From contig JBBFKY010000014.1 of the NCBI GenBank assembly GCA_037481875.1, positions 12,997 to 76,996 of the forward strand: DNA of 64,000 nt, read 5' to 3'. Position 1 is the stretch's first letter; every line of letters begins with the position of its first letter. Below the pieces are notes generated by a model, which was not told the origin of the DNA, made no database searches, and saw only the letters and a program-made list of their open reading frames with translations. Position numbers and translations under genes: made by a program. This document shows positions 1 to 64,000 of the stretch, in pieces. The DNA comes from Desulfosoma sp. GTDB taxonomy: Bacteria; Desulfobacterota; Syntrophobacteria; Syntrophobacterales; DSM-9756.

Positions 1-45
1 AACTCTTTGGTGTGAACCCTTTATTTTTCTCCTGGAGGTGTTTGC

Positions 46-2013
46 ATGAAGGGAAGAGGACAATGGACGATCGGAAAGAGAATCGCTGCGGTGGCGCTGC
101 TTCCTCTCTTGGTGGTGTTAGGCTTTGCGGGGATCCAAATGAAAGACAAATGGCGGGATGCGACCATTGAACGGCAAATGGACGCCAATGTCCGGCTCAT
201 GGCCGAAACATCCCGGACCCTCACGGTTCTTCAAAAGGAGCGGGGGTTGTCGGCTTTGATGCTTTCCGGAGGAGACGTCAAGGCACAGCTCCAAACCCAA
301 CGCGGAGAATCCGATCAGGCATTCGCCTCCCTATTGAAACTCCTGGATGAAGCCACCATCGCCGAGGGAGCCAAGCGTGCCCTTCGTGCGGCCCGGGAAG
401 ATCTTCGAAGGCTGAGAGATGAAGTGGACCGTGGGGTGGCCTCCGGTGAGAGCTTCAAGGCTTATTCCAAGATCGTGGAAACCATGCTCGATGTCGAAAA
501 AGCGTGCTCCAATGCTAAAACAACCAAGGGCATCGGCAAGCGGCTGGTGACCGTTTCCCTTCTGGATTTCGCAAAGGAAAATGCAGGGAAGCTTCGGGGA
601 TTTGGATCCTCATTGTTGGCCCGCAACAAGCCTCTTAACGACGGCGAGTTCAAGGCGCTCGTAGAATACCGCGGTGCCTTTCGCGCCAGCCTCGCCAGCC
701 CGGCCATGGTCCTGTCGAAAAAGGCAGAGGATCAGCTCGCCCGCGTTCAGGAACAGCCGCACTGGAACGAAAGCGAGCGCCTGTTTCTGCAGGTCCTTCA
801 TGGATCGAGGGACGGAACGTTCGAGGTGGCTCCCAATGCCTTCTTTCAGGTTCTGTCACAGGTGATTCAGGATCTGGACGCGGTCATTGCCTCGGAACTA
901 GCCGATATCCTTCGGAGCGTTGAGAAGATTCGCGCGGAGTCGGTGCGGGCGCTGTGGATCTCAGGAGGAGTCCTTGCGGTGTTGTTTTTGGCTATGCTTG
1001 TGGTTTTCTTCATATCCAAAAGGAGCATCATCGGAGCCCTAACGCGTGCTACCACGCTGTTTGAACGTAGCGCCCGGGACCTTCAAGCCTCTGCCACGGA
1101 GATCGCCGTATCGGGGGCGAAACTTGCCGACGGTGCCACCCGCCAGGCCGCATCCCTGGAAGAGGTCGCTTCCGCCATGGAAGAGATGACCGCCACGGTC
1201 CGCCAAAACACGGAAACCGTGAAGAAGTTGGATGGTTTCGCCAAGCTGACGGCGGAGAGTATGAAAACGAGCCACAAGGCGCTGAAGCAGACCGCTCAAG
1301 CCATGTCGGGGGTTTCAACGACCGGTGCCGAAGCGAGCAAGATCGCCAAGACCATCGATGAAATTGCCTTCCAGACCAATCTTTTGGCGTTGAACGCCGC
1401 CGTGGAGGCCGCTCGAGCTGGAGAAGCCGGAGCTGGGTTCGCTGTGGTCGCCGAAGAAGTCCGAAATCTGGCCATGCGCGCGTCCGAAGCGTCCAGGAGC
1501 ACTCAGAAGTTCATCGGGGAAATGATCCAGCAGGTGGAAAACAGCGGGAAACTCATCGGTGAGGCTCTCACATCTTTCTACAAAATGGGTGAAGACGCCA
1601 AATCCGTAACGAATCTGGTGAAAGAAATCGCTGACGCCAGCGCCGAACAGCAAAGAGGGATCGAGCAGATCAATGCGGCCATCCAGGACTTGGACCGCGT
1701 CGTCCAACAGAATGCGGCTAATGCCGAAGAAACGGCGGCGGCTTCCGAGGAATTGAAAACCCTCTCGGGCCAGATTTTCGACCAGACCTTGGAGTTGAAA
1801 GCCCTGGTCGGGGGTTCGAAAGAGGGCGATGCCTCGGGTGGGGTTCCGGTCCCTTCAAAGCCTGAAAAAGGTACCGGGGCTTCGGGATCTCGGGCGAAAG
1901 CCGCCGATGGCCGAACGGCTTCCCGGTCGAACGGATCCTCGAGGTCGTCGAAGAAGGGGCCGCCTTTGAAGGAGGCACCAACGGGAGCGGCCTTGGATTT
2001 CGATGATTTTTAA
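46..2013 (+). CDS. Methyl-accepting chemotaxis protein with NIT-type sensor domain
   Basis: A 655-residue membrane chemoreceptor. A first membrane segment lies at about residues 12-30, a long helical periplasmic region (about 35-300) begins with the LQKERGLSA motif typical of NIT (nitrate/nitrite-sensing) domains, and a second membrane segment spans about 302-325. A cytoplasmic signalling domain follows, with the highly conserved hairpin tip (IAFQTNLLALNAAVEAARAG, about residues 440-460). No clear HAMP domain sits between the second membrane helix and the signalling coil. The C-terminal 60 residues are Ser/Gly/Lys-rich and end in an acidic FDDF tail. The start is set by a GGAGGTG ribosome site 6-8 bases upstream. 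It should signal to CheA/CheW; the NIT ligand (nitrate, nitrite or another anion) is inferred from the domain only. No other che genes are in the window. Confidence 0.93.
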   Translation: MKGRGQWTIGKRIAAVALLPLLVVLGFAGIQMKDKWRDATIERQMDANVRLMAETSRTLTVLQKERGLSALMLSGGDVKAQLQTQRGESDQAFASLLKLLDEATIAEGAKRALRAAREDLRRLRDEVDRGVASGESFKAYSKIVETMLDVEKACSNAKTTKGIGKRLVTVSLLDFAKENAGKLRGFGSSLLARNKPLNDGEFKALVEYRGAFRASLASPAMVLSKKAEDQLARVQEQPHWNESERLFLQVLHGSRDGTFEVAPNAFFQVLSQVIQDLDAVIASELADILRSVEKIRAESVRALWISGGVLAVLFLAMLVVFFISKRSIIGALTRATTLFERSARDLQASATEIAVSGAKLADGATRQAASLEEVASAMEEMTATVRQNTETVKKLDGFAKLTAESMKTSHKALKQTAQAMSGVSTTGAEASKIAKTIDEIAFQTNLLALNAAVEAARAGEAGAGFAVVAEEVRNLAMRASEASRSTQKFIGEMIQQVENSGKLIGEALTSFYKMGEDAKSVTNLVKEIADASAEQQRGIEQINAAIQDLDRVVQQNAANAEETAAASEELKTLSGQIFDQTLELKALVGGSKEGDASGGVPVPSKPEKGTGASGSRAKAADGRTASRSNGSSRSSKKGPPLKEAPTGAALDFDDF

Positions 2014-2044
2014 TGAAGGATCCTGCCTGCCTTGATTCATTGCT

Positions 2045-2488
2045 TTAAGCATGCGATAGAGTGCGGATCAGTTGGTTTTGTATCTTCTCTACCCGCTCTA
2101 AAAAGCCGCCATCCCTTCGGCCCAGGGCGCCACGCAAGGGGTTGCAAAGACGGGAATCGGACGGATGCTCGGGCCGAAAGAGCCCGGTTTCGGCGATGAG
2201 GAAGAAGTATTCCAACTTCACCTTTGACGGGAATCATTGCACTTGGTTTAAGAGGTACGACTTCACGCAGGTGCCGCAACCCTGGCTTTGGGCTTGATCC
2301 AGCTCGGCGACGAGTGGGGCCGGCTTCACGCTTCCACGGGCTAGAAGCGTTGAAGCTTCGGCTGCGGCCAAAGCTCCGGCCGAGACTTCCTTCCGTATCC
2401 ATGGTGCTTTGGCAGGTGCCCGCAGCAAACAACCCGGTTCATGAAGTCCAAGGATCTTGGGCTTCTGATCCGTAAGAATTTCCAACAT
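2045..2488 (-). pseudogene. Unrecognised gene with one in-frame TGA (broken gene or selenoprotein candidate)
   Basis: Two open stretches on the minus strand share one frame and are separated only by a TGA at 2234-2236. The first (ATG at 2488, GGGGGGA just upstream; an in-frame ATG also at 2500) gives about 84 residues with a CGTC motif near its end. The second continues for about 62 residues to a TAA at 2045 and reads like ordinary protein with good codon use. I recognise no family. A short hairpin (GAAGT/ACTTC, 2204-2219) starts 14 bases after the TGA, near where a bacterial SECIS would sit, but it lacks the GGTCT loop seen at the formate dehydrogenase Sec sites here. A nonsense-inactivated gene, selenocysteine insertion, or chance are all possible. 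Confidence 0.3.
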
Positions 2489-2724
2489 TGTTCCCCCCAT
2501 AAATCTTTCCGATCATCGTCTTGGCTTCCAAAAGAGGATCATGGCAATCCCCGCCATGGGTTTTTACGATGGTGGCACACTTACAGTGCAAAAATCGATC
2601 TGTGCCAAGACCCGCTCTTTGTGATAACTATGTAACAGCTTCCTTGAATGCAGGAGTCTGTTACTTTGCGGTTGGTCGTCGACGCGGGGCCCTTTACAGA
2701 ACAAGGCAATGAAGGGAGGAGGAC
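2489..2724. other. Intergenic region upstream of the rhodanese operon
   Basis: No convincing gene. A short hairpin CATGGC/GCCATG (2540-2558) is followed by five T residues (2561-2565) and could be a weak plus-strand terminator. The remaining sequence presumably carries the promoter of the 2725 operon; I could not pick one with confidence. Confidence 0.35.
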
Positions 2725-3819
2725 ATGGCTTTTAGGGAGAGTCCCAGATGGTTGTTGGTTCCCGTTTTCATTATTGCGGGTCTGGTCTGGGCCATGGTTT
2801 CAGCACCTTCTGCCAAGAATGCTAAAGAAGCCTATCCTTGTCAGGAGTGCCTGGCGACACCTCAGTGGCTTTTGGAACACTCGAAGGATCCCAATGTGGT
2901 CATTGTGGATGTTCGAGAAGATAAAGACCTGGATGGGCGGTTCATTCCTGGGGCTATTCGGCTTCCGTTTCGAAGCTTTCAACGCCATGACACGGTTCGA
3001 GGTGTGGGGGCGGTCTTTGTCGGGGCGATGGAAGCGCAGACGATTCTCGGTCGCGCGGGTATAGCCCGTACGGATACAGTTATCCTTTACGATTCCGTCG
3101 CTCAGGACGGCGGAGCCACGGCGTCCTATGTCTTTTGGGTGCTGGACTACCTGGGGCACCCGTCCAAGCGTATTCTGGAAAGGGGCATCGACGGCTGGGT
3201 GGAAGCCGGAGGAAAGACGGTGACGGAACCTGATCGTCGCGAACCCATTTTCTATCAGGCCCCATCCGAAGAAATTCAAAGGCTGCGCCTGGTGGACGGT
3301 CCTTTTGTTCAAAGCCGCCTAGGGGATTTTTACTACCAAATTCTGGATGTTCGTTCTTCGGAAGAATACCTGGGTGCCCGGCAAACTACGGCCCTTGATG
3401 GAAGTCCGTTGGCTCCGGGCCATATTCCTGGAGCCTTCAACGTGGATTATCGCACCAACTGGCAGGATCCTACTACCAAGGCTCTTCGCTCTTACCCCGA
3501 GTTACAAAAACTATACGCGGGTTTGGATCCCAATCGTGCCGTCATCGTCTATTGCCATTCTGGACGACGCGCCTCTTTCACTTATTTCGTGCTGCGTCTC
3601 ATGGGATTTCAAGACGTACGACTTTATGAAGCTTCATGGAACGAATGGGGAAACCCTCGATTGTATTACCCCGTGGAAACCACGCCTCACCGGCTGGAAG
3701 GGGCTCTTCCCCTGCCGACGGGCATGCCCGCCACGCCGGCAAAATCCCCTCGAGGTGCGAATGACAGCAAGAAAACACAGCCCGCCTCTTCAAGCGGTTA
3801 CATTTCTTGCGGAGGATGA
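2725..3819 (+). CDS. Exported tandem-rhodanese sulfurtransferase with C-terminal SCGG tail
   Basis: A 364-residue protein with an N-terminal membrane/signal segment (about residues 9-28), a CQEC pair just after it, and two rhodanese domains (about 45-165 and 190-320). The first lacks a catalytic cysteine (its loop reads YDSVAQD); the second has the active-site loop CHSGRR with Cys at about 277. It should therefore be a thiosulfate or persulfide sulfurtransferase acting outside the cytoplasmic membrane. The C-terminus is a flexible Ser/Pro-rich linker ending in SGYISCGG; a cysteine two residues from the end flanked by glycines recalls the swinging-arm cysteine of the sulfur carrier SoxY (GGCGG), which is my inference. 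A GGGAGGAGG ribosome site precedes the ATG. It is the first gene of an operon with two YeeE-type proteins. Confidence 0.85.
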   Translation: MAFRESPRWLLVPVFIIAGLVWAMVSAPSAKNAKEAYPCQECLATPQWLLEHSKDPNVVIVDVREDKDLDGRFIPGAIRLPFRSFQRHDTVRGVGAVFVGAMEAQTILGRAGIARTDTVILYDSVAQDGGATASYVFWVLDYLGHPSKRILERGIDGWVEAGGKTVTEPDRREPIFYQAPSEEIQRLRLVDGPFVQSRLGDFYYQILDVRSSEEYLGARQTTALDGSPLAPGHIPGAFNVDYRTNWQDPTTKALRSYPELQKLYAGLDPNRAVIVYCHSGRRASFTYFVLRLMGFQDVRLYEASWNEWGNPRLYYPVETTPHRLEGALPLPTGMPATPAKSPRGANDSKKTQPASSSGYISCGG

Positions 3820-3826
3820 AAGTGCC

Positions 3827-4381
3827 ATGAAGAAAAAAAACCGTCCAAAAAACACAAAGCCTGAGGAAGTGGCGCGGTATTGGCCGGTGCTGCCGGCGGC
3901 TTTGGCCCTGACAGGCATCATTGTTTTCATTTTCGCCAGTTTTGGACCACCGGCGTCTTCCAGCGGGTTCGTGAGCCTTCTCAAAGGCTTTTTGAGTTTC
4001 ATCGCTCCCGACTACATCGCTCATAAGGAACACTACAGAATTATTCCAGGGCCGGGTTCCTGGCTTTTTGCCTTTGTTCTCGGCATGGCGGCCGGAGGAT
4101 ACCTGGGCGGGGTCACGATGGGAAAACCGGTTCGCCATGTCCCGGCCATTTGGGAACGGCGTTTTGGAAATCGGCCGACGCTTCGTTATGCAGCTTCTTT
4201 TTTGGGAGGATTTCTCATCCTTTTTGCGGCTCGCCTGGCCGGCGGGTGCACTCTGGGACTTTTCATTGCCGGATCCACGCAGTTGGCCGTCAGCGGTCTT
4301 TATTTCGGAGTGATCATTTTTGCCGTGGCCATGCTCACCAGTCGCCTAGTGTACGGATCACACAAAGGAGGCAGCCGATGA
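3827..4381 (+). CDS. YeeE/YedE-type membrane protein, N-terminal half
   Basis: A 184-residue multi-span membrane protein of the YeeE/YedE (sulfur transport) family, half the length of the fused versions. Hydrophobic segments lie at about residues 21-37, 78-97, 121-138 and 150-172. The conserved cysteine motif RLAGGCTLG puts Cys at residue 141. In characterised YeeE/TsuA proteins conserved cysteines relay thiosulfate or polysulfide through the membrane. The start chosen is the ATG at 3827, with GGAGG about 11 bases upstream and a lysine-rich N-terminus; the open frame extends further upstream but only over the rhodanese gene in another frame. The stop overlaps the start of the next gene (ATGA), indicating translational coupling. 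Confidence 0.85.
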   Translation: MKKKNRPKNTKPEEVARYWPVLPAALALTGIIVFIFASFGPPASSSGFVSLLKGFLSFIAPDYIAHKEHYRIIPGPGSWLFAFVLGMAAGGYLGGVTMGKPVRHVPAIWERRFGNRPTLRYAASFLGGFLILFAARLAGGCTLGLFIAGSTQLAVSGLYFGVIIFAVAMLTSRLVYGSHKGGSR

Positions 4382-4920
4382 CGCAGGTTTTGCTCGGTCT
4401 TTTTTCTGGAATTGCTTTCGGCTTTGTGATTCAGCGGATCGGGGCTACGGATCCCGACGAGATGGCCCGAGCGCACCTCATGAGAGATGGTCGAATTCCT
4501 CAGTTTATGATGTTGGCTGTAGCCTTTTCAGCCCTTGGCCTGGCGGGGCTTCAGGCGGTGGGTGTGGGCCGTATGGTCATTTTACCGACTAGTGTGGTGG
4601 CCACGGGAACCGCCGCTGTACTTTTCGGGATCGGTTGGGGATTGTGCGGCTATTGTCCAGGAACCTGCTGGGCCGCCGCAGGAGAAGGTCGCCTTGACGC
4701 CGTTTTTGCGCTTCTTGGAGGTCTCGCGGGAACCGCTGTTTTCGCCCATTTCCATGAATGGATCATCCCGGTGCTTTATATGCCCACCAATAAGGGACCA
4801 CTGAGCCTGGAAGACTGGGTGGGAAACCGATACGTTGCCGCCTTTGGGCTTGCCTTGGTTTTTGCCGCCGCGGCCTGGGGCATCGGCAAGATCTGGAAGG
4901 ACGGTATTAGGGATGCTTAA
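4378..4920 (+). CDS. YeeE/YedE-type membrane protein, C-terminal half
   Basis: A 180-residue partner of the preceding gene with hydrophobic spans at about residues 3-20, 43-60, 68-90, 108-125 and 152-170. It carries the family motif GLCGYCPGTC, giving Cys90, Cys93 and Cys97. The ATG overlaps the upstream stop by four bases. Together the two halves should form one complete channel-like sulfur-compound transporter, and the adjacent membrane-anchored sulfurtransferase suggests that sulfane sulfur is handed to or from it. The substrate (thiosulfate, polysulfide, other) cannot be read from sequence. Confidence 0.85.
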   Translation: MTQVLLGLFSGIAFGFVIQRIGATDPDEMARAHLMRDGRIPQFMMLAVAFSALGLAGLQAVGVGRMVILPTSVVATGTAAVLFGIGWGLCGYCPGTCWAAAGEGRLDAVFALLGGLAGTAVFAHFHEWIIPVLYMPTNKGPLSLEDWVGNRYVAAFGLALVFAAAAWGIGKIWKDGIRDA

Positions 4921-5539
4921 AGCGGGTTGGAAGATTCCATGGTTTTGGAGCCTGGTGGTGGGTCTTTTGTGGAACTGTTCCGGGGGGCAGGGGCCGGAAA
5001 AGACGGCTGTCCCACACGTTCCCCGAGGCTATGCCCCTGTGCTGGAATTCGTTCATCATGGACGCCAATTGCGTTTCGGCCCTTTTGTGGGTTACTACTT
5101 TCGACCTGAAGTTCCTGATAATATGAGCCGTATTCGTTTGGTGTGTTTCAACGAAGGAAAATTTTACTCGTCGGATGCTCCTGAAAACGCTTTACTTTAT
5201 GAAGGCGACGGGATCCTGACTGATCTTCCTTTCGTCGAAAAAGCCGTCCCTCAAGGGGCAGAGAGAATTCAGCCGATCTTTTTTCCGGAAGCTCCTTCCG
5301 CCTGGCTGGAGACACGCCCGGAACCCCGCGATGCCTATGTCCATTTTCATTCGTGCCACGATGCCTCCGGAGCTGTGCTCACTGGCTTTTGGATTCGGCA
5401 TGTGGCCGTTCGGGATTTCACCTACGACATGGGTGGGCGCGTAGGTCCCGATAGCCCTCTCTACCATCGAGTGTTTAAGGGGCAAGACACAGGATTTCCT
5501 CGAATCATTGAGTTCGACCATGGAAAACCCAAGCTCTAG
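4913..5539 (+). CDS. Exported protein of unknown function, last gene of the rhodanese-YeeE operon
   Basis: A 208-residue protein overlapping the end of the preceding gene by eight bases. The N-terminus is basic then hydrophobic (about residues 9-20) with Cys22 in a poor lipobox context (LWNC), so it is either a non-standard lipoprotein or a normal secreted or anchored protein. The mature part is rich in aromatic residues and histidines, with an HFHSCHD cluster around residues 143-149. I do not recognise the family. Its position suggests a periplasmic accessory role in sulfur-compound handling; that is inference. The ATG at 4913 was chosen because it opens directly into the export signal. Confidence 0.7.
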   Translation: MLKAGWKIPWFWSLVVGLLWNCSGGQGPEKTAVPHVPRGYAPVLEFVHHGRQLRFGPFVGYYFRPEVPDNMSRIRLVCFNEGKFYSSDAPENALLYEGDGILTDLPFVEKAVPQGAERIQPIFFPEAPSAWLETRPEPRDAYVHFHSCHDASGAVLTGFWIRHVAVRDFTYDMGGRVGPDSPLYHRVFKGQDTGFPRIIEFDHGKPKL

Positions 5540-5544
5540 AAAAG

Positions 5545-5703
5545 ATGGCCTCCCCCTATGATGAAGGACGACGCCTGGCCATGGCTTTGAGCGAAGCAGG
5601 AAGGCGGTCGTCGAAGGATCTTATCCGCGGTCGTGTCATCAGCTTATTTGTAGAGTGCCGCAATCTGGGGTGTCGTTACGAGGTGACGGTTGGAGTTTGC
5701 TAA
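5545..5703 (+). CDS. Possible small protein (52 aa), unknown
   Basis: A short frame starting five bases after the preceding stop, encoding a 52-residue basic protein with three cysteines near the C-terminus (VECRNLGCRYEVTVGVC). The sequence reads like protein, but no Shine-Dalgarno motif is visible and no family is recognised. It could be a real small operon member or chance. Confidence 0.25.
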   Translation: MASPYDEGRRLAMALSEAGRRSSKDLIRGRVISLFVECRNLGCRYEVTVGVC

Positions 5704-5714
5704 GGGATGGTTAT

Positions 5715-5940
5715 GGGGCGGACACAAGGGTGAGGCCCTGCAGGGTGAGGCGCTTCTTGGTTCTTCGGATGAAATAGTTTCCTTGGGCGGACACATGGGT
5801 TCGGCCCTACGGGGCTCTCACAGAAGGGATGGGTCATGGGGCGGACACAAGGGTCCGCCCCACGGGTCGAGGCGATTTTTCTTGGTCTTTCGGGTGAAAT
5901 GCTTTCCTGGGACGGACACATGGCTCCGGCCCTGTAGGGA
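5715..5940. repeat. Intergenic palindromic repeat cluster A
   Basis: Two tandem copies, about 124 bp apart, of a composite unit. Each has two GC-rich palindromic cores of the form GGGCGGACACAnGGGTCCGCCC (cores near 5715, 5785, 5838 and 5910). The spacer conserved between cores reads about TTCTTGGTCTTTCGG, then GATGAAA or GTGAAA. The same unit occurs at 18268-18497 and 21471-21555. Apparent reading frames across it are products of the repeat. Confidence 0.75.
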
Positions 5941-6312
5941 TTTATCGAGAGGGAGAGGGTCTAAACCACGTCTCGAGGAGCATGTCTGACAACCAATTTC
6001 TTTCTGGCAGCACGGGCGCCCTGGTGGCACAAACGTCGGGGTAGAAGCCGCGCCTAGCCCTTACAACAGAAGACCTGAAATTGGTCCTTTGCCTCAAGGA
6101 AAGAGGATCTTTGGCGATCTTTCTTTGCCAGTAGGAGAACCCCACTTTCAAGTCAAGATTCGGTTTCGGGCGGCTATCAGGCGTGCTTATCAAAAGGGAG
6201 GAGTCTATGAAGTCGCCTCGCGAGGCTGTGGAATGAGGGCTTTTGTCCTCACCCACGGAAAATGTGGGTGAGGGCTTTCTTTTGATGATCCTGAAAATTG
6301 TCCTGAGGGGGT
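5941..6312. other. Intergenic region with strong hairpin
   Basis: No supported gene. The notable element is a perfect 10-bp stem CCTCACCCAC/GTGGGTGAGG (6247-6256 and 6264-6273, loop 6257-6263) followed on the plus strand by GCTTTCTTTT. It lies 40 bases beyond the fdhA stop, so it may also stall minus-strand transcription, although that side has no clean T-run. Confidence 0.5.
6247..6283 (+). terminator. Hairpin terminator between convergent transcripts
   Basis: Perfect 10-bp G+C-rich stem with a 7-base loop and a T-rich plus-strand tail (CTTTCTTTT). The orientation favours termination of plus-strand transcription before it enters fdhA antisense. Confidence 0.5.
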
Positions 6313-8364
6313 TTAGGATGCTGCTTTGGCTTTACGGATCGACACCGCTCCAACCTTGAACTCCGGGATTTTGGCTAATGGGTCGTAGTCCTTAGCGCTT
6401 GTGAGGATGTTGGCGGGGCTTTCCCCAAAATGGATGGTGGTAAAAAGTGTTCCAGGTGCGACACGGTCTGTGATCCTCACAGGGGCCAGCATTTCTCCTC
6501 GACGCGACTTCACCACTACCAACTCTCCAGAAGATACCCCGATCCTAGAGGCATCCTTTGGATGCATTTCCACATACCCTTCCCGTTGTTCTCGATCCAG
6601 CTGCGGTGAAATGCGTGTCATTGTTCCCGTATGATAATGAGCGAACATACGTCCCGTAGAAAGCACAAAAGGGTATTCCTCCGAAGGTTTCTCCGCAGGA
6701 TCCTGGTGTTCCACCGCGTGGAATGTTCCGCGTCCTTTGGTGAAGCGATCCCGATGCAGATACCGGGTTCCGGGATGTTCGGCCGTCGGGCACGGCCAGA
6801 ACAGCCCATCGATGCCGAGACGGCTGTAGCTCATCCCTCCGTAATGAGCAGGGCTCATTCGAGTGATTTCTTGAAATATCTCTTCGGGAGTTCGATAAGA
6901 CATCGGATATCCCATGATGGTGGATAAACGACATAAGATTTCCCAATCTGGAAGTGACTGCCCTACGGGATCCACCGCTTTTCGAATCCTTTGGCAACGC
7001 CTTTCGGTATTTGTAAACGTTCCATCCTTTTCCGCCGCCGAAGTCGCGGGAAGGACCACATCCGCCACTTGCGCCGTTTCCGACAGGAAGATATCTTGGA
7101 CGACAAGAAAATCCAGCCGCCGCAGCGCTTGACTCAAGTGATGCCAGTCGGGGTCGCTGAGTTTCGGGTTTTCCCCAATAACATAAAGGGCTTTCAGCTT
7201 TCCCGCCATCATTGCAAAGGCCATCTCCGTGATGGTAAGACCCGGCTTCTCCGGTATGGGCCGTCCCCACGCTTTGGCAAAGCGTTCTCTTACCTCAGGA
7301 TTCGTTACCGCCTGATAACCCGGAAGCAGTGTGGGCAGTCCTCCCATGTCGCAGGCCCCCTGAACATTGTTTTGTCCCCGCAAGGGATTCACGCCACCTC
7401 CGCGTACGCCGACGTTTCCACAGAGCATGGCCAGGTTACAGATTGCCTTGACGTTATCCACACCGGTGACATGTTGCGTGATGCCCATGGTGTAGAAAAT
7501 GGATGCGGGCTTATGAGTGGCGTAAATCTCCGCCAGTTTCTCCAGGTCCTTGGCGGGCACTCCTGTTATGGTTTCCGCACGCTTCGGATTGTAGGCGACA
7601 ACAACCTCTTTCATCTTGTCAAAGTTTTCCGTACGTTCCTCAATGTATGATTTGTCCTCCCAGCCGTTTTGCAGGATCACATGCATCACTCCGTTGAGGA
7701 GTGCCACATCCGTTCCGGGCTTGTGGTGCACGGCGAGATCCGCAAAGCGAGCCAGCTGAATCTTTCGTGGGTCCGCCACCAAAAGTTTGGCCCCTTTCTC
7801 CCGGGCCCGCAGCATGCGACGCGCCACAAGGGGATGGCATTCCGTGGTGTTCGATCCGATCACGAAAACACAGGCTGACTCCTCGATTTCCTCGATGGAA
7901 TTGGTCATGGCCCCACTCCCGAACGCGGCGGTAAGACCTACCACCGTTGAGGAGTGTCACAAACGAGCACAGTGATCGATATTGTTGGTTCCTAAAACCG
8001 CGCGAGCGAATTTTTGCGCCAGATAATTTTCCTCATTGGTTATCTTGGCCGAAACCAAAACCCCTATACTCTCAGGGCCGTAGGTGTCCCGAATCTTTTC
8101 GAGCTTTTCAGCGGTGATCGCCAAAGCTTGGTCCCAGCTCACTTTGCGGAACCGTCCGCTGATTTTCACAAGAGGCGCCTTGAGGCGCAAAGGATGCGTG
8201 ACGGCTTCATGGAGGTTCCAGCCCTTGATACAAAGCTTTCCTTGATTTACCGGGTGCGTTTTCAAAGGCATTGTGCCGATGAACCGGCCGTTGAGCACCT
8301 TCAACAGCACACCGCATCCCGTTCCGCAATACCAGCACACGGAAGGTACGAGCTTGTAGTCCAT
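6313..8364 (-). CDS. fdhA: Formate dehydrogenase catalytic subunit, selenoprotein
   Basis: A 683-residue molybdopterin/tungstopterin enzyme that interconverts formate and CO2. Cys10, Cys13, Cys17 and Cys45 bind the [4Fe-4S] cluster, with Lys47 (CIKG) as the electron-relay lysine. Selenocysteine is encoded by the TGA at 7957-7959 (residue 136) in the context DHCARL-U-HSSTV, the standard FDH-H active site including the following histidine. Eleven bases after the TGA is a hairpin GGTGGTA-GGTCT-TACCGCC (7927-7945), matching the loop of known bacterial fdhF SECIS elements, so the frame must be read through. The C-terminal molybdopterin domain (about 560-680) is complete. There is no N-terminal ferredoxin extension and no signal peptide, so it is cytoplasmic. 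It is the last gene of a minus-strand operon with hdrA, mvhD and an FdhB-like gene; GGGGAG precedes the ATG. Confidence 0.95.
7927..7945 (-). promoter_or_regulatory. bSECIS element of fdhA
   Basis: On the minus strand the sequence folds as a 7-bp stem (one G-T pair) with loop GGTCT, starting 11 bases downstream of the UGA. This geometry and loop match the SelB-binding hairpin of fdhF. Confidence 0.88.
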
Positions 8365-8423
8365 GGCTTTTCTCCCCTACGAGACTTTCTTAGGTGAGAT
8401 CTTTGCCCTTTACGCCTCAAAGG

Positions 8424-9239
8424 TTATTCCGCCAAGCCAATTCCGCCGGCTGCAAACCGCCTTTTTTCTTCCTCATCCATCGGCCCAAGGGACAAGGGTT
8501 CTGTGGCAAGTCCCGGGACATAGTCAAAAAGGTCTTTCACGACAGCGGCCACTTTCCGGTACAGGAGGCGAAGCGGGATATCCACAGGGCAGGCTTCTTC
8601 GCACAAACCACAATCGACACACCGTCCCGCCATGTGTACGGCCCGCACCATATGGAACAGAGGGACTTCCACGGGAAGCCACCCTTTTTCCACCAGATTT
8701 TCATCGGCCAGGCTACAATCCTTGCAGACGCACACAGGGCAAATATCCCGACAGCCATAGCATTTGATGCATTTGTCAAATTCGTACGCCCAACGTGCGA
8801 AGCGTTCCTCGGGCTCCATTTCTTCTACAGCTTCTAAAGACGTTCCTTGATATATTCCCCACCGACTTTTTCCCGGCAGTTGCGGCGGTGCCTGAAGCGA
8901 AGAGCATTGCGGGCTTTGATGCAAAGGTGAAGGGCAACACTCCACCGTAATCATTCGCAGCCGTTCCGGTTCCAACTGCCGAAGCACGCCCAGCACGTTC
9001 ACGGCTCTTTGTGTGCACCCACGCGCCAAAAGCCCGATCCGGACTTCCGGGTTCTGCGCTTGGATCTCCATCGCCATCTTTTCCAGAGGATATCGGGCGG
9101 AGCCCTCCACAAGTTCCTCCAGCTCCTCTAACCGCTCCCGATGAAATGCGTACGGAACAGGATGTCCCTCCACCAGGCGATATCCAAGGAAGACCTCAAT
9201 TTCTCCACTTTCCAACCATGATCGAACGGTCTCCTTCAT
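8424..9239 (-). CDS. FdhB/FrhB-like iron-sulfur electron-transfer subunit
   Basis: A 271-residue cytoplasmic iron-sulfur protein. The C-terminal half has a cysteine-rich cluster (Cys157, 160, 163, 167, with Cys170, 172, 175 nearby) and a second ferredoxin-type motif CVDCGLCEEACP (Cys207-217). The N-terminal half resembles the flavin-binding part of F420 hydrogenase/formate dehydrogenase beta subunits, with a conserved GLLARGC segment. It lies between mvhD and fdhA, 16 bases after mvhD, and most likely passes electrons from formate dehydrogenase to MvhD/HdrA. The frame stays open for 84 codons upstream of the chosen ATG (9239), but that extension overlaps mvhD. Family placement is fair; the exact cofactors are inferred. 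Confidence 0.78.
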   Translation of the reverse strand: MKETVRSWLESGEIEVFLGYRLVEGHPVPYAFHRERLEELEELVEGSARYPLEKMAMEIQAQNPEVRIGLLARGCTQRAVNVLGVLRQLEPERLRMITVECCPSPLHQSPQCSSLQAPPQLPGKSRWGIYQGTSLEAVEEMEPEERFARWAYEFDKCIKCYGCRDICPVCVCKDCSLADENLVEKGWLPVEVPLFHMVRAVHMAGRCVDCGLCEEACPVDIPLRLLYRKVAAVVKDLFDYVPGLATEPLSLGPMDEEEKRRFAAGGIGLAE

Positions 9240-9255
9240 GGCTTGCTCCTTCGGC

Positions 9256-9762
9256 TCAGACGGCCTGGGCCAACGTTTCAATCCATCTTGCAGGCTCTTG
9301 GGTTTCCATCGGCCCATCCCTTCTCCAGCTCGGTTCTTCTGATTCCATCCTTTGACGGATCGGACTGGGGCCAAGAGCCCGAATGTGCTCCGTAAACTCT
9401 GTGATGACCCGAGCAAACTTTTGCCCCTCAGCCGAAGAAATCCACTCCAAACGAAGGCGTTCCTCCAGCCCAATGAAGCCGAGCAAGGCATTCAGAAACA
9501 GGAAACGTTTGAGCGTGGCATGATTTCCGTAAAGGTAGTGGCAGTCTCCCAAGTGACAGCCCCCTACCAAAACGCCGTCGGCACCGCTTTGAAACGCTCG
9601 AAGAATATAGTGAGGGGACACTCCGGCCGAACACATCACCCGAACGGGTCTGAGGGTCGCCGGGTAGCGAAATCGACTGACTCCCGCCAGGTCTGCGGCG
9701 CCATACGCACACCATGTGCACAAAAAGGCGACTATCTTCGGCTCAAAACGAGACTCTTTCAT
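9256..9762 (-). CDS. mvhD: MvhD-type [2Fe-2S] subunit linking formate dehydrogenase to HdrA
   Basis: A 168-residue protein of the MvhD/FlpD family (methyl-viologen hydrogenase delta subunit), which docks on HdrA and passes it electrons. Cysteines expected for the [2Fe-2S] centre are present: Cys15 and Cys18 (CTWC), Cys44 (VMCSAG), and Cys69 and Cys74 in GGCHLGDCHY, where the usual Pro is Leu. A GGGGAGGGGAAA ribosome site precedes the ATG. In methanogens and sulfate reducers mvhD next to hdrA marks flavin-based electron bifurcation or confurcation complexes; here the neighbour is a formate dehydrogenase rather than a hydrogenase. The C-terminal 35 residues are an extension of no recognised function. 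Confidence 0.9.
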   Translation of the reverse strand: MKESRFEPKIVAFLCTWCAYGAADLAGVSRFRYPATLRPVRVMCSAGVSPHYILRAFQSGADGVLVGGCHLGDCHYLYGNHATLKRFLFLNALLGFIGLEERLRLEWISSAEGQKFARVITEFTEHIRALGPSPIRQRMESEEPSWRRDGPMETQEPARWIETLAQAV

Positions 9763-9815
9763 GGATTTTCCCCTCCCCTGCCAACACGTGGCCTTCCTTG
9801 GCGCACATCATTTCT

Positions 9816-12800
9816 TCACGCCGCCAAAGCCTGACGAATCTGGGCGTAAATCTGAGCGTGCGTAAAACCTTGAAGCGTCGCCGCCTCCGCCGGGCATGCC
9901 GCGGCACAGGCACCGCACCCCTTGCACAGGGCCGGAACCACTTCAGCAACCCTTTTCTCCGGGTGCACCTCAATAGCCCCAAAGGGGCAGACCCTGGGAC
10001 AAATACCGCACCCTATGCATTTGTCAGGATCAATCCAGCTGACAACACCAGAAAGAACGATGCTGTCTCGGCTCAAAACCCTTAACGCCCGTGCCGCTGC
10101 CGCCTGTGCCTGCGCAACGGATTCTTCCACGGGTTTTGGATAATGAGCCATGCCGCACAGAAAGACTCCGTCCACGGCGAAATCTATGGGGCGAAGTTTT
10201 TGATGCGCTTCCAGAAACCATCCATCCCCGTCCATAGGAACCTTGAAAAGCTTGGCCAGTTCCGTGTCCCTATACGATTCGATTCCAGTGGCAAGGCACA
10301 GCACATCCACTTCAACCTCAATCGGTCGGCCTAAAATCGTATCCAGGACCTCAAGGCGGACACGGTCACCCACAGGAGCGACCTTCGGCTTTCCTGTCAA
10401 TTGGTACCGGATAAAGAGCACGCCTTCTTGACGGGCTTTTTGATAGAGTTCCTCTCGGCGCCCGTAAGTCCTCATGTCTCGATAAAAGACGTAGATCTCC
10501 ATATCCGGATTGAGCCGCTTCAAAGACAAGGCACTGCGCACGGTGTGAGTGCAGCAGACTTTGGAGCAATAAGGGCGGTCCGGTGTGCGCGAACCGACAC
10601 ATTGGATGAAGCCGACAGCTCGCGCATTCCTGAGGCGTGTCGAAGAATCTTTCAACAGAGCGTCCAATCCTAAGGAAGTGACCACTGCCGGATGCTCTCC
10701 GTACAGGTACTCCCGAGTAGAGGCTTCTCGAGCTCCGCTGGCGATCACCGCCACTCCGTGCTCCACATGGACATCCCGGCCGTTTTCTTGAATATGGCTT
10801 TTGAACTGCCCCACAAATCCTTCCACGTTCACCAAGGAAGCTTTTTTATGAATGACGATATTGGGATGGTTTTCTACGGAACGGATCAGGGATTCCACTA
10901 GAGGCGCCATGGGTTCTCCATTCCAGCCTTCATTGACTTTCAAAGCCCAACCGCCAAGTCGATCGGTTTTTTCCACCAGATGGACGGGAAACCCATGGTT
11001 CGCCAGCGTCAGAGCCGCCGTCATTCCTGCGATGCCTCCGCCGACAACCAGAGAGGATTTCGACACCGAAATATGCATTTCTTGAAGCGGCGAAAGCAGT
11101 CGAGCCTTGGCCACGGCCATGCGCACCATATCCTTGGCTTTGAGCGTAGCCGTGACCGGATCGTCGCTGTGGACCCAGGAATCCAGATTTCGAATATTGG
11201 CCATCTCCAGTAAAAACTTATTCAGCCCTGCTTGGATCAAGGTTTCTTGGAATAGACATTCATGAGTGCGTGGGGAACACGCCGCCACCACCACGCGATT
11301 GAGATTGCGTTCTCGAATCACTTCGGCCATGCGTTGTTGGCTGTCTTGGGAACATGTGAACAAGTTTTCTTCAGCATACACCACGCCCTCGAGCCCAGCT
11401 GCGTAACGGACGACTTCCGGAACGTCCACCACTCCTCCGATGTTGATGCCGCAACGACACACAAAGACACCGATACGAGGCCGCTCAAGCCTTACGTCCC
11501 GTTCCTTCGGTGGTTCTACGACACGGGTCATGGTATGGCGCACGGATGCCAAAGGAATCGTTGCTGCGGCCGCGGCGGCACTGGCTTCCATCACGGAAAG
11601 GGGAATATCCTTTGGTCCGTTAAACGCTCCGCAGACATAGATTCCCGGACGTGATGACGCCACCGGCATTCCCAGACTTGTTCTTGCAAAGCCGTTCCGG
11701 TCCAGGTCGATTCCCAGGCGCTGAGCCGTTTTGACGGCCTCTTCGCCTATTTTCAGCCCTACAGAAAGAACGATCAGATCGAACGTTTCCCGAATCACTT
11801 CTCCCTGTTCTGTAACGTAGTAAATCTCGAGATCTCCTCCGCTGCCGGGGACTTGTTCCACACTATGCACACGGCTGCGAATCAAACGCACACCATATTG
11901 TTCTTGGGCTCTCTGGGCATACCGATCAAAGTCCTTTCCTGGGGTGCGCATATCCATGAAGAAAATGGCCGTATCCAGGTCTTTTCCGATGTGTTCCTTG
12001 GCGATGACCGCTTCCTTGACGGCATACATGCAACAGACGGCCGAACAGTAAGCATGGTCGCAGTGATGAATGTCTCGAGAACCCACACACTGAAGCCACG
12101 CGATCTTTTTGGGTTCCTTGTGGTCCGAAGGCCGCACCACATGGCCCATGGTCGGCCCCGACGCCGAAAGCAGCCGCTCGAATTCCATGGCCGTCATGAC
12201 GTTGGGCAATCGTTTGTAACCGTACGTGTCGTAAATGCTGGGATCAAAAGGTTCAAAACCGGGAGCCACAATCACGGCCCCAACCTGAAGTTCCTGAACA
12301 TGTTCTTGATCCTCATGGACCACAGCGTCGGCCAAACAGGCATCCACACAGCGGTAACATTCCGAACATACGCCGCAGTCCAAGCATCTTTGAGCTTCCC
12401 GGCGTACCTGCTCTTCCGTGAATCCCAACTGCACTTCGTTAAAGTTTCCAAGGCGCTCCTTGGGGCTCAAGCGAGGCATGCGCTCTCGAGGTATCCGATC
12501 ATAGCCTTCCGTCGGCACATTCTGGACCGCTTCCCAGCGCTTTTCTCGCCCTTGACGTAAATCTTCGCCGCGCAAAAACCGATCCATGGACACGGCGGCT
12601 TCCTTGCCGGCCGCAATGGCTTCAATGACCGTCCGTGGTCCCGTAACCGCATCACCTCCGGCAAAAATATCCGGATCGTCCGACTGCAAGGTCAGGGGAT
12701 CCACCTTGATGGTTCGCCAATCACTCAAAGAGCAGGCACATTCCGGCGTGAGACACGACCAATCCGTCTCCTGCCCGATGGCGGCGATGACCGCGTCCAC

Positions 12801-14261
12801 TTCCAGAATAAAATTGGACCCCTTCACTTCTACAGGCCGACGACGACCGCTCGCATCCGGTTCCCCAAGAGCCATCTTCACGCATTCGATGGCCTTGACC
12901 TTCCCGTTTTCCCCAATGATACGAACGGGATTGGTCAGGGTGAGAATCTCGATGCCTTCCTCATGGCATTCTTCAATCTCTTCCTCATTGGCAGGCATTT
13001 CCGCCAAACTGCGCCGATACACGATAAAAGGTTTCTTGGATCCCGTGCGCAGCGCCGTGCGGACACAGTCCATGGCCACATTGCCGCCGCCCACCACCGC
13101 CACGCGATCCCCAAGAAAGATTCGATTCCCCAGGTTCACTTCCCGCAAGAACTGAACCCCGGAATACACCCCTTCCAGATCTTCGCCTTCAATGCCCAGC
13201 TTCTTGCACTCATGGGCTCCGATGCCGATGAAAAACGCCTTGTAACCCTGCTCGCGCAACTGCCCGATGGTGAAGTCCTTCCCGATTTCCACTCCGGTTT
13301 TGAACTCCACCCCCATGTCACGAATCACCTGAATCTCCGCCTCGATGATATCCCGAGGCAGCCTATAGGCGGGAATACCTACCGTGAGCATCCCTCCCAG
13401 AACCGGAAGCTTCTCAAAGACCGTGACCCGGTAACCTTCCTGCGCCAAGTAATAGGCGCAGGTTAAACCCGCGGGGCCGGACCCGATAATGGCCACCTTT
13501 TCTTCCCGCTTTTGCTTGATTTCAGGAACAAACCGAGTTTCCGCCTTGAGATCCAAATCGGCGATGTAGCGCTTGATAAAGTCAATAGCCACCGGCTCAT
13601 CCACTTTGCCCCGCATACAGGCGGTCTCACAGGGATGATGGCACACACGCCCGCAGATAGCCGGCAAAGGATTATCCTTCTTGATCAGCTCCAAGGCTTC
13701 CCGGTACCGCCCCTGGGCCGCCAAGGCCACATAACCTTGAACCGAAATATGGGCGGGACAGGTGGCCTTGCACGGAGAAGTCCCACGCTTTTCAATGGCA
13801 AAGGCTCCCGGAACCGCTTGAGGGTAAAGGCGATAGGCCGCCCGCCGCTCGCTTAAACCCATGTCGAATTCGTTTTTCAGGGTCACGGGACACACACGGG
13901 CACATTCTCCACAGCCCGTGCATTTTTCCAGGTCGATGAAACGAGGTTTTCGGCGAACCTTGACCCGAAAATTTCCAGGCTCCCCGCTCAGTTCTTCCAC
14001 TTCACTCAGGGTCAAAACCTCAATGTTTAAATGCCGGCCGACCTCGACCAGTTTGGGAGAGATAATTCACATGGCACAGTCATTGGTAGGAAACGTCTTG
14101 TCCAACTGGGCCATCGCACCCCCGATGGACGACGCTTTTTCCAGCAGGTAGACGTAAAAACCCGTGTCAGCGATGTCGAGGGCGGCTTGCATGCCTGCAA
14201 CGCCGCCGCCGATCACCAACACGGCACCTCGAACTTTTCCGTCTTCACCCTCGTGCCTCAT
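9816..14261 (-). CDS. hdrA: Giant selenocysteine HdrA, duplicated and fused to a GltD-like module
   Basis: A 1481-residue flavo-iron-sulfur protein. Order: HdrA N-terminal FAD Rossmann fold (VIGGGVAGM, residues 16-24) with the Cys-Sec motif DCAM-U (TGA at 14067-14069, residue 65); ferredoxin motif [12 protein letters not shown] (about 114-125); a GltD-like NADPH/FAD module with its own N-terminal [4Fe-4S] cysteines (about 160-570, GSGPAG near 260); the rest of the first HdrA core (LQCVGSRD near 726); a second HdrA ([11 protein letters not shown] near 932, Rossmann VVGGGIAGM near 1071, IQCVGSR near 1226); and two C-terminal [4Fe-4S] motifs (about 1414 and 1444). The TGA aligns with a cysteine in other HdrA proteins and the frame is perfect on both sides, so it is read as Sec. 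The start at 14261 follows GGGAGGA; upstream ATGs at 14267 and 14276 are less well spaced. It lies 29 bases after the response regulator. A formate/NAD(P)H/ferredoxin electron-confurcating role is inferred. Confidence 0.93.
14034..14051 (-). promoter_or_regulatory. Possible bSECIS of hdrA
   Basis: Fifteen bases after the in-frame TGA the minus strand can form CTGG/CCGG around a ten-base loop containing GGTCG. The stem is short and the match is weaker than at the two fdhA sites; the main support for Sec is the uninterrupted HdrA frame. Confidence 0.45.
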
Positions 14262-14290
14262 CTTCATTCCTCCCATATCTGGGGGAGAAG

Positions 14291-14980
14291 CTACCAGATC
14301 TCCATTTCCAGTCGCTTGAGGAGGAAGAGCAGTTCTTTCTGGGTCAGTTCACCGATATGCTCGTGAATCCACCGAATGTCGCCCGACAAAATGGCGGCTT
14401 TAGCCTCCGCCGAAAGTGTGTAATCCTGCAGAGCCTGAGATCCATGTTCCACAAGGGCTTTCCAGAACGCATCATCATCGGCCGCTCTGTTCAGAACCCG
14501 CATGACCTCGCGTCGCTCGATAAGTCTGTCCACATGCTCGGTGACCTTTTCAACGGGAGCACGCAGCAGTGCATCCAGCTTTTCCTTTAAAGCTTCATAA
14601 ACAGCTTGTTTGAATTCATCCTCCGTGAAAGGCTTCGGTAAATACTCCCGAACCCCGATTTTCATGGCCTCGACCGCAGATTCTACGGAAGCATAACCTG
14701 TGATGACGATCACCTCCGTTTGAGGTTTGATCGACTTGACATGGCGGATTACATCCATGCCGTTCATGTCAGGGAGTTTCAGGTCGGCCACCAAAAGGTC
14801 AAAGGCTTTATCGTAGCATTTCTCCAAGGCAGTCTGACCCGTCATGGCCCAATCCACGTCGTAGCCTTCCTCCTCCAAAACCATGCGCAATCCCTTCGCC
14901 ACATAAACCTCATCCTCCATCAGAAGGATATGCGGCGAAACCCTCGTGTCTTCCCGGACCAATTCTTCAACGGCGATCAT
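14291..14980 (-). CDS. Response regulator with helical C-terminal region, first gene of the hdrA-fdhA operon
   Basis: A 229-residue protein: receiver domain (about residues 15-130) with the acidic pair in MEDE, phospho-acceptor Asp in VADLKLPD, the ITGYAS switch Thr and the PKPF Lys. It is followed by about 90 residues of predicted helix with no recognisable DNA-binding or catalytic domain. The C-terminal part (KEKLDALL to the end) resembles regions found beside Hdr/Fdh gene clusters, but I cannot name it. The start at 14980 has AGGAGGAAGG upstream. The operon position suggests it senses or tunes the HdrA-formate dehydrogenase system, possibly by protein contact since no output domain is visible. 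The adjacent sigma-54 activator and histidine kinase are likely partners. Confidence 0.85.
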
Positions 14981-15050
14981 GATCCTTCCTCCTTTCCCCT
15001 TGAATCCTTTCTTTGACTTCATTCCCCGTGTCCTTATCCGACCGACATGG

Positions 15051-15067
15051 GGGCAAGATTCATGCCC
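15051..15067 (-). promoter_or_regulatory. Candidate sigma-54 promoter of the response regulator-hdrA-fdhA operon
   Basis: On the minus strand GGGCATGAATCTTGCCC carries the invariant GG (-24) and GC (-12) separated by exactly ten bases, close to consensus TGGCAC-N5-TTGC. It lies about 70 bases upstream of the response-regulator start, next to a gene for an NtrC-type activator that still has the sigma-54-contacting GAFTGA loop. No upstream activator site was identified. Confidence 0.6.
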
Positions 15068-15237
15068 GAGGGAAGAAAGAAGAAAGGTCCCCTCAAATCC
15101 TTCTTAAAACGAGAAAATGCGTGCCGCTGCGCTTTTTGTTGCATCCCCGTTGTCCTTTGAAGGGCGCTTCGGTGTATGAGCCGTGATACGCGAAGAGGGG
15201 GTCCGCGCGGGAAAGTGCTTGATCTCTGCTGCTGAAA

Positions 15238-16683
15238 TCAGCGTATATCGAAAGATACAGTGGATAGTTCCGAGGATCGATTCGTGTGCGCTTGAAGTCG
15301 AATCTTGTGTTTCTTCAGAAGCACCGAAAGATTGGATCGTTTCATGCCGATCTTTTGAGCCGCTTTACTGATGTTTCCTCCGGATTCCTCCAGAACTTTT
15401 TTCAAAAAGGCTTTTTCGATGCGTGCATAGGTTTCTTCCAGAAGCCGCTTTTTCATTTTTTTCAGATCATCCATGGTTTGAGGCAAACTTTCAACACCCC
15501 AACGTCCCGCCCCATGAATGTGATCCATCAGGTCCCACACATGAACAATCGGTTGATCCGCCATGATGACCAGACGTTCAACCACGTTTTTCAATTGCCG
15601 CACATTTCCCGGCCAAGGATGTTCCTTCAAAGCTTCCAGAGCATCTTCGGTAAATCCGTCGATTTTTTTTCCTGTTTTTCGGCAAAAGAGACGCAAGAAG
15701 TGATAAGCCAATCGAGGAATATCGTCTTTTCGTTCCCGCAGGGGCGGTAGCACAATGGGAAAAACGTTAAGCCTGTAGAAAAGGTCTTCGCGGAAGGTTC
15801 CTTCTTGGGTCATGGCTTTGAGGTCCCGGTTGGTGGCACAAATCACCCTGGTGTCCGTTGTCTTGAAGACGGTCGCCCCAACCGGCTTGTACTCCCGAAC
15901 CTCCAGAACCCTTAAAAGCTTCCCCTGCGTTTCCAAGCTCAAGTTGGCGATATCGTCCAGAAACAGGGTGCCTCCATGAGCGGCTTCAAAAATACCCTTT
16001 TTGTCCTGAATAGCCCCTGTAAACGCCCCTTTCACGTGCCCAAAAAGTTCACTTTCCAGGAGCGTGGAAGACAAGGTGCTACAATCGACGGCAATAAACG
16101 GGCGGGTCGCTCTAGGGCTGTGGGCATGGATGGCACGGGCGAAGAGTTCTTTGCCCGTGCCGTGTTCCCCGCAAATGAGCACGGTGGTGTCCGTGGGAGC
16201 CACCCGCGCAACCTGATCGAAAACTTTAAGCATGGCAGGATCTTCACCGATAATATTGGCAAAACTGAAGCGATCCGCTATTTCTTTGCGCAGCCTTGCA
16301 TTCTCTTCCACGAGTTTTCTTTTCTCGATGGCCCTTTCCACGCTCAGCACCAATTGATCTTCAAGAAAAGGTTTGCATAGGTAATCAAAAGCTCCAAGTT
16401 TCATGGCTTTGACGGCATTTTCCACCGTGGCATAGCCGGTCATGACGATGAAACATTCTCTTCGATTGTGCTTCTTCGCTTGTTGGAGAATCTCCATTCC
16501 TTCCCCATCGGGCAAACGAAGATCGAGGAGCACCACATCAAAGCTTTCCGCCGCAAGGGTTTCCTGGCCGCACCTTGCCGTGGAGCACACACGCACCTCA
16601 TAGCCTCGTTCGCTCAGAACCATGCGACACCCTTCGCCAAGTCGCATCTCATCTTCGATAATCAGAATACGGCCCTTTTCCAT
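15238..16683 (-). CDS. Sigma-54-dependent response regulator (NtrC family)
   Basis: A 481-residue activator: receiver domain (1-120; phospho-acceptor Asp54 in LLDLRLPD, switch Thr in MTGYAT, KPF lysine), AAA+ ATPase (about 145-375) with Walker A GEHGTGKE (His where Ser is usual), the GAFTGA sigma-54 loop, Walker B GGTLFLDDI and arginine fingers, and a Fis-type helix-turn-helix (about 435-462). It lies 21 bases downstream of a histidine kinase and upstream of the hdrA operon, so it is the obvious candidate to activate the GG-N10-GC promoter at 15051-15067. A short Ser-rich tail follows the helix-turn-helix. Ribosome site GGAGCC is five bases before the ATG. Confidence 0.93.
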   Translation of the reverse strand: MEKGRILIIEDEMRLGEGCRMVLSERGYEVRVCSTARCGQETLAAESFDVVLLDLRLPDGEGMEILQQAKKHNRRECFIVMTGYATVENAVKAMKLGAFDYLCKPFLEDQLVLSVERAIEKRKLVEENARLRKEIADRFSFANIIGEDPAMLKVFDQVARVAPTDTTVLICGEHGTGKELFARAIHAHSPRATRPFIAVDCSTLSSTLLESELFGHVKGAFTGAIQDKKGIFEAAHGGTLFLDDIANLSLETQGKLLRVLEVREYKPVGATVFKTTDTRVICATNRDLKAMTQEGTFREDLFYRLNVFPIVLPPLRERKDDIPRLAYHFLRLFCRKTGKKIDGFTEDALEALKEHPWPGNVRQLKNVVERLVIMADQPIVHVWDLMDHIHGAGRWGVESLPQTMDDLKKMKKRLLEETYARIEKAFLKKVLEESGGNISKAAQKIGMKRSNLSVLLKKHKIRLQAHTNRSSELSTVSFDIR

Positions 16684-16704
16684 AAACGGCTCCGTGCGCG
16701 CCTT

Positions 16705-17928
16705 CTACGAGCCATCGCTTCTGTGGAACGGAAGTTCGACGATGAAGCGGCTGCCTTGGCCGGGCTGGCTTTCCACCTTTATGATTCCTCCATGGTTGGA
16801 GACAATTCCATAAGAGACGGCCAATCCCAAGCCCGTGCCCTTCGGTTTCGTGGAAAAGAAAGGTTCAAAGATTTTCTCTCGAAGCTCCGGTGCCATTCCA
16901 CACCCGGTATCCTCCACCGCAAGAAACTGAGCTTGCCCGTCTTCACACCATCCCGTGGTGACCGAAATTTTTCCCCCGCTTCCGATGGCTTCGACGGCAT
17001 TCAGCAAAAGGTTGACGACCACCTGCTGTATTTGATTCACATCAAGCATCAGTTCCGGAAGGTTGGTATTCAATTTTTTTTCCACATGGATTTGATGCAA
17101 TCGGCATTCATTTTCCAAAAGAGACAAAGCTCTTTCCACCAAGACGTTGAGCTTTGCTCTAACCTTGCTAGGCGCTCTGTCCCTGGCAAACTCGAGAAGA
17201 TCCTGAATGATGCTTCGACACCGAATGGTCTCACTGATAATGATTTCCAAAGCCTCCTTGACAGGCTTAAGGTCACCGACCCTTTTCATGGCGTTGCTGC
17301 TGTAGAGCAGTATACTGGACAACGGATTGTTAATCTCATGGGCAATGCCGGCGGCCATGCGTCCTAACGCAGAGAGTTTTTCCGTCTGGAGAGCCAGACG
17401 TTCATATCGGCTTTCTTGCTCTTCAAAAAGTCGTGCTTTATCGATGGCACAGGCGCAAAGCTGCGCCACGGAGACGAGAAAATCCAACTCCTTTTCCGAA
17501 AATGTTCGCTTTTCTGAAAAAAGAACTCGAAGCACTCCCACCACATCTTCCCGAAGGATCAATGGTGCATCCAGCATCATAACGATGCCTTCATCGATAG
17601 CTTCTTGAGGATACTGAACCCGAGGATCGTTGAGAATATCATCAATAATAATGACCTTCTTTTTTCTACATAGTTCAGTAATCATTTTTCGGCTGGAAAC
17701 ATGCCCTTTAGTCAGGTATTTTTCACTCAGGCCGTACGCCGCATAGAGGTCCATTTGTTCGGTTTGAAGGTTCACGATTCGAAGAATGGCCCCTTTGGCT
17801 TTAAAGATGTCTGCAATCCGTTCTACTGCAAAGGCCATGACATCATTGACATTTGTCGCGGCGTGGACCACCGCCGCGAGATCACGAAAGGATTCGAAAA
17901 ATGTTTCCGACGTAAGCGTTACTCCCAT
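16705..17928 (-). CDS. GAF-domain sensor histidine kinase
   Basis: A 407-residue soluble kinase: GAF sensory domain (about residues 15-165), short coiled coil, HisKA dimerisation domain with phospho-acceptor His197 in AAGIAHEINNP, and an HATPase domain with N-box (NLLLNAVEA), DTGCGM and GTGLGLAVS motifs. No membrane segments, so the signal is cytoplasmic; GAF domains in anaerobes can bind haem, nucleotides or small metabolites, and nothing here decides which. It is transcribed with the NtrC-type regulator (21-base gap) and should phosphorylate it. GGAG lies about nine bases before the ATG. Confidence 0.92.
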   Translation of the reverse strand: MGVTLTSETFFESFRDLAAVVHAATNVNDVMAFAVERIADIFKAKGAILRIVNLQTEQMDLYAAYGLSEKYLTKGHVSSRKMITELCRKKKVIIIDDILNDPRVQYPQEAIDEGIVMMLDAPLILREDVVGVLRVLFSEKRTFSEKELDFLVSVAQLCACAIDKARLFEEQESRYERLALQTEKLSALGRMAAGIAHEINNPLSSILLYSSNAMKRVGDLKPVKEALEIIISETIRCRSIIQDLLEFARDRAPSKVRAKLNVLVERALSLLENECRLHQIHVEKKLNTNLPELMLDVNQIQQVVVNLLLNAVEAIGSGGKISVTTGWCEDGQAQFLAVEDTGCGMAPELREKIFEPFFSTKPKGTGLGLAVSYGIVSNHGGIIKVESQPGQGSRFIVELPFHRSDGS

Positions 17929-18602
17929 GTTCGAGGCTCCATTTTATGGGCCATAAAAGGCTTCAGCTTTTCGACCCGTTCAAGTTCACAGATCTCGTGG
18001 ATTGTTGTGCCCGCAAAAACAGAGCTGATAGAGCAGGAGAACACCGGTCGAAGCGCACGTGGAATGGTCGGTGTTATGAGACTCCGGCGCCCAAACATTC
18101 AACTGTTCAACACGCTTTTGTGTTAAAGGATTTTAAACATCAGAAAAACCTAAGGTCAACATGCAGGCTTTAAGTTGATCCAACATTTGAAGTGGCATGT
18201 GTGCGATCACTCGAAGTGTTATGGGTTTTGCTAAGCGGGCGTCCATTTTTCTGGTTTAGAGTTCCCTGGGGCGGACAGAGGAGTCCGCCCCTACGGGTTA
18301 CGGCAATTTTTCTTGGTCTTTCGGATGAAAGACTTTCCTGGAGCAGAGACGTGAATCCGCCCTTTAGGGGAGTTTTTCCTATGGGGGATGAATTAAGGGG
18401 CAGGCCCATGGGTCCGGCCCTGGCGGGTGAGGCGACTTTTCTTGGTCCTTTGGGTGAGATACTACCCTCGCGCGGACACATGCGTGTGTTCCCACGGGGG
18501 TTGATCTCACCGTGGGCGTCACATCGAAATCCGCTAAATCAGCGAATTTTCACTTTTCGAATGGGCATGGAAACGTCGGTTGATCCCGTTTTCAAGGGGC
18601 TT
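17929..18602. other. Intergenic region between kor and the kinase gene
   Basis: No gene supported. The region holds repeat cluster B (18268-18497) and one arm of the inverted repeat at the korB 3' end. The part next to the kinase (17929-18170) presumably contains its promoter; none was assigned. Confidence 0.5.
18268..18497. repeat. Intergenic palindromic repeat cluster B
   Basis: Same family as cluster A: cores at 18268 (GGGGCGGAC...GTCCGCCCC), about 18340, 18398 and 18471, with the conserved spacer TTTTTCTTGGTCTTTCGG near 18306 and a diverged copy near 18437. The two composite units are about 130 bp apart and more diverged than those of cluster A. Confidence 0.72.
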
Positions 18603-18637
18603 TTAAGGTGTCTGAAGAAAGCCCTTTAGAAAACGGG
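18585..18637 (-). repeat. Long inverted repeat across the korB 3' end
   Basis: CCCGTTTTC (18585-18593) pairs with GAAAACGGG (18629-18637), and the inner AAGGGGCTTT pairs with AAAGCCCTTT, giving an almost continuous stem of about 19 bp that includes the last korB codons. No T-run follows on the minus strand, so it may protect the mRNA 3' end or terminate weakly. Confidence 0.5.
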
Positions 18638-19472
18638 CGACCTCTTCCTTTGAGGGAAATTCCATGTGAACGAGAGCCTTTCCTTCCAGGGCGGCACGAA
18701 ACCGTTCGCCGAAAAGCTGGCGTCTTGGGCCGCGAAAGATCACCCCGGTAACAAAGCGACCGTCCGCTTCGCAAAGCAGTCTAAGGGCCGCTGCCTTATC
18801 TGTCGGGTCATGGTCTGGAGCCACAGGGCGTAGCCTCTCCCTGTACCAACTGACCGGATAACGTCCCCATGTGATGCATGGCTGAATCACTTCCACCACG
18901 GAAAGACCCGGACACCGAATGGCTTTCACCAGCAAGTCCTTGAGTTGATCCGGATCCGCCGCAAACCCTCTGGCCACAAAAGCGGCGTCGTGCAACACGG
19001 CCACTGCCGGCATGTTCAGCGGCCAAGCTTCCACGCCGTGCACCTGAAGGCTTCGCACCTCGCCCGGAGGTGTGGTGGGTGAAGCTTGCCCCTTGGTCAG
19101 CGCATAGATCTCGTTGTTATGCACCACGACCGTGATATTGGGATTGCGTCGCAAGGCATGAAGGAAATGATTGCCACCCTCCCCGTAGCAGTCTCCTTCA
19201 CCGGTGGTCACTACCGTGATCAGTTCCGGGTTTGCGGCATGGATTCCCAAAGCCACCGGGATGGCTCGACCATGAAGCCCGTTAAAGAAATGGCATTGGA
19301 CATAATGGGGAAGCTTGGCCGCCTGCCCGATGCCTGAAACGAGGCATACCTGGTGAGGTTCCAGCTGCAAGTCCAAGAAAGCCTTTTTGACGGCGGTCAG
19401 AATACCGAAATTGGGGCATCCTGGACACCATTGAATTTCCACGTCGTCCTTAAAGGGATCAAACCTGTTCAT
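18603..19472 (-). CDS. korB: 2-oxoacid:ferredoxin oxidoreductase beta subunit
   Basis: A 289-residue thiamine-diphosphate subunit. Cys16 and Cys19 (WCPGCPN) begin the family cluster motif; the ThDP/Mg segment is GEGDCYGEGGNH followed by HNNEIYALTKGQASPT. With the adjacent alpha-gamma fusion it should oxidise a 2-oxoacid (2-oxoglutarate by closest resemblance) to the acyl-CoA with reduction of ferredoxin, or run in reverse for CO2 fixation. The start overlaps the end of korA by 14 bases, with GAAAGGG upstream of ATG 19472; an in-frame ATG at 19487 is possible. The C-terminal 60 residues are typical of short KorB proteins. Confidence 0.92.
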   Translation of the reverse strand: MNRFDPFKDDVEIQWCPGCPNFGILTAVKKAFLDLQLEPHQVCLVSGIGQAAKLPHYVQCHFFNGLHGRAIPVALGIHAANPELITVVTTGEGDCYGEGGNHFLHALRRNPNITVVVHNNEIYALTKGQASPTTPPGEVRSLQVHGVEAWPLNMPAVAVLHDAAFVARGFAADPDQLKDLLVKAIRCPGLSVVEVIQPCITWGRYPVSWYRERLRPVAPDHDPTDKAAALRLLCEADGRFVTGVIFRGPRRQLFGERFRAALEGKALVHMEFPSKEEVARFLKGFLQTP

Positions 19473-21135
19473 GGTAGGCCCTTTCAATATATTGCGCGGT
19501 GAGAGGCAATCCGTCGCTTCGAAGAATGTGACCGGAAAAGCTGATACCGAAACCCTGTCTTAACAGGGAAGCCAGTTGAGCCGTGGCGTTGTTTTCCACC
19601 GTCCAAAGCCGGACTCCTTGGGGGAAAGACACGGGCGCCAAGGGCCATAGTTCGGTCCAGTGAAGCATCCCCACCGAAATACCTTCCTTTCGAAGCGTGT
19701 CTACGGCTTCCACAACCGCGCCTCGCGCGGATCCCCAGGAACAGAAAATTTCTTGAGCGTCTTCCACGCGATAGGCTTCAGAAGGTTCCATGACTCGACG
19801 CAAGTGCTCCATTTTTCGGAGTCTTTTCCCGACCATCATGGGAACTGTTTGGGCGAGATCTTCGGTAATATGCCCCCATTCGTCATGTTCGTCGCTGTCC
19901 GCCGAGACCAAATGGGGGCCGAACCCTGGAACGAGTCGAGGGGAAATACCGTCCTCTGTGACGGCGTAGCGTTGATAGCTTGTTAGGGTTTTCGGGTTGG
20001 CAAGAAAAGATTCCGGCTTACTTCGATCAATTTCAAAGTCCGTTATGGAAAAGCGCGAATCGGCCAGAAATTGATCGCTCATGACGATCACCGGAATCTG
20101 AAACCTATCGGCCAGGTTAAAAGCTCTTACCATTTTATGAAAGGCGTCCTTAGGATCCGCCGGGGCCAACACCGCCTTGGCAAATTCTCCATGACCGGCA
20201 TGAACGGCAAATAACAGATCCCCTTGAGCGGTTCGAGTGGGAAGTCCCGTGGCTGGCCCCGGTCTTTGCGCCAAAACAATCACCACCGGCACTTCCACCA
20301 TGCCGGAAAGACTGATGCCTTCCACCATTAGAGCGAATCCTCCCCCGGATGTGGCTGTCATGGCCCGCACGCCGGCAAAACTGGCTCCAAGCGCCATGTT
20401 GATGGCCGCGATTTCATCTTCGGCCTGTTCGCAAAAAATGCCCAGCTCTAGAGATCGTTTGGCCAGAAAGGTGATCACACCGGTAGCCGGCGTCATGGGA
20501 TATCCGGCGATGAAACGACATCCCGCCCTCACCGCTCCCATGGGAAGAGCTTCATTGCCCGTCACCAGATAAAAAGAGGCATCTCTTTTGGGAAAGGACC
20601 AGGGGCAGACATTTAGGCAGGCGCTCTGAGCCGTAGCATAACCCAACCGGGCCGCCTTTTGGTTGGCTTCCACCACTTCCGAACCCTTGGCGCCGAACTC
20701 CCGAGACAGAACCCCTTCCAGCGCCTCCTCTTCCATGCCCAAGACTCCCGCCAAGGCTCCCACAGCGATGGTGTTGGCATAGATGGTCCGCCCCAGTTGT
20801 TCCTTGGCCATGGTTTTCCAAGGCATGACCATGGCATTGTCTTCGTAAGCTTCTTCCGCCAGTAAAATACCGCCTTTTTTCAGTCGTCCCGCGTTTTTTT
20901 CATAGGCCCCTTTGTTAAGGCACAGGAGAATGTCCGCTTCCATCGTCGGGGCGTTGCACGGGGTTTCTCGAACCCGTAAGGAATACGTGTTTTGTCCGCC
21001 TCGAATCCGGGATTCATACTCCTGCCAGGCAAAGACGGCATAACCATGAGCGGAGACCGCCTGGGCCAGCACGTCCCCGATGGTTTGAACCCCTTCCCCG
21101 GCGCTACCAGCCACCACAATGGTGCAATCGTTCAT
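19459..21135 (-). CDS. korA: 2-oxoacid:ferredoxin oxidoreductase gamma-alpha fusion subunit
   Basis: A 558-residue fusion: N-terminal gamma domain (about residues 1-180, starting with the glycine-rich VAGSAGEGVQTIG motif) joined to the pyrimidine-binding alpha domain (about 190-558) containing GNEALPMGAVRAGCRF and YPMTPAT, with the ATSGGGFALM loop typical of KorA/2-oxoglutarate synthases. No ferredoxin domain is present. It is the first gene of a two-gene operon with korB. Position beside the HdrA-formate dehydrogenase cluster suggests shared low-potential ferredoxin, but the genes are separated by 670 bp and the repeat cluster, so co-transcription is unlikely. Confidence 0.92.
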   Translation of the reverse strand: MNDCTIVVAGSAGEGVQTIGDVLAQAVSAHGYAVFAWQEYESRIRGGQNTYSLRVRETPCNAPTMEADILLCLNKGAYEKNAGRLKKGGILLAEEAYEDNAMVMPWKTMAKEQLGRTIYANTIAVGALAGVLGMEEEALEGVLSREFGAKGSEVVEANQKAARLGYATAQSACLNVCPWSFPKRDASFYLVTGNEALPMGAVRAGCRFIAGYPMTPATGVITFLAKRSLELGIFCEQAEDEIAAINMALGASFAGVRAMTATSGGGFALMVEGISLSGMVEVPVVIVLAQRPGPATGLPTRTAQGDLLFAVHAGHGEFAKAVLAPADPKDAFHKMVRAFNLADRFQIPVIVMSDQFLADSRFSITDFEIDRSKPESFLANPKTLTSYQRYAVTEDGISPRLVPGFGPHLVSADSDEHDEWGHITEDLAQTVPMMVGKRLRKMEHLRRVMEPSEAYRVEDAQEIFCSWGSARGAVVEAVDTLRKEGISVGMLHWTELWPLAPVSFPQGVRLWTVENNATAQLASLLRQGFGISFSGHILRSDGLPLTAQYIERAYHEQV

Positions 21136-21982
21136 GATTCACTCCTGAGGTATCGAAAAGGTCGATTTTCGGCTTGACCAGACTTTCTTTTTTTTCACTC
21201 TTCACGTCAAGGCTCATCGTACCAGGATGTGCCGGAAAAGCTTTGGTCTCAACCACTCTTTGAAATCCACTTTGGTACACGGACGGGAAGGCAAGACAAA
21301 TCCGGTCTATAGGGTTGCCGCCGCAGAGAGTGTCCAAAAGTCGCTGTTTTCCGGGAGCGTGGGCGTCCCGCATGCATGAGGAGCCTGGTGGGAATCGATC
21401 GTTCGAGGAAGCCATGGTCTTTTTTCTCTACCGGCCAAGCCTGAAGGTTTCTTTTGACACCCCATCTGTTTGGGCGGACCTGTGTGTCCGCCCCAAAGGG
21501 TTCGGCGTGTCTAAACGGCCTGGGGGCGGACACATGGGGCCGCTTCTACGAGAGTGACCGACAATTTATCTTTGGAAACGGGGAAGTTCCGCGTACATAA
21601 ACGCCCGGTCAGAGGCTCGAGCTTCCAGGAAAACAAACGTCTTGCGGCGTAAGGGCGAGGCGGCGCCTGCCCCTGCCTTCAAAAGCCATCAAGAGACGTA
21701 GGTATCTCAAACTCTCGAGAAGGCTTCCAGAAACAGACCCAGTTTCACACATGTAAGGGCGAGGCAATGGCTCACTTTTACCGTGTGGCATCCGATGCAT
21801 CACATTTCCGCGTTTTTCGATGAGCTCTTAGCCGACTCTTTTGAGGAATCGTCAAAAGATGCTAAAGGTTTCCCTGGAGGTTGAGGGGGCGAGTCGGCAT
21901 GTAAAACCGGCACGTGATTGTAAGGGCTTTCTTACTTCAATCTAAGCGAACTGAACATTTGAGGGTTCATGGGAGGCGCGGC
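21136..21982. other. Long intergenic region upstream of korA and rmuC
   Basis: No gene supported over about 850 bp. It contains repeat cluster C (21471-21555) and two degenerate copies, about 102 bp apart, of another sequence. These copies (about 21617-21680 and 21719-21775) share a CTTCCAG start and a GTAAGGGCGAGGC core. The ends should hold divergent promoters for korAB (minus) and rmuC (plus). Confidence 0.5.
21471..21555. repeat. Intergenic palindromic repeat C
   Basis: One composite unit: TGGGCGGAC...GTCCGCCCC (21471-21494) and GGGGGCGGACACATGGGGCC (from about 21522), joined by a shortened spacer. It lies upstream of korA, as cluster B lies downstream of korB. Confidence 0.65.
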
Positions 21983-23398
21983 ATGGATGTTTATCACGGT
22001 GCCTTTTTCGGGGTCGGATTTCTGCTGGGTGGATTGATCTTCTGGTTTGTAGGGACGGCTCAGACACGAAAGTCTTTCAAGGTGTCCTTGGAAGCGCTGG
22101 AACAAAGGGCCCAGCAAGCGGAAAATCGAGTTGCCTTGCTGGAAGGCTCCGCAGTGGAACTTCGCGCTCAGGGCCAAAAGCTTCAAGAGGAGGCAACGGT
22201 GCTTCAAAAGGAACTAACGGCTGAACGTACGGCACGGGTTCAAGCAGAAACCCAGCTGGCCGAAACCCAGCGACGTCTGGAGGAAGAAAAAGCTCTTCTT
22301 GCCGAAGCCAAAATGCAGCTTACAGACACCTTCAAATCCCTGGCAGGGGATACGCTGCAGCACAGTTCTCGAGCTTTTCTGCAGCTGGCTAAAGAGACTT
22401 TGGAAAAGGTTTTGGCTGAGGCACGGGGAGATTTCGGGCAACGTCAAGAGGCCATTCAGGGTTTGGTAAAGCCGCTTGGAGATGTGCTGGTGAAATTTGA
22501 AGAACAGCTTCGATCCATTGAAAAAGATCGCCTGGAGGCATATTCGGGTCTTTTAAAACATCTCAAGCTCCTGTCCGAAGGGCATCAGAGCTTGCAAAAG
22601 GAGACTGCCAACCTTGTCAACGCCTTACGTAAGCCTCATGTGGTGGGTCGATGGGGGGAAGTGACTCTACGTCGTGCGGTGGAATTGGCCGGTCTTACCA
22701 AAGAGTGCGATTTTTCAGAGCAAGTGAGTGCCGGCGGTGAAGAGGGGCGCCTGAGGCCGGATCTCATAGTCCATTTGCCCTCAGGTCGAGACATCATCGT
22801 GGATGCCAAAGTCTCTCTGGAAGCTTACCTGGATGCCGTAGCTGCCGACAATCCTGACAAACAGCAGGAGGCCCTCAAGAGGCACGCCGCTCAGATACGG
22901 AGTCACATAAACACTTTAGCCGACAAGCGCTATTGGAAACAGTTTGATCAAGCTCCGGAATTTGTCGTCATGTTCATTTCGGGAGAGGCGTTTTTCAGTG
23001 CTGCGGTAAGTGTTGATGGAAACCTTATGGAGGAAGCTTTGACCAAAAAGGTGATTCCAGCCACACCGACCACACTCATCGCTTTACTGAGATCCGTCGC
23101 TTATGGATGGCGCCAGGAAAAAATGGCTAGAAACGCTCAAGCAATCTGTGAACTTGGCAAGCAGCTCTACGAACGCATCAAGACTTTCGCGGACCGTCTG
23201 GACGATGTGGGCCGTAACCTAGAAAGAGCAAACAAAGCCTACAACGCCGCCGTCGGATCCTATGAAAGCCGTGTCCTGCCTACAGCGCGAAGGTTACAGG
23301 AATTGGGCGCAGCGGCAGAAGCGCCGCTGCCCGACCTTCGTCATGTTCAAGAGGTTCCTCGATCCCTCATAGCTTCCTGGGAAATCGACGAAACATAA
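21983..23398 (+). CDS. rmuC: RmuC-family DNA recombination protein
   Basis: A 471-residue protein: one N-terminal membrane segment (about residues 8-27), a long coiled coil (about 35-190) rich in Glu, Gln and Ala, and the RmuC nuclease-like domain (about 200-440) with family blocks such as GRWGEVTLRRAVELAG, RPDLIVHLPSGRDIIVDAK and YGWRQEKMARNA. RmuC limits inversions at short inverted repeats in E. coli; the biochemical activity is not firmly established. The start at 21983 has GGGAGG six bases upstream; the frame is open 23 codons further up but without a ribosome site. It is monocistronic here. Confidence 0.92.
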   Translation: MDVYHGAFFGVGFLLGGLIFWFVGTAQTRKSFKVSLEALEQRAQQAENRVALLEGSAVELRAQGQKLQEEATVLQKELTAERTARVQAETQLAETQRRLEEEKALLAEAKMQLTDTFKSLAGDTLQHSSRAFLQLAKETLEKVLAEARGDFGQRQEAIQGLVKPLGDVLVKFEEQLRSIEKDRLEAYSGLLKHLKLLSEGHQSLQKETANLVNALRKPHVVGRWGEVTLRRAVELAGLTKECDFSEQVSAGGEEGRLRPDLIVHLPSGRDIIVDAKVSLEAYLDAVAADNPDKQQEALKRHAAQIRSHINTLADKRYWKQFDQAPEFVVMFISGEAFFSAAVSVDGNLMEEALTKKVIPATPTTLIALLRSVAYGWRQEKMARNAQAICELGKQLYERIKTFADRLDDVGRNLERANKAYNAAVGSYESRVLPTARRLQELGAAAEAPLPDLRHVQEVPRSLIASWEIDET

Positions 23399-23783
23399 GG
23401 CAGTAGACGGGTGCGCCACCATGCCTAACTTTTTTGGACGTATCCGGCGGCAAAAGCTGCCGCGATACCCAAGGAGATTTCTATGAGTGCGAAGGAAAGC
23501 CGAAGAAGGTGCCCGATCACAGCGGGAATGACCGGCAACCCAAGCCGGATGGTGGAGGGGTGCACGCATGCTCCATAAGAGGACCTTGGTTTCGAAGTGA
23601 CTTTCAATGCCCGGTTTCGATAGGGCTCACGGGGTCTCACAAGGGTAAAACCACAATTTGCAACGCCAGAGGGGGTCGTCTTCCAGAAAAGCGTGCGTTA
23701 TGATCCATGGTAAATTTCGGCTTGAAACGGTGAAAGGACAGCCTTGGTCAGCACCACGAAAGAGACGCCGATGGAGGTGAACC
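23399..23783. other. Intergenic region between rmuC and sod
   Basis: No confident gene. A 31-codon frame begins at 23483 after AAGGAG (ATG AGT GCG), ending at 23578; its sequence is basic and unrecognised, so it is only a weak candidate. The region otherwise shows nothing I can name. Confidence 0.3.
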
Positions 23784-24509
23784 ATGATGATTCAGATCCG
23801 AGAGGGAATGAGTCGCCGCACGTTTGTTCAGGGTGTCACGCTGGGAGCCGCCCTGCTGGCTATGCCGGGTGCGATCAGGCCCGTTATGGCCCAGGCGGGC
23901 GGTAAGGGTTCGGCTTGGGACGTGCCTCCTTTGCCGTATGAGGAATGCGCCCTGGAACCCTATCTTTCCGCCAAAACCCTGTCTTTTCATTTCGGGAAAC
24001 ATCATCAAGGCTATGCCTCGAAGCTCAAGGAATTGGTGCAAGGAACCCCTTTTGCGGCCATGAGCCTGGAAGACATCATAAAAACCACGGCGGGCCAAGC
24101 GAATCATCAGGCCATCTTTAACAATGCGGCCCAAGTCTGGAACCATACCTTTTACTGGCGAAGCATGAAGCCTAAGGGTGGGGGAGAACCCGAAGTGGCT
24201 TTGATGCAAAGGTTTATTAAGGATTTCGGAAGTTTTCAGGCATTTAAAGAACAGCTTCGCACCGCCGCTTTGGGGGTGTTCGGCAGCGGCTGGGCATGGC
24301 TTGTGGAGGATGGCGGCGTTCTGAAGATTGTCCAAACTTCCAACGCGGACACCCCCATCGCTCACGGGCAAAAGCCCTTGCTCACCATCGATGTTTGGGA
24401 ACATGCCTATTACCTGGATTACCAAAACCGTCGAACGGACTATGTTCAGGCCTTTCTGGAACACTTGGTGGACTGGTCCTTTGTGGAAAAAAACCTCACT
24501 TCCGCTTGA
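23784..24509 (+). CDS. sodB: Fe-type superoxide dismutase with Tat signal peptide
   Basis: A 241-residue superoxide dismutase with an N-terminal twin-arginine signal (SRRTFVQG, Arg11-Arg12, then a hydrophobic stretch to about residue 36 and an AQA cleavage-like site). It is therefore probably exported folded with its metal. Metal ligands are present: His in HFGKHHQGY, His in WNHTFYW, and Asp and His in [11 protein letters not shown]. The AAQVWNH block with Gln is the iron-type signature. Export is a point of interest in an anaerobe: it would remove superoxide in the periplasm. Monocistronic; GGAGGTG lies upstream of the ATG (an ATG three bases earlier is also possible). Confidence 0.93.
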
Positions 24510-24859
24510 TGGACTTTAGACCCGAACCTTTGGGATCCCAAAAAAGAGCCGCTGCGGCACGGTCGATTCCGCCAACACAAAGAGAACTCGAAACGAAGAA
24601 GCCTACGTGGACAAGGCTTGGGTATTGGAACACCCAAGCCTTGAGTAGGGATAGGTTGAGGTTCATGGTTTAACGGCTATGCCTGACCGCCAGACTCCAT
24701 GCGTCGGCTTGACATCAATCGATCGGGACTTCATAGTGGTTGCCATCGAGCACGAAAGGGCCTCGAGGCCTTGGTTGAGGAAAGTGACGATCTTTTTGAG
24801 GCCAACGTGGACACATCAAGCCGAAGAAATTCGTGGGGGACTTTGAGGAGGGATGATAC
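24510..24859. other. Intergenic region downstream of sod
   Basis: No gene. A 12-bp perfect inverted repeat CAAGGCTTGGGT/ACCCAAGCCTTG (24612-24643, 8-base loop) stands about 100 bases after the sod stop. It lacks a T-run, so it is not a classical intrinsic terminator. Confidence 0.5.
24612..24643 (+). repeat. Perfect 12-bp inverted repeat
   Basis: Stem 24612-24623 with 24632-24643, loop ATTGGAAC. It may form an mRNA 3' end hairpin for sod or a protein-binding palindrome ahead of the 24860 gene. Confidence 0.6.
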
Positions 24860-25639
24860 ATGCTGAAGGCGGCCTTTGTGGTGGCACGGGATATTCCCGA
24901 TTTGTGGTATCAGCTTGTGCGCAAGGCTGTGGAAGAAGGCCGCGAGTACAAGGTCGAAAGGGGAAGTACACCCACGAAGCGTTGGGAACTGGATTTCGTT
25001 TCCGCTCAGATCACGCACCCGGGGACACGCCCTCTGGAACCCGATATTCCACCCGGGCTGGGAATTCCCAACCCTGTGGAACCGGGCTATGCGGAGAAGT
25101 ATCTTCCTTACTACATGACGGATGTGGCCCAGCCCGGAGAACATTACACGTACGGGCAGGATTTGGCGTGGCAGATCGAATGGGTTATCGATTACTACCG
25201 TAAAAACGGGCCGGGCACCAAGCACTGTTACATGACCGTGGGACGTCCCGAAAGCCTGTTCTTTTATGACGAATCCGTGGACTACGAAGAAGTGATACGC
25301 GTGGCCGACCGAGCTACGGGAAAGGTCCTGAGCACGCGTAGAATTTCCAACGAATTCAACAGAAAGGAACCTGGAACAACCCAATGCCTACGAGGTGTGG
25401 ACACGGCCATAAAATACGGCAAGCTGCATTTCAGCCTTCATTTTCGCAGCTGGAACCTGTGGAACGGACTTCCGGCCAATCTAGCCTGCCTGCAGTTGGT
25501 CAAAGAATACATGGCCCAGCAAATCGGCGTCGAAGACGGTGAGATGTTCGTCACGTGCCTGAAACTGGGCCTGGCGGAAGCCTACTTTGACCTGGCGCGG
25601 CTGCGCCTTTACCTCAACACGCCTCGAGAAACGTCTTAA
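24860..25639 (+). CDS. Thymidylate-synthase-superfamily protein
   Basis: A 259-residue protein resembling thymidylate synthase in its C-terminal half. A cysteine in TTQCLRG sits where the catalytic PCH cysteine is expected, and the segment [19 protein letters not shown] parallels the TS motif RSxDLxxGLPFN. The N-terminal half is divergent. If functional it would methylate or hydroxymethylate a pyrimidine nucleotide using a folate. The Asp usual in RSxD is Asn here, as in dCMP-type enzymes, so the substrate is uncertain. It overlaps the convergent ybjQ-like gene by four bases. A GGAGG site precedes the ATG. Confidence 0.7.
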
Positions 25640-25956
25640 CCCAGCCGCACCGCCGTGCCGCTGACACTCACCATGAGCATGCCGTTTTTTTCGCCAAGCA
25701 CCTCATAATCGATGTCGACCCCGACAACCGCGTCCGCCCCTAAACTCAGAGCGGATGCCTTCAACTCTTCAAAGGCCGTCTCACGCGCCTTGCGCAATTC
25801 TTTTTCGTAAGCCGCCGACCGTCCACCTACGATGTCGCGAATACCGGCGAAAAAATCCCGAAAAACGTTGGCCCCCATGATGGCTTCGCCCGTAACGATG
25901 CCTAGATAGGCCGTGATCTTGCGCCCTTCCACATTGGGAGTCGTGGTGAGAATCAT
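25636..25956 (-). CDS. YbjQ family (UPF0145) putative heavy-metal-binding protein
   Basis: A 106-residue protein with the whole-length YbjQ pattern: [12 protein letters not shown] at the start, an [22 protein letters not shown] block in the middle and [16 protein letters not shown] near the end. The family forms pentamers and is annotated as heavy-metal binding mainly by analogy; function is unproven. GGAGG lies nine bases before the ATG. Convergent with the 24860 gene. Confidence 0.88.
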
Positions 25957-26096
25957 GGGAAAAACCTCCGTTCGATTGGGGTTGCTCTGCCTGTCTTTCT
26001 TGGTTATTTTGCTTCGTAGAAAATCGAGTTGAGGAAGACAAGAGGTTTTCGATTTCTGAACAAAGATTCTTGGGGTGAGAGGGAAAAAGTAGAAAC

Positions 26097-26996
26097 ATGA
26101 ATCGGAAGGGCATACTTATTCTGTGCGTTTTGTTTGTCTTGGGTTTTTTCCTATGGAACCTTTGGGCTGATGTGGCGGAAGCGGCACGGTTCGGGGGAGG
26201 AAAATCTTTCGGAAGCCGTCCCAGTTATCAGCGGAGTGCTCCAGCGCCTTCCACGCCTTACGGCACCCCCAAAAGGGATAGCGGATTAACCAGCCGTGAA
26301 ACCGTGCCTGGATCGCCTCTAGGATCGGCGGGCCGTTCCTGGGGAGGGATGCTGGGAGGCCTCCTTTTGGGAGGGCTTATTGGATCCCTTCTCTTCGGTG
26401 GAGCTCATGCCTGGGGTGGGCCTAGTCTTTTGGATCTTCTTGTGATCGGCGGCGGGCTGTTTCTTCTGTTTCGGTTTTTGAAAGCGAGGCGCCTGGCGAC
26501 GTCATCGGCTACAGGTTTTAACCTATCCGGCTCACCCACATGGCCCGGCGCCGGAACGACTTCAGAAGCCGAGGAAAACGAAGACTTTATGCGCAAGACG
26601 GAACCGAGCCCGGCAGGGCGGGCGTTTCCCGAAGATTTTGATACTCAGGGGTTTATAGAAAAAGCCAAAAACCTTTATGTGCAGCTGCAGGAAGCCTGGG
26701 ATCGGAGGGACCTCAAGACCATTCGGTCTTTGGTTTCGCCCGAAGTTTTTGAAGAAATTCAGCGTCAAGCCCAGGAGGACCCTCAGCCGAGCCACACACA
26801 CCTTTTGTGGATTCAACCTGAGCTCTTGGAGGTTCGGGATATGGACGGCCATACGGTGGCTTCGGTGCTCTTTGACGTGATGATGAGGGAAACGGACGAG
26901 GAAATGGCCAAACAGGTTCGTGAGTTGTGGCACTTTCGGCGCCAGGGGACTCCGGATGCCTGGATTGTGGAAGGATTGCAGCAGGTGGCCGGGTAG
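26097..26996 (+). CDS. Tim44-like domain membrane protein
   Basis: A 299-residue protein: N-terminal signal/membrane segment (about 5-24), a Ser/Pro/Gly-rich linker, a glycine-rich hydrophobic region with two membrane segments (about 82-103 and 108-124), then a soluble Tim44-like domain (about 180-299) beginning [24 protein letters not shown]. Bacterial Tim44-like proteins of this layout have no settled function. It is followed by a strong terminator and appears monocistronic. Confidence 0.85.
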
Positions 26997-27041
26997 TTCT
27001 CCGTTTGTCGTTCGATTTCGATTCTCAGTAAGCCTAAAAAG

Positions 27042-27074
27042 GCCCTCGGCATGGCTCGGTGCCGAGGGCTTTTT
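27042..27074 (+). terminator. Intrinsic terminator after the Tim44-like gene
   Basis: Perfect 10-bp stem GCCCTCGGCA/TGCCGAGGGC with an 8-base loop, followed by TTTTT (27070-27074). Confidence 0.9.
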
Positions 27075-27230
27075 GCGTGATGAAAAATTTGTTTTCCTTC
27101 CCGTTGTCCTCGCACTAGGCAGGACATGACCCTCTCTGCTATAGTCTCCCGCCGAACTTCGGGCCTTCGGCCTGTTTCTTCAGTATTGCTTACATATCTT
27201 TCAACCCAGGATCGGAAAGGAGGTTTTCCC

Positions 27231-30200
27231 ATGCCCAGAAGACAGGACATTCACAAGGTGTTGATTATCGGGTCGGGACCCATTGTCATCGGTCAAGCGT
27301 GCGAATTTGACTATTCGGGAACCCAGGCCTGTAAAGCCTTACGGAAGCTTGGTTACGAGATCGTGTTAGTGAATTCCAATCCCGCCACCATCATGACGGA
27401 CCCAGGTATGGCTGATGTGACCTACCTGGAACCGCTTACGGTGGAATATCTGGAAAAGATTATTGCCAAGGAACGACCCGATGCGGTTCTGCCCAACCTA
27501 GGCGGTCAGACGGGTTTGAACCTCACGGCTCAGCTTCATCGACAGGGTATTCTGGATCGTTACGGAGTGCGCATCATCGGTGTGCAGGCTGATGCCATTG
27601 AACGTGGAGAAGACCGAATCGCCTTTAAGGAAACCATGAATCGTTTGGGGATTGAAATGCCTCGAAGCCGACCGGCGTTCAGTGTGCAGGAGGCGGAAGA
27701 GATCGCATCTGAATTAGGCTATCCGGTGGTCATTCGACCGGCCTACACCTTGGGCGGCACTGGAGGCGGCTTGGTCTACAATGTGGAAGAATTGCGTACC
27801 GTGGCCGGCCGTGGACTCGCCGCCAGTATGGTCGGGCAGATTCTTGTGGAAGAATCGGTGTTGGGCTGGGAGGAACTGGAGCTGGAAGTGGTCCGTGACA
27901 GCAAGGGTCAGTGCATCACCGTGTGTTTTATTGAAAATGTGGACGCCATGGGCGTGCATACGGGCGATTCCTTTTGCACGGCCCCCATGCTGACCATTGA
28001 CCCGGCCCTGCAGAGACGCTTGCAGGAGGCAAGCTATGCCATTGTGCAAGCCATCGAAGTGATCGGTGGCACCAATATTCAATTTGCGCACGACCCTAAG
28101 ACGGGCCGCGTGGTGGTCATCGAAATCAACCCGAGAACATCCAGATCATCGGCACTGGCGTCCAAAGCCACCGGATTTCCTATCGCCCTGATTTCGGCCA
28201 TGTTGGCCGCCGGGGTCACTTTGGACGAAATTCCCTACTGGAAGGAAGGCACTCTGGAAAAATACGCCCCCTGGGGGGATTACGTCGTGGTCAAGTTTGC
28301 TCGATGGGCCTTTGAAAAGTTCCCTGGATCCTTGGACAAACTGGGGACTCAGATGCGGGCCGTGGGCGAAGTGATGAGTATCGGCAAGAATTTCAAGGAA
28401 GCTTTTCAGAAAGCGGTGCGATCTCTGGAAATCGGCCGTTATGGTCTGGGATTTGCTCGAGACTTTCATACCAAGACCCTGGAAGAACTCCTGGCCATGC
28501 TAGGGGAACCCAGCAGCGAAAGATATTTCCTTATCTACGAAGCTTTGCGCCGAGGGGCGGACATTCAAACCCTTTATGAAAAGACCCATGTCAAACCCTA
28601 TTTTCTGGAACAGATTCGGGAATTGGTGCTTTTGGAAGAAGAGATCCTTTCCTATCGAGGAAAGGACCTTCCGGCAGAGCTGCTACGCCGCGCCAAACAG
28701 GACGGCTTCAGTGATCGTTACCTGGCAAAGCTCTTGAACATTCCCGAAACGACTATTCGAGCACGACGCAAAGAATTGGGGATCGTTCAGGGTTGGCAGA
28801 TTCTTCCCGTAAGCGGCGTGGAAAACGCCGCATATTACTATTCCACGTACAACGCGCCCGATCAGGTCCAAACCAGTGACCGGCCTAAGGTCATGGTGCT
28901 TGGAGGAGGCCCCAACCGCATCGGCCAGGGTATTGAGTTCGACTACTGTTGTGTCCATGCGGCCTTTGCTCTGCGGGATTTGGGTTATGAAACCATCATG
29001 GTCAACTGCAATCCCGAAACGGTCTCCACGGATTATGACACCTCGGACAAGTTGTACTTTGAACCTGTCACCGTTGAAGACGTGCTGGCCATTTATGAAA
29101 AGGAAAAACCCATCGGGGTTGTGGTTCAGTTTGGTGGACAAACACCGCTCAATATCGCTCGAGAGCTGGCCGAAGCGGGCGTGAACATTTTGGGGACGTC
29201 TCCCGAGGCCATCGACTTGGCGGAAGATCGAGACCGTTTTCGAAAGCGTATGGAAACCCTAGGTATTCCCATGCCGGAGTCGGGCATGGCCGCCACCTTG
29301 GAAGAAGCCTTGGAAGTCGCCAAACGTATCGGATACCCTCTGATGGTTCGGCCGTCCTATGTGTTGGGAGGGCGAGGTATGGAAGTGGTCTACGATGAGG
29401 AGATGCTTCGCGAATACGTGTTGGCGGCCGTGGGGGTAACACCGGATCGCCCCATCCTCATCGATCGTTTTTTGGAAGACGCCATCGAGGCGGAAGCCGA
29501 CGCCCTTGCCGATGGAAAAGACGCCTTTGTGCCGGCGGTTATGGAACATATTGAAAGGGCCGGCATTCATTCCGGAGATTCCGCGTGCGTCATTCCTCCT
29601 ATCAGCATTCCCACTCGTCATGTGGAAACCATTCGAGAATACACCCGACGCATCGCCATTGAGCTCAATGTCGTCGGGCTTATGAACATTCAGTACGCCA
29701 TCGCCAAAGACAAGGTTTACGTGTTGGAAGCCAACCCTCGTGCCTCCCGAACGGTGCCTTTGGTGTCCAAGGTGTGTAACGTTCCCATGGCCCGCCTGGC
29801 GACACAGATTATGCTGGGCAAATCCTTGGCGGAATTGGGCCTTTCTTCGACGCGCATCCTGACCCATTTCGGGGTTAAAGAATCCGTCTTTCCTTTCAAC
29901 ATGTTTCCGGAAGTGGATCCAGTGCTGGGCCCCGAAATGCGCTCGACGGGCGAAGTGTTGGGTTTGGCGGAATCCTTTGGGCTGGCCTTTTTTAAAGCGG
30001 AGGATGCGGCGATGCAACGCTTGCCTGAAGACGGCTGTGTGCTCTTTACCGTCACCGATAAAGACAAGCCGGCCGCCTTGGAAGTGGCCAAGAGATTTCA
30101 TCAGATGGGGTTCCGTATTCGCGCCACACGCGGCACTTATCGCTTCTTTAAGGAAAACGGGCTCCCCTGCGAACCAATCGACAAAATGCACGAAGGACGT

Positions 30201-30434
30201 CCTAACATCGTGGATGCCGTGAAAAACGGTGAAATTCAGCTGGTTGTCAACACACCCAGCGGACGACGCAGTGAACATGACGATTCTTACATTCGCAAGG
30301 CCGCCGTGAAATTCAAGGTGCCGTATATCACGACCATTGCGGCGGCCGAAGCGGCGGCACGAGGAATCGAGGCGTGGCGCCGTGGACACGGTGAGGTGAA
30401 ATCGCTTCAGGAATACCATGCGGCCATTCGATGA
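27231..30434 (+). CDS. carB: Carbamoyl-phosphate synthase large subunit
   Basis: A full-length 1067-residue CarB with two homologous ATP-grasp halves (about 1-400 and 550-930), the first opening with KVLIIGSGPIVIGQACEFDYSG and the second with VMVLGGGPNRIGQGIEFDYCC. The oligomerisation domain lies between them and the MGS-like allosteric domain at the C-terminus (about 935-1067). It makes carbamoyl phosphate from bicarbonate, ATP and glutamine-derived ammonia for arginine and pyrimidines. The small subunit carA is not adjacent. The start is ATG 27231 with AAAGGAGG upstream; the frame is open 35 codons earlier but that part is non-coding in appearance. Confidence 0.97.
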   Translation: MPRRQDIHKVLIIGSGPIVIGQACEFDYSGTQACKALRKLGYEIVLVNSNPATIMTDPGMADVTYLEPLTVEYLEKIIAKERPDAVLPNLGGQTGLNLTAQLHRQGILDRYGVRIIGVQADAIERGEDRIAFKETMNRLGIEMPRSRPAFSVQEAEEIASELGYPVVIRPAYTLGGTGGGLVYNVEELRTVAGRGLAASMVGQILVEESVLGWEELELEVVRDSKGQCITVCFIENVDAMGVHTGDSFCTAPMLTIDPALQRRLQEASYAIVQAIEVIGGTNIQFAHDPKTGRVVVIEINPRTSRSSALASKATGFPIALISAMLAAGVTLDEIPYWKEGTLEKYAPWGDYVVVKFARWAFEKFPGSLDKLGTQMRAVGEVMSIGKNFKEAFQKAVRSLEIGRYGLGFARDFHTKTLEELLAMLGEPSSERYFLIYEALRRGADIQTLYEKTHVKPYFLEQIRELVLLEEEILSYRGKDLPAELLRRAKQDGFSDRYLAKLLNIPETTIRARRKELGIVQGWQILPVSGVENAAYYYSTYNAPDQVQTSDRPKVMVLGGGPNRIGQGIEFDYCCVHAAFALRDLGYETIMVNCNPETVSTDYDTSDKLYFEPVTVEDVLAIYEKEKPIGVVVQFGGQTPLNIARELAEAGVNILGTSPEAIDLAEDRDRFRKRMETLGIPMPESGMAATLEEALEVAKRIGYPLMVRPSYVLGGRGMEVVYDEEMLREYVLAAVGVTPDRPILIDRFLEDAIEAEADALADGKDAFVPAVMEHIERAGIHSGDSACVIPPISIPTRHVETIREYTRRIAIELNVVGLMNIQYAIAKDKVYVLEANPRASRTVPLVSKVCNVPMARLATQIMLGKSLAELGLSSTRILTHFGVKESVFPFNMFPEVDPVLGPEMRSTGEVLGLAESFGLAFFKAEDAAMQRLPEDGCVLFTVTDKDKPAALEVAKRFHQMGFRIRATRGTYRFFKENGLPCEPIDKMHEGRPNIVDAVKNGEIQLVVNTPSGRRSEHDDSYIRKAAVKFKVPYITTIAAAEAAARGIEAWRRGHGEVKSLQEYHAAIR

Positions 30435-30476
30435 TCCTTGAGCCGGTCTTAGGCTGAACACGCACGGAGACGGGAC

Positions 30477-31802
30477 ATGGAAGGTGTTTTTCGAGTGGGG
30501 CTTAAGAGGTACGAGGAGCCCTGTCGTTCGGTGGTCGAGGTGGTGGAAGCAGCCGGAGGTTTTGGTTCCGTAGGGGCGGCGACCCGTGCTTTTGTGAAAC
30601 CGAACGTGGTTTGTTGGACTTCGGCAACGCCCTTTCCCAAATGGGGTGTGATCACCACGAGTCGGGTTGTGGAAGACGTGGTGCGCTGCCTCAAGGACGC
30701 GGGTGTCGGTACCATCGTCCTGGGGGAAGGACTCGTGAATTTAAACCCCAAAGACAAAGGCTTGGCGGAAAGAGCCTTCCGTGCTTTGGGCTATGAGACG
30801 CTGGCGCGGCGTTACGGAATCCAGGTGGTGGATGTGTTTCAAAGACCGTTTCGTAAGGTGTCTGTCGGCGACGGTGTGGAACTGGCCTTCAATGTGGACG
30901 CTTTGGAAAGCGATCTCATTGTGAACCTTCCCGTGCTCAAAACCCATGCCCAGACCGTGGTAAGTCTGGGGATCAAGAACCTGAAAGGGCTCATCGATTT
31001 GGCCTCGCGCAAGCGCTGCCACAGCCCGAATCCCGAGTGGAACCTTCATCGCATGGTCGCCGCTTTGCCCAAAGGCCTTCCTCCCGTTTTTACCGTCATC
31101 GACGGTATCTACAGCAACGAACGAGGGCCGGGCTTTGATGGCACGGCCCATCGCATGAATGTTCTCGTGGCTTCTCGGGATTTGCTTTCGGCGGACCTGG
31201 TGGGGGCGGCTCTGTTGGGATATGAGGCTCACCAGGTTCCGCACCTGGAGTGGGCGACGAAAGAGGCCGGCCGACCGGGGGATCTTTCCGACGTTATGGT
31301 GTGCGGAGAATCCCTGGAATCTTTACGACACCCTCACGCCTACGCCTTTGAATATACTCCGGACGGATCCCTGCCCAAGGTCATGGCCGGTTTCGGGATT
31401 CAAGGCATAACCTATCGCAAATACGATGAGACCTTGTGTACCTATTGTTCGTTTCTGAACGGACTGATACTCACGGCGGTGGCTCGAGCCTGGCAAGGGA
31501 CCCCTTGGGACGATGTGGAGGTGCTCACCGGCAAAGCCATGGATCCCACACCGGGGAAAAAGCATACCATTTTGCTTGGTCGATGCATGACGAAACGGCA
31601 TCGGAACAACCGGGCCATGGTCCATGCCCTGCCCGTACCGGGATGTCCTCCGGAACCTGCGGCGATCGCCCACGCCTTCCATGAAGCCGGTATTCTTCTG
31701 GACCCGGCCGTCCTGGAAAGTTATGCCGTGTACCCAGGAAGGTTTCTCAAAAGATACGCCGAAATGCCGGAATTCGAGGAAGCCTTTTACCAGGTAACGT
31801 AA
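30477..31802 (+). CDS. DUF362 domain protein
   Basis: A 441-residue protein of the DUF362 family: KPNVV near residue 41, LPVLKTHAQTVVSLGIKNLKG in the middle (about 149-170) and VIDGIYSNERGPGFDG (about 207-222). DUF362 proteins in anaerobes are often iron-sulfur associated; here only scattered cysteines occur (LCTYCS near 320, RCMTKRH near 373) and no ferredoxin motif. Function unknown. It starts 42 bases after carB and ATG 30477 follows GGAGACGGGAC. Confidence 0.82.
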   Translation: MEGVFRVGLKRYEEPCRSVVEVVEAAGGFGSVGAATRAFVKPNVVCWTSATPFPKWGVITTSRVVEDVVRCLKDAGVGTIVLGEGLVNLNPKDKGLAERAFRALGYETLARRYGIQVVDVFQRPFRKVSVGDGVELAFNVDALESDLIVNLPVLKTHAQTVVSLGIKNLKGLIDLASRKRCHSPNPEWNLHRMVAALPKGLPPVFTVIDGIYSNERGPGFDGTAHRMNVLVASRDLLSADLVGAALLGYEAHQVPHLEWATKEAGRPGDLSDVMVCGESLESLRHPHAYAFEYTPDGSLPKVMAGFGIQGITYRKYDETLCTYCSFLNGLILTAVARAWQGTPWDDVEVLTGKAMDPTPGKKHTILLGRCMTKRHRNNRAMVHALPVPGCPPEPAAIAHAFHEAGILLDPAVLESYAVYPGRFLKRYAEMPEFEEAFYQVT

Positions 31803-31846
31803 AGTTTGAATGCCTTCCTAAGAATCAGACGCTGTGGAGGGAAAGC

Positions 31847-31897
31847 ATGGGTCCTTACAGCCTGAAAAATCTTGACAGGGTCTCCAAGGTGAGGTGA
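31847..31897 (+). CDS. Possible 16-codon leader peptide coupled to the zincin gene
   Basis: A short frame with a strong ribosome site (GGAGGGAAAGC-ATG) encodes 16 residues and its TGA overlaps the ATG of the next gene (TGATG at 31895-31899). The arrangement suggests translational coupling; the peptide itself is unremarkable. Confidence 0.35.
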   Translation: MGPYSLKNLDRVSKVR

Positions 31898-32286
31898 TGG
31901 CTTCCAAGAAAATTCGGCTGAGCCGAAGAGAATTTGAAGAAGTCGTCGAAAGGGCTGTGTCGCGCATTCCTTGGGAAATTCGCCGGCACCTGGACAACGT
32001 GGTGATTACGGTGGAACACCGGCCAAGTCCTGAGCTCCTTGAAGAGATGGGGCTTCCTTCCGGGGAGACCCTCTTGGGTCTTTATGACGGCGTGCCGCTT
32101 CCGGAACGCAGCCTTACCGAGCCTCCTCTGTACCCCGATACCATCTACATCTTTCAAGACCCTTTAGAAAGACTGTGCAGCACTCGGGAGGAACTCATCG
32201 AGGAAATCGAGCTCACCGTGGTTCATGAAATCGCCCATGCCTTTGGGATTAGTGACGAACACCTCGAAGAACTGGGTTACGGCTGA
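31897..32286 (+). CDS. Small zincin-like metallopeptidase family protein
   Basis: A 129-residue protein of the short acidic metallopeptidase-like family (Zincin_1 type). It begins RREFEEVVERAVSRIPWEI and has the zinc motif HEIAHAFGI near residue 110, followed by an acidic DEHLEELGYG tail that supplies the third ligand region. Members are widespread in bacteria, with proteolytic activity unproven for most. The ATG at 31897 overlaps the leader stop; a GTG three bases earlier is also in frame. Confidence 0.85.
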   Translation: MASKKIRLSRREFEEVVERAVSRIPWEIRRHLDNVVITVEHRPSPELLEEMGLPSGETLLGLYDGVPLPERSLTEPPLYPDTIYIFQDPLERLCSTREELIEEIELTVVHEIAHAFGISDEHLEELGYG

Positions 32287-32293
32287 AAAAAGA

Positions 32294-32323
32294 ACGACGC
32301 CCATAAATCCTGGAGGGCGTCGT
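32294..32323 (-). terminator. Intrinsic terminator of the exported rhodanese gene
   Basis: Perfect 9-bp stem ACGACGCCC/GGGCGTCGT. On the minus strand it is followed by TCTTTTTT, so it terminates the gene ending at 32378, and may act weakly on the convergent zincin transcript. Confidence 0.75.
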
Positions 32324-32377
32324 GACTAAAGCTCTGGACACACGCTCAGAGGGTGGGGGGAGCCAGTGTGGCCACGG

Positions 32378-32953
32378 TTACGGTTTGGGCATGAAAACCA
32401 GTTGAGGGTCCAAGTTATAGGTCCATGGAGCTCCCGAATTTTTCCAGCCGTTTTTCATGCGTTTACCATGGAAATAACTTTCCGTATCATTGATTTTGTC
32501 ACCTTCAAAACCGTCCACGATGTTATAAACATTCGTAAAGCCGGCCGCCGCCATGCGTTCGATAGCCTTGGCACTACGATGGCCGGAACGGCACATGACC
32601 AGGAGAACGTCGTCAGACTGAAACCGCGCTTTGACTTGGGCTTCGAAGTTGGGATTGGGAACTAAAGGAAAATCCTTCTTCTCTTCGTTCCACTGACCGG
32701 CCCAAATTTCGGAAGGAATGTTCACGGCCATGGGCGGATGCCCGACAAAGACGTATTCTTCGGGCGTGCGCACATCGAGGATTTTTACCTTTTGAGGGTC
32801 GGCCTTCCACATTTCGTAGGCTTCCAGGGCAGTGACGTACTTGTTGAAACTGGTTCTTTTCTTTTCGTCGGAAGGCACATCGGCTGCGATGGCGCTCACG
32901 GTAAAGACCGTAATGACGAACACACAAACCCAAATCCAGACACGTTGTTTCAT
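32378..32953 (-). CDS. Exported single-domain rhodanese
   Basis: A 191-residue protein with a signal peptide (about residues 1-24, cleavage near AIAAD) and one rhodanese domain. The active-site loop is CRSGHRS (Cys at about 122), preceded by the VRTPEEYVFVGH block. It should transfer sulfane sulfur or bind persulfide in the periplasm, distinct from the membrane-tethered double rhodanese at 2725. ATG 32953 has AGGAG eight bases upstream; the frame is open 11 codons further but the signal peptide starts at 32953. Confidence 0.85.
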   Translation of the reverse strand: MKQRVWIWVCVFVITVFTVSAIAADVPSDEKKRTSFNKYVTALEAYEMWKADPQKVKILDVRTPEEYVFVGHPPMAVNIPSEIWAGQWNEEKKDFPLVPNPNFEAQVKARFQSDDVLLVMCRSGHRSAKAIERMAAAGFTNVYNIVDGFEGDKINDTESYFHGKRMKNGWKNSGAPWTYNLDPQLVFMPKP

Positions 32954-33095
32954 TTTTCCCACTCCTGTCTTTAAGTCCCCCCACACTTTTACATTATATT
33001 TGACACGATCTGTTGGCTAGTCAACAATCAAAGTTATAGAAGACTCAGTGGACATGGCACGATTCAAGACGGACTTATCGGTCGGGAGGTGTCTT

Positions 33096-33695
33096 ATGTC
33101 CGGCGGAAGGAAGCTGATAACCTTGGCGGCTGTGGGTTTTATGGTTTTCGTGTGTGTTGGGGCTGGAGCAAGCCCTTCTGAGGAAGAGCGGGCTCGGCAG
33201 CTAGGGTCTAATGCTGCAACTGAGCTTCAGAGGGTGTTGAAATCGGAGCTGATGTCGGCCATCCAGGAGGGCGGACCAGGGCAAGCCATTCGCGTGTGTT
33301 CCCAAAAGGCTCTGCTCTTGACACAAAGCATTCCGCGTCTCATGGATGTTCCGTCCATGACGGTTAAACGAACCAGTTTGCGGTGTCGCAATGAGATGAA
33401 TCGCCCCGATCATCTGGAGACCAAGATTCTGAAAGAAATGGAAGCCCGCCTTCAGGCACAAGAAGCTGTCGAACCGGTTCTTCGGCTGGAAAACAAAGTC
33501 TATCATTACTTTGAACCGATTCGAACAGCCGGCGTATGCCTGACCTGCCACGGGCAAGAAGAAAAAATGCCCGAAAATATAAAGCAAACCTTGAACACTC
33601 TTTACCCTCAGGATCAGGCTCGAGGTTACAGCGCCGGAGAATTTCGCGGCGTGATTCATGTGACGATTCCTCAAGAGGTGGTGGCGGAACCGTGA
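33096..33695 (+). CDS. Exported DUF3365 (Tll0287-like) c-type haem domain protein
   Basis: A 199-residue protein with a signal peptide (about 1-25, ending GAGAS) and a DUF3365 sensor fold: AIRVCSQKA, the TSLRCRNEMNRPD block and a single haem-c motif CLTCHG near residue 150. DUF3365 domains act as redox or gas sensors, either alone or in membrane kinases; here it stands alone in the periplasm. GGGAGGTG is five bases upstream of ATG 33096, which is preferred over the frame-open starts further up. Divergent from the exported rhodanese, sharing the upstream region 32954-33095. Confidence 0.83.
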   Translation: MSGGRKLITLAAVGFMVFVCVGAGASPSEEERARQLGSNAATELQRVLKSELMSAIQEGGPGQAIRVCSQKALLLTQSIPRLMDVPSMTVKRTSLRCRNEMNRPDHLETKILKEMEARLQAQEAVEPVLRLENKVYHYFEPIRTAGVCLTCHGQEEKMPENIKQTLNTLYPQDQARGYSAGEFRGVIHVTIPQEVVAEP

Positions 33696-33713
33696 AGGTC
33701 AACCTTCTTGAGT

Positions 33714-34808
33714 TCAATGCGAGATTTCCTGTGTTTCCTTGATATGGGAGGTACCGGGGATAAGGGTTTTGGTGGCCAGCACGCCTGGAAGTTTTCGAAT
33801 GTTTTCGTGAACGAACTGAGAAATGGTTTCGGCGTCGGAACTGAGAAGATCCCGGTGCAGCTGAATCTTGACCAAAAGATCCACATCTCCAAAGACGCTG
33901 TGCACCTCCTGGACTTCCTTGAGATCCAGGAGTTTTTCCGTGATTTTTTCTTCCTTTTTGGCCTGCACGTTCATGAGGACAAAGGCTGTGATGGTTCGCC
34001 GCATTTCAGGGTAGTGCTGTCCATTGACGTCTTTCATTTTTTCTCGAAAAGCCTCCATGTCGTCGGGAAGAATGTCGTTGAGGCCGATGCCGTATTGGCG
34101 TCGTTCCCCTTTTTCCCAGAGCCTTACCGAAATATAGGCGTACAGGTCGGCTGTGGTGCGTCCGGGAAAACCGTCAACCAGGCGGGCTTTGGAAAGAAGT
34201 GTGGTGAGAGGACGGTAAATGTGGTTGTACCAATCCCTGGCGGCTTCCTGCAGCGTGATATCGGTTCTTTCCCGGCTTCGCAAGTATTCGAGATGACGTT
34301 GAATCTGGGCCAACAGACGATCATATTGGCCGGGTTCGGTGAGAGTGATGTCCGCGTGAAGGCCGGTGACATCAAGGAAATGAGCTCGTTGCCTGTAGAC
34401 GGCGTCCTGTAAGTTGTCGCCGGATGGTATGAATTCCACGATATGCGCCAGAATTTCATCATGCCCTAGAGCCTTGGCGGCGGCGACGCGGTGATTGCCG
34501 TCCTCCACAAAGTAGACATCTCGAATCTGCCACAATTTCACAGGAGGCATCACCACACCCTGTCGCATGGCGTTCTTGATCTGTTCAAGTCGTTCCGAAG
34601 GCGCTCGGCTTTTCAGGTGAAACCGTTCGTCGAAATCCTGGTAGCGGCCGACGCTGCCCACAATTTTGGGCAGGGGCACCGTGCGCAGACCTCGATCCCG
34701 GCATTCATAAGCGCCGTCGTGGCGCTGAAGGTCATGCAGAGTCTCGGGTCCAGGGGTTTTGGAAGGTTCGGGTTTTCGAAGCCCTAATCGTTCAAGCCAT
34801 CGTTTCAT
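33714..34808 (-). CDS. ParB-like domain fused to an AsnC/Lrp-type ligand domain
   Basis: A 364-residue protein. Residues about 40-135 form a ParB/Srx-like domain (PLPKIVGSVGRYQDFDERF, then VEDGNHRVAAAKALG). The middle (about 150-270) is helical and unrecognised, with an RRQYG segment. The C-terminal 80 residues (MRRTITAFVLMNVQAKK onward, ending in LIPG) have the RAM/AsnC_trans_reg fold that in Lrp regulators binds amino acids. No helix-turn-helix is seen, so this is probably not a DNA-segregation ParB; an allosterically controlled nucleotidase, kinase-like or nuclease activity is possible but unproven. It overlaps the phosphoesterase gene upstream by 17 bases. Confidence 0.75.
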   Translation of the reverse strand: MKRWLERLGLRKPEPSKTPGPETLHDLQRHDGAYECRDRGLRTVPLPKIVGSVGRYQDFDERFHLKSRAPSERLEQIKNAMRQGVVMPPVKLWQIRDVYFVEDGNHRVAAAKALGHDEILAHIVEFIPSGDNLQDAVYRQRAHFLDVTGLHADITLTEPGQYDRLLAQIQRHLEYLRSRERTDITLQEAARDWYNHIYRPLTTLLSKARLVDGFPGRTTADLYAYISVRLWEKGERRQYGIGLNDILPDDMEAFREKMKDVNGQHYPEMRRTITAFVLMNVQAKKEEKITEKLLDLKEVQEVHSVFGDVDLLVKIQLHRDLLSSDAETISQFVHENIRKLPGVLATKTLIPGTSHIKETQEISH

Positions 34809-35400
34809 GGTCTGTATCCACAACGGACCAGCCGACGGTGTTCACAATGGTGGTTTCGCCGAGCTGAAGAAGCCTTTGGGAAGGCTCATGAAAGGGACGA
34901 TGCACATGCCCGTGAATGAACCAACGGGGCTTCTGGGAACGAATAAACCGGACGAAACACTGAAATCCCCTGTGGCAGAGATCCTGCCCATCGCCGAAAC
35001 CTCGGGGCGGTGCGTGAGCCAAAACCATATCCACACGGCCGCGCCATAAGAGTTTCAGGCGTGTTTTCCACACGATCCAACTCATTTGGGTTTCCGTGTA
35101 CTGCACAGGCCCGCCATTGTACCACATGGACCCCTCAAAACCCACGATCCGTAAACCCTTGAAAGAAATAAGGCGACCATGCACATTGACGGCTCCTTGA
35201 GGAGGCCGACTGACATAGCGAATGTCGTGATTGCCCCGCACATAGTAGACGGGCACACGAAAAACATGTCCCAAGTACGTGAGGTATTCCGGCGGCACAT
35301 CCCCGCAGGAAAGCACGGCATCCAGGGGTTGAAAGGCCCTTGGATCGGTGACGGGAAAGAGTTCCGGACTCACCGTATCGGAAACAGTCAAAAAACGCAT
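34792..35400 (-). CDS. Calcineurin-like metallophosphoesterase
   Basis: A 202-residue phosphoesterase with motifs SCGD, RGNHD and HGHVH, plus LAHAPP. The usual first motif DxH is SDTV, so one metal ligand is changed, as in some small cytoplasmic subfamilies. Substrate unknown. ATG 35400 starts exactly at the first beta strand; the frame extends 46 codons upstream without resembling protein. It is co-transcribed with the ParB/AsnC fusion gene downstream. Confidence 0.85.
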   Translation of the reverse strand: MRFLTVSDTVSPELFPVTDPRAFQPLDAVLSCGDVPPEYLTYLGHVFRVPVYYVRGNHDIRYVSRPPQGAVNVHGRLISFKGLRIVGFEGSMWYNGGPVQYTETQMSWIVWKTRLKLLWRGRVDMVLAHAPPRGFGDGQDLCHRGFQCFVRFIRSQKPRWFIHGHVHRPFHEPSQRLLQLGETTIVNTVGWSVVDTDHETMA

Positions 35401-35605
35401 GGGACAAAATCCGCTGGCAAGAAGACCTGCCGAGCTTGAATGGGATGAAGCGCTCGGGTGCCGGGTCCGACAATGCCTTGAGGTCACAGCGCGATCAATC
35501 ACGCGCAGGAATGGATCGTTGCGTCCGCCCCTCAGCAAAAACCCGTCCCATTTGAAAAAGGACCGGCCCGGCGACCTGCGCTTCCAGGAAAATCATCACC
35601 TCCGC

Positions 35606-36127
35606 TTATTTCTCGACGGCGTTGAAAGCGATCGGGAAAAGCCGATCGCCCAGTCTCAGGGCGAACCGATCTTCGTCCAGAGGCTCAATCCATTGAGCCA
35701 CCTGATAATAGGCGGGTCTTGAGAAGCGAGCCGGAAAGCGTCCTTGCCGAATGCGGCAATAGAGCACGTTCTCCGCTCCGACCCACAAACTGCGGGGATC
35801 CAGGATTTCGGTTTCCGCAAGATGCTTGAAGGTCAACTGCAGGTGGATTTCATTGGAGCCGTTGGTGACGCGATCGACGCGGGTGACGACAAAAGGCGTA
35901 TCCGCCACGACGATGGGATACACTCGGCCTTGCCATTCAAGGACATAACGGCCGTCGTCGCAGAGACGCAGGCACTGATAAAAGGTTTCAAGAATTTCCC
36001 GGCGAAAAATGGGTCGATCTCCGTAAAACCAATCCCCTTCTCGATCCACAAGAATCAGTATATCTTCTCCGTTAGACGTCGTGGTCTCCGTTCGAATTTG
36101 GCTGGATTGAAGTGTGTCGTCGCTCAT
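35606..36127 (-). CDS. DUF1285-like protein
   Basis: A 173-residue soluble protein. The pattern WFYGDRPIFRREILETFYQCL, then YPIVVADTPFVVTRV, resembles DUF1285-type proteins of unknown function. AAGGAGC lies five bases upstream of ATG 36127. It is 38 bases downstream of dtd and probably in the same transcript. Confidence 0.65.
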   Translation of the reverse strand: MSDDTLQSSQIRTETTTSNGEDILILVDREGDWFYGDRPIFRREILETFYQCLRLCDDGRYVLEWQGRVYPIVVADTPFVVTRVDRVTNGSNEIHLQLTFKHLAETEILDPRSLWVGAENVLYCRIRQGRFPARFSRPAYYQVAQWIEPLDEDRFALRLGDRLFPIAFNAVEK

Positions 36128-36164
36128 GATAGCTCCTTCGATGGCGTGCATGGGCTCTTGAGGA

Positions 36165-36614
36165 TCAAAAGTTTTTGCGGCTGTCCAAAAGCAGTGTGAC
36201 CGGACCGTCGTTGGTCAAATGAACGGCCATGGTTTCTTGAAAGATTCCGGTGGCAACAGGAACGCCCAAAGCCTCAACTTCCTGAATGAAGGTTTCGTAA
36301 AGACGTCGAGCGGGCTCCAAGGGGGCTGCGTCCACAAAGGAGGGGCGGCGCCCTTTGCGGCAATCACCCCAGAGGGTGAACTGGGAGACGGCCAGGACGG
36401 CCCCGCCCGTTTCCAACACCGAACGGTTCAGTTTACCTTGCTCGTCCGCAAAGATTCGCATATGGACGATCTTTTCCGCAAGGTATCGGGCATCGTGGTC
36501 GGTGTCTTCGCGACCGACGCCGAGAAGCACGAGAAGACCTTTGCCGATGGCCCCCACGATCTTTCCTTGCACTTCTACGGACGCTCGAGAAACCCTCTGC
36601 ACGACGGCTCGCAT
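36165..36614 (-). CDS. dtd: D-aminoacyl-tRNA deacylase
   Basis: A 149-residue DTD of normal length: N-terminal [15 protein letters not shown], the catalytic SQFTLWGD loop (about residue 80) and the cross-subunit [11 protein letters not shown] motif near the C-terminus with the Gly-Pro that rejects L-aminoacyl groups. It hydrolyses D-aminoacyl-tRNAs in the cytoplasm. GGAAGG precedes ATG 36614. Confidence 0.95.
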
Positions 36615-36703
36615 GAAACCTTCCCTCAGCTTTTTTGACCTTTTCAACCGACGCAGGATATAAAAGGAACCCGGCCCATGGCAAACGGTTTTGAGAAACA
36701 GGA

Positions 36704-38089
36704 ATGAAGCCCATGCCCCATTCCCCTACGGTCCTTCTGGTAAACCCCTGGATCACGGATTTTGCCGCCTACGATTTGTGGGCGAAACCCTTGGGACTTT
36801 TGCTTCTTGGCGCCTTGCTGCGCGATGAAGGCTGGCGTGTCGTTTTCATCGATTGTCTGGAGCGGCACGACCCGGATACGGAAGGGCGTACCGACGTCCT
36901 TTCGGGAAGAGACGATGCCTTCGGGACGGGAAAATATTTTAAGACGCCCATACCCGTTCCTGAAATTTTGGCCGATTTGGGCCGTCCCTTTTTCCGCTAC
37001 GGAATTCATCCGGACAGCTTTCGAAAAAAGCTGACCGAAATTCCCAGGCCTAACCTGGTATGTGTGACCAGCCATATGACATACTGGTATCCTGGGGTTC
37101 AGGAAACCATTGGTGTGATTCGGGAGGTTCTGCCGGAGGTGCCGGTGTGGTTAGGAGGCGTCTATGCACGGTTGTGTTCCAAGCATGCTCGGGAAAAAAG
37201 CGGGGCTGACCGTGTCTTCAGCAGTGGGTCTTTGAAAGACGTAGCTTTGGCGTTGGAAGCATTTCTGGGGTATCCGCTGAAAAATGTCGAGGCCTGGGCA
37301 AATGTGACACGATCGTGCGTTCCGGCCCTGGATCTGCTGGTGCAGCCTACCTACGGTCCTCTTCTCTTAAGCCTTGGCTGCCCCTATCGGTGTCCGTACT
37401 GTGCTTCGTCGGTGCTGCAAAAGGAGAGACTCACCTTTTCGATCGATAAGCTGTGGGCCCAAGTGCTGTCTTTTCAAGAAAAAACCGGTGTTCGTGATTA
37501 CGCCTTTTACGATGATGCTCTTCTGTTGACCGGCAAATCGGTTCTGGAAAGTCTTTTGAAAAAAGTGATGCAGGCCGGTCTTTCGCTAAGGTTTCATACG
37601 CCCAACGCCCTTCATGTGCGGGGTCTGACCGATCCGGCATGGTGTCGACTTCTTTTTGAAGCAGGTTTTGTCACTCTACGGTTGGGTTTGGAAACTACGC
37701 GAGGAGAGCGACAGAGACAATGGGGCGGCAAAACCGATCTCAAAATGTTTTATCAGGCCATGGAAAATCTTTTTCGAGCGGGCTTTTCTTCCAAAAATAT
37801 CGGGGTCTACCTCTTGGCGGGCGTTCCGGAACAAACCCCGGAAGAAGTGGCGGAAGCCATCGAAGTGGTCCGCGACGCCGAAGCCCAACCTTTTGTGGCG
37901 GAATTTTCGCCGATTCCTGGAACCGCGCTGTGGAATAGAGCCGTAAAGATCAGCGCCTTTCCTTTGCTAGACGAACCTTTGACTCATAACAATTCTTTAT
38001 TTGCGTGCCGGCGTTCCGATTTTACCCTGGAAGACCTCTCGGCTTTAAAGAAGCTCGCGCGGGACGCACGACGTAGGCTCGCATCCTAG
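36704..38089 (+). CDS. B12-binding-type radical SAM protein
   Basis: A 461-residue radical SAM enzyme with an N-terminal cobalamin-binding-like Rossmann region (about 10-190, VLLVNPW at the start, VWLGGVYA near 148) and a radical SAM core. The [4Fe-4S] motif CPYRCPYC gives Cys226, Cys230 and Cys233, followed by an Elp3-like barrel ([25 protein letters not shown]). The short loop before the cluster and the lack of a DxHxxG signature make true cobalamin binding doubtful. The substrate is unknown. ATG 36704; in-frame ATG 36713 is an alternative. Monocistronic. Confidence 0.85.
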
Positions 38090-38113
38090 ACCCCTTCCTT
38101 CGTGAAATATTTC

Positions 38114-38142
38114 TTGACCGCCTTTGGCAACGGCGGTATACA
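38114..38142 (+). promoter_or_regulatory. Sigma-70-type promoter of the nuo operon
   Basis: TTGACC (38114-38119), a 17-base spacer and TATACA (38137-38142) match the sigma-70 consensus well. It is the first promoter-like sequence before nuoA and predicts a 5' leader of about 140 bases. Confidence 0.65.
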
Positions 38143-38218
38143 CTCCTTCCCATATCGGGATCCTGCCGAACCATGCCGTATTTGAGGAAGGGGGGATCCC
38201 TAAAAATATGGAACGGTG

Positions 38219-38234
38219 TGTGACAAGGATCACA
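38219..38234 (+). promoter_or_regulatory. CRP/FNR-family operator upstream of nuoA
   Basis: TGTGACAAGGATCACA is a perfect TGTGA-N6-TCACA palindrome centred about 64 bases before the nuoA ATG. CRP and the HcpR-type regulators of sulfate reducers use this half-site. It lies downstream of the 38114 promoter, so binding there would repress that promoter or activate a second one nearer nuoA. Confidence 0.6.
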
Positions 38235-38289
38235 ATTCCCAAGAAGGGGTTGTGGAAACCATGGGTATTGTCGGTATGGGATCGCGCGC

Positions 38290-38643
38290 ATGAATCCTTA
38301 TGTTCCCGTTCTCATTATGTTCTTTGTGGCGGCGGCCACGGCGGCCGGCATGATCGCGGCTACCACCTACATCGGCCCAAAGAAAAAGTTTGCCGAAAAA
38401 ATGGAGGTGTTCGAATGTGGCGAAAGCCCCATTGTGAACCCCAAGCAGAGATTCTCGGTGAAGTTTTATCTCGTGGCTTTATTTTTTGTGATCTTCGACA
38501 TTGAAACTGTCTTTTTGTACCCTTGGGCGGTTTTGTTCAACGACCTTGGGTGGTTTGGTTTTGTGGAAATGATGTTGTTTGTGTTCATTTTGGCCGTGGG
38601 CCTTGTTTACATATGGAGAAGGGGAGCTTTGGAATGGGATTGA
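38290..38643 (+). CDS. nuoA: Complex I subunit NuoA
   Basis: A 117-residue membrane subunit with three helices (about 5-27, 60-82, 88-110), the family motif ECGESPIVNPKQRFSVKFY in the first loop and the FVIFDIETVFLYPWA block in the second helix. NuoA forms part of the quinone-channel end of the membrane arm. First gene of the operon; its end overlaps nuoB by ten bases. Confidence 0.96.
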   Translation: MNPYVPVLIMFFVAAATAAGMIAATTYIGPKKKFAEKMEVFECGESPIVNPKQRFSVKFYLVALFFVIFDIETVFLYPWAVLFNDLGWFGFVEMMLFVFILAVGLVYIWRRGALEWD

Positions 38644-39203
38644 AGCTTTCGCGCTGGCAAGTCACGCGCGATCTTGTGGCGAGACAGAAGGAAAGCACGG
38701 GGCCTGAGCGCCTTTTGGATGGCAGCGTGATTTTGACCCGGCTGGAAGCGGCGGTCAACTGGGCCCGCAAGTATTCCTTTTTCCTTTATCCTTTTGTGAC
38801 GGCCTGTTGCGGCATGGAATTCATGTCGGTGGCCGGGCCTCGTTACGACCTGGACCGATTTGGGGCCGCTCTGCCTCGTTTTTCTCCACGTCAGGCTGAC
38901 CTTCTCATGGTGGTCGGCACCATCAGCCACAAGCAGGCCCCCATTCTTGTCAAAGTCTACAACCAGATGGCGGAACCCAAATGGGTTTTCGCCTTTGGTG
39001 TGTGTGCGGTTTCAGGCGGGTTTTACGACAACTACTCCGTGGTTCAGGGCATTGACACTCTAATTCCTGTGGACATTTATGTTCCGGGATGCCCGCCGCG
39101 CCCGGAGATGGTTTTAGATGGTTTGTTGCAGCTGCAGCAGAAGGTCAAGGAGGAGCGGTGGTCGGATTGGCCGCGGGGTGAAGCGCCGGTGAGCCGCTGT
39201 TAG
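38634..39203 (+). CDS. nuoB: Complex I subunit NuoB (N2 cluster)
   Basis: A 189-residue subunit holding the terminal [4Fe-4S] cluster N2: the tandem cysteines TACCGMEFM, then GVCAVSGG and PGCPPRPE are all present. N2 passes electrons to quinone. The start at 38634 lies inside the nuoA 3' end after GGGGAG. The N-terminal 45 residues are longer and more basic than in E. coli. Confidence 0.96.
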   Translation: MGLKLSRWQVTRDLVARQKESTGPERLLDGSVILTRLEAAVNWARKYSFFLYPFVTACCGMEFMSVAGPRYDLDRFGAALPRFSPRQADLLMVVGTISHKQAPILVKVYNQMAEPKWVFAFGVCAVSGGFYDNYSVVQGIDTLIPVDIYVPGCPPRPEMVLDGLLQLQQKVKEERWSDWPRGEAPVSRC

Positions 39204-39232
39204 GGCCGGTAGCGAACAAGGATATGGGGCTC

Positions 39233-39715
39233 ATGGACGAAAGCGTCACGCTCAAAAAGCTGGCTCAGAAGTTTCCGGACGCCGTGGTCGGCACGCACCG
39301 ATTTCGAGGCGACGACACGGTCATCGTCACCAAGGATAAGATTCGCGACATTTGTTTCTTTCTCCGGGACGACCCGGATCTGCTCTATAACTTCATGATG
39401 GACCTGACGGTGGTGGATTATCTGGGGCGGGAACCTCGCTTTGAAGTGGTCTATCACCTTTATTCCCTGGCTCACAATCAAAGGGTTCGCCTCAAAGCTC
39501 TAGTGCCCGAATCCGACCTCACCATTGATTCGGTGGTGCCGGTATGGATCGCCGCCGACTGGTTTGAGCGGGAGGCGTACGATATGTACGGGGTGGTCTT
39601 CCAGGGCCATCCCAATTTGCGTCGTATTCTCCTTTACGAGGGCTTTGAAGGGCATCCCTTGCGCAAGGACTATCCGCTGAAGAAAAGGCAGCCCCTGATC
39701 GGCCCTGTCAACTAA
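39233..39715 (+). CDS. nuoC: Complex I subunit NuoC
   Basis: A 160-residue 30-kDa-type subunit, not fused to NuoD. The signature EREAYDMYGVVFQGHPNLRRIL lies near residues 112-133 and the protein ends in the HPLRKDYP motif. ATG 39233 is chosen because AAGGA (39218-39222) lies ten bases upstream; ATG 39224 is only one base from it. Confidence 0.95.
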   Translation: MDESVTLKKLAQKFPDAVVGTHRFRGDDTVIVTKDKIRDICFFLRDDPDLLYNFMMDLTVVDYLGREPRFEVVYHLYSLAHNQRVRLKALVPESDLTIDSVVPVWIAADWFEREAYDMYGVVFQGHPNLRRILLYEGFEGHPLRKDYPLKKRQPLIGPVN

Positions 39716-39735
39716 CACTCCAATGGATAGGCGCC

Positions 39736-40926
39736 ATGTCTGAAATTTCAAGAGACCTTCATACCGAACTCATGGTCATCAACATGGGTCCATCGCACCC
39801 GGTGACCCATGGCACGGTGAAGTTCCTAGCCACCCTGGAAGGAGAAACCATCGTGGACCTCGATGTGGAGATCGGCTACCTCCACCGAGGTTTTGAAAAG
39901 ATGTGCGAAAACAGCACATGGCAACAGGTGATCCCCTATACGGATCGTCTCAACTACGTCTCTCCCCTGATCAACAACACGGGCTATGCCCTGGCTGTGG
40001 AAAAGCTTTTGGGAATCGATGTGCCCGAGCGGTGCAAGTATTTGAGGGTCATCGCCTGCGAACTGTCGCGCCTTGCGGACCATTTGACCAACGTGGCGGC
40101 TGCCGGCTTGGAATTGGGTGCCTTTACGGCCTTTCTCTATTTTGTGGAAGCTCGCGAACTGGTCTGGGATCTCATAGAAGCTCTGTGCGGCGCTCGAGTG
40201 ACCGTCAATTATGTGCGCATCGGCGGCCTCAAAAACGATCTGCCGGAGCGCTTTGACGAAAAAGTCAAGCATGTCTTCAAAGAAGTGCGGCGTCTGTGGA
40301 AGGATGTGGACAAGCTCCTGACCAAGAACCGCATATTCATCGACCGTGTGCGGGGTGTAGGCGCCATCAGCGGGGAAGAGGCCATCGCTTACGGATTTAC
40401 GGGGCCGTGCCTCAGAGCCTGCGGTGTGCCGTACGATGTGCGCAAAGCCCAGCCCTATCTGGTGTATGACCGCATGGATTTTGAGGTCCCTATTGGGGAA
40501 ACGGGCGATAATTACGACAAGTACTTGGTGCGCATGGAAGAAATGCAGCAGAGCATGCGCATCGTGGAACAGGCCTTGGCGCAGATGCCTGACGGTCCCA
40601 TCAATGTGCGACTGCCTCACGTGCGCATGGAACCAAAGGAAAAAATTTACACCCGCATCGACTCTCTCATTTACCACTTCAAGACGGTCATCGAAGGCAT
40701 CAAGCCGCCTCCAGGTGAAGTGTACCAGGCTGTGGAAGGCGGAAACGGTGAGTTGGGGTTTTATCTGGTGAGCGACGGCAGCGGCAAACCGGTCAAGTGC
40801 CGAGTGAGACCGCCCTGCTTTGCTTTGACCGCCGCCATGCCGAGGCTGGTCAAAGGCCGGTTGCTTGCGGATATCGTCCCCACATTTGACATGATCAACA
40901 TGATCGGCGGAGAATGCGATAGATAG
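39736..40926 (+). CDS. nuoD: Complex I subunit NuoD
   Basis: A 396-residue 49-kDa-type subunit, related to [NiFe]-hydrogenase large subunits but without nickel cysteines. It contains MGPSHPVTHGTVKF near the N-terminus with the quinone-site histidine, GYLHRGFEK, and the GECDR C-terminus. With NuoB it forms the quinone reduction site. Confidence 0.97.
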   Translation: MSEISRDLHTELMVINMGPSHPVTHGTVKFLATLEGETIVDLDVEIGYLHRGFEKMCENSTWQQVIPYTDRLNYVSPLINNTGYALAVEKLLGIDVPERCKYLRVIACELSRLADHLTNVAAAGLELGAFTAFLYFVEARELVWDLIEALCGARVTVNYVRIGGLKNDLPERFDEKVKHVFKEVRRLWKDVDKLLTKNRIFIDRVRGVGAISGEEAIAYGFTGPCLRACGVPYDVRKAQPYLVYDRMDFEVPIGETGDNYDKYLVRMEEMQQSMRIVEQALAQMPDGPINVRLPHVRMEPKEKIYTRIDSLIYHFKTVIEGIKPPPGEVYQAVEGGNGELGFYLVSDGSGKPVKCRVRPPCFALTAAMPRLVKGRLLADIVPTFDMINMIGGECDR

Positions 40927-40928
40927 CC

Positions 40929-42002
40929 ATGGCTGCAGATCTTATCGAATCCGTTGCCAAGATCCTCTTCATCTTCGCGGTCAACGTGGGCGTTTTCGCG
41001 CCCATTTTGGGGTGGGTGGAGAGAAAGCAGAGCGCCGTGATGCAGGATCGTATCGGCGCCAACCGAGCTGACATTTTGGGTTTTACGGCCATCGGATTGT
41101 TCCATTCCCTCGCCGATGCCATCAAGCTGCTCACCAAGGAAGATTTCGTTCCCGCCAACGCCAACAAGTTCTTTCACACTCTGGCGCCTTTTATTTCTCT
41201 GGTTCCCGCCATCGCCGCGTTCGCCATTGTGCCTTTCGGCGGTCGTTACGAACTGTTCGGCCACGAGGTACATTTGGTCATTGCGGACCTGGATGTCGGC
41301 ATTCTTTACGTGTTCGCTTTAGCCGGTTTGGCTACCTACGGGACGGTGCTGGCGGGATGGTCTTCTCGAAGCAACTGGTCTCTTTTGGGTGGTCTTCGGG
41401 CCTCGGCCCAGATGCTTTCCTATGAAGTGGCCATGGGGCTGAGCATCATCGGTCTCATTATGGTCTATGGAACCCTTAAACTTACGGAAATCGGCGCTAT
41501 TCAAGAGGACTTCTTCCGCTGGGGAATCTTTCTGCAACCCCTAGGGTTCATCATTTTCATGACTTGCGCTATTGCGGAAAACAAGCGCATTCCCTTTGAC
41601 ATTCCGGAAGCGGAATCGGAGCTGGTGGCTGGGTATTTCACGGAATACAGCGGCATGAAGTTCGTCATGTTTTGGATGGCTGAGTTTTTGGAGATGGTAA
41701 CCATCAGTGCCGTGGTGACCACACTCTTTTTCGGCGCTTGGCACATCCCCTTTGTGACGGACGCCATGCTGCTGAGTTGGTTTCAGTTTGCGGGGCCCAA
41801 CGGCGCCGCCGCCTTGGCCATGTTGGTCAACATTGCGGTCTTTTTTACGAAGGTGTCTTTCTTCATCTGGCTGCAAATGACCATCCGGTGGACGCTTCCG
41901 CGCTTCCGATATGACCAGGTCATGAGAATGTGCTGGAAGATGTTGCTGCCGCTTTCCCTCATCAACCTCTCAATTACCGGGCTGGTGGTTTTGCTGCTAT
42001 GA
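40929..42002 (+). CDS. nuoH: Complex I subunit NuoH
   Basis: A 357-residue subunit with about eight membrane helices. The conserved cytoplasmic loop ENKRIPFDIPEAESELVAG (about residues 217-235) carries the acidic residues that couple quinone chemistry to proton pumping. It starts two bases after nuoD and overlaps nuoI by four bases (ATGA). Confidence 0.97.
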   Translation: MAADLIESVAKILFIFAVNVGVFAPILGWVERKQSAVMQDRIGANRADILGFTAIGLFHSLADAIKLLTKEDFVPANANKFFHTLAPFISLVPAIAAFAIVPFGGRYELFGHEVHLVIADLDVGILYVFALAGLATYGTVLAGWSSRSNWSLLGGLRASAQMLSYEVAMGLSIIGLIMVYGTLKLTEIGAIQEDFFRWGIFLQPLGFIIFMTCAIAENKRIPFDIPEAESELVAGYFTEYSGMKFVMFWMAEFLEMVTISAVVTTLFFGAWHIPFVTDAMLLSWFQFAGPNGAAALAMLVNIAVFFTKVSFFIWLQMTIRWTLPRFRYDQVMRMCWKMLLPLSLINLSITGLVVLLL

Positions 42003-42622
42003 GGACAACGACAGGTTTGGAGCACACCGTGACTTCCGTGCAGGTGGGCATTCCCGCGGCGGTCTTGAAGCCCAAAAAGGTGCGGCGTCGCCTGGACATG
42101 ACCTTGTGGGAAAAGCTCTATGTGGCCGAAATCGTGCGCGGGCTGGTGGTGACCAGCAAGCATTTCTTCATCAACATGATCGGCTTCATCTTTCCTCCGG
42201 CCGGAAAGAAGCGCAAAATCTTTACGGTCTATTACCCGGAAGAGAAACTCACACTGCCTCCAGCCTATCGTGGCCGGCCCGTGTTGGTGGCCGATGCCCA
42301 GGGCAAGGAGAAGTGCGTGGCCTGCGGATTGTGCGAGAAGATGTGCCCGGCCCATGCCATCTCGATCGTGGCGGCCGAAAAGGCTCCGGGAGAGAGGTAT
42401 CCGGAGCGGTACACTTTGGATTTAGGTCGTTGCGTGTATTGTGGGTATTGTGAAGAGGTATGCCCTAAGGAAGCCATTGTGATGAGCGATGAATACCAGG
42501 GGCTCGCGCAGAGGGAACGCAGCCGGCTGGTCTTCCAAAAGGAGCAGTTGTTGAGGCCGGAGTCGAAGGTCAAGGCGCGTCTTTCTTATGTGAGAAGGAT
42601 ATACTCCAAATGGAACTACTGA
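41999..42622 (+). CDS. nuoI: Complex I subunit NuoI (two [4Fe-4S])
   Basis: A 207-residue subunit with two complete ferredoxin motifs, CVACGLCEKMCP (about 104-115) and CVYCGYCEEVCP (about 144-155), carrying clusters N6a and N6b that wire the peripheral arm to NuoB. The 45-residue N-terminal extension before the amphipathic anchor is longer than usual. Start from the ATGA overlap with nuoH. Confidence 0.96.
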   Translation: MRTTTGLEHTVTSVQVGIPAAVLKPKKVRRRLDMTLWEKLYVAEIVRGLVVTSKHFFINMIGFIFPPAGKKRKIFTVYYPEEKLTLPPAYRGRPVLVADAQGKEKCVACGLCEKMCPAHAISIVAAEKAPGERYPERYTLDLGRCVYCGYCEEVCPKEAIVMSDEYQGLAQRERSRLVFQKEQLLRPESKVKARLSYVRRIYSKWNY

Positions 42623-43125
42623 TCTTCTATGCCTTTTGCGTGGGGGCGGTGGTTTCGGCCCTGCTGATGGTGACCACCAAGCGGCCGGTGCGTGCGGCCA
42701 TGAGCCTAGTGGCGACCATGTCCTTTTTGGCGGGCCTTTATGCTCTGCTAAACGCCCACCTGATCGCGGTGCTGCAGCTGATCGTTTATGCCGGCGCCAT
42801 CATGGTGTTGTTCTTGTTTGTGATCATGCTTTTGAACATAGAAGAAAAAGAGGGAAAGCTCGCCAAGAATGTCTTTTTCATTCAGTTGGCGGGAACCGTT
42901 GTGGTGGGCGTTCTCCTGGTCGCCATGGTCGTGGTCATGAATCGACTGGGACCTTCGGTGACGGCGGTGGAAGTGGATCCCAGCTTCGGGACCACCAAAG
43001 CGGTGGGCTGGATGCTTTTCACCAAGTACCTGCTGCCCTTTGAAATAGCGTCCGTGTTGTTGCTTGCGGCCATCGTGGGAGCGGTGATTCTAGCCAAGAG
43101 GAGGATAGGTAATTCGGGGGCCTAG
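42610..43125 (+). CDS. nuoJ: Complex I subunit NuoJ
   Basis: A 171-residue, five-helix membrane subunit with the pi-bulge-containing third helix segment [20 protein letters not shown] (about residues 57-76). Overlaps the end of nuoI by 13 bases. Confidence 0.95.
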
Positions 43126-43156
43126 GGTGGGGCCGCTGAATTATCGGGTGGAGCCT

Positions 43157-43459
43157 ATGGTTTCGTTAAACGCATACCTGGTGCTGGGCGCTGTGTTGTT
43201 TTCCATCGGTGCGGTGGGCGTTCTGGCGCATCGCAATGCGCTGATCATCTACATGTGCATTGAACTGATGCTCAACGCCGTGAACCTCACTATTGTGGCT
43301 TATTCACGGTTTCTTAACAGTCTGGACGGTCACGTCTATGTCTTCATGATCATGACCGTGGCTGCGGCTGAGGCTGCTGTGGGGTTGGCAATCCTCATCG
43401 CCCTTTTCCGCAACAAGCCGACCGTCGATGTGGACGAAATCAATCTAAGCAAAGGTTAG
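43157..43459 (+). CDS. nuoK: Complex I subunit NuoK
   Basis: A 100-residue, three-helix subunit homologous to MrpC, with the conserved membrane glutamates in [11 protein letters not shown] (Glu in helix 2) and [13 protein letters not shown]. The usual length favours ATG 43157 (preceded by GGGTGGAG) over an in-frame GTG at 43127. Confidence 0.95.
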
Positions 43460-43466
43460 GAAGGAC

Positions 43467-44978
43467 GTGGAAACTATTTACTCGATCAAACCCTTGCTGG
43501 CCGTGCTGGTGTCTCTTCTGGCGGTGCCTCTGATCGTCAAAACCGGGGAGAAGAATCCAAATCTTAGGGAATTCTGGTCGGTTTTGGCCGGGGTTCTGAA
43601 GTTTTCCATCGTCGTGTCCATGGTGCCGACGATCTTGTCCGGGCACACCATCGAGTGCATCTTAGTGGAAGGCTTTTACAAGGGAATCGATCTAAAGTTC
43701 CGAGTGGATGCCTTCGGCCTGCTTTTCGCGACCGTCTCTTCCTTTCTATGGATTTTGACGACCTTCTATTCCGTTGGGTACATGAGAGCGGGGAAGGAAC
43801 ATTCCCAAACCCGGTATTTCAGCTGTTTCGCCATCAGTTTGTCGGCAACCATGGGTGTTGCCTTTTCCGCCAATCTTGTCACCTTGTTCTTGTTTTATGA
43901 AATCTTGAGCCTGGCGACGGTGCCTCTGGTCGGGCACAAGGAAACCGGCGAGGCTGTGGAAGGCGCTACCAAGTATTTCCTTTACCTGTTGGGTCTGTCG
44001 AAAACACTTCTTCTGGCAGGAGTCATCATCGTCTACATGACGGCAGGAACGACGGACTTTCAGCCGGGAGGGCTTCTGCGACCCCAGACCGGATCGACCT
44101 TGCTTTTCGCCTCCTTCTTCCTGTTTCTTTTCGGGTTCGCCAAGGGCGCTGTGATGCCCTTCCATAACTGGCTTCCTTCGGCCATGGTGGCGCCCACTCC
44201 GGTCAGTGCTTTGCTCCATGCGGTGGCCGTCGTGAAAGTCGGTGTGTTCTCGATCCTCAGGGTGGTGTTTCACATCTACGGTGTGGACCTAATGACCCGC
44301 ATGAATTTGGGCATCACGGCCGCTTACGTGGTTTCCTTTACCATCATCATGGCTTCCGTCATCGCCTTGACGAAAGACAATTTGAAGGCACGGCTGGCCT
44401 ATTCCACGGTGAGTCAGCTTTCCTACGTCATCTTGGGTGCTGTGCTTCTGACCCCGAGCAGCATGGTAGGGGGTATCATGCACATCGCCAACCACGCGTT
44501 TTCAAAGATCACCTTGTTCTTCTGCGCAGGCTCCCTGTACGTCTCGGCGCACAAGACGGAAATCAGTCAGTTGTCCGGTATCGGCAAAAAAATGCCGTGG
44601 ACCATGGCGGCCTTTTTCATCGGATCTTTAAGTATGATCGGTGTGCCGCCGGCGGCCGGATTTACCAGCAAATGGTTTTTAGCTTTAGGGTCTATCGAAG
44701 CCCATGCTGTGCCGATTTTGATGGTGCTGGTCATGAGCACCCTGTTGAATGCGGCTTATTTTCTGCCCATCACCTACAAGGCGTTCTTTGAAAAGGAAAA
44801 CGGTGCCCACGGTGCTGAAGGCCATGGCCATGGCCATGGCCATGGAGACGGGCACCATGAGGAGGTTCGGGAGCTGAAATTCGTCGTCGTTCCCTTGGTG
44901 CTTACGGCGATCATCTCGCTGCTCATCGGTCTATTTCCCGACTTCTTCCTCACTTTGGCCAAGGAGGTGATCCGATGA
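43467..44978 (+). CDS. Antiporter-like complex I subunit (MrpD/NuoN type) with His-rich loop
   Basis: A 503-residue, about 14-helix proton-channel subunit of the NuoL/M/N-MrpD family. Key residues are kept: helix-5 Glu in FLFYEILSLA and helix-7 Lys in GFAKGAVMPFHNWLP. A cytoplasmic or periplasmic loop near residues 449-468 contains a GHGHGHGHGDGHH histidine cluster encoded by a GGCCAT tandem repeat (44819-44843). It takes the place usually occupied by nuoL, but it lacks NuoL's long C-terminal lateral helix. GTG start 43467 after AGGAAGGAC. Confidence 0.88.
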   Translation: METIYSIKPLLAVLVSLLAVPLIVKTGEKNPNLREFWSVLAGVLKFSIVVSMVPTILSGHTIECILVEGFYKGIDLKFRVDAFGLLFATVSSFLWILTTFYSVGYMRAGKEHSQTRYFSCFAISLSATMGVAFSANLVTLFLFYEILSLATVPLVGHKETGEAVEGATKYFLYLLGLSKTLLLAGVIIVYMTAGTTDFQPGGLLRPQTGSTLLFASFFLFLFGFAKGAVMPFHNWLPSAMVAPTPVSALLHAVAVVKVGVFSILRVVFHIYGVDLMTRMNLGITAAYVVSFTIIMASVIALTKDNLKARLAYSTVSQLSYVILGAVLLTPSSMVGGIMHIANHAFSKITLFFCAGSLYVSAHKTEISQLSGIGKKMPWTMAAFFIGSLSMIGVPPAAGFTSKWFLALGSIEAHAVPILMVLVMSTLLNAAYFLPITYKAFFEKENGAHGAEGHGHGHGHGDGHHEEVRELKFVVVPLVLTAIISLLIGLFPDFFLTLAKEVIR

Positions 44979-45232
44979 TTCGGAAACTTGTTCTTTTTAT
45001 CGGGGACCCGGCAAATTCCAAGAAGGTCAAGAAGATCGGGATCGCCATGCTGATTGTGACGTTCATTTCCGACTTCTTCGTCCATAGGGAACATGTGCAT
45101 TACATTTGGGACCGAATTCCTGGATGGGGCGCTCTGTACGGGTTTGTATCTTGTGTGATCATTATTTTGGCATCCAAGTTCTATGGACATAAGTGCGGCA
45201 TCATGAGGGACGAGGATTACTACAATGACTGA
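44975..45232 (+). CDS. Small membrane protein embedded in the nuo operon
   Basis: An 85-residue protein with two predicted helices (about 22-36 and 49-65) separated by a conserved-looking HREHVHYIWDRIPGWGALYG loop. Four-base overlap with the gene before and eight-base overlap with the gene after show it is an operon member. Similar small proteins accompany split or duplicated NuoL-type genes in other anaerobes; a role as accessory subunit of the antiporter module is inferred. No cofactor motif. Confidence 0.8.
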   Translation: MIRKLVLFIGDPANSKKVKKIGIAMLIVTFISDFFVHREHVHYIWDRIPGWGALYGFVSCVIIILASKFYGHKCGIMRDEDYYND

Positions 45233-47006
45233 GTGGATTCACCCGTCCGTCTTCTACATTCCCGGTGCGTTTCTCCTTCCGTTCCTTCGGGGACGGTTGC
45301 TGAAGGCTGGAATGCTGCTGATTCCTCTTCTGGGCACGGCAGCCATGTACCTCATGATGCACCTTCCCCATGGGACTTATTGGACGTGGAATTTCCTAGG
45401 CCAGCCCATGTGCTTTGGATCCGTGGACAAACTGAGCATCGTCTTCGGCTGGGTGTTCACGATCATGTCGTTCATCGGGATGGTGTATGCCCTGCATGTG
45501 GACGATGTGGGGCAGCATGTGGCGGCGATGCTTTACGTCGGCGGTTCCCTGGGAGTCACCTTTGCAGGCGATTATTTGACACTCTTTATCTTTTGGGAAC
45601 TGATGGCCTTCTCGTCGGTTTACCTGGTTTTTGCTCAAAGAGAACCGGAGGCTATTGGTGCAGGATTCCGCTACATACTGGTCCATGCGTTCGGCGGCGT
45701 GTGCCTGCTGGGTGGTGTGGTGCTGCACTATCTGCATGGTGGGTCCATGCTGGTGGGTCCGCTGGAACAGGATGGAAGCCTGGCTTTTTATTTGATGCTG
45801 ATCGGCGTGATCATCAACGCCGCTGTGCCTCCCCTTCATGCCTGGCTGACGGATGCCTACCCTGAAGGAACGGTTACCGGATCCGTTTTTATGTCCGCCT
45901 TTACGACCAAAACGGCGGTTTATGTGCTGGTGCGAGTTTTTCCGGGCACAGAGCTTCTTGTTTACCTAGGCACCATCATGGCCCTCTACGGGGTCGTGTA
46001 CGCCGTGCTGGAAAACGATGCTCGGCGCCTTTTGGCTTACCACATCGTAAGTCAGGTGGGTTACATGGTCACGGGCGTCGGAATCGGGACGGAAATGTCC
46101 TTGAACGGGTCGGTTTCCCACGCCTTTGCGCATATCCTTTACAAAGGACTGCTTTTCATGGGGGCCGGGGCCGTCATTCACATGACGGGCCGCAGGAAGC
46201 TGACGGAACTTGGCGGCCTGTATCGCACCATGCCTATCACCCTGGTGTTGTACATGATCGGAGGGTTCGCCATTTCGGCCTTTCCACTCTTCAGTGGCTT
46301 TGTCACCAAATCCATGGTGGTGGCTGCGGCCAGCTCCGACCATCGTCCTTTGGTCGCCCTGCTGCTGACCATGGCCTCTTCGGGAACCTTTCTCCATACA
46401 GGGCTCAAGCTTCCCTACTATATGTTCTTCGGGAAGGATTCAGGCCTTGAAGCGAAGGAACCACCTTCCAACATGATCTGGGCCATGGTGATTGCATCGT
46501 TTCTGTGTATCGGGATCGGATGTTTCCCTAAACCCTTGTATGATCTGCTGCCGTTCCCTGTGCACTTTGATCCTTACACCGGCGATCACGTGACAAGCGC
46601 CCTGGGTCTGCTGCTCTTTACAGGCTTAGGCTTCTTCATGCTGCTGAAGAAGCTGGATCCGGAACCGACCATCAGCATCGACACCGATTGGTTTTATCGT
46701 AAGGGAAGTCGGGTGTTCATGTGGTTGGCCCGCAAACCTGTGGCCACCACGGATGATTACGTAGGCAATATTTACCGAACATGGTTTGGACGGTTCACCC
46801 TGTTCTTCTCGGACATTCTGGCTCGTATCATGGATGTTCGAGGTATCGACGGCGCGGTGAACGGTATCGCTAATTTCTTTCTTGCGGCTTCACGAATGGT
46901 GCGCACCACGACAACAGGGTTTGTGCGGCATTATGCGGCGACGATGCTCATCGCGGGCATTGTCATTCTAGGCTATTACCTCTTTTCCACTTTGATGAGT
47001 CTATGA
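45225..47006 (+). CDS. NuoL/MrpD-like subunit with altered proton-path lysine
   Basis: A 593-residue, 14-helix antiporter-like protein with a C-terminal extension (about 485-593) including a last membrane helix, so it is the nearest equivalent of NuoL. Helix-5 Glu is present (FIFWELMAF). The helix-7 lysine, five residues before the PLH motif in NuoL (GKSAQIPLH), is Asn here (INAAVPPLH). The helix-8 Lys region (HILYKGLLFMGAG) is intact. The change implies altered or inactive proton transfer in this unit. Overlaps its neighbours on both sides. Confidence 0.87.
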   Translation: MTEWIHPSVFYIPGAFLLPFLRGRLLKAGMLLIPLLGTAAMYLMMHLPHGTYWTWNFLGQPMCFGSVDKLSIVFGWVFTIMSFIGMVYALHVDDVGQHVAAMLYVGGSLGVTFAGDYLTLFIFWELMAFSSVYLVFAQREPEAIGAGFRYILVHAFGGVCLLGGVVLHYLHGGSMLVGPLEQDGSLAFYLMLIGVIINAAVPPLHAWLTDAYPEGTVTGSVFMSAFTTKTAVYVLVRVFPGTELLVYLGTIMALYGVVYAVLENDARRLLAYHIVSQVGYMVTGVGIGTEMSLNGSVSHAFAHILYKGLLFMGAGAVIHMTGRRKLTELGGLYRTMPITLVLYMIGGFAISAFPLFSGFVTKSMVVAAASSDHRPLVALLLTMASSGTFLHTGLKLPYYMFFGKDSGLEAKEPPSNMIWAMVIASFLCIGIGCFPKPLYDLLPFPVHFDPYTGDHVTSALGLLLFTGLGFFMLLKKLDPEPTISIDTDWFYRKGSRVFMWLARKPVATTDDYVGNIYRTWFGRFTLFFSDILARIMDVRGIDGAVNGIANFFLAASRMVRTTTTGFVRHYAATMLIAGIVILGYYLFSTLMSL

Positions 47007-48592
47007 TGAATGCTGCGAATTATCCCATCCTGTCGGTGACCACGTTTCTCCCCCTTTTGGGCGTGGTCTTGGTCTGCCTGATTCCAAGCCGGCATCGAAA
47101 GGCCATTCAATGGACGGCCTTTCTGGTGACCGTGGCCACGTTTCTCGTGTCCTTGGAACTTTATTTCAAGTTCGACACAACCACGTGGCAGATGCAGTTT
47201 GTGGAAGATGCTCCCTGGATTCCGCAATTCGCCATTCGGTACCAGATGGGTATCGACGGCATCAGTCTGCTTCTGGTGCTCTTGACCACTTTTCTCTCCG
47301 CCGTTTCCGTCTTGTCCACATGGACGGCGGTGACGGAAAGGGTCAAGGGCTATATGGCCTCTCTGCTTCTGCTCGAAACAGGAATGATCGGGGTCTTTTG
47401 CGCGCTGGATTTCATTCTGTTTTACGTCTTCTGGGAAGTGATGCTCATTCCCATGTACTTCATCATCGGGATTTGGGGAGGCCCTCGACGCATCTACGCT
47501 GCCGTCAAGTTCTTTATATACACCATGTCCGGTAGCGTCCTGATGCTTGTGGCCATACTGGTCTTGTACTTCATGCACTATGAGGCCACTGGAACCTACA
47601 GCTTCTACATTCTCGATTACCACAAGCTGGGACTCCCCGCGAACCTTCAGATCCTTCTGTTTCTTGCGTTCGCCGTGGCTTTTGCCATCAAGGTTCCCAT
47701 GTTTCCGTTCCATACATGGCTTCCCGATGCCCATGTGGAAGCTCCTACGGCGGGCAGTGTTATTCTGGCCGGTGTTTTGCTCAAGATGGGCACCTATGGG
47801 TTCCTGCGTTTTTGTCTGCCCATTTTCCCTCAAGCTACGGTGTACTTTGTCCCCTTGATCCTGGCCTTGTCTCTTGTCGGAATTATCTATGGCGCCTTGG
47901 TGTCCCTGGCGCAAGACGACGTGAAAAAGCTGGTCGCTTACTCCAGCGTCAGCCACCTTGGCTACTGTATGTTGGGCATGTTTGCACTGAATGTGGACGG
48001 CATCAAGGGAAGCCTGATTCAGATGATCAACCATGGGCTGAGCACAGGGGCTTTGTTTTTGATCGTCGGTATCCTGTATGAAAGAAGGCATACAAGGCTC
48101 ATTTCCGAATACGGCGGTATCATGAAAGTGATGCCCATATTCGCCTTCATTTTCCTGCTGGTGGCGTTCTCGTCCATGGGCGTTCCGGGAACGAACGGGT
48201 TTGTGGGTGAACTTTTGATACTTATCGGTGCTTTTCAGGCTTCGTTGAAGTTTGGGCTTCCTGCGACCATCGGGCTGATTCTTGGAGCCGTCTACCTTCT
48301 ATGGACGGTCAAGAGAGTCGCCTATGGGCCCATTACCAAGGAAGAGAACCGCGTTTTGAAGGACATGTCGGCACGGGAATACGCCTACATGTTACCGGTT
48401 TTGCTTTTCATTTTCTGGATCGGGCTTTACCCCAAACCCTTCCTTAGAACCATGGATGCGTCGGTGACCCATCTTCTGGAATCCGTCCAGACACAGAAAA
48501 CGGCGCATGCTTTCCAACACGGACCGGTGTGGCTGCAAAGTCTTTTTGCCAAAGTCGATCTTGAACAGCTGACAAAGGGCCAAGGGCGGTAA
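47003..48592 (+). CDS. nuoM: Complex I subunit NuoM
   Basis: A 529-residue antiporter-like subunit. Key residues: helix-5 Glu in YVFWEVMLIPMY, helix-7 Lys in AFAIKVPMFPFHTWLPDAH and the following VEAPTAGSVILAGVLLK. Overlaps the preceding stop by four bases (ATGA). A full set of helices is present. Confidence 0.95.
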   Translation: MMNAANYPILSVTTFLPLLGVVLVCLIPSRHRKAIQWTAFLVTVATFLVSLELYFKFDTTTWQMQFVEDAPWIPQFAIRYQMGIDGISLLLVLLTTFLSAVSVLSTWTAVTERVKGYMASLLLLETGMIGVFCALDFILFYVFWEVMLIPMYFIIGIWGGPRRIYAAVKFFIYTMSGSVLMLVAILVLYFMHYEATGTYSFYILDYHKLGLPANLQILLFLAFAVAFAIKVPMFPFHTWLPDAHVEAPTAGSVILAGVLLKMGTYGFLRFCLPIFPQATVYFVPLILALSLVGIIYGALVSLAQDDVKKLVAYSSVSHLGYCMLGMFALNVDGIKGSLIQMINHGLSTGALFLIVGILYERRHTRLISEYGGIMKVMPIFAFIFLLVAFSSMGVPGTNGFVGELLILIGAFQASLKFGLPATIGLILGAVYLLWTVKRVAYGPITKEENRVLKDMSAREYAYMLPVLLFIFWIGLYPKPFLRTMDASVTHLLESVQTQKTAHAFQHGPVWLQSLFAKVDLEQLTKGQGR

Positions 48593-48595
48593 CTT

Positions 48596-50071
48596 ATGGA
48601 ACAGGTGATGAGCACCATCAGTCTGAGCGCGATTGCTCCGGAGTTGGTTCTGGTCGCTTGCGGGTTGATCGTGTTAATGATTCAAGCTGTCGTTGGAAGA
48701 AGATATCCCGATTCGTTTGCGTATGTGTCCCTGCTTGGGGTGGCGGCCGCCCTCGTGTTGGTCTGGAAACAACCCGAACCCTTTGAGGCTCGAAGTGTCG
48801 CCTACTTTTTCTGCGATATGTGGGTGGTGGATAATTTTTCCAGGTTTTTTAAGATTATTTTCCTTTTGGGCACCGGTCTGACCGTCCTGATTTCCATCAA
48901 ATACCTTCACAACGAAGCCATGCAGCATAGTGAATACTATGCTCTGATACTCATGTGTACCGTGGGCATGATGGTCATGGCGAGTGCGGTGGAACTTATC
49001 ACCATCTTTCTGGGTGTGGAACTCATGTCCCTTTCGCTGTATGCGCTTGCCGGATACACACGCACGCGCATGCTGTCCAATGAGGCGGCCATCAAGTACT
49101 TTATTTTAGGATCCTTCGCCTCTGGATTTCTGATTTACGGGATCGCTTTGATTTACGGCACCACCGGCACCTCTTTGGTTCCTGAAGTCGCCAAATACAT
49201 CACTCAAGCCGGCGGAGCTGCGGCGATACTTGTGATGGGCATGGCGTTGCTGATTATCGGTTTTGGTTTCAAAACGGCTTCGGTGCCGTTTCATATGTGG
49301 GCCCCGGACGTGTACGAAGGAGCGCCGGCTCCCGTGACCGGATTCATGTCAGCCGGGCCTAAGGCGGCGGCTTTTGCAGCTTTTGTGCGGATCTTTATGG
49401 AGGGTCTTCCGCAACTGGAAACCGACTGGGTCATGGTTATTTGGATTTTAGCGGCTTTAACCATGACGGCCGGTAACATCATCGCCTTGGTGCAGGAAAA
49501 CATAAAGAGAATGCTGGCCTATTCGAGTATCGCTCATGCCGGCTATGTGCTTGTGGCTTTTCTGGCCGCAGGGGAACTGGGGCTGACGAGCATTCTCTAT
49601 TACATGCTGGTCTACACCTTCATGAATCTCGGGGCGTTCGCTGTGATTACCATGCTGGCTGGCACAGGAGAATCGCGGGTAAAGGTGGAAGATTATCGTG
49701 GTGTGGGCTATGAACATCCCATGGCGGCGTTGGCCATGAGCCTTTTTCTGTTTTCTCTTGCCGGTATTCCGCCCACCGGTGGATTTATGGGAAAATTCTA
49801 CATATTTTCCGCCGCCGTGAAGCAGGGATTTATCTGGCTGGCCATTATCGGTGTTTTGAACAGTGTGGTGTCCGTCTACTACTATCTCAGGGTGACGGTG
49901 GCCATGTATATGAAGCCGCCGGAGCGCCCGGAGGATGTACCGACTGCGACGGCTTTGTCGCCAGGACTCGTGCTGGCTGTCGTGATTTCCGCTTACGGGG
50001 TCTTGACGCTGGGCCTGTTTCCCGCAACATATGTGGCGATGGTGAAAGCATCCTTCCTGTCCTTTCTCTAA
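48596..50071 (+). CDS. nuoN: Complex I subunit NuoN
   Basis: A 491-residue antiporter-like subunit with helix-5 Glu (IFLGVELMSLSLYAL), helix-7 Lys (GFGFKTASVPFHMWAPDVY) and the YEGAPAPVTGFMS block. It starts three bases after nuoM; an in-frame ATG at 48608 is an alternative start. Downstream, a 97-base gap separates it from the formate dehydrogenase gene. Confidence 0.95.
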   Translation: MEQVMSTISLSAIAPELVLVACGLIVLMIQAVVGRRYPDSFAYVSLLGVAAALVLVWKQPEPFEARSVAYFFCDMWVVDNFSRFFKIIFLLGTGLTVLISIKYLHNEAMQHSEYYALILMCTVGMMVMASAVELITIFLGVELMSLSLYALAGYTRTRMLSNEAAIKYFILGSFASGFLIYGIALIYGTTGTSLVPEVAKYITQAGGAAAILVMGMALLIIGFGFKTASVPFHMWAPDVYEGAPAPVTGFMSAGPKAAAFAAFVRIFMEGLPQLETDWVMVIWILAALTMTAGNIIALVQENIKRMLAYSSIAHAGYVLVAFLAAGELGLTSILYYMLVYTFMNLGAFAVITMLAGTGESRVKVEDYRGVGYEHPMAALAMSLFLFSLAGIPPTGGFMGKFYIFSAAVKQGFIWLAIIGVLNSVVSVYYYLRVTVAMYMKPPERPEDVPTATALSPGLVLAVVISAYGVLTLGLFPATYVAMVKASFLSFL

Positions 50072-50168
50072 ACCTTGACCTAAGGGTTTTCCCGGGGGCT
50101 GTGTCGGGATACACTTGCGCGCAGGGCTATGAGTGAAGGGAATGACGGACTGAGAAGAGAGAGAAAAA

Positions 50169-52841
50169 ATGAGTTCGGTGAAGCTGACGATTGACGGGCG
50201 GGAGGTGGCGATCGCCGCTGGAAAAACGATTCTGGACGCAGCAAAGGCAGCCGGAATCACGATTCCGACCCTATGCCACCACGAGCGATTAAACCCCATT
50301 GGATCGTGCAATCTCTGTGTCGTTGAAGTGCAAGGGAAAAGCACGCCCGTGCAGGCGTGTATGACGCCCGCGGAAGAAGGCATGACGGTGATCACGGACT
50401 CCGACATGCTTCGAAGCATGCGGCAAAAGGCCATGCAACGGCTTCTGGTTCGGCACCCTTTGGACTGTCCCATCTGCGACAAAGCAGGGGACTGCAGGCT
50501 GCAGGATCTGGTTTTCGAATTGGGTGTGACGGCAGAACAGTATGAAGAGCCGAAGGAGCGAACGGAAGCGGTCTATGCCACGCCGCTCATCAAGTACTGG
50601 CGCGACCGTTGTGTGCTGTGCCAACGATGCGCGGCCGCCTGCCGTGAAATCAAGGGGCAAGGGGCGATTGATTTTGTCGAGGTGAACGGCTCCGTAGAGA
50701 TGCGGGTGACCCCCGAAAAGTGCGTCTCGTGCGGTGAATGCCTCCAGGTATGCCCCACCGGGGCTCTGACGGAAAATCTGAGCCCTGTAAAGGCGCGGCT
50801 GTTCACCACAAAGAAAGTTGCGACCACATGCACTTACTGCGGCTGCGGGTGCCAGGTGGAACTCAGCGTTTTGGACAACCGTGTGGTCGCCGTAGACGGC
50901 AGAGATGATCCGACGATTAATGAAGGAAGCCTGTGCGTCAAGGGACGGTTTGGATACGAATTCATTAGCAGTGAGGAACGGCTGAAAAAACCGTTGATTC
51001 GACGGGGGGACGGTTTCGTCGAGGTCAGTTGGAACGAAGCGCTGGACTACGTGGCGAAGAACTTCAGTCGAATCAAGAAGGAACATGGTCCGGACGCCAT
51101 TGGAGGGTTTGCTTCAGCACGTTGCACCAATGAAGACAATTATGTGTTCCAGAAATTTATCCGCGCGGTGATCGGCACCAACAATGTGGATCACTGCGCC
51201 CGTCTCTGACACAGCTCCACGGTGGCAGGTCTTGCCGCCACGTTTGGAAGCGGGGCGATGACGAACCCCCTTAAAGATGTCCTCAATTCAGGGGTCATTC
51301 TGCTGACGGGGACCAACACTACGGCAAACCATCCCATCATCGCCAATTACGTGCACGAGGCGGTGACGAAGCGGGGGGCCAAGCTTATTGTGGTCGATCC
51401 TCGAAGGATCAAGCTGGTCGATATCGCCACTATGTGGTTGCAGCCGCCTCCCGGAACGAATGTGGCGTGGATCAACGGCTTGATGCACGTCATCGTCAAA
51501 GAAAACCTCTACAATAAGGCTTACGTGGAAGAACGCACGGAGGGGTTTGAAGAACTCAAGGCTTGCGTGGAGAAATACCCACCGAAGGTTGTCGCCAAGA
51601 TCACCGGATTGAAAGAAAAGGACATTATCGCTGCGGCTCGGCTATTTGCCACTTCCGGTCCAGGCGCGATTTTGTACGCCATGGGAATCACGCAACACAC
51701 CACTGGAACGGATAGCGTGAAATGCCTTGCCGCTCTTTCTATGCTGTGCGGCTACGTGGGGGTTCCTGGTGGAGGCGTCTGCCCGTTGCGTGGGCAAAAC
51801 AACGTGCAGGGCGCCTGCGACATGGGTGGGCTGCCCAATGTGTATTCCGGGTATCAGGTGGTGACGGCCGAAGAAAATCGGCAGAAGTTTGAAAAAGCGT
51901 GGAATGTGCCGAAGCTGTCCGACAAGGTGGGCATGACCGTCACGGAAATGGGTCTGGCGGCAGGAAAGACCATCAAGGCGCTTTATATCATGGGGGAAAA
52001 CCCCGTGCTCAGCGACGCGGACATCAACCATGCCGAAAAAGCCTTGGCTTCACTGGATTTTCTGGTCGTCCAAGACATCTTTTTAACGGAGACGGCCAAA
52101 CTGGCGCATGTGGTGCTTCCCAGCGCCTGCTTTGCTGAGAAAGAAGGAACATTTACCAATACGGAACGAAAAGTGCTCAGGGTCCGCAAAGCGGTGGAAC
52201 CTCCTGGAGAAGCTAAAGAAGATTGGTGGATTACGGCGGAAATCGCGAAGCGCATGGGATACCCCATGGAATACAGCGGCCCGGAAGCCATTATGAGAGA
52301 AATCAACGCCGTAACGCCCAGCTATGGCGGCATCACCTACGAGCGGCTGGAAAAAGGCGGGCTGGTATGGCCGTGCCCGACGCAGGATCATCCGGGAACA
52401 CCCATATTGCATGTGGGTCGATTCACGCGAGGCAAGGGCGTGTTTTTTGCCATCGATTACAAGCCACCGGCGGAACCGACCGATGCCGAATATCCTTTTG
52501 TGCTTACGACGGGTCGAGTCCATTGGCATTACCACACGGGAACGATGACACGGAAAGGCACCGCTTTGAACCGGCTGTATCCGGAACCTCTGGCGGAAAT
52601 CAATGTCCAGGACGCCAAGAGATTGAAGATTGCCGACGGAGAGCTCGTGCGCATCTCCTCTCGGCGAGGCAGTATCACCATCAAGGCCTCGGTTTCGGAG
52701 GTCACGGCTCGAGGAGTGGTTTTCGTTCCCTTCCATTTCTACGAGGCGGCGGCCAACAGACTGACCATCAACGCGTTGGATCCTGTATCGAAAATCCCTG
52801 AACTGAAGGTGTGTGCGGTAAAGGTGGAAAAAGCCGCCTGA
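50169..52841 (+). CDS. fdhA: Selenocysteine formate dehydrogenase with NuoG-like N-terminus, last gene of nuo operon
   Basis: An 890-residue fusion-type catalytic subunit. N-terminal NuoG-like part: [2Fe-2S] (Cys36, 47, 50, 64), His96-Cys100-Cys103-Cys109 cluster, and two [4Fe-4S] (Cys148-158 and Cys185-195). Then the Mo/W-bis-PGD formate dehydrogenase: cluster cysteines 221, 224, 228 and 256, relay Lys258, and Sec347 encoded by TGA 51207-51209 in DHCARL-U-HSSTV. A textbook SECIS hairpin (51221-51239) starts 11 bases later. It shares the nuo strand and ends at a strong terminator, and no nuoE, nuoF or other nuoG is present. The wiring predicts formate electrons entering complex I through NuoI. 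Soluble, no signal peptide. An NAD-linked or hydrogenase-linked FDH partner encoded elsewhere is the alternative. Confidence 0.94.
51221..51239 (+). promoter_or_regulatory. bSECIS element of the nuo-linked fdhA
   Basis: GGTGGCA-GGTCT-TGCCGCC, a 7-bp stem with one G-T pair and loop GGTCT, begins 11 bases after the UGA; same layout as the other fdhA in the window. Confidence 0.9.
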
Positions 52842-52867
52842 GGACGGCTTTGAAGCGAGTCATGATC

Positions 52868-52903
52868 CCCGGTCGAGGTCATGGACTTCGGCCGGGTTTT
52901 TTT
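52868..52903 (+). terminator. Strong intrinsic terminator of the nuo-fdhA operon
   Basis: A 13-bp stem with two G-T pairs (52868-52880 with 52884-52896), a three-base ATG loop and a run of seven T residues (52897-52903). Confidence 0.93.
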
Positions 52904-52927
52904 ATTTTGAGCATTGGCAGGTCTACC

Positions 52928-53437
52928 ATGAACATTTTTGTACTCGACTTGGATCCGAGAAAGTGTGCTCGCTATCATTGCGATCAGCACGTGGTCAAGA
53001 TGATCCTGGAAAGTGTCCAGATCATTTGCACGGCGTTTGTGAAGAAAGGATTTGAAACCCCCTACAAGCCGACACACACTAAGCACCCTTGTGTGCTTTG
53101 GGCCGAGGAGTCTTTTGACAACGTGCGATGGCTTATGCGTCTGACACGGGCGTTGAATGCCGAATACAAATACAGATTCCAAAAAACGCAGGATCATGCC
53201 TCGATACATGTGTTGCAACAGGTGAAGTCTCTGCGATTTGAATCCCTTGGGTTGACGCCGTTTGCTCAAGCGATGCCGGATAAGTATAAAGTACCTGAAG
53301 ATCCCGTAGCGGCTTATCGCCGGTTTTATGTGGGAGAAAAACTAAAGTTTGCCACGTGGACACGGCGCCGTAAGCCACCGTGGCTGAAGGACTTTATAAG
53401 CGAGTATTGGGAGACGGCAAAGGCCGTGACAAGCTAA
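52928..53437 (+). CDS. Conserved protein of unknown function (phage-type family)
   Basis: A 169-residue soluble protein beginning MNIFVLDLDPRKCARYHCDQHVVKM, with later blocks HPCVLWAEES and TPFAQAMPDKYK, and AYRRFYVGEKLKFATW near the end. The pattern is familiar from small proteins found in phages and bacteria that are sometimes labelled pyrimidine-dimer glycosylase-like, but I cannot verify that function. ATG 52928 directly follows the terminator; the frame is open upstream across the terminator and is not used. Conserved Cys, His and Lys residues near the N-terminus may be catalytic. Confidence 0.65.
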   Translation: MNIFVLDLDPRKCARYHCDQHVVKMILESVQIICTAFVKKGFETPYKPTHTKHPCVLWAEESFDNVRWLMRLTRALNAEYKYRFQKTQDHASIHVLQQVKSLRFESLGLTPFAQAMPDKYKVPEDPVAAYRRFYVGEKLKFATWTRRRKPPWLKDFISEYWETAKAVTS

Positions 53438-53498
53438 GATAATCTGTTGCGGGCGTAGACGTGGCGAGGGTTCGCGAAGCGAAACCGGGAGTTGCATC

Positions 53499-54998
53499 AT
53501 GGACCGAATACTTCTGGGAAAAGGTGATCGTCCGGTACATCTCCTCTTAAAATATGCCAACCGCCATGGATTCATCACAGGGGCTACAGGGACAGGCAAG
53601 ACCGTTTCCTTGTTGGTGCTTGCAGAAGGTTTTTCTCGATACGGAATCCCGGTGTTCATGGCGGATGTGAAAGGGGATGTGGCTGGATTGGCCATGCCTG
53701 GAAATTTCAGCGAGAAAATAAAGCGCCGCGTCGCTGAAATCGGTATGGAGGGCTACAGTCCTGAGGCGAATCCGGTGGTTTTTTGGGATCTCTACGGTAA
53801 AGCGGGGCATCCGGTTCGTGCCACCGTCAGTGAATTCGGACCGACCCTGCTCGCTCGAGTTCTTGAACTCAATGACATTCAGGCCCAAGTGCTTGAAGTG
53901 GTCTTTCATCTTGCCGATCAGGAAGGCCTGCTTCTTCTGGATCTGGATGATCTGAGAGCCCTGCTCGCGTTTGTCGCCGAAAACCGAAAAGAGATTTCCC
54001 AGCACTACGGCCTTGTCAGCGCTCAGTCACTGGCTGCTATTCAGAGGGCCTTGCTGCCTTTGGAACGGGAAGGCGGTACCCTCTTTTTCGGTGAGCCCGC
54101 TCTGGATCTTAGTGACCTTTTGCGTACGGACCTCAGTGGTCGGGGTGTGATTCACGTTCTCAACGCCGATCAACTGGTTTTGAAACCTCGCCTGTATTCC
54201 AGCTTTTTGCTGTGGCTGCTGTCCGAGCTGTTTGAAAATTTACCGGAAGTGGGCGATGTGGAGAAGCCGAGGTTGGTCTTTTTCTTTGATGAAGCGCACT
54301 TGTTGTTTGACGATGCTTCGCCTGCACTGCGCCGTCGTGTGGAACAGGTGGTGCGCCTTATTCGTTCCAAGGGGGTGGGTGTGTACTTCTGCTCCCAGTT
54401 TCCTGACGACATTCCCGGAGAGATTCTCGGTCAGATGGGGAATCGTATCCAGCATGCCCTGCGCGCTTTGACTCCTCGGGATCAGAAAGCCGTAAAAACG
54501 GCCGCGGAAACCTTTGTGCCCAACCCGAAGATCAACGTCGTGGACGCCATTTCCCAGTTGGAAGTTGGAGAGGCTCTGGTATCCACACTTCAGGAAAAGG
54601 GTGTTCCCATGCCCGTGGAACGCACCTTGATCTGTCCGCCACGGTGCCGTATCGGGGCCATCACGCCGGAAGAACGGGCGTTGGTGCGGGCACGCAGTCC
54701 GCTGGGAACGAAATATGACACGCCTTTGAATCGGGATTCGGCCTATGAGATGTTGAGCCGTCGTGCTGGCGTCTTGAAACCTGAGGTTGAGTCATCAGAA
54801 GGTTCGGAAAGACGTTCGAGTTCCGAGAGGGGAGGCGGGCTGGGCGAAGTGCTTTGGGGCACCAAACGCCGCCAGGGCCTTGTGGAAACCATCGCCAAAC
54901 AGGCAGCCCGTACGATCGGCAGCGAGATTGGGCGTCGTATTTTCCGAGGCGTTCTCGGAGGCATTCTCGGCGGTTCCCGCCGCAGCCAGCTGTTTTGA
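53499..54998 (+). CDS. HerA/YjgR-like ATPase (DUF853)
   Basis: A 499-residue ATPase of the HerA-FtsK superfamily. Walker A GATGTGKT lies at about 28-35, Walker B VFFFDEAHLLF near 262, and the IGSEIGRRIFRGVLGG helix with glycine-rich tail at the C-terminus is typical of DUF853. Related HerA proteins translocate DNA; this subfamily is uncharacterised and is not paired with a NurA gene here. The Ser/Glu-rich linker (about 430-450) is variable in the family. ATG 53499. Confidence 0.87.
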   Translation: MDRILLGKGDRPVHLLLKYANRHGFITGATGTGKTVSLLVLAEGFSRYGIPVFMADVKGDVAGLAMPGNFSEKIKRRVAEIGMEGYSPEANPVVFWDLYGKAGHPVRATVSEFGPTLLARVLELNDIQAQVLEVVFHLADQEGLLLLDLDDLRALLAFVAENRKEISQHYGLVSAQSLAAIQRALLPLEREGGTLFFGEPALDLSDLLRTDLSGRGVIHVLNADQLVLKPRLYSSFLLWLLSELFENLPEVGDVEKPRLVFFFDEAHLLFDDASPALRRRVEQVVRLIRSKGVGVYFCSQFPDDIPGEILGQMGNRIQHALRALTPRDQKAVKTAAETFVPNPKINVVDAISQLEVGEALVSTLQEKGVPMPVERTLICPPRCRIGAITPEERALVRARSPLGTKYDTPLNRDSAYEMLSRRAGVLKPEVESSEGSERRSSSERGGGLGEVLWGTKRRQGLVETIAKQAARTIGSEIGRRIFRGVLGGILGGSRRSQLF

Positions 54999-55238
54999 AG
55001 ACGGCTTCTGAAGCCTTCTTTTCGGTCAAGGGGTGCGGGAACCAATTGAGGGTCGGCGGATCAAGAGGACCTTGGTCTGGCTATTTTTCCTTTGCCTGTT
55101 CGATTTCTCGATGCATTTTCCTTAATCCGTGAGATTGAGTTTATACGTAAAAGTATCATGTCGCATGTGTCATATTGACTTTACTTCGCTTTTGTCCTCT
55201 AGCGTCTCCTGTCGCACTTTCATCCGGCAGGTGCTCTC
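54999..55238. other. Region upstream of the IS1380 transposase
   Basis: No gene. It should contain the left end of the IS element; I could not identify a matching terminal inverted repeat. Confidence 0.35.
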
Positions 55239-56605
55239 ATGAAAAGAATCGAGATTGAACAATCTTCGAAGAGCTTCTCCAGAGGGCACTCGGGCCTGGT
55301 TCTTGTGGGCCATTGGATCAACAGCAGCACGGAGCTTTGCCAACGAATGGAAAAGGAAGTTCCGCGACGGCTGGCGATCTCTCATGCGAATGGGGTCAAG
55401 ACCTCTGTGGGGATTTTGTTTATGGGAAACAGCGACTTTGAAGCCGCAGAGGGGTGGTCGGGCGATGACTGGTTCAAAGAGGCGCTGGACATCCAAAAGG
55501 TCCCTTTTCAGGAACCCTTGCGACAGCGCTTCGACAAGCACGCGAGAGTTTTCGAGCGTCTTGCCGGGGCCGCGAGCGTTGAACTGCTTGAGAGGACCCA
55601 GGTCACCGTAATGGCTCTTTCCACAGGGGATGTGGCTTTGGACCTGGATGTTTTTTGCCTGGACAATTCCGACACAAAGAAAGAAGGGGTGTCGCGGACG
55701 GACCGGAACGATGAGGGGTATGCTCCCATTGCGGCCTACCTCGGCCGAAAGCGATGGTGTCTGGGCATGAAGCTTCGCCCGGGGTCTCAGCATTCCCAGA
55801 ACGGATTTGTGGGATTTTTGCGCAAGATGCTGGGGCATGGCCGCAAGGTTACCCGAAGGTCCCTGCTGGTGCGAACGGACTCGGCTCACGATGCTGGGGA
55901 AACGCTTGTGGAGCTTAGCCGACACCCTAAGGTGAACTTCATCATCCAATGGAATCCACGCGGGGCGGACCGCCTTTCTTGGCGTGATCGGGCCTTCAGG
56001 GAGGGCCGTGTGACGGAGCCCCGGCCCGGCAAGAAAGTGGCGATCCTCAGCACATGGGTGACACGACACTATGGAGGGGAAAGCTATCGGTTTCGCCTGG
56101 TGATCCGGGTCACCGAGCGAATATCGGATGCCAAGGGACAAATGCTGATCCAGCCCGATATCACGCTGGAGGGTTGGTGGACGTCTCTTTCCATCGATGA
56201 GGATCAAGTGATTCGGTTGTACGAAAAGCGGGGTCTGAGTGAACAGTTTCACAGTGAGATCAAGTCCGATCTGGACTTGGAGCGATTGCCCTCTGGAAAG
56301 TTTGCGACCAATGCTTTGGTGTTGACCCTGGGCGGACTGGCTTACAACATCTTGCGCATCCTGGGGCAAAACGGGCTCTTGGGCCGTTTTTCGCCAGCTC
56401 GAATCGGGCCAAACGGCGTCGCATCAAGACCGTGATCCAGGAACTGATCTATCTGGCAGGGCGCGTGATCCGAAGCGGTCGTCGGCTGAAGCTCCAGTTT
56501 GGTCGGCATTGTCCCGCCTTTCAAGCGCTTCGGAATGTCTTTCTCAATTTTCGCCCAGGGCAAGACAATAACAAGTCTCTGCAAGTCCATGACTCAATGA
56601 CTTAA
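55239..56605 (+). pseudogene. IS1380-family transposase, frameshifted
   Basis: The first 387 codons encode an IS1380-type DDE transposase: first Asp in CLDNSDTKKEG, second in LVRTDSAHDAGET, and the E motif EQFHSEIKSDLDLERLPSGKF. Around 56395-56402 the frame shifts: the original frame ends at 56435 in non-family sequence. The frame starting at 56402 continues the family C-terminus (RRRIKTVIQELIYLAGRVI, then FGRHCPAFQALRNVF) and runs to a TAA at 56605. The enzyme is thus probably inactive, unless a programmed frameshift is used. Confidence 0.85.
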
Positions 56606-56673
56606 TGACTCAATGACTCAATGACTCAATGACTCAATGACTTAATGACTTAATGACTTAATGACTTAATGAC
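56594..56673. repeat. 8-bp tandem repeat, ten units
   Basis: Ten consecutive copies of TYAATGAC: TCAATGAC in units 1 and 3-6, TTAATGAC in units 2 and 7-10. The array covers the last codons of the IS1380 remnant and continues past it. Copy number is likely to vary by slipped-strand mispairing. Confidence 0.95.
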
Positions 56674-57257
56674 TCATTTTTGCCCTGAATAAGGCAAGAG
56701 GGAGTGGTTGCAAGAGCATGAAGCTATCTAATGTTCACATTGAACGGAGATGAAGTACACCAGAGAACAGCTGAATGATCACAGTGATGACCACTTTTCT
56801 GCCGCTCGAGAGTCGATGATTCGGGCAACCGGCTGAAATAGGGCATCGTCGACTGCTCAAAACGGGGTCACCATGCCAGCAACTCAGCTCGCTCCAAGAC
56901 ACCTTACGGATTCAGGAGATAGAAAATGATAACGACAAGACGGTTTGAGATGCCCAGTACAACATATGGTTATCTGGAATGGGATCCGGGGCCGTGTTAA
57001 AAAGAAAATCGTCGCAGCGTTGTATTGACCACACGGAGGACATGCCAGTATGAAGAAACTTAGCGGCATGCAGCGCACGTTTGCTTGCCAGTATGCCCAA
57101 GTCCAAGAAGAGGCTCCTTGGAAGGACTGAAAAAAATGGCAGCAGAGTACCGCATAGCCGCTGAGCAGGGGTCGTTCACACGAGTGTGAATACCTAACGA
57201 GAGTGTCCATGTACGTCCTGACGAGTCGTCAAGAACAACGTAGCCAAAGGAAACGAT
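56674..57257. other. Intergenic region with possible gene remnants
   Basis: No intact gene. A 26-codon frame with a GGAGGA ribosome site starts at 57050 (MKKLSGMQRTF) and stops at 57130. A second frame (GLKKMAAEYRIAAEQGSF) continues in another register and ends at a TGA near 57189, which looks like a decayed or very short gene. The 16 bases before ATG 57258 contain AAAGGA for the TPR protein. Confidence 0.35.
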
Positions 57258-58418
57258 ATGTCCGCTTCAGCTAAAAACATTGTCGAACTCTGTGCCGTTG
57301 CTTCAGATAGCACCACATCGCGGCGAATGCTCGCCTCTTCGGCAAAGATCGCTGAAATTTCATCGGTTGTGGAAGCTTATGATCTGAAAAGCCTGTGGCA
57401 ACGCCTAACGGTAAGTCATGACTCCCTACCGGATATTTGCGTCCTCTACAGGGACGATAGTCACGTCATCGAGCTGCTGGGACGCATACGGAGTACCCCA
57501 ACGCTGGAAACGTTGCCCGTGATCATAGTAACGCCTCAGGCTACAGCAGAAGATGTCATGCATGCCATGGAACGTGATGCCGACGACTACCTGGTTACAC
57601 CCCTTGTGCCACAACAACTCCGTGAAAGAGCCCATGGAATTCTCGCCAGGCGTAGAAACCCATCCCCCTTTGAAGCGGCACTCCTTCGTGGCAAAAAATA
57701 TATTCGTAGCGGGGAGTTCGAAAAGGCCGGTGAAGCCTTTGATGAAGCGCTTCAGATCAAACCCACTTCGACCTCGGCGCTTTTCTATGCCGGTCTCGCT
57801 TTCGAGATGCAAGGCGACATCACGCAAGCCGAAGAGCTTTACAAGGAAGCAGTACAACACCGTTTGAACCTTCTTGCAAATCAAAGGCTCTGCGCTATCT
57901 ATTTCAAGCAGAAAAGATACCAGGAAATGCAGCCGCTCATTGAAATACTGGCCAAATACGTTCCACTGCCGGCATCATGGTTGTGCCTTGCTGCAATCCA
58001 CCACCTTCAAAGTGGTAAAGCTGGTGAGGCTGCCAAGAAGCTCAGACAGGCACACCGGGCATGGGTTGCCGACCCCAAGGCGGACAGTTACACGCCATTG
58101 GATCATCTCATTCAGGCTATCCAAACATCCAATGCCAATCCAGAGATAATCTCCGTTTGTGCTTCGGTATGCATTGAGTTCGAACGAAACCGGAAACTTG
58201 TAGAACGCCTCGATTTCAAGGAGCGTGTTGTCTTAGGTTCCTTGGCTACACAAGTGCAACGCTACTCCGAAGCGAGGTTTTTCCTGAACAAAGCGTTGGA
58301 TCTTGCCCCGAACGAAGAAGCACGGAAACAGATTCACGCCCAACTTGCCAAACTCTACAAGACGGCAGGTGTGGATCGATTAGCTCGCGAACATGCCAGA
58401 ATTGTCAAGGAAGCATGA
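57258..58418 (+). CDS. TPR protein with degenerate receiver domain
   Basis: A 386-residue protein: residues about 10-125 have a CheY-like receiver fold whose active site is lost (no acidic pair at the start, Tyr-Arg where the acceptor Asp should be in CVLYRDD, Thr for the conserved Lys in LVTPL). TPR-like helical repeats follow (about 135-386), e.g. GEFEKAGEAFDEALQIKPTSTSALFYAGLAFE. It resembles the Pseudomonas-type TPR response regulators near flagellar loci, but no motility gene is adjacent. Probably an adaptor that cannot be phosphorylated. Confidence 0.82.
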   Translation: MSASAKNIVELCAVASDSTTSRRMLASSAKIAEISSVVEAYDLKSLWQRLTVSHDSLPDICVLYRDDSHVIELLGRIRSTPTLETLPVIIVTPQATAEDVMHAMERDADDYLVTPLVPQQLRERAHGILARRRNPSPFEAALLRGKKYIRSGEFEKAGEAFDEALQIKPTSTSALFYAGLAFEMQGDITQAEELYKEAVQHRLNLLANQRLCAIYFKQKRYQEMQPLIEILAKYVPLPASWLCLAAIHHLQSGKAGEAAKKLRQAHRAWVADPKADSYTPLDHLIQAIQTSNANPEIISVCASVCIEFERNRKLVERLDFKERVVLGSLATQVQRYSEARFFLNKALDLAPNEEARKQIHAQLAKLYKTAGVDRLAREHARIVKEA

Positions 58419-58442
58419 AGCTGACGGGAGGTGGATGAAAGA

Positions 58443-58697
58443 ATGCCGATTTACAACCCGGCTCAGTACAAGCCGATCAAAAAGGAGGATGCCTTTGAAG
58501 GTGTTCTTGATTTCACCCTTAAAAATTCAGACGGAACTCTTGTTTGCTTTTTCACCACCACGGACGGGAGGTGCAAGATTTACACCACCATGCAGCCATC
58601 AAAAATTCAGGGGCCCATTGCCAAAGCGAGAAAGTACATGGTTACGAAAACCTTCATGCAGGCCTTAAACTGGTCGGTGAGGCTTTTAAAAGGGTGA
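58443..58697 (+). CDS. Small conserved-looking protein of unknown function
   Basis: An 84-residue protein with an N-terminal MPIYNPAQYKPIKKED, central strands (FTLKNSDGTLVCFFTTTDGRCKIYTT) and a C-terminal helix. Not recognised. It starts 24 bases after the TPR gene and shares GGGAGG upstream; ATG 58443 gives better spacing than GTG 58431. Likely co-transcribed with the TPR protein. Confidence 0.6.
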   Translation: MPIYNPAQYKPIKKEDAFEGVLDFTLKNSDGTLVCFFTTTDGRCKIYTTMQPSKIQGPIAKARKYMVTKTFMQALNWSVRLLKG

Positions 58698-58700
58698 AGT

Positions 58701-58733
58701 GACGTCCTCCCCCCAATAAATTGAAGGGCATTC
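58701..58733 (-). repeat. IS200/IS605-type end hairpin (right-end-like)
   Basis: GACGTCCTCCCCCCAATAAA and the following TTGAAGGGCATTC form an imperfect hairpin of the kind found just downstream of tnpB genes. Its near copy is at 59312-59346. Confidence 0.6.
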
Positions 58734-58832
58734 TTAAGCAAATGCGCGAAGGAGTCTCTTCCGTGCCTCAAGTCAACGACACCGCACCACCCCATGTGGA
58801 ATGACACAACCGCAAGCCGCGGTACCCGGCCG

Positions 58833-59290
58833 TTACCCCCTTTTTGTGAAAAATACCTGGAAGGCTCTTTCGTAGATGTTCAGATCACCGTTCATGTCTG
58901 CCCGTGCCGTCCACCCACACTGACACTGATACAGCCCCGATGAATACGGCTGCCCCTCCCGATCGTCCTGAAGGCATGGCAGGCGCGCGACGTGGCATGC
59001 TCATCCACATCGTCCCGCTAGGAAATTCCTGCATAAACGCCCTTATACCGAATCCTGTGGACAATTTGGCGACGGGATCAGGCTTAAATCCTCTGATTCC
59101 ATCCGGACGCCATACTCGGTCCCTTCGGGGATATCGGTCATGTTCCTGAGGGCAATGACCCCGACGCCGCGCGAGTCACTTTCACGGCGGAAGTGAAAGG
59201 TGGCAATGTGAAGGAAGTGCTCCACCTGTTTGCGCTCTCGACGGGCGATATGGCGATACCCCATGGACTTCAGGGGTGCTCTCTTAATGG
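58833..59290 (-). pseudogene. Decayed tnpB (IS200/IS605-family OrfB)
   Basis: Fragments of a TnpB in shifting frames on the minus strand: an upstream part with RKQVEHFLHIATFHF and RGVGVIALRNM (about 59043-59264), then several stops and frameshifts. The C-terminal zinc-ribbon and RuvC end follow: YQCQCGWTARADMNGDLNIY, ending in a TAA at 58833-58835. The GWTARADMNGDLN block is the TnpB C-terminal signature. The first CxxC pair is spoiled by a frameshift. The gene cannot encode a functional nuclease. Confidence 0.72.
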
Positions 59291-59311
59291 CGACCCTACC
59301 CTCGACACGAT

Positions 59312-59346
59312 GACATCCTTCCCTCAGTAAGTTGAGGGGAGAATGC
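59312..59346 (-). repeat. Second IS200/IS605-type hairpin
   Basis: CCCTCA-GTAAGT-TGAGGG stem-loop (59321-59338) inside a sequence aligned with 58701-58733. Same orientation as the first copy, so it may be the end of an older neighbouring element rather than the true left end. Confidence 0.55.
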
Positions 59347-59787
59347 CGACAGCAACCTTACGGAAAACTTTCCACGAAAGTCTACACAGAGGTCTGCCCA
59401 ATATGCTTTTCTTAGCGAGATTGAGTCGTGCCGCTCCGAAGGCTTGCGTCCGATCGTTCATCAAATCATGAAAATCGTCGTGGCCTGAATGCCCACTGGA
59501 GAAGGCTTTCGATCATTGTTCCCATCTCGATTTTCTTCATGACGGCACTTCCAGGGTGAAAATGCGACTGGAGACCGTATAGCACAAAAGCGGATGAAAA
59601 TGACCATGATGCCTACGGCATGATCCTTTTACCTATAGACGCAACCTCACGGACTAAGGCATACTTCATCCATCGTCGTAAAGTCTGATTGCGAGGGTTT
59701 CACTGAATTGTCACGGGGATGTCGCTTCACGGCCACTTTCTTGTGGAAAGGTTGAAAGGATCGAAAACCACCAAAGGAGGTGAGCTG
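59347..59787. other. Intergenic region upstream of the PHP-glycosyltransferase gene
   Basis: No gene recognised in about 440 bp. It follows the tnpB remnant and may include more decayed mobile DNA; the promoter of the downstream gene should lie near its end. Confidence 0.45.
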
Positions 59788-62250
59788 ATGAAAGCGGACC
59801 TACATGTGCATTCCAGATTCTCCACAAGACCTTCCCACTGGATTCTTCAAAAGTTAGGATGTCCGGAGAGTTTTACCCAGCCTGAAGAGGTGTATCGTGT
59901 TGCCAGAAGCAAAGGCATGGATCTCGTCACCATCACAGATCACAATACCATCGATGGCGTCTTGGAGATCGCCCATTTGCCAGGGGTATTCATCAGTGAA
60001 GAAGTCACTACGTATTTTCCAGAAGATAGGTGTAAAATTCACGTTCTTGTTTACGATATTTCAGAAAAACAGCATCAGGACATTGGAAAAATCCGTGAAA
60101 ATATCTATGATCTTGTAACCTACCTAAGGGATCAGGGCATTATTCATGCCGTGGCCCATCCCCTTTACAGCCTGAACGGAAAACTCACCACCGAGCATTT
60201 CGAGAAAATGCTTCTTCTTTTCCGAATTTTTGAACTGAACGGGGCTCGAAACGATTTTCAAAACCAGGTTCTCCAAGCGCTTCTTCCTCACGTGAACCAT
60301 CAACTTTTGCACGACCTTGCGGACAAGCATAATCGTCTGACCGTGCCCATAGACTTAAGCCCGAAAGCTCTCATCGGGGGCTCCGACGACCACAGCTCAC
60401 TGAACATCGCCCGCACGTGGACTCAGGCGTCCAGGGCGCAGGATATGGGCTCGTTCCTTGAAGAACTTCGTCACGGACAACCTCACGTTGCAGGAACACC
60501 CGCCACACCTTTGACCATGGCTCACAACCTTTACGGGATTGCCTATCAGTACTACCGGGACCGGTTCGGCTTATCCCGTCATCTCCATAAAGATCTTCTC
60601 CTGAGGTTTCTTGAACGCGTGCTGGACATCCATCATGAAGGGGCTTTTCGATCTTGGTCCGCTCGAGTCTACGATCTGGCTCGATCCGCTCGCCTCTGGC
60701 GCCGGCGGGATCACCACCGACAGGATCTTCCTTCGGTGAAAGCCTTTTGGAAAATGTCGGAAAGTCTCGTGGCCAAGGATCAGCGCTTTATGAGCATTGC
60801 GCAAGGGACCAAGGCTGTGTCCGCGGCGACGGCCGAAAAACTATGGTATCAGTTTGTAGAGCAAGTCAGTGAATCCCTTCTGGTGGAAGTTTCCAATCGT
60901 ATCGGTCATCAGGTGTTAAACGCCAATCTTTTTGACATCTTCGGCAGCCTTGGCTCGGCCGGCGCTCTTTATAGCCTCGTGGCACCGTATCTCGTCGCCT
61001 TTTCCCATTTTCGACAAGATGTGGCGCTGGCCAAGGAAGTGGCGCACAAACTTTGCCCGGGCACGATTCCGGCCCAAAGTGGTCAAGAAACGGCGGTTGC
61101 TCACTTTTCCGATACGGTTTTCGAAGTCAACGGTGTGGCTCGAACCCTGGTTCAACAACTCCAAGTGGCTCAAAGTTTGGGGCACCGCCTGGTGCTTTTA
61201 ACGTCCGAGAAAGTGAACCGGGATCCTCCGGTTGGGGTTATCAACTTCGAACCGATCGGTCATTACACGTTGCCGGAATATCCTGAGCTTTCTCTGAACA
61301 TTCCACCGCTTCTAAAGATATTGCGTTATTGCTATGAACAAAACTTTACACAAATCCATGCCGCAACACCAGGCCCTATGGGTCTGGCGGCTCTGGTTGT
61401 CGCCCGCACACTTTTTCTCCCTATCGTCGCAACCTATCACACAGCCTTTCCTCAGTATGTCCAAAACTTGACGAATGATGAAGGGCTTGCGTCGCTCACG
61501 TGGCGGTTTGTCATTTGGTACTATCAACAGATGGATCATGTTTACGTTCCGTCGGCGGCGACAGCTGAGGAGCTGGTTGCCCACGGGCTTTCTGCCGAGA
61601 AAATTTCCACTTATCCTAGAGGCGTGGATATCGAACTCTTTTCGCCTCGAAAACGTTCGTTTTATTTTCGGGTAAAGTACAAGATCGGCCATAGGTTGGC
61701 GGCGCTTTACGTGGGTCGGCTTTCCAAGGAAAAAAACTTAGATCTTTTAATCCGCGCCTTTAAAAAATGGCACGAAAAATATCCCAATACGGCCCTCGTG
61801 GTTGTGGGCGACGGTCCTTATCGCGAAGCCATGGAACAAGCTCTCAAAGGCACCCATACGGTCTTTACGGGGTATCTTTTTGAAGAAGCTTTGGCCGAAG
61901 CCTACGCCTCCTGCGATTTTCTTGTTTTTCCCAGCACTACGGACACTTTCGGCAATGTGGTTCTGGAGGCTCAAGCTTCAGGACTGCCCGTGATCGTGAG
62001 CGACTCCGGTGGGCCTCAAGAGAACATTATTCCTGGACGTACGGGCTGGATTTTTCAAGGCGACGACGACGAAAGCCTTTTTAAGCGCATGGAATGGATG
62101 TGTCTGCATCGAGAAAAGCGGGTAGCCATGGGCAAGGAGGCCAAAAAAGCCATGGAAGGACGCAGCTTCCAAAGGGCCTTTGAAGGTCTGTGGGAGATGT
62201 TCAGCGGCTCATCCGCCGGGGAAGAGATACGTTTTCGCAAAGCCGTGTAA
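59788..62250 (+). CDS. PHP-domain and GT4 glycosyltransferase fusion protein
   Basis: An 820-residue fusion. N-terminal PHP phosphoesterase domain (about 1-240): ADLHVHSRFS, TITDHNTIDG, AVAHPLY and GGSDDHS supply the metal-binding His/Asp set. A helical middle (about 245-440) follows. The C-terminal GT-B glycosyltransferase of family GT4 type (about 445-805) has the donor-site motifs YVGRLSKEKNLDLLIRAF, VVGDGPYR and FPSTTDTFGNVVLEAQASGLPVI with the EX7E-type pair. Such fusions are placed in exopolysaccharide or glycolipid synthesis; donor and acceptor are unknown. ATG 59788 follows AAAGGAGGTG. Confidence 0.9.
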   Translation: MKADLHVHSRFSTRPSHWILQKLGCPESFTQPEEVYRVARSKGMDLVTITDHNTIDGVLEIAHLPGVFISEEVTTYFPEDRCKIHVLVYDISEKQHQDIGKIRENIYDLVTYLRDQGIIHAVAHPLYSLNGKLTTEHFEKMLLLFRIFELNGARNDFQNQVLQALLPHVNHQLLHDLADKHNRLTVPIDLSPKALIGGSDDHSSLNIARTWTQASRAQDMGSFLEELRHGQPHVAGTPATPLTMAHNLYGIAYQYYRDRFGLSRHLHKDLLLRFLERVLDIHHEGAFRSWSARVYDLARSARLWRRRDHHRQDLPSVKAFWKMSESLVAKDQRFMSIAQGTKAVSAATAEKLWYQFVEQVSESLLVEVSNRIGHQVLNANLFDIFGSLGSAGALYSLVAPYLVAFSHFRQDVALAKEVAHKLCPGTIPAQSGQETAVAHFSDTVFEVNGVARTLVQQLQVAQSLGHRLVLLTSEKVNRDPPVGVINFEPIGHYTLPEYPELSLNIPPLLKILRYCYEQNFTQIHAATPGPMGLAALVVARTLFLPIVATYHTAFPQYVQNLTNDEGLASLTWRFVIWYYQQMDHVYVPSAATAEELVAHGLSAEKISTYPRGVDIELFSPRKRSFYFRVKYKIGHRLAALYVGRLSKEKNLDLLIRAFKKWHEKYPNTALVVVGDGPYREAMEQALKGTHTVFTGYLFEEALAEAYASCDFLVFPSTTDTFGNVVLEAQASGLPVIVSDSGGPQENIIPGRTGWIFQGDDDESLFKRMEWMCLHREKRVAMGKEAKKAMEGRSFQRAFEGLWEMFSGSSAGEEIRFRKAV

Positions 62251-62502
62251 ATTTTGTGTCCGTGTACGAAAAGGATTTCTTTTCGAAACTTTACGCCCTG
62301 GTGCTGGGAGCCCACGGCGAAATCTGTCGACCTGGAAACTTGTTCCTCTATGAAGAAAAAGGACGCTTTTGCCGAAAGTGTGAGGGTGTTTCCCCCGTCA
62401 TGACCGATTTCCAAATCCATTCACAAGGCAAAAGGCGTTCTGGAACCGCTTTCAGGTTTGACACCATAGAAACGCATAGGGATCGTATTGGAAAAGGATA
62501 CT
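62251..62502. other. Spacer between the glycosyltransferase and acyltransferase genes
   Basis: About 250 bp with no convincing gene. Open frames here do not resemble protein; it may hold a promoter for the downstream gene. Confidence 0.4.
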
Positions 62503-63960
62503 ATGATGAAAAAAATATCTTCAAACGCTTTTGTTCCAAAAAACAAACTTCTTTGGCAACCGATTGTCAGGTGCCTTGAAAGGTTGACGGGGCTCCATCC
62601 TTTGGAAAAAACCTACCAGGGATTGCCTCGACCTTTGGATCCGGAACGTTTTCTCCAAGAAGCCTTGCGAGCTTTACAAATCGATGTGCTCATTCACGGA
62701 GAGGAGATTTCCATTCCTTCCAAGGGATCGCTTCTGGTGGTGGCGAACCATCCCTTCGGAGGTCTGGAAGGACTGGTGGCAGCCTCCGTGCTTTTGTCCG
62801 TGCGAAAAGATTTGAAAATCATGGCAAATCAGTTTCTTGGAAAGATCCCTGAGATTTCTCCATTGATCGTGGGAGTCAACCCTTTTGAAAGATTAGGATC
62901 TCGATACGAAAACGTCAGACCGACGCTTCAATGCCTCAAATGGCTAAAAGGTGGAGGCGCTTTATTGGTTTTTCCGTCGGGGACCGTTTCGCATTTTCAG
63001 ATGAGAAAAAGAGGGATCACCGATCCGCCGTGGAGTTCCAGCGTCGGGCGTCTTGTCCTTTGGAGTCGTTCCAGCGTCCTTCCCATCTATTTTGAGGGGG
63101 CTAACAGTTTCTGGTTTCATTTTTTGGGACTGTTTCATCCCTTACTTCGAACCTTACTGTTGCCCCGTGAGCTTCACAACAAAAGAGGACGTCAGGTTCA
63201 AATGACCATCGGGCCTGTGTTTTCTTTTGAAGAGCTTTGTCAGATGGAATCTGCGGACGTTATCACCGAATATCTTCGAGCCAGAACCTATGCTCTCGGT
63301 CTGCAACGGGAACGGAATGGACGCAAGAAGATGCTGCAGCGCTTTCCCCTAGATGCTGCGAAACGAAGAATCAACCGGATGGAACCTCTTCGGGCGAGCG
63401 TTCCAGCGGCGGATCTAGAAAAAGATGTGGCGCATCTGCCACCCAATCATTGCTTAGGCTCCGGCGGATCCTACCGTATCTATTGGGCCGGTGCCTCACT
63501 TATTCCCAACGTTCTTCGTGAAATCGGGCGCCTTCGTGAAATAGCCTTTCGGGCTGCAGGAGAGGGTACAGGGCGTTCGGAAGATCTTGATCGTTTCGAC
63601 CGGCATTACGACCATCTTTTTTTGTGGAAATCCGACACACGCGAAGTTGTTGGGGCTTATCGAATCGGCCGGGTTGATGTCATTCTTTCACGGATGGGAA
63701 TGTCTGGACTGTATACCGCCAGTCTTTTTCGCTACGAACAAGGTTTAAGACCTCTTCTTGTCCAGAGCCTCGAATTAGGTAGGTCCTTTGTTCGGCCTGA
63801 ATATCAAAAGAACTATACTCCCCTATGGTTTCTCTGGAAAGGCATCGGCCGCTATGCGGCCATGCATGGAACCTATCGCTACCTTTTTGGTCCGGTGAGC
63901 ATTAGTAACGCTTATCACGTGTTCAGTCGATATCTTCTCTATATGTACCTGAATCCGTGA
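62503..63960 (+). CDS. PlsC-type acyltransferase fused to a GNAT/OlsB-like domain
   Basis: A 485-residue fusion. The N-terminal glycerolipid acyltransferase domain (about 50-265) has the catalytic-type motif VANHPFGGLEG and LVFPSGTVSH; the C-terminal GNAT domain (about 315-485) resembles OlsB hydroxyacyl-ACP N-acyltransferase (VVGAYRIGRV, ELGRSFVRPEYQ, LWKGIGRYA). The same two-domain layout is found in bifunctional ornithine-lipid synthases (OlsF type), so it probably makes ornithine or another amino-acid-based lipid. Start ATG 62503 follows AAAAGGATACT; a TTG 15 bases upstream is in frame. It ends 40 bases before the window edge. Confidence 0.88.
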   Translation: MMKKISSNAFVPKNKLLWQPIVRCLERLTGLHPLEKTYQGLPRPLDPERFLQEALRALQIDVLIHGEEISIPSKGSLLVVANHPFGGLEGLVAASVLLSVRKDLKIMANQFLGKIPEISPLIVGVNPFERLGSRYENVRPTLQCLKWLKGGGALLVFPSGTVSHFQMRKRGITDPPWSSSVGRLVLWSRSSVLPIYFEGANSFWFHFLGLFHPLLRTLLLPRELHNKRGRQVQMTIGPVFSFEELCQMESADVITEYLRARTYALGLQRERNGRKKMLQRFPLDAAKRRINRMEPLRASVPAADLEKDVAHLPPNHCLGSGGSYRIYWAGASLIPNVLREIGRLREIAFRAAGEGTGRSEDLDRFDRHYDHLFLWKSDTREVVGAYRIGRVDVILSRMGMSGLYTASLFRYEQGLRPLLVQSLELGRSFVRPEYQKNYTPLWFLWKGIGRYAAMHGTYRYLFGPVSISNAYHVFSRYLLYMYLNP

Positions 63961-64000
63961 CGTGTGGTGGAGCGACCTAAGTTGTGGGCTAGGCGACAGC

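Follow-up and report, generated by a model that had tools for sequence, protein, structure and literature searches.

A Desulfosoma complex I operon with a candidate formate dehydrogenase in the place of NuoG

The window, i.e. the whole stretch of 64,000 nucleotides from Desulfosoma sp. that was analysed, contains nuoA-B-C-D-H-I-J-K, genes for four antiporter-like subunits and fdhA, all on the + strand and in one operon (38290-52841). The encoded complex probably belongs to the complex I family as an ion-pumping formate:menaquinone oxidoreductase, in which the formate dehydrogenase (FDH) FdhA would replace NuoG. This reading is built on gene content, the conservation of the operon, catalytic, cluster and quinone-site residues and the clade to which FdhA belongs, and from these we infer how FdhA docks, which path the electrons take, that the complex is active, which ion it pumps and in which direction it runs. 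The features are:

38290..38643, +, nuoA (Pfam Oxidored_q4, 124 bits)
38613..39203, +, nuoB (NCBIfam nuoB_fam, 202 bits, cut-off 143)
39224..39715, +, nuoC (NCBIfam NuoC_fam, 152 bits, cut-off 122)
39736..40926, +, nuoD (match to Nqo4/NDUFS2, E~1e-107; alignment to 2fug_4)
40929..42002, +, nuoH (tblastn homologue of NuoH, 36-97% identity in the nuo operons examined)
42002..42622, +, nuoI (NCBIfam NuoI, 129 bits, cut-off 113)
42610..43125, +, nuoJ (ORF; homologues in the nuo operons examined)
43127..43459, +, nuoK (ORF; homologues in the nuo operons examined)
43467..44978, +, ant1, Mrp-D type antiporter-like subunit (NCBIfam NF006236, 701 bits, cut-off 663)
44975..45232, +, 85-aa protein between ant1 and ant2 (conserved ORF)
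45225..47006, +, ant2, Mrp-D type antiporter-like subunit (NCBIfam NF009310, 752 bits, cut-off 564)
47003..48592, +, nuoM (NCBIfam NDH_I_M, 642 bits, cut-off 264)
48596..50071, +, nuoN (NCBIfam NDH_I_N, 468 bits, cut-off 333)
50169..52841, +, fdhA, selenocysteine formate dehydrogenase with a NuoG-like N-terminal Fe-S domain (residues 1-212)
51207..51209, +, in-frame TGA within fdhA, Sec347, motif CARLUHS
52868..52906, +, intrinsic terminator 3' of fdhA (52868-52896, then TTTTTTT; 13-bp stem with 9 G-C pairs)

The start of nuoB is uncertain (the ORF is open from 38523). NCBIfam and Pfam matches together with alignments bear out the preliminary description, in which the core genes and four antiporter-like subunits lie on one strand. 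That description also held that nuoE, nuoF and an ordinary nuoG are missing; none is found within the operon, and such genes occur only elsewhere in the genome. Its terminator is the top match of the terminator scan, which found none between nuoN and fdhA, while its tight spacing holds for all genes except fdhA, which follows a gap of 97 bp (70-120 bp in orthologues). Matches of a promoter scan were not above chance. The position of fdhA, the only gene to sit 97 bp behind its neighbour, counts against the formate:menaquinone reading.

The core belongs to the quinone-reducing branch of the complex I superfamily, as the core genes, the NuoB and NuoI ligands and the quinone-site His and Tyr are all present. 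NuoB has the N2 ligands C95, C96, C161 and C190 (ORF numbering), NuoI has eight cysteines in two CxxCxxCxxxC motifs, and in the alignment to 2fug_4 the quinone-site residues His38 and Tyr87 of Nqo4 correspond to His25 and Tyr74 of NuoD. The position of Nqo4 Asp139 is a Glu, and no [NiFe] ligand motifs were found in NuoD, either in the alignment or in the list of its cysteines. With 14-subunit complex I (NDH-1, Nuo/Nqo) the operon shares subunits A, B, C, D, H, I, J, K, M and N, the N2 and N6 ligands, the quinone-site His and Tyr, and a NuoG-type Fe-S domain, here within FdhA. However, the NuoE, NuoF and NuoL that mark a 14-subunit NADH:quinone oxidoreductase are missing; NuoG is exchanged for an FDH with intact catalytic residues, and NuoL for a Mrp-type pair and an 85-aa protein.

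Four antiporter-like subunits had been counted previously. The count is correct, but these are NuoM, NuoN and two members of Mrp-D families, and the ORF at 44975-45232 had not been listed. No protein reaches the NCBIfam cut-off for NuoL (NDH_I_L, 407), ant1 scoring 193 bits and ant2 153 bits. Judged by sequence, a Mrp-type cassette of ant1, the 85-aa protein and ant2 replaces nuoL. The same trio is also found in Mrp operons and in other nuo operons. Homologues of the 85-aa protein, which has no match in Pfam or NCBIfam, exist in 146 of 395 genomes of the phylum and are sited between ant1 and ant2 at every locus inspected. The C-terminus of ant2 is NuoL-like (R.IDG.V.G segment) and, apart from a small insertion, can be aligned to that of NuoL; its predicted structure is poor (pLDDT 55). 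2M complex I, as cited in PMC7117926, would be marked by a second NuoM and an extended lateral helix of NuoL. It also has four antiporter-like subunits, but here the extra ones are Mrp-D proteins with a small partner and not, by NCBIfam, a duplicated NuoM, NuoL is missing and the head is an FDH.

FdhA is a single ORF once the TGA at 51207-51209 is read as Sec. It scores 867 bits against Fdh-alpha (cut-off 666) and 414 bits against the NuoG model, below the cut-off of 470. The FDH active-site residues are intact (Sec347-His348 and RGQNNVQG) and the proximal [4Fe-4S] ligands C221/224/228/256 are present; by family score, Sec/Cys-His pair, Arg motif and proximal cluster, FdhA is of the Fdh-alpha type (Mo/W-bisPGD FDH), and it is seemingly a live formate dehydrogenase. 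Most fdhA orthologues also have an in-frame TGA, and the genome contains a tRNA-Sec (74.5 bits, gathering score 47). The fold of the 54 nt after the TGA is no better than that of shuffled sequences (z -0.03); the stem-loop GGCAGGUCUUGCC, though, is similar to known bacterial SECIS loops. Alternatively, FdhA could be a NuoG-like structural subunit with an idle catalytic site in a complex that uses another donor. NuoG of ordinary complex I is such a remnant, N7 having been termed an evolutionary remnant (PMC7171172). However, the Sec/Cys position, His348 and RGQNNVQG are conserved across the FdhA clade, unlike in the NuoG of another operon of this genome (C9), where the FDH catalytic residues are missing. 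Since the tRNA-Sec also speaks against it, an idle FdhA is very improbable.

The Fe-S motif residues of FdhA are C36/C47/C50/C64, H96-C100-C103-C109, C148-151-154-158, C185-188-191-195 and C221-224-228-256. The preliminary description took this NuoG cluster set in a Sec-FDH as evidence for complex I. The motifs are confirmed, but the argument is less strong than it was made out to be, since the set also occurs in soluble NAD-FDHs, FdsA of R. capsulatus among them. As a proof of complex I membership the set was rejected, as the motifs of R. capsulatus FDH (RcFDH) and of the NuoGs encoded in this genome are identical or almost so. FdhA keeps the [2Fe-2S] ligands though no NuoF is present to use the cluster, and this observation also counts against the formate:menaquinone reading.

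The N-terminal domain is more informative. Residues 1-215 alone find complex I NuoG/NDUFS1 as the best match (142 bits; 131 for RcFDH), and they carry HPLDCPICDK, a complex I motif in which soluble NAD-FDHs have Leu. HPL(D/E)CP.CDK is present in 43 of the 44 members of the FdhA clade described below, and Pro takes the position of that Leu in only 1 of 61 FdhA proteins adjacent to NuoE/F. Soluble NAD-FDH (FdsA/RcFDH, PDB 6tg9) has the same domain order and cluster set (~40% identity at full length), but its partners are FdsB/FdsG and its dimer forms at the His-Cys3 cluster, where Leu122 lies at the dimer interface (PMC7171172). Here the position of Leu122 is Pro101 (Pro in 43/44 clade rows as well), so FdhA lacks both the adjacent NuoE/NuoF-type partners and the interface Leu of the Fds type. 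In a tree of N-domains the FdhA clade joins NuoG of the NADH complex (96/93); an AU test did not reject a grouping of all FDH N-domains against NuoG (p = 0.235). HPLDCPICDK is also found in two FdhA with no nuo genes nearby (L084 and L085; for the latter, the upstream sequence extends over 12 kb). When the N-domain was searched column by column for residues shared with NuoG, nothing informative emerged except for the N5 motif.

The swap of an FDH for the NADH head recurs across many families of the phylum. At least six other genomes also contain the block from nuoA to fdhA, but in other surroundings, the genes directly up- and downstream varying between genera. It has the same gene order in one block in G001, G003, G027 and G339 (the last from family f93 and another taxonomic order than this genome), while in G002 and G013 contig ends interrupt it. 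The closest FdhA relatives outside this type (62-65%) are mostly in nuoG's slot of ordinary nuo operons, as D-[X]-FdhA-H-I-J-K-L...; X is lacking at L072, L073, L074 and L204, while at L219 and L220 FdhA is upstream of nuoA. In a full-length tree of 73 sequences, all but one of the nuo-adjacent FdhA fall into a single clade (44 rows, SH-aLRT 99), within which this operon's type is monophyletic (support 100). Nuo genes adjoin 34 of the 44 members (18 with X, 9 without X, 7 of this operon's type), and none of the 44 has NuoE/NuoF neighbours. Seven further members are beside X only and three beside neither nuo nor X, so such FdhA may work off complex I. The scan of contigs for relatives was hampered by common motifs, and the closest operons were not among its matches; the viral contigs searched held no relatives.

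One transcript could also serve two machines, a headless complex I of the 11-subunit type fed by ferredoxin and a soluble FdhA reducing ferredoxin or NAD+. The same Mrp cassette occurs in headless nuo operons that have no FdhA (L304, L307, L309), the full-length fold of FdhA is closest to soluble NAD-FDHs, and ferredoxin is the usual donor proposed for headless complexes (PMC11238625, PMC13040438). However, the clade is repeatedly found in nuoG's own slot, it excludes the NuoE/F-linked FdhA, and the N5 motif and N-domain are NuoG-like; we consider this arrangement unlikely. There is an equally small chance of a machine with several inputs, in which FdhA docks as NuoG but its [2Fe-2S] cluster is also fed by a separate NAD(P)H/ferredoxin dehydrogenase, so that a single complex would serve the exchange between formate, NAD(P)H/ferredoxin and quinone. 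The X that many relatives have between nuoD and fdhA is a flavoprotein with a NuoF 4Fe-4S domain, Fer4_20 and Pyr_redox_2, a combination that would befit an NAD(P)H module atop FdhA, and the [2Fe-2S] ligands of FdhA are invariant. Against it, this operon has no X, the best X matches elsewhere in the genome show 39-44% identity, most of them being partial and most lying inside larger ORFs, and X is also missing from the operons of G008, G014, G016 and G257.

The preliminary description held that a nuoEF pair encoded elsewhere and associated with this complex would speak against its reading. Besides the FdhA-bearing complex, this bacterium, which is of the sulfate-reducer type, encodes two ordinary respiratory complexes I, both in complete nuo operons with nuoE, nuoF and nuoG of their own; nuo-linked nuoEF thus occur twice, and these sets do not point to the FdhA-bearing complex. 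The third NuoF-type match is a 1224-aa ORF on contig C1, outside the nuo operons.

The headless 11-subunit enzymes of Desulfitobacterium and Moorella (PMC11238625, PMC13040438) likewise have no nuoEFG and a donor in question, but here a candidate donor is encoded in the same operon. Formate hydrogenlyase (E. coli FHL-1, PDB 7z0t) is likewise an FDH on a complex I-type membrane machine. It has a [NiFe] hydrogenase site, whereas NuoD here keeps the quinone site without the [NiFe] ligands, and it combines FdhF with a separate ferredoxin-like subunit, while FdhA itself bears the NuoG-like domain.

Synteny, the nuo-linked clade, the N-domain and the FDH active site thus lend good support to the initial proposal that FdhA would be the electron input of complex I. 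In the formate:menaquinone oxidoreductase that we propose, the N-terminal Fe-S domain of FdhA would dock on NuoI/NuoC/NuoD in the fashion of NuoG, and formate would be oxidised in the cytoplasm at the Sec/Mo(W) site. Electrons would pass from the proximal [4Fe-4S] cluster (the N7 equivalent) through the second [4Fe-4S] cluster, N4 and N5 to NuoI (N6a, N6b), NuoB (N2) and quinone. Ions, probably protons, would be pumped by NuoH and the four antiporter-like subunits, two of them Mrp-type with a small partner instead of NuoL. By textbook potentials the driving force from formate to menaquinone is about 0.35 V, and formate as donor offers about 0.11 V more than NADH. The reverse, formate-making direction and the tie to syntrophy that were put forward initially gained no support from the tests made here; on energetic grounds a forward reaction, from cytoplasmic formate to menaquinone, is at least as good a fit, and reversal may be possible. 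The genome has no FocA formate channel, so an uptake of external formate through such a channel is unsupported.

Formate occurs as an intermediate both in the Wood-Ljungdahl pathway and in syntrophy, and if the proposal is true it would be linked to menaquinone and to the pumping of ions with no NADH involved. What supplies headless complex I with electrons has yet to be settled (PMC11238625), and for a Desulfobacterota nuo cluster without nuoEFG an unknown electron-donating oxidoreductase has been considered (PMC12142623). This operon family offers a candidate donor, together with the clade to which this FdhA belongs, a motif that is diagnostic and gene arrangements of several kinds; our full-text literature search found no published description of an FDH in NuoG's place, though an earlier mention is possible. 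We tentatively suggest that a clade of complexes I in the phylum runs a catalytically live FDH in NuoG's seat, from formate to quinone with ion pumping. It would either keep a state ancestral to NADH-type complex I or be a re-invention on NuoG's docking domain, in which an FDH body and a NuoG-like N-domain form a chimera. NuoG/Nqo3 has been viewed as a descendant of cytoplasmic FDHs (PMC10100899); if our suggestion is true, these enzymes would be a living counterpart to that view, and the molybdoenzyme past of NuoG would be more than a remnant.

The run from nuoA (38290) to fdhA (52841) consists of 14 genes on the + strand. NCBIfam and Pfam profiles identify NuoA, B, C, I, M and N as well as FdhA, while NuoD is recognised by its alignment with Nqo4/NDUFS2 and NuoH, J and K by their homologues in the compared nuo operons. 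The spacing between nuoN and fdhA is 97 bp, similar to the orthologues (70–120 bp), and the terminator scan found no terminator between these two genes. The preliminary description of a one-strand nuo run with fdhA and a terminator is borne out by the gene calls, profiles and terminator scan. A DDE group 1 transposase gene (55239–56435) lies shortly downstream.

44975–45232, + strand: 85-aa small protein between ant1 and ant2, at a conserved position
to 52841, + strand: fdhA, 890 residues in a single frame, provided that the TGA at 51207–51209 is Sec
52868–52906: terminator, 13-bp stem followed by T7, closing the gene run

The operon is real and conserved. A block with the same gene content, including the small ORF and the terminal fdhA, is found in G001 and G003 (family f1), G027 (f3) and G339 (f93), the last from a different part of the phylum. 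In G002 and G013 it is interrupted by contig ends, and G037 has only an FdhA fragment (76% identity). The flanking genes on both sides vary between genera, therefore conservation ends at nuoA and fdhA. In L196 and L315 (G339), a second FdhA gene (50–53% identity) lies directly upstream of the window-type nuoA...fdhA operon, in divergent orientation.

The source genome (3.40 Mb, 99.6% complete) contains three NuoD genes, and the two outside the window belong to complete NADH-type operons:

contig C9: EF fusion-A-B-C-D-G-H-I-J-K-L-M-N
contig C3: E, F, A, B, C, D, H-N, G

An additional NuoF-type domain is found in a 1224-aa ORF on contig C1, outside any nuo operon. The window operon indeed lacks nuoE, nuoF and nuoG, as first described. 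The genome-wide search does find nuoEF, yet the nuo-linked sets occur only in the C9 and C3 operons, each with its own NuoG and membrane arm.

Four antiporter-like subunits are present, as proposed. However, none is a NuoL at the curated cut-off, and two belong to Mrp-D type antiporter families: ant1 (701 bits, cut-off 663) and ant2 (752 bits, cut-off 564), the latter ending in a NuoL-like R.IDG.V.G segment. The ant1-small-ant2 trio is a shared building block, as it is also present in Mrp operons (L303, L305) and, where nuoL would be, in headless nuo operons (L304, L307, L309). These three, with the order nuoABCDHIJ(K)-ant1-small-ant2-nuoM-nuoN and neither FdhA nor NuoL, are headless complexes I carrying the Mrp-type cassette. 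The 85-aa protein has no Pfam or NCBIfam match, but its family is present in 146 of the 395 sampled genomes of the phylum. Possibly it is a subunit of Mrp-type modules that has so far gone unnamed.

FdhA contains five Fe-S motifs, Sec347-His348 and the RGQNNVQG motif. In the NuoG of the C9 operon the five Fe-S motifs recur, but neither the Sec/Cys-His nor the Arg motif is present. A tRNA-Sec hit of 74.5 bits (gathering score 47) speaks for the Sec machinery. In the soluble NAD-FDH of R. capsulatus (RcFDH), an additional cluster, A2, connects the counterpart of N7 (isolated in T. thermophilus) to the chain (PMC7171172), and FdhA retains the ligands of both clusters (C185–C195, C221–C256). NuoD retains the quinone-site His and Tyr, with Glu where Nqo4 has Asp139. 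The region 6313–14015 (- strand) encodes a second Sec-formate dehydrogenase of ~687 aa, which is 51% identical over the FDH body and lacks a NuoG-like N-domain. Its neighbours are an Fe-S protein of 354 aa and a protein of 1398 aa that combines several 4Fe-4S and FAD/NAD-binding domains. The group looks like an Hdr/GltD-type FDH cluster, possibly electron-bifurcating.

Most FdhA proteins at 56–69% identity are encoded in nuo operons. The usual position is between nuoD and nuoH, i.e. in the slot of nuoG, with or without gene X, a 650-aa flavoprotein (NuoF-type 4Fe-4S domain, Fer4_20 and Pyr_redox_2); in L219/L220 FdhA is upstream of nuoA. The full-length tree (73 rows) contains a 44-member FdhA clade (SH-aLRT 99), in which 34 are nuo-adjacent (18 with X, 9 without X, 7 with FdhA ending the block as in the window), 7 are next to X only, 3 are next to neither, and none is beside NuoE/F. 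The seven window-type proteins form a single clade (support 100). One nuo-adjacent protein, L214_1136, next to a second FdhA and NuoF, lies outside the 44-member clade. FdhA is thus associated with nuo genes across several families, and the gene order of the association varies.

The NuoG cluster set had been taken as a pointer to complex I; it does not distinguish complex I from a soluble FDH, since the latter shares it. Three finer tests of the N-domain lean towards complex I. A PDB search with residues 1–215 alone places NuoG/NDUFS1 on top (142 bits, against 135 bits for a bifurcating hydrogenase and 131 bits for the R. capsulatus FDH), while the body matches FDHs. In alignments, the His-Cys3 motif HPLDCPICDK has the mitochondrial NDUFS1 form; its Pro is found in only 1 of 61 NuoE/F-adjacent FdhA (Leu in 20, gaps in 28, where the motif is unaligned). 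In a careful N-domain tree, excluding L084 and L085, nuo-linked FdhA form one clade (98/95) that joins NuoG of the NADH complex (96/93). This is support and not proof, as an AU test does not reject a grouping of all FDH N-domains (p 0.235). The FdhA of L084 (408–3077) and L085 (12383–15052) have the HPLDCPICDK motif and no nuo genes nearby; their N-domains fall within the window-type group and their full-length sequences outside it, a disagreement that hints at domain exchange between FDHs. For the AlphaFold2 model (pLDDT 85, pTM 0.87), whole-length NAD-FDHs are the top fold matches (Z 47–49, TM 0.92) and complex I NuoG ranks lower in Foldseek (mycobacterial 8e9h_G, TMq 0.78). This predicted fold does not decide whether FdhA docks, as the same result is expected under every hypothesis.

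Published work either treats the donor of headless complex I as unknown or names ferredoxin (PMC11238625, PMC12142623, PMC13040438). Nqo3 has been placed as a descendant of cytoplasmic FDHs (PMC10100899). Chloroflexi from Lost City carry a 2M complex I and, on a separate contig, focA-fdhA-nuoG/hoxEF (PMC7117926), and for Seep-SRB1g the parts of the source consulted report an fdhF2-nfnB gene pair and mention no nuo link (PMC10553843). FHL, which has a hydrogenase site, is the known FDH-complex I relative. The literature searched, whose coverage is incomplete, contained no description of a catalytic FDH in the place of NuoG.

We suggest that FdhA would oxidise formate in the cytoplasm, with electrons passing from its clusters via NuoI and NuoB to menaquinone and pumping through NuoH and the four antiporter-like subunits. 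The potentials are about -0.43 V for CO2/formate, -0.07 V for menaquinone and -0.32 V for NAD; from these textbook values, the driving force from formate to menaquinone would be ~0.35 V, larger than for NADH. The genome search found no FocA in the source genome, which points weakly to an internal formate source, e.g. a candidate oxidative Wood-Ljungdahl pathway. Judged from its genes, the most plausible reading of the operon is a complex I fed by formate, which could possibly also run in reverse, for syntrophic formate production.
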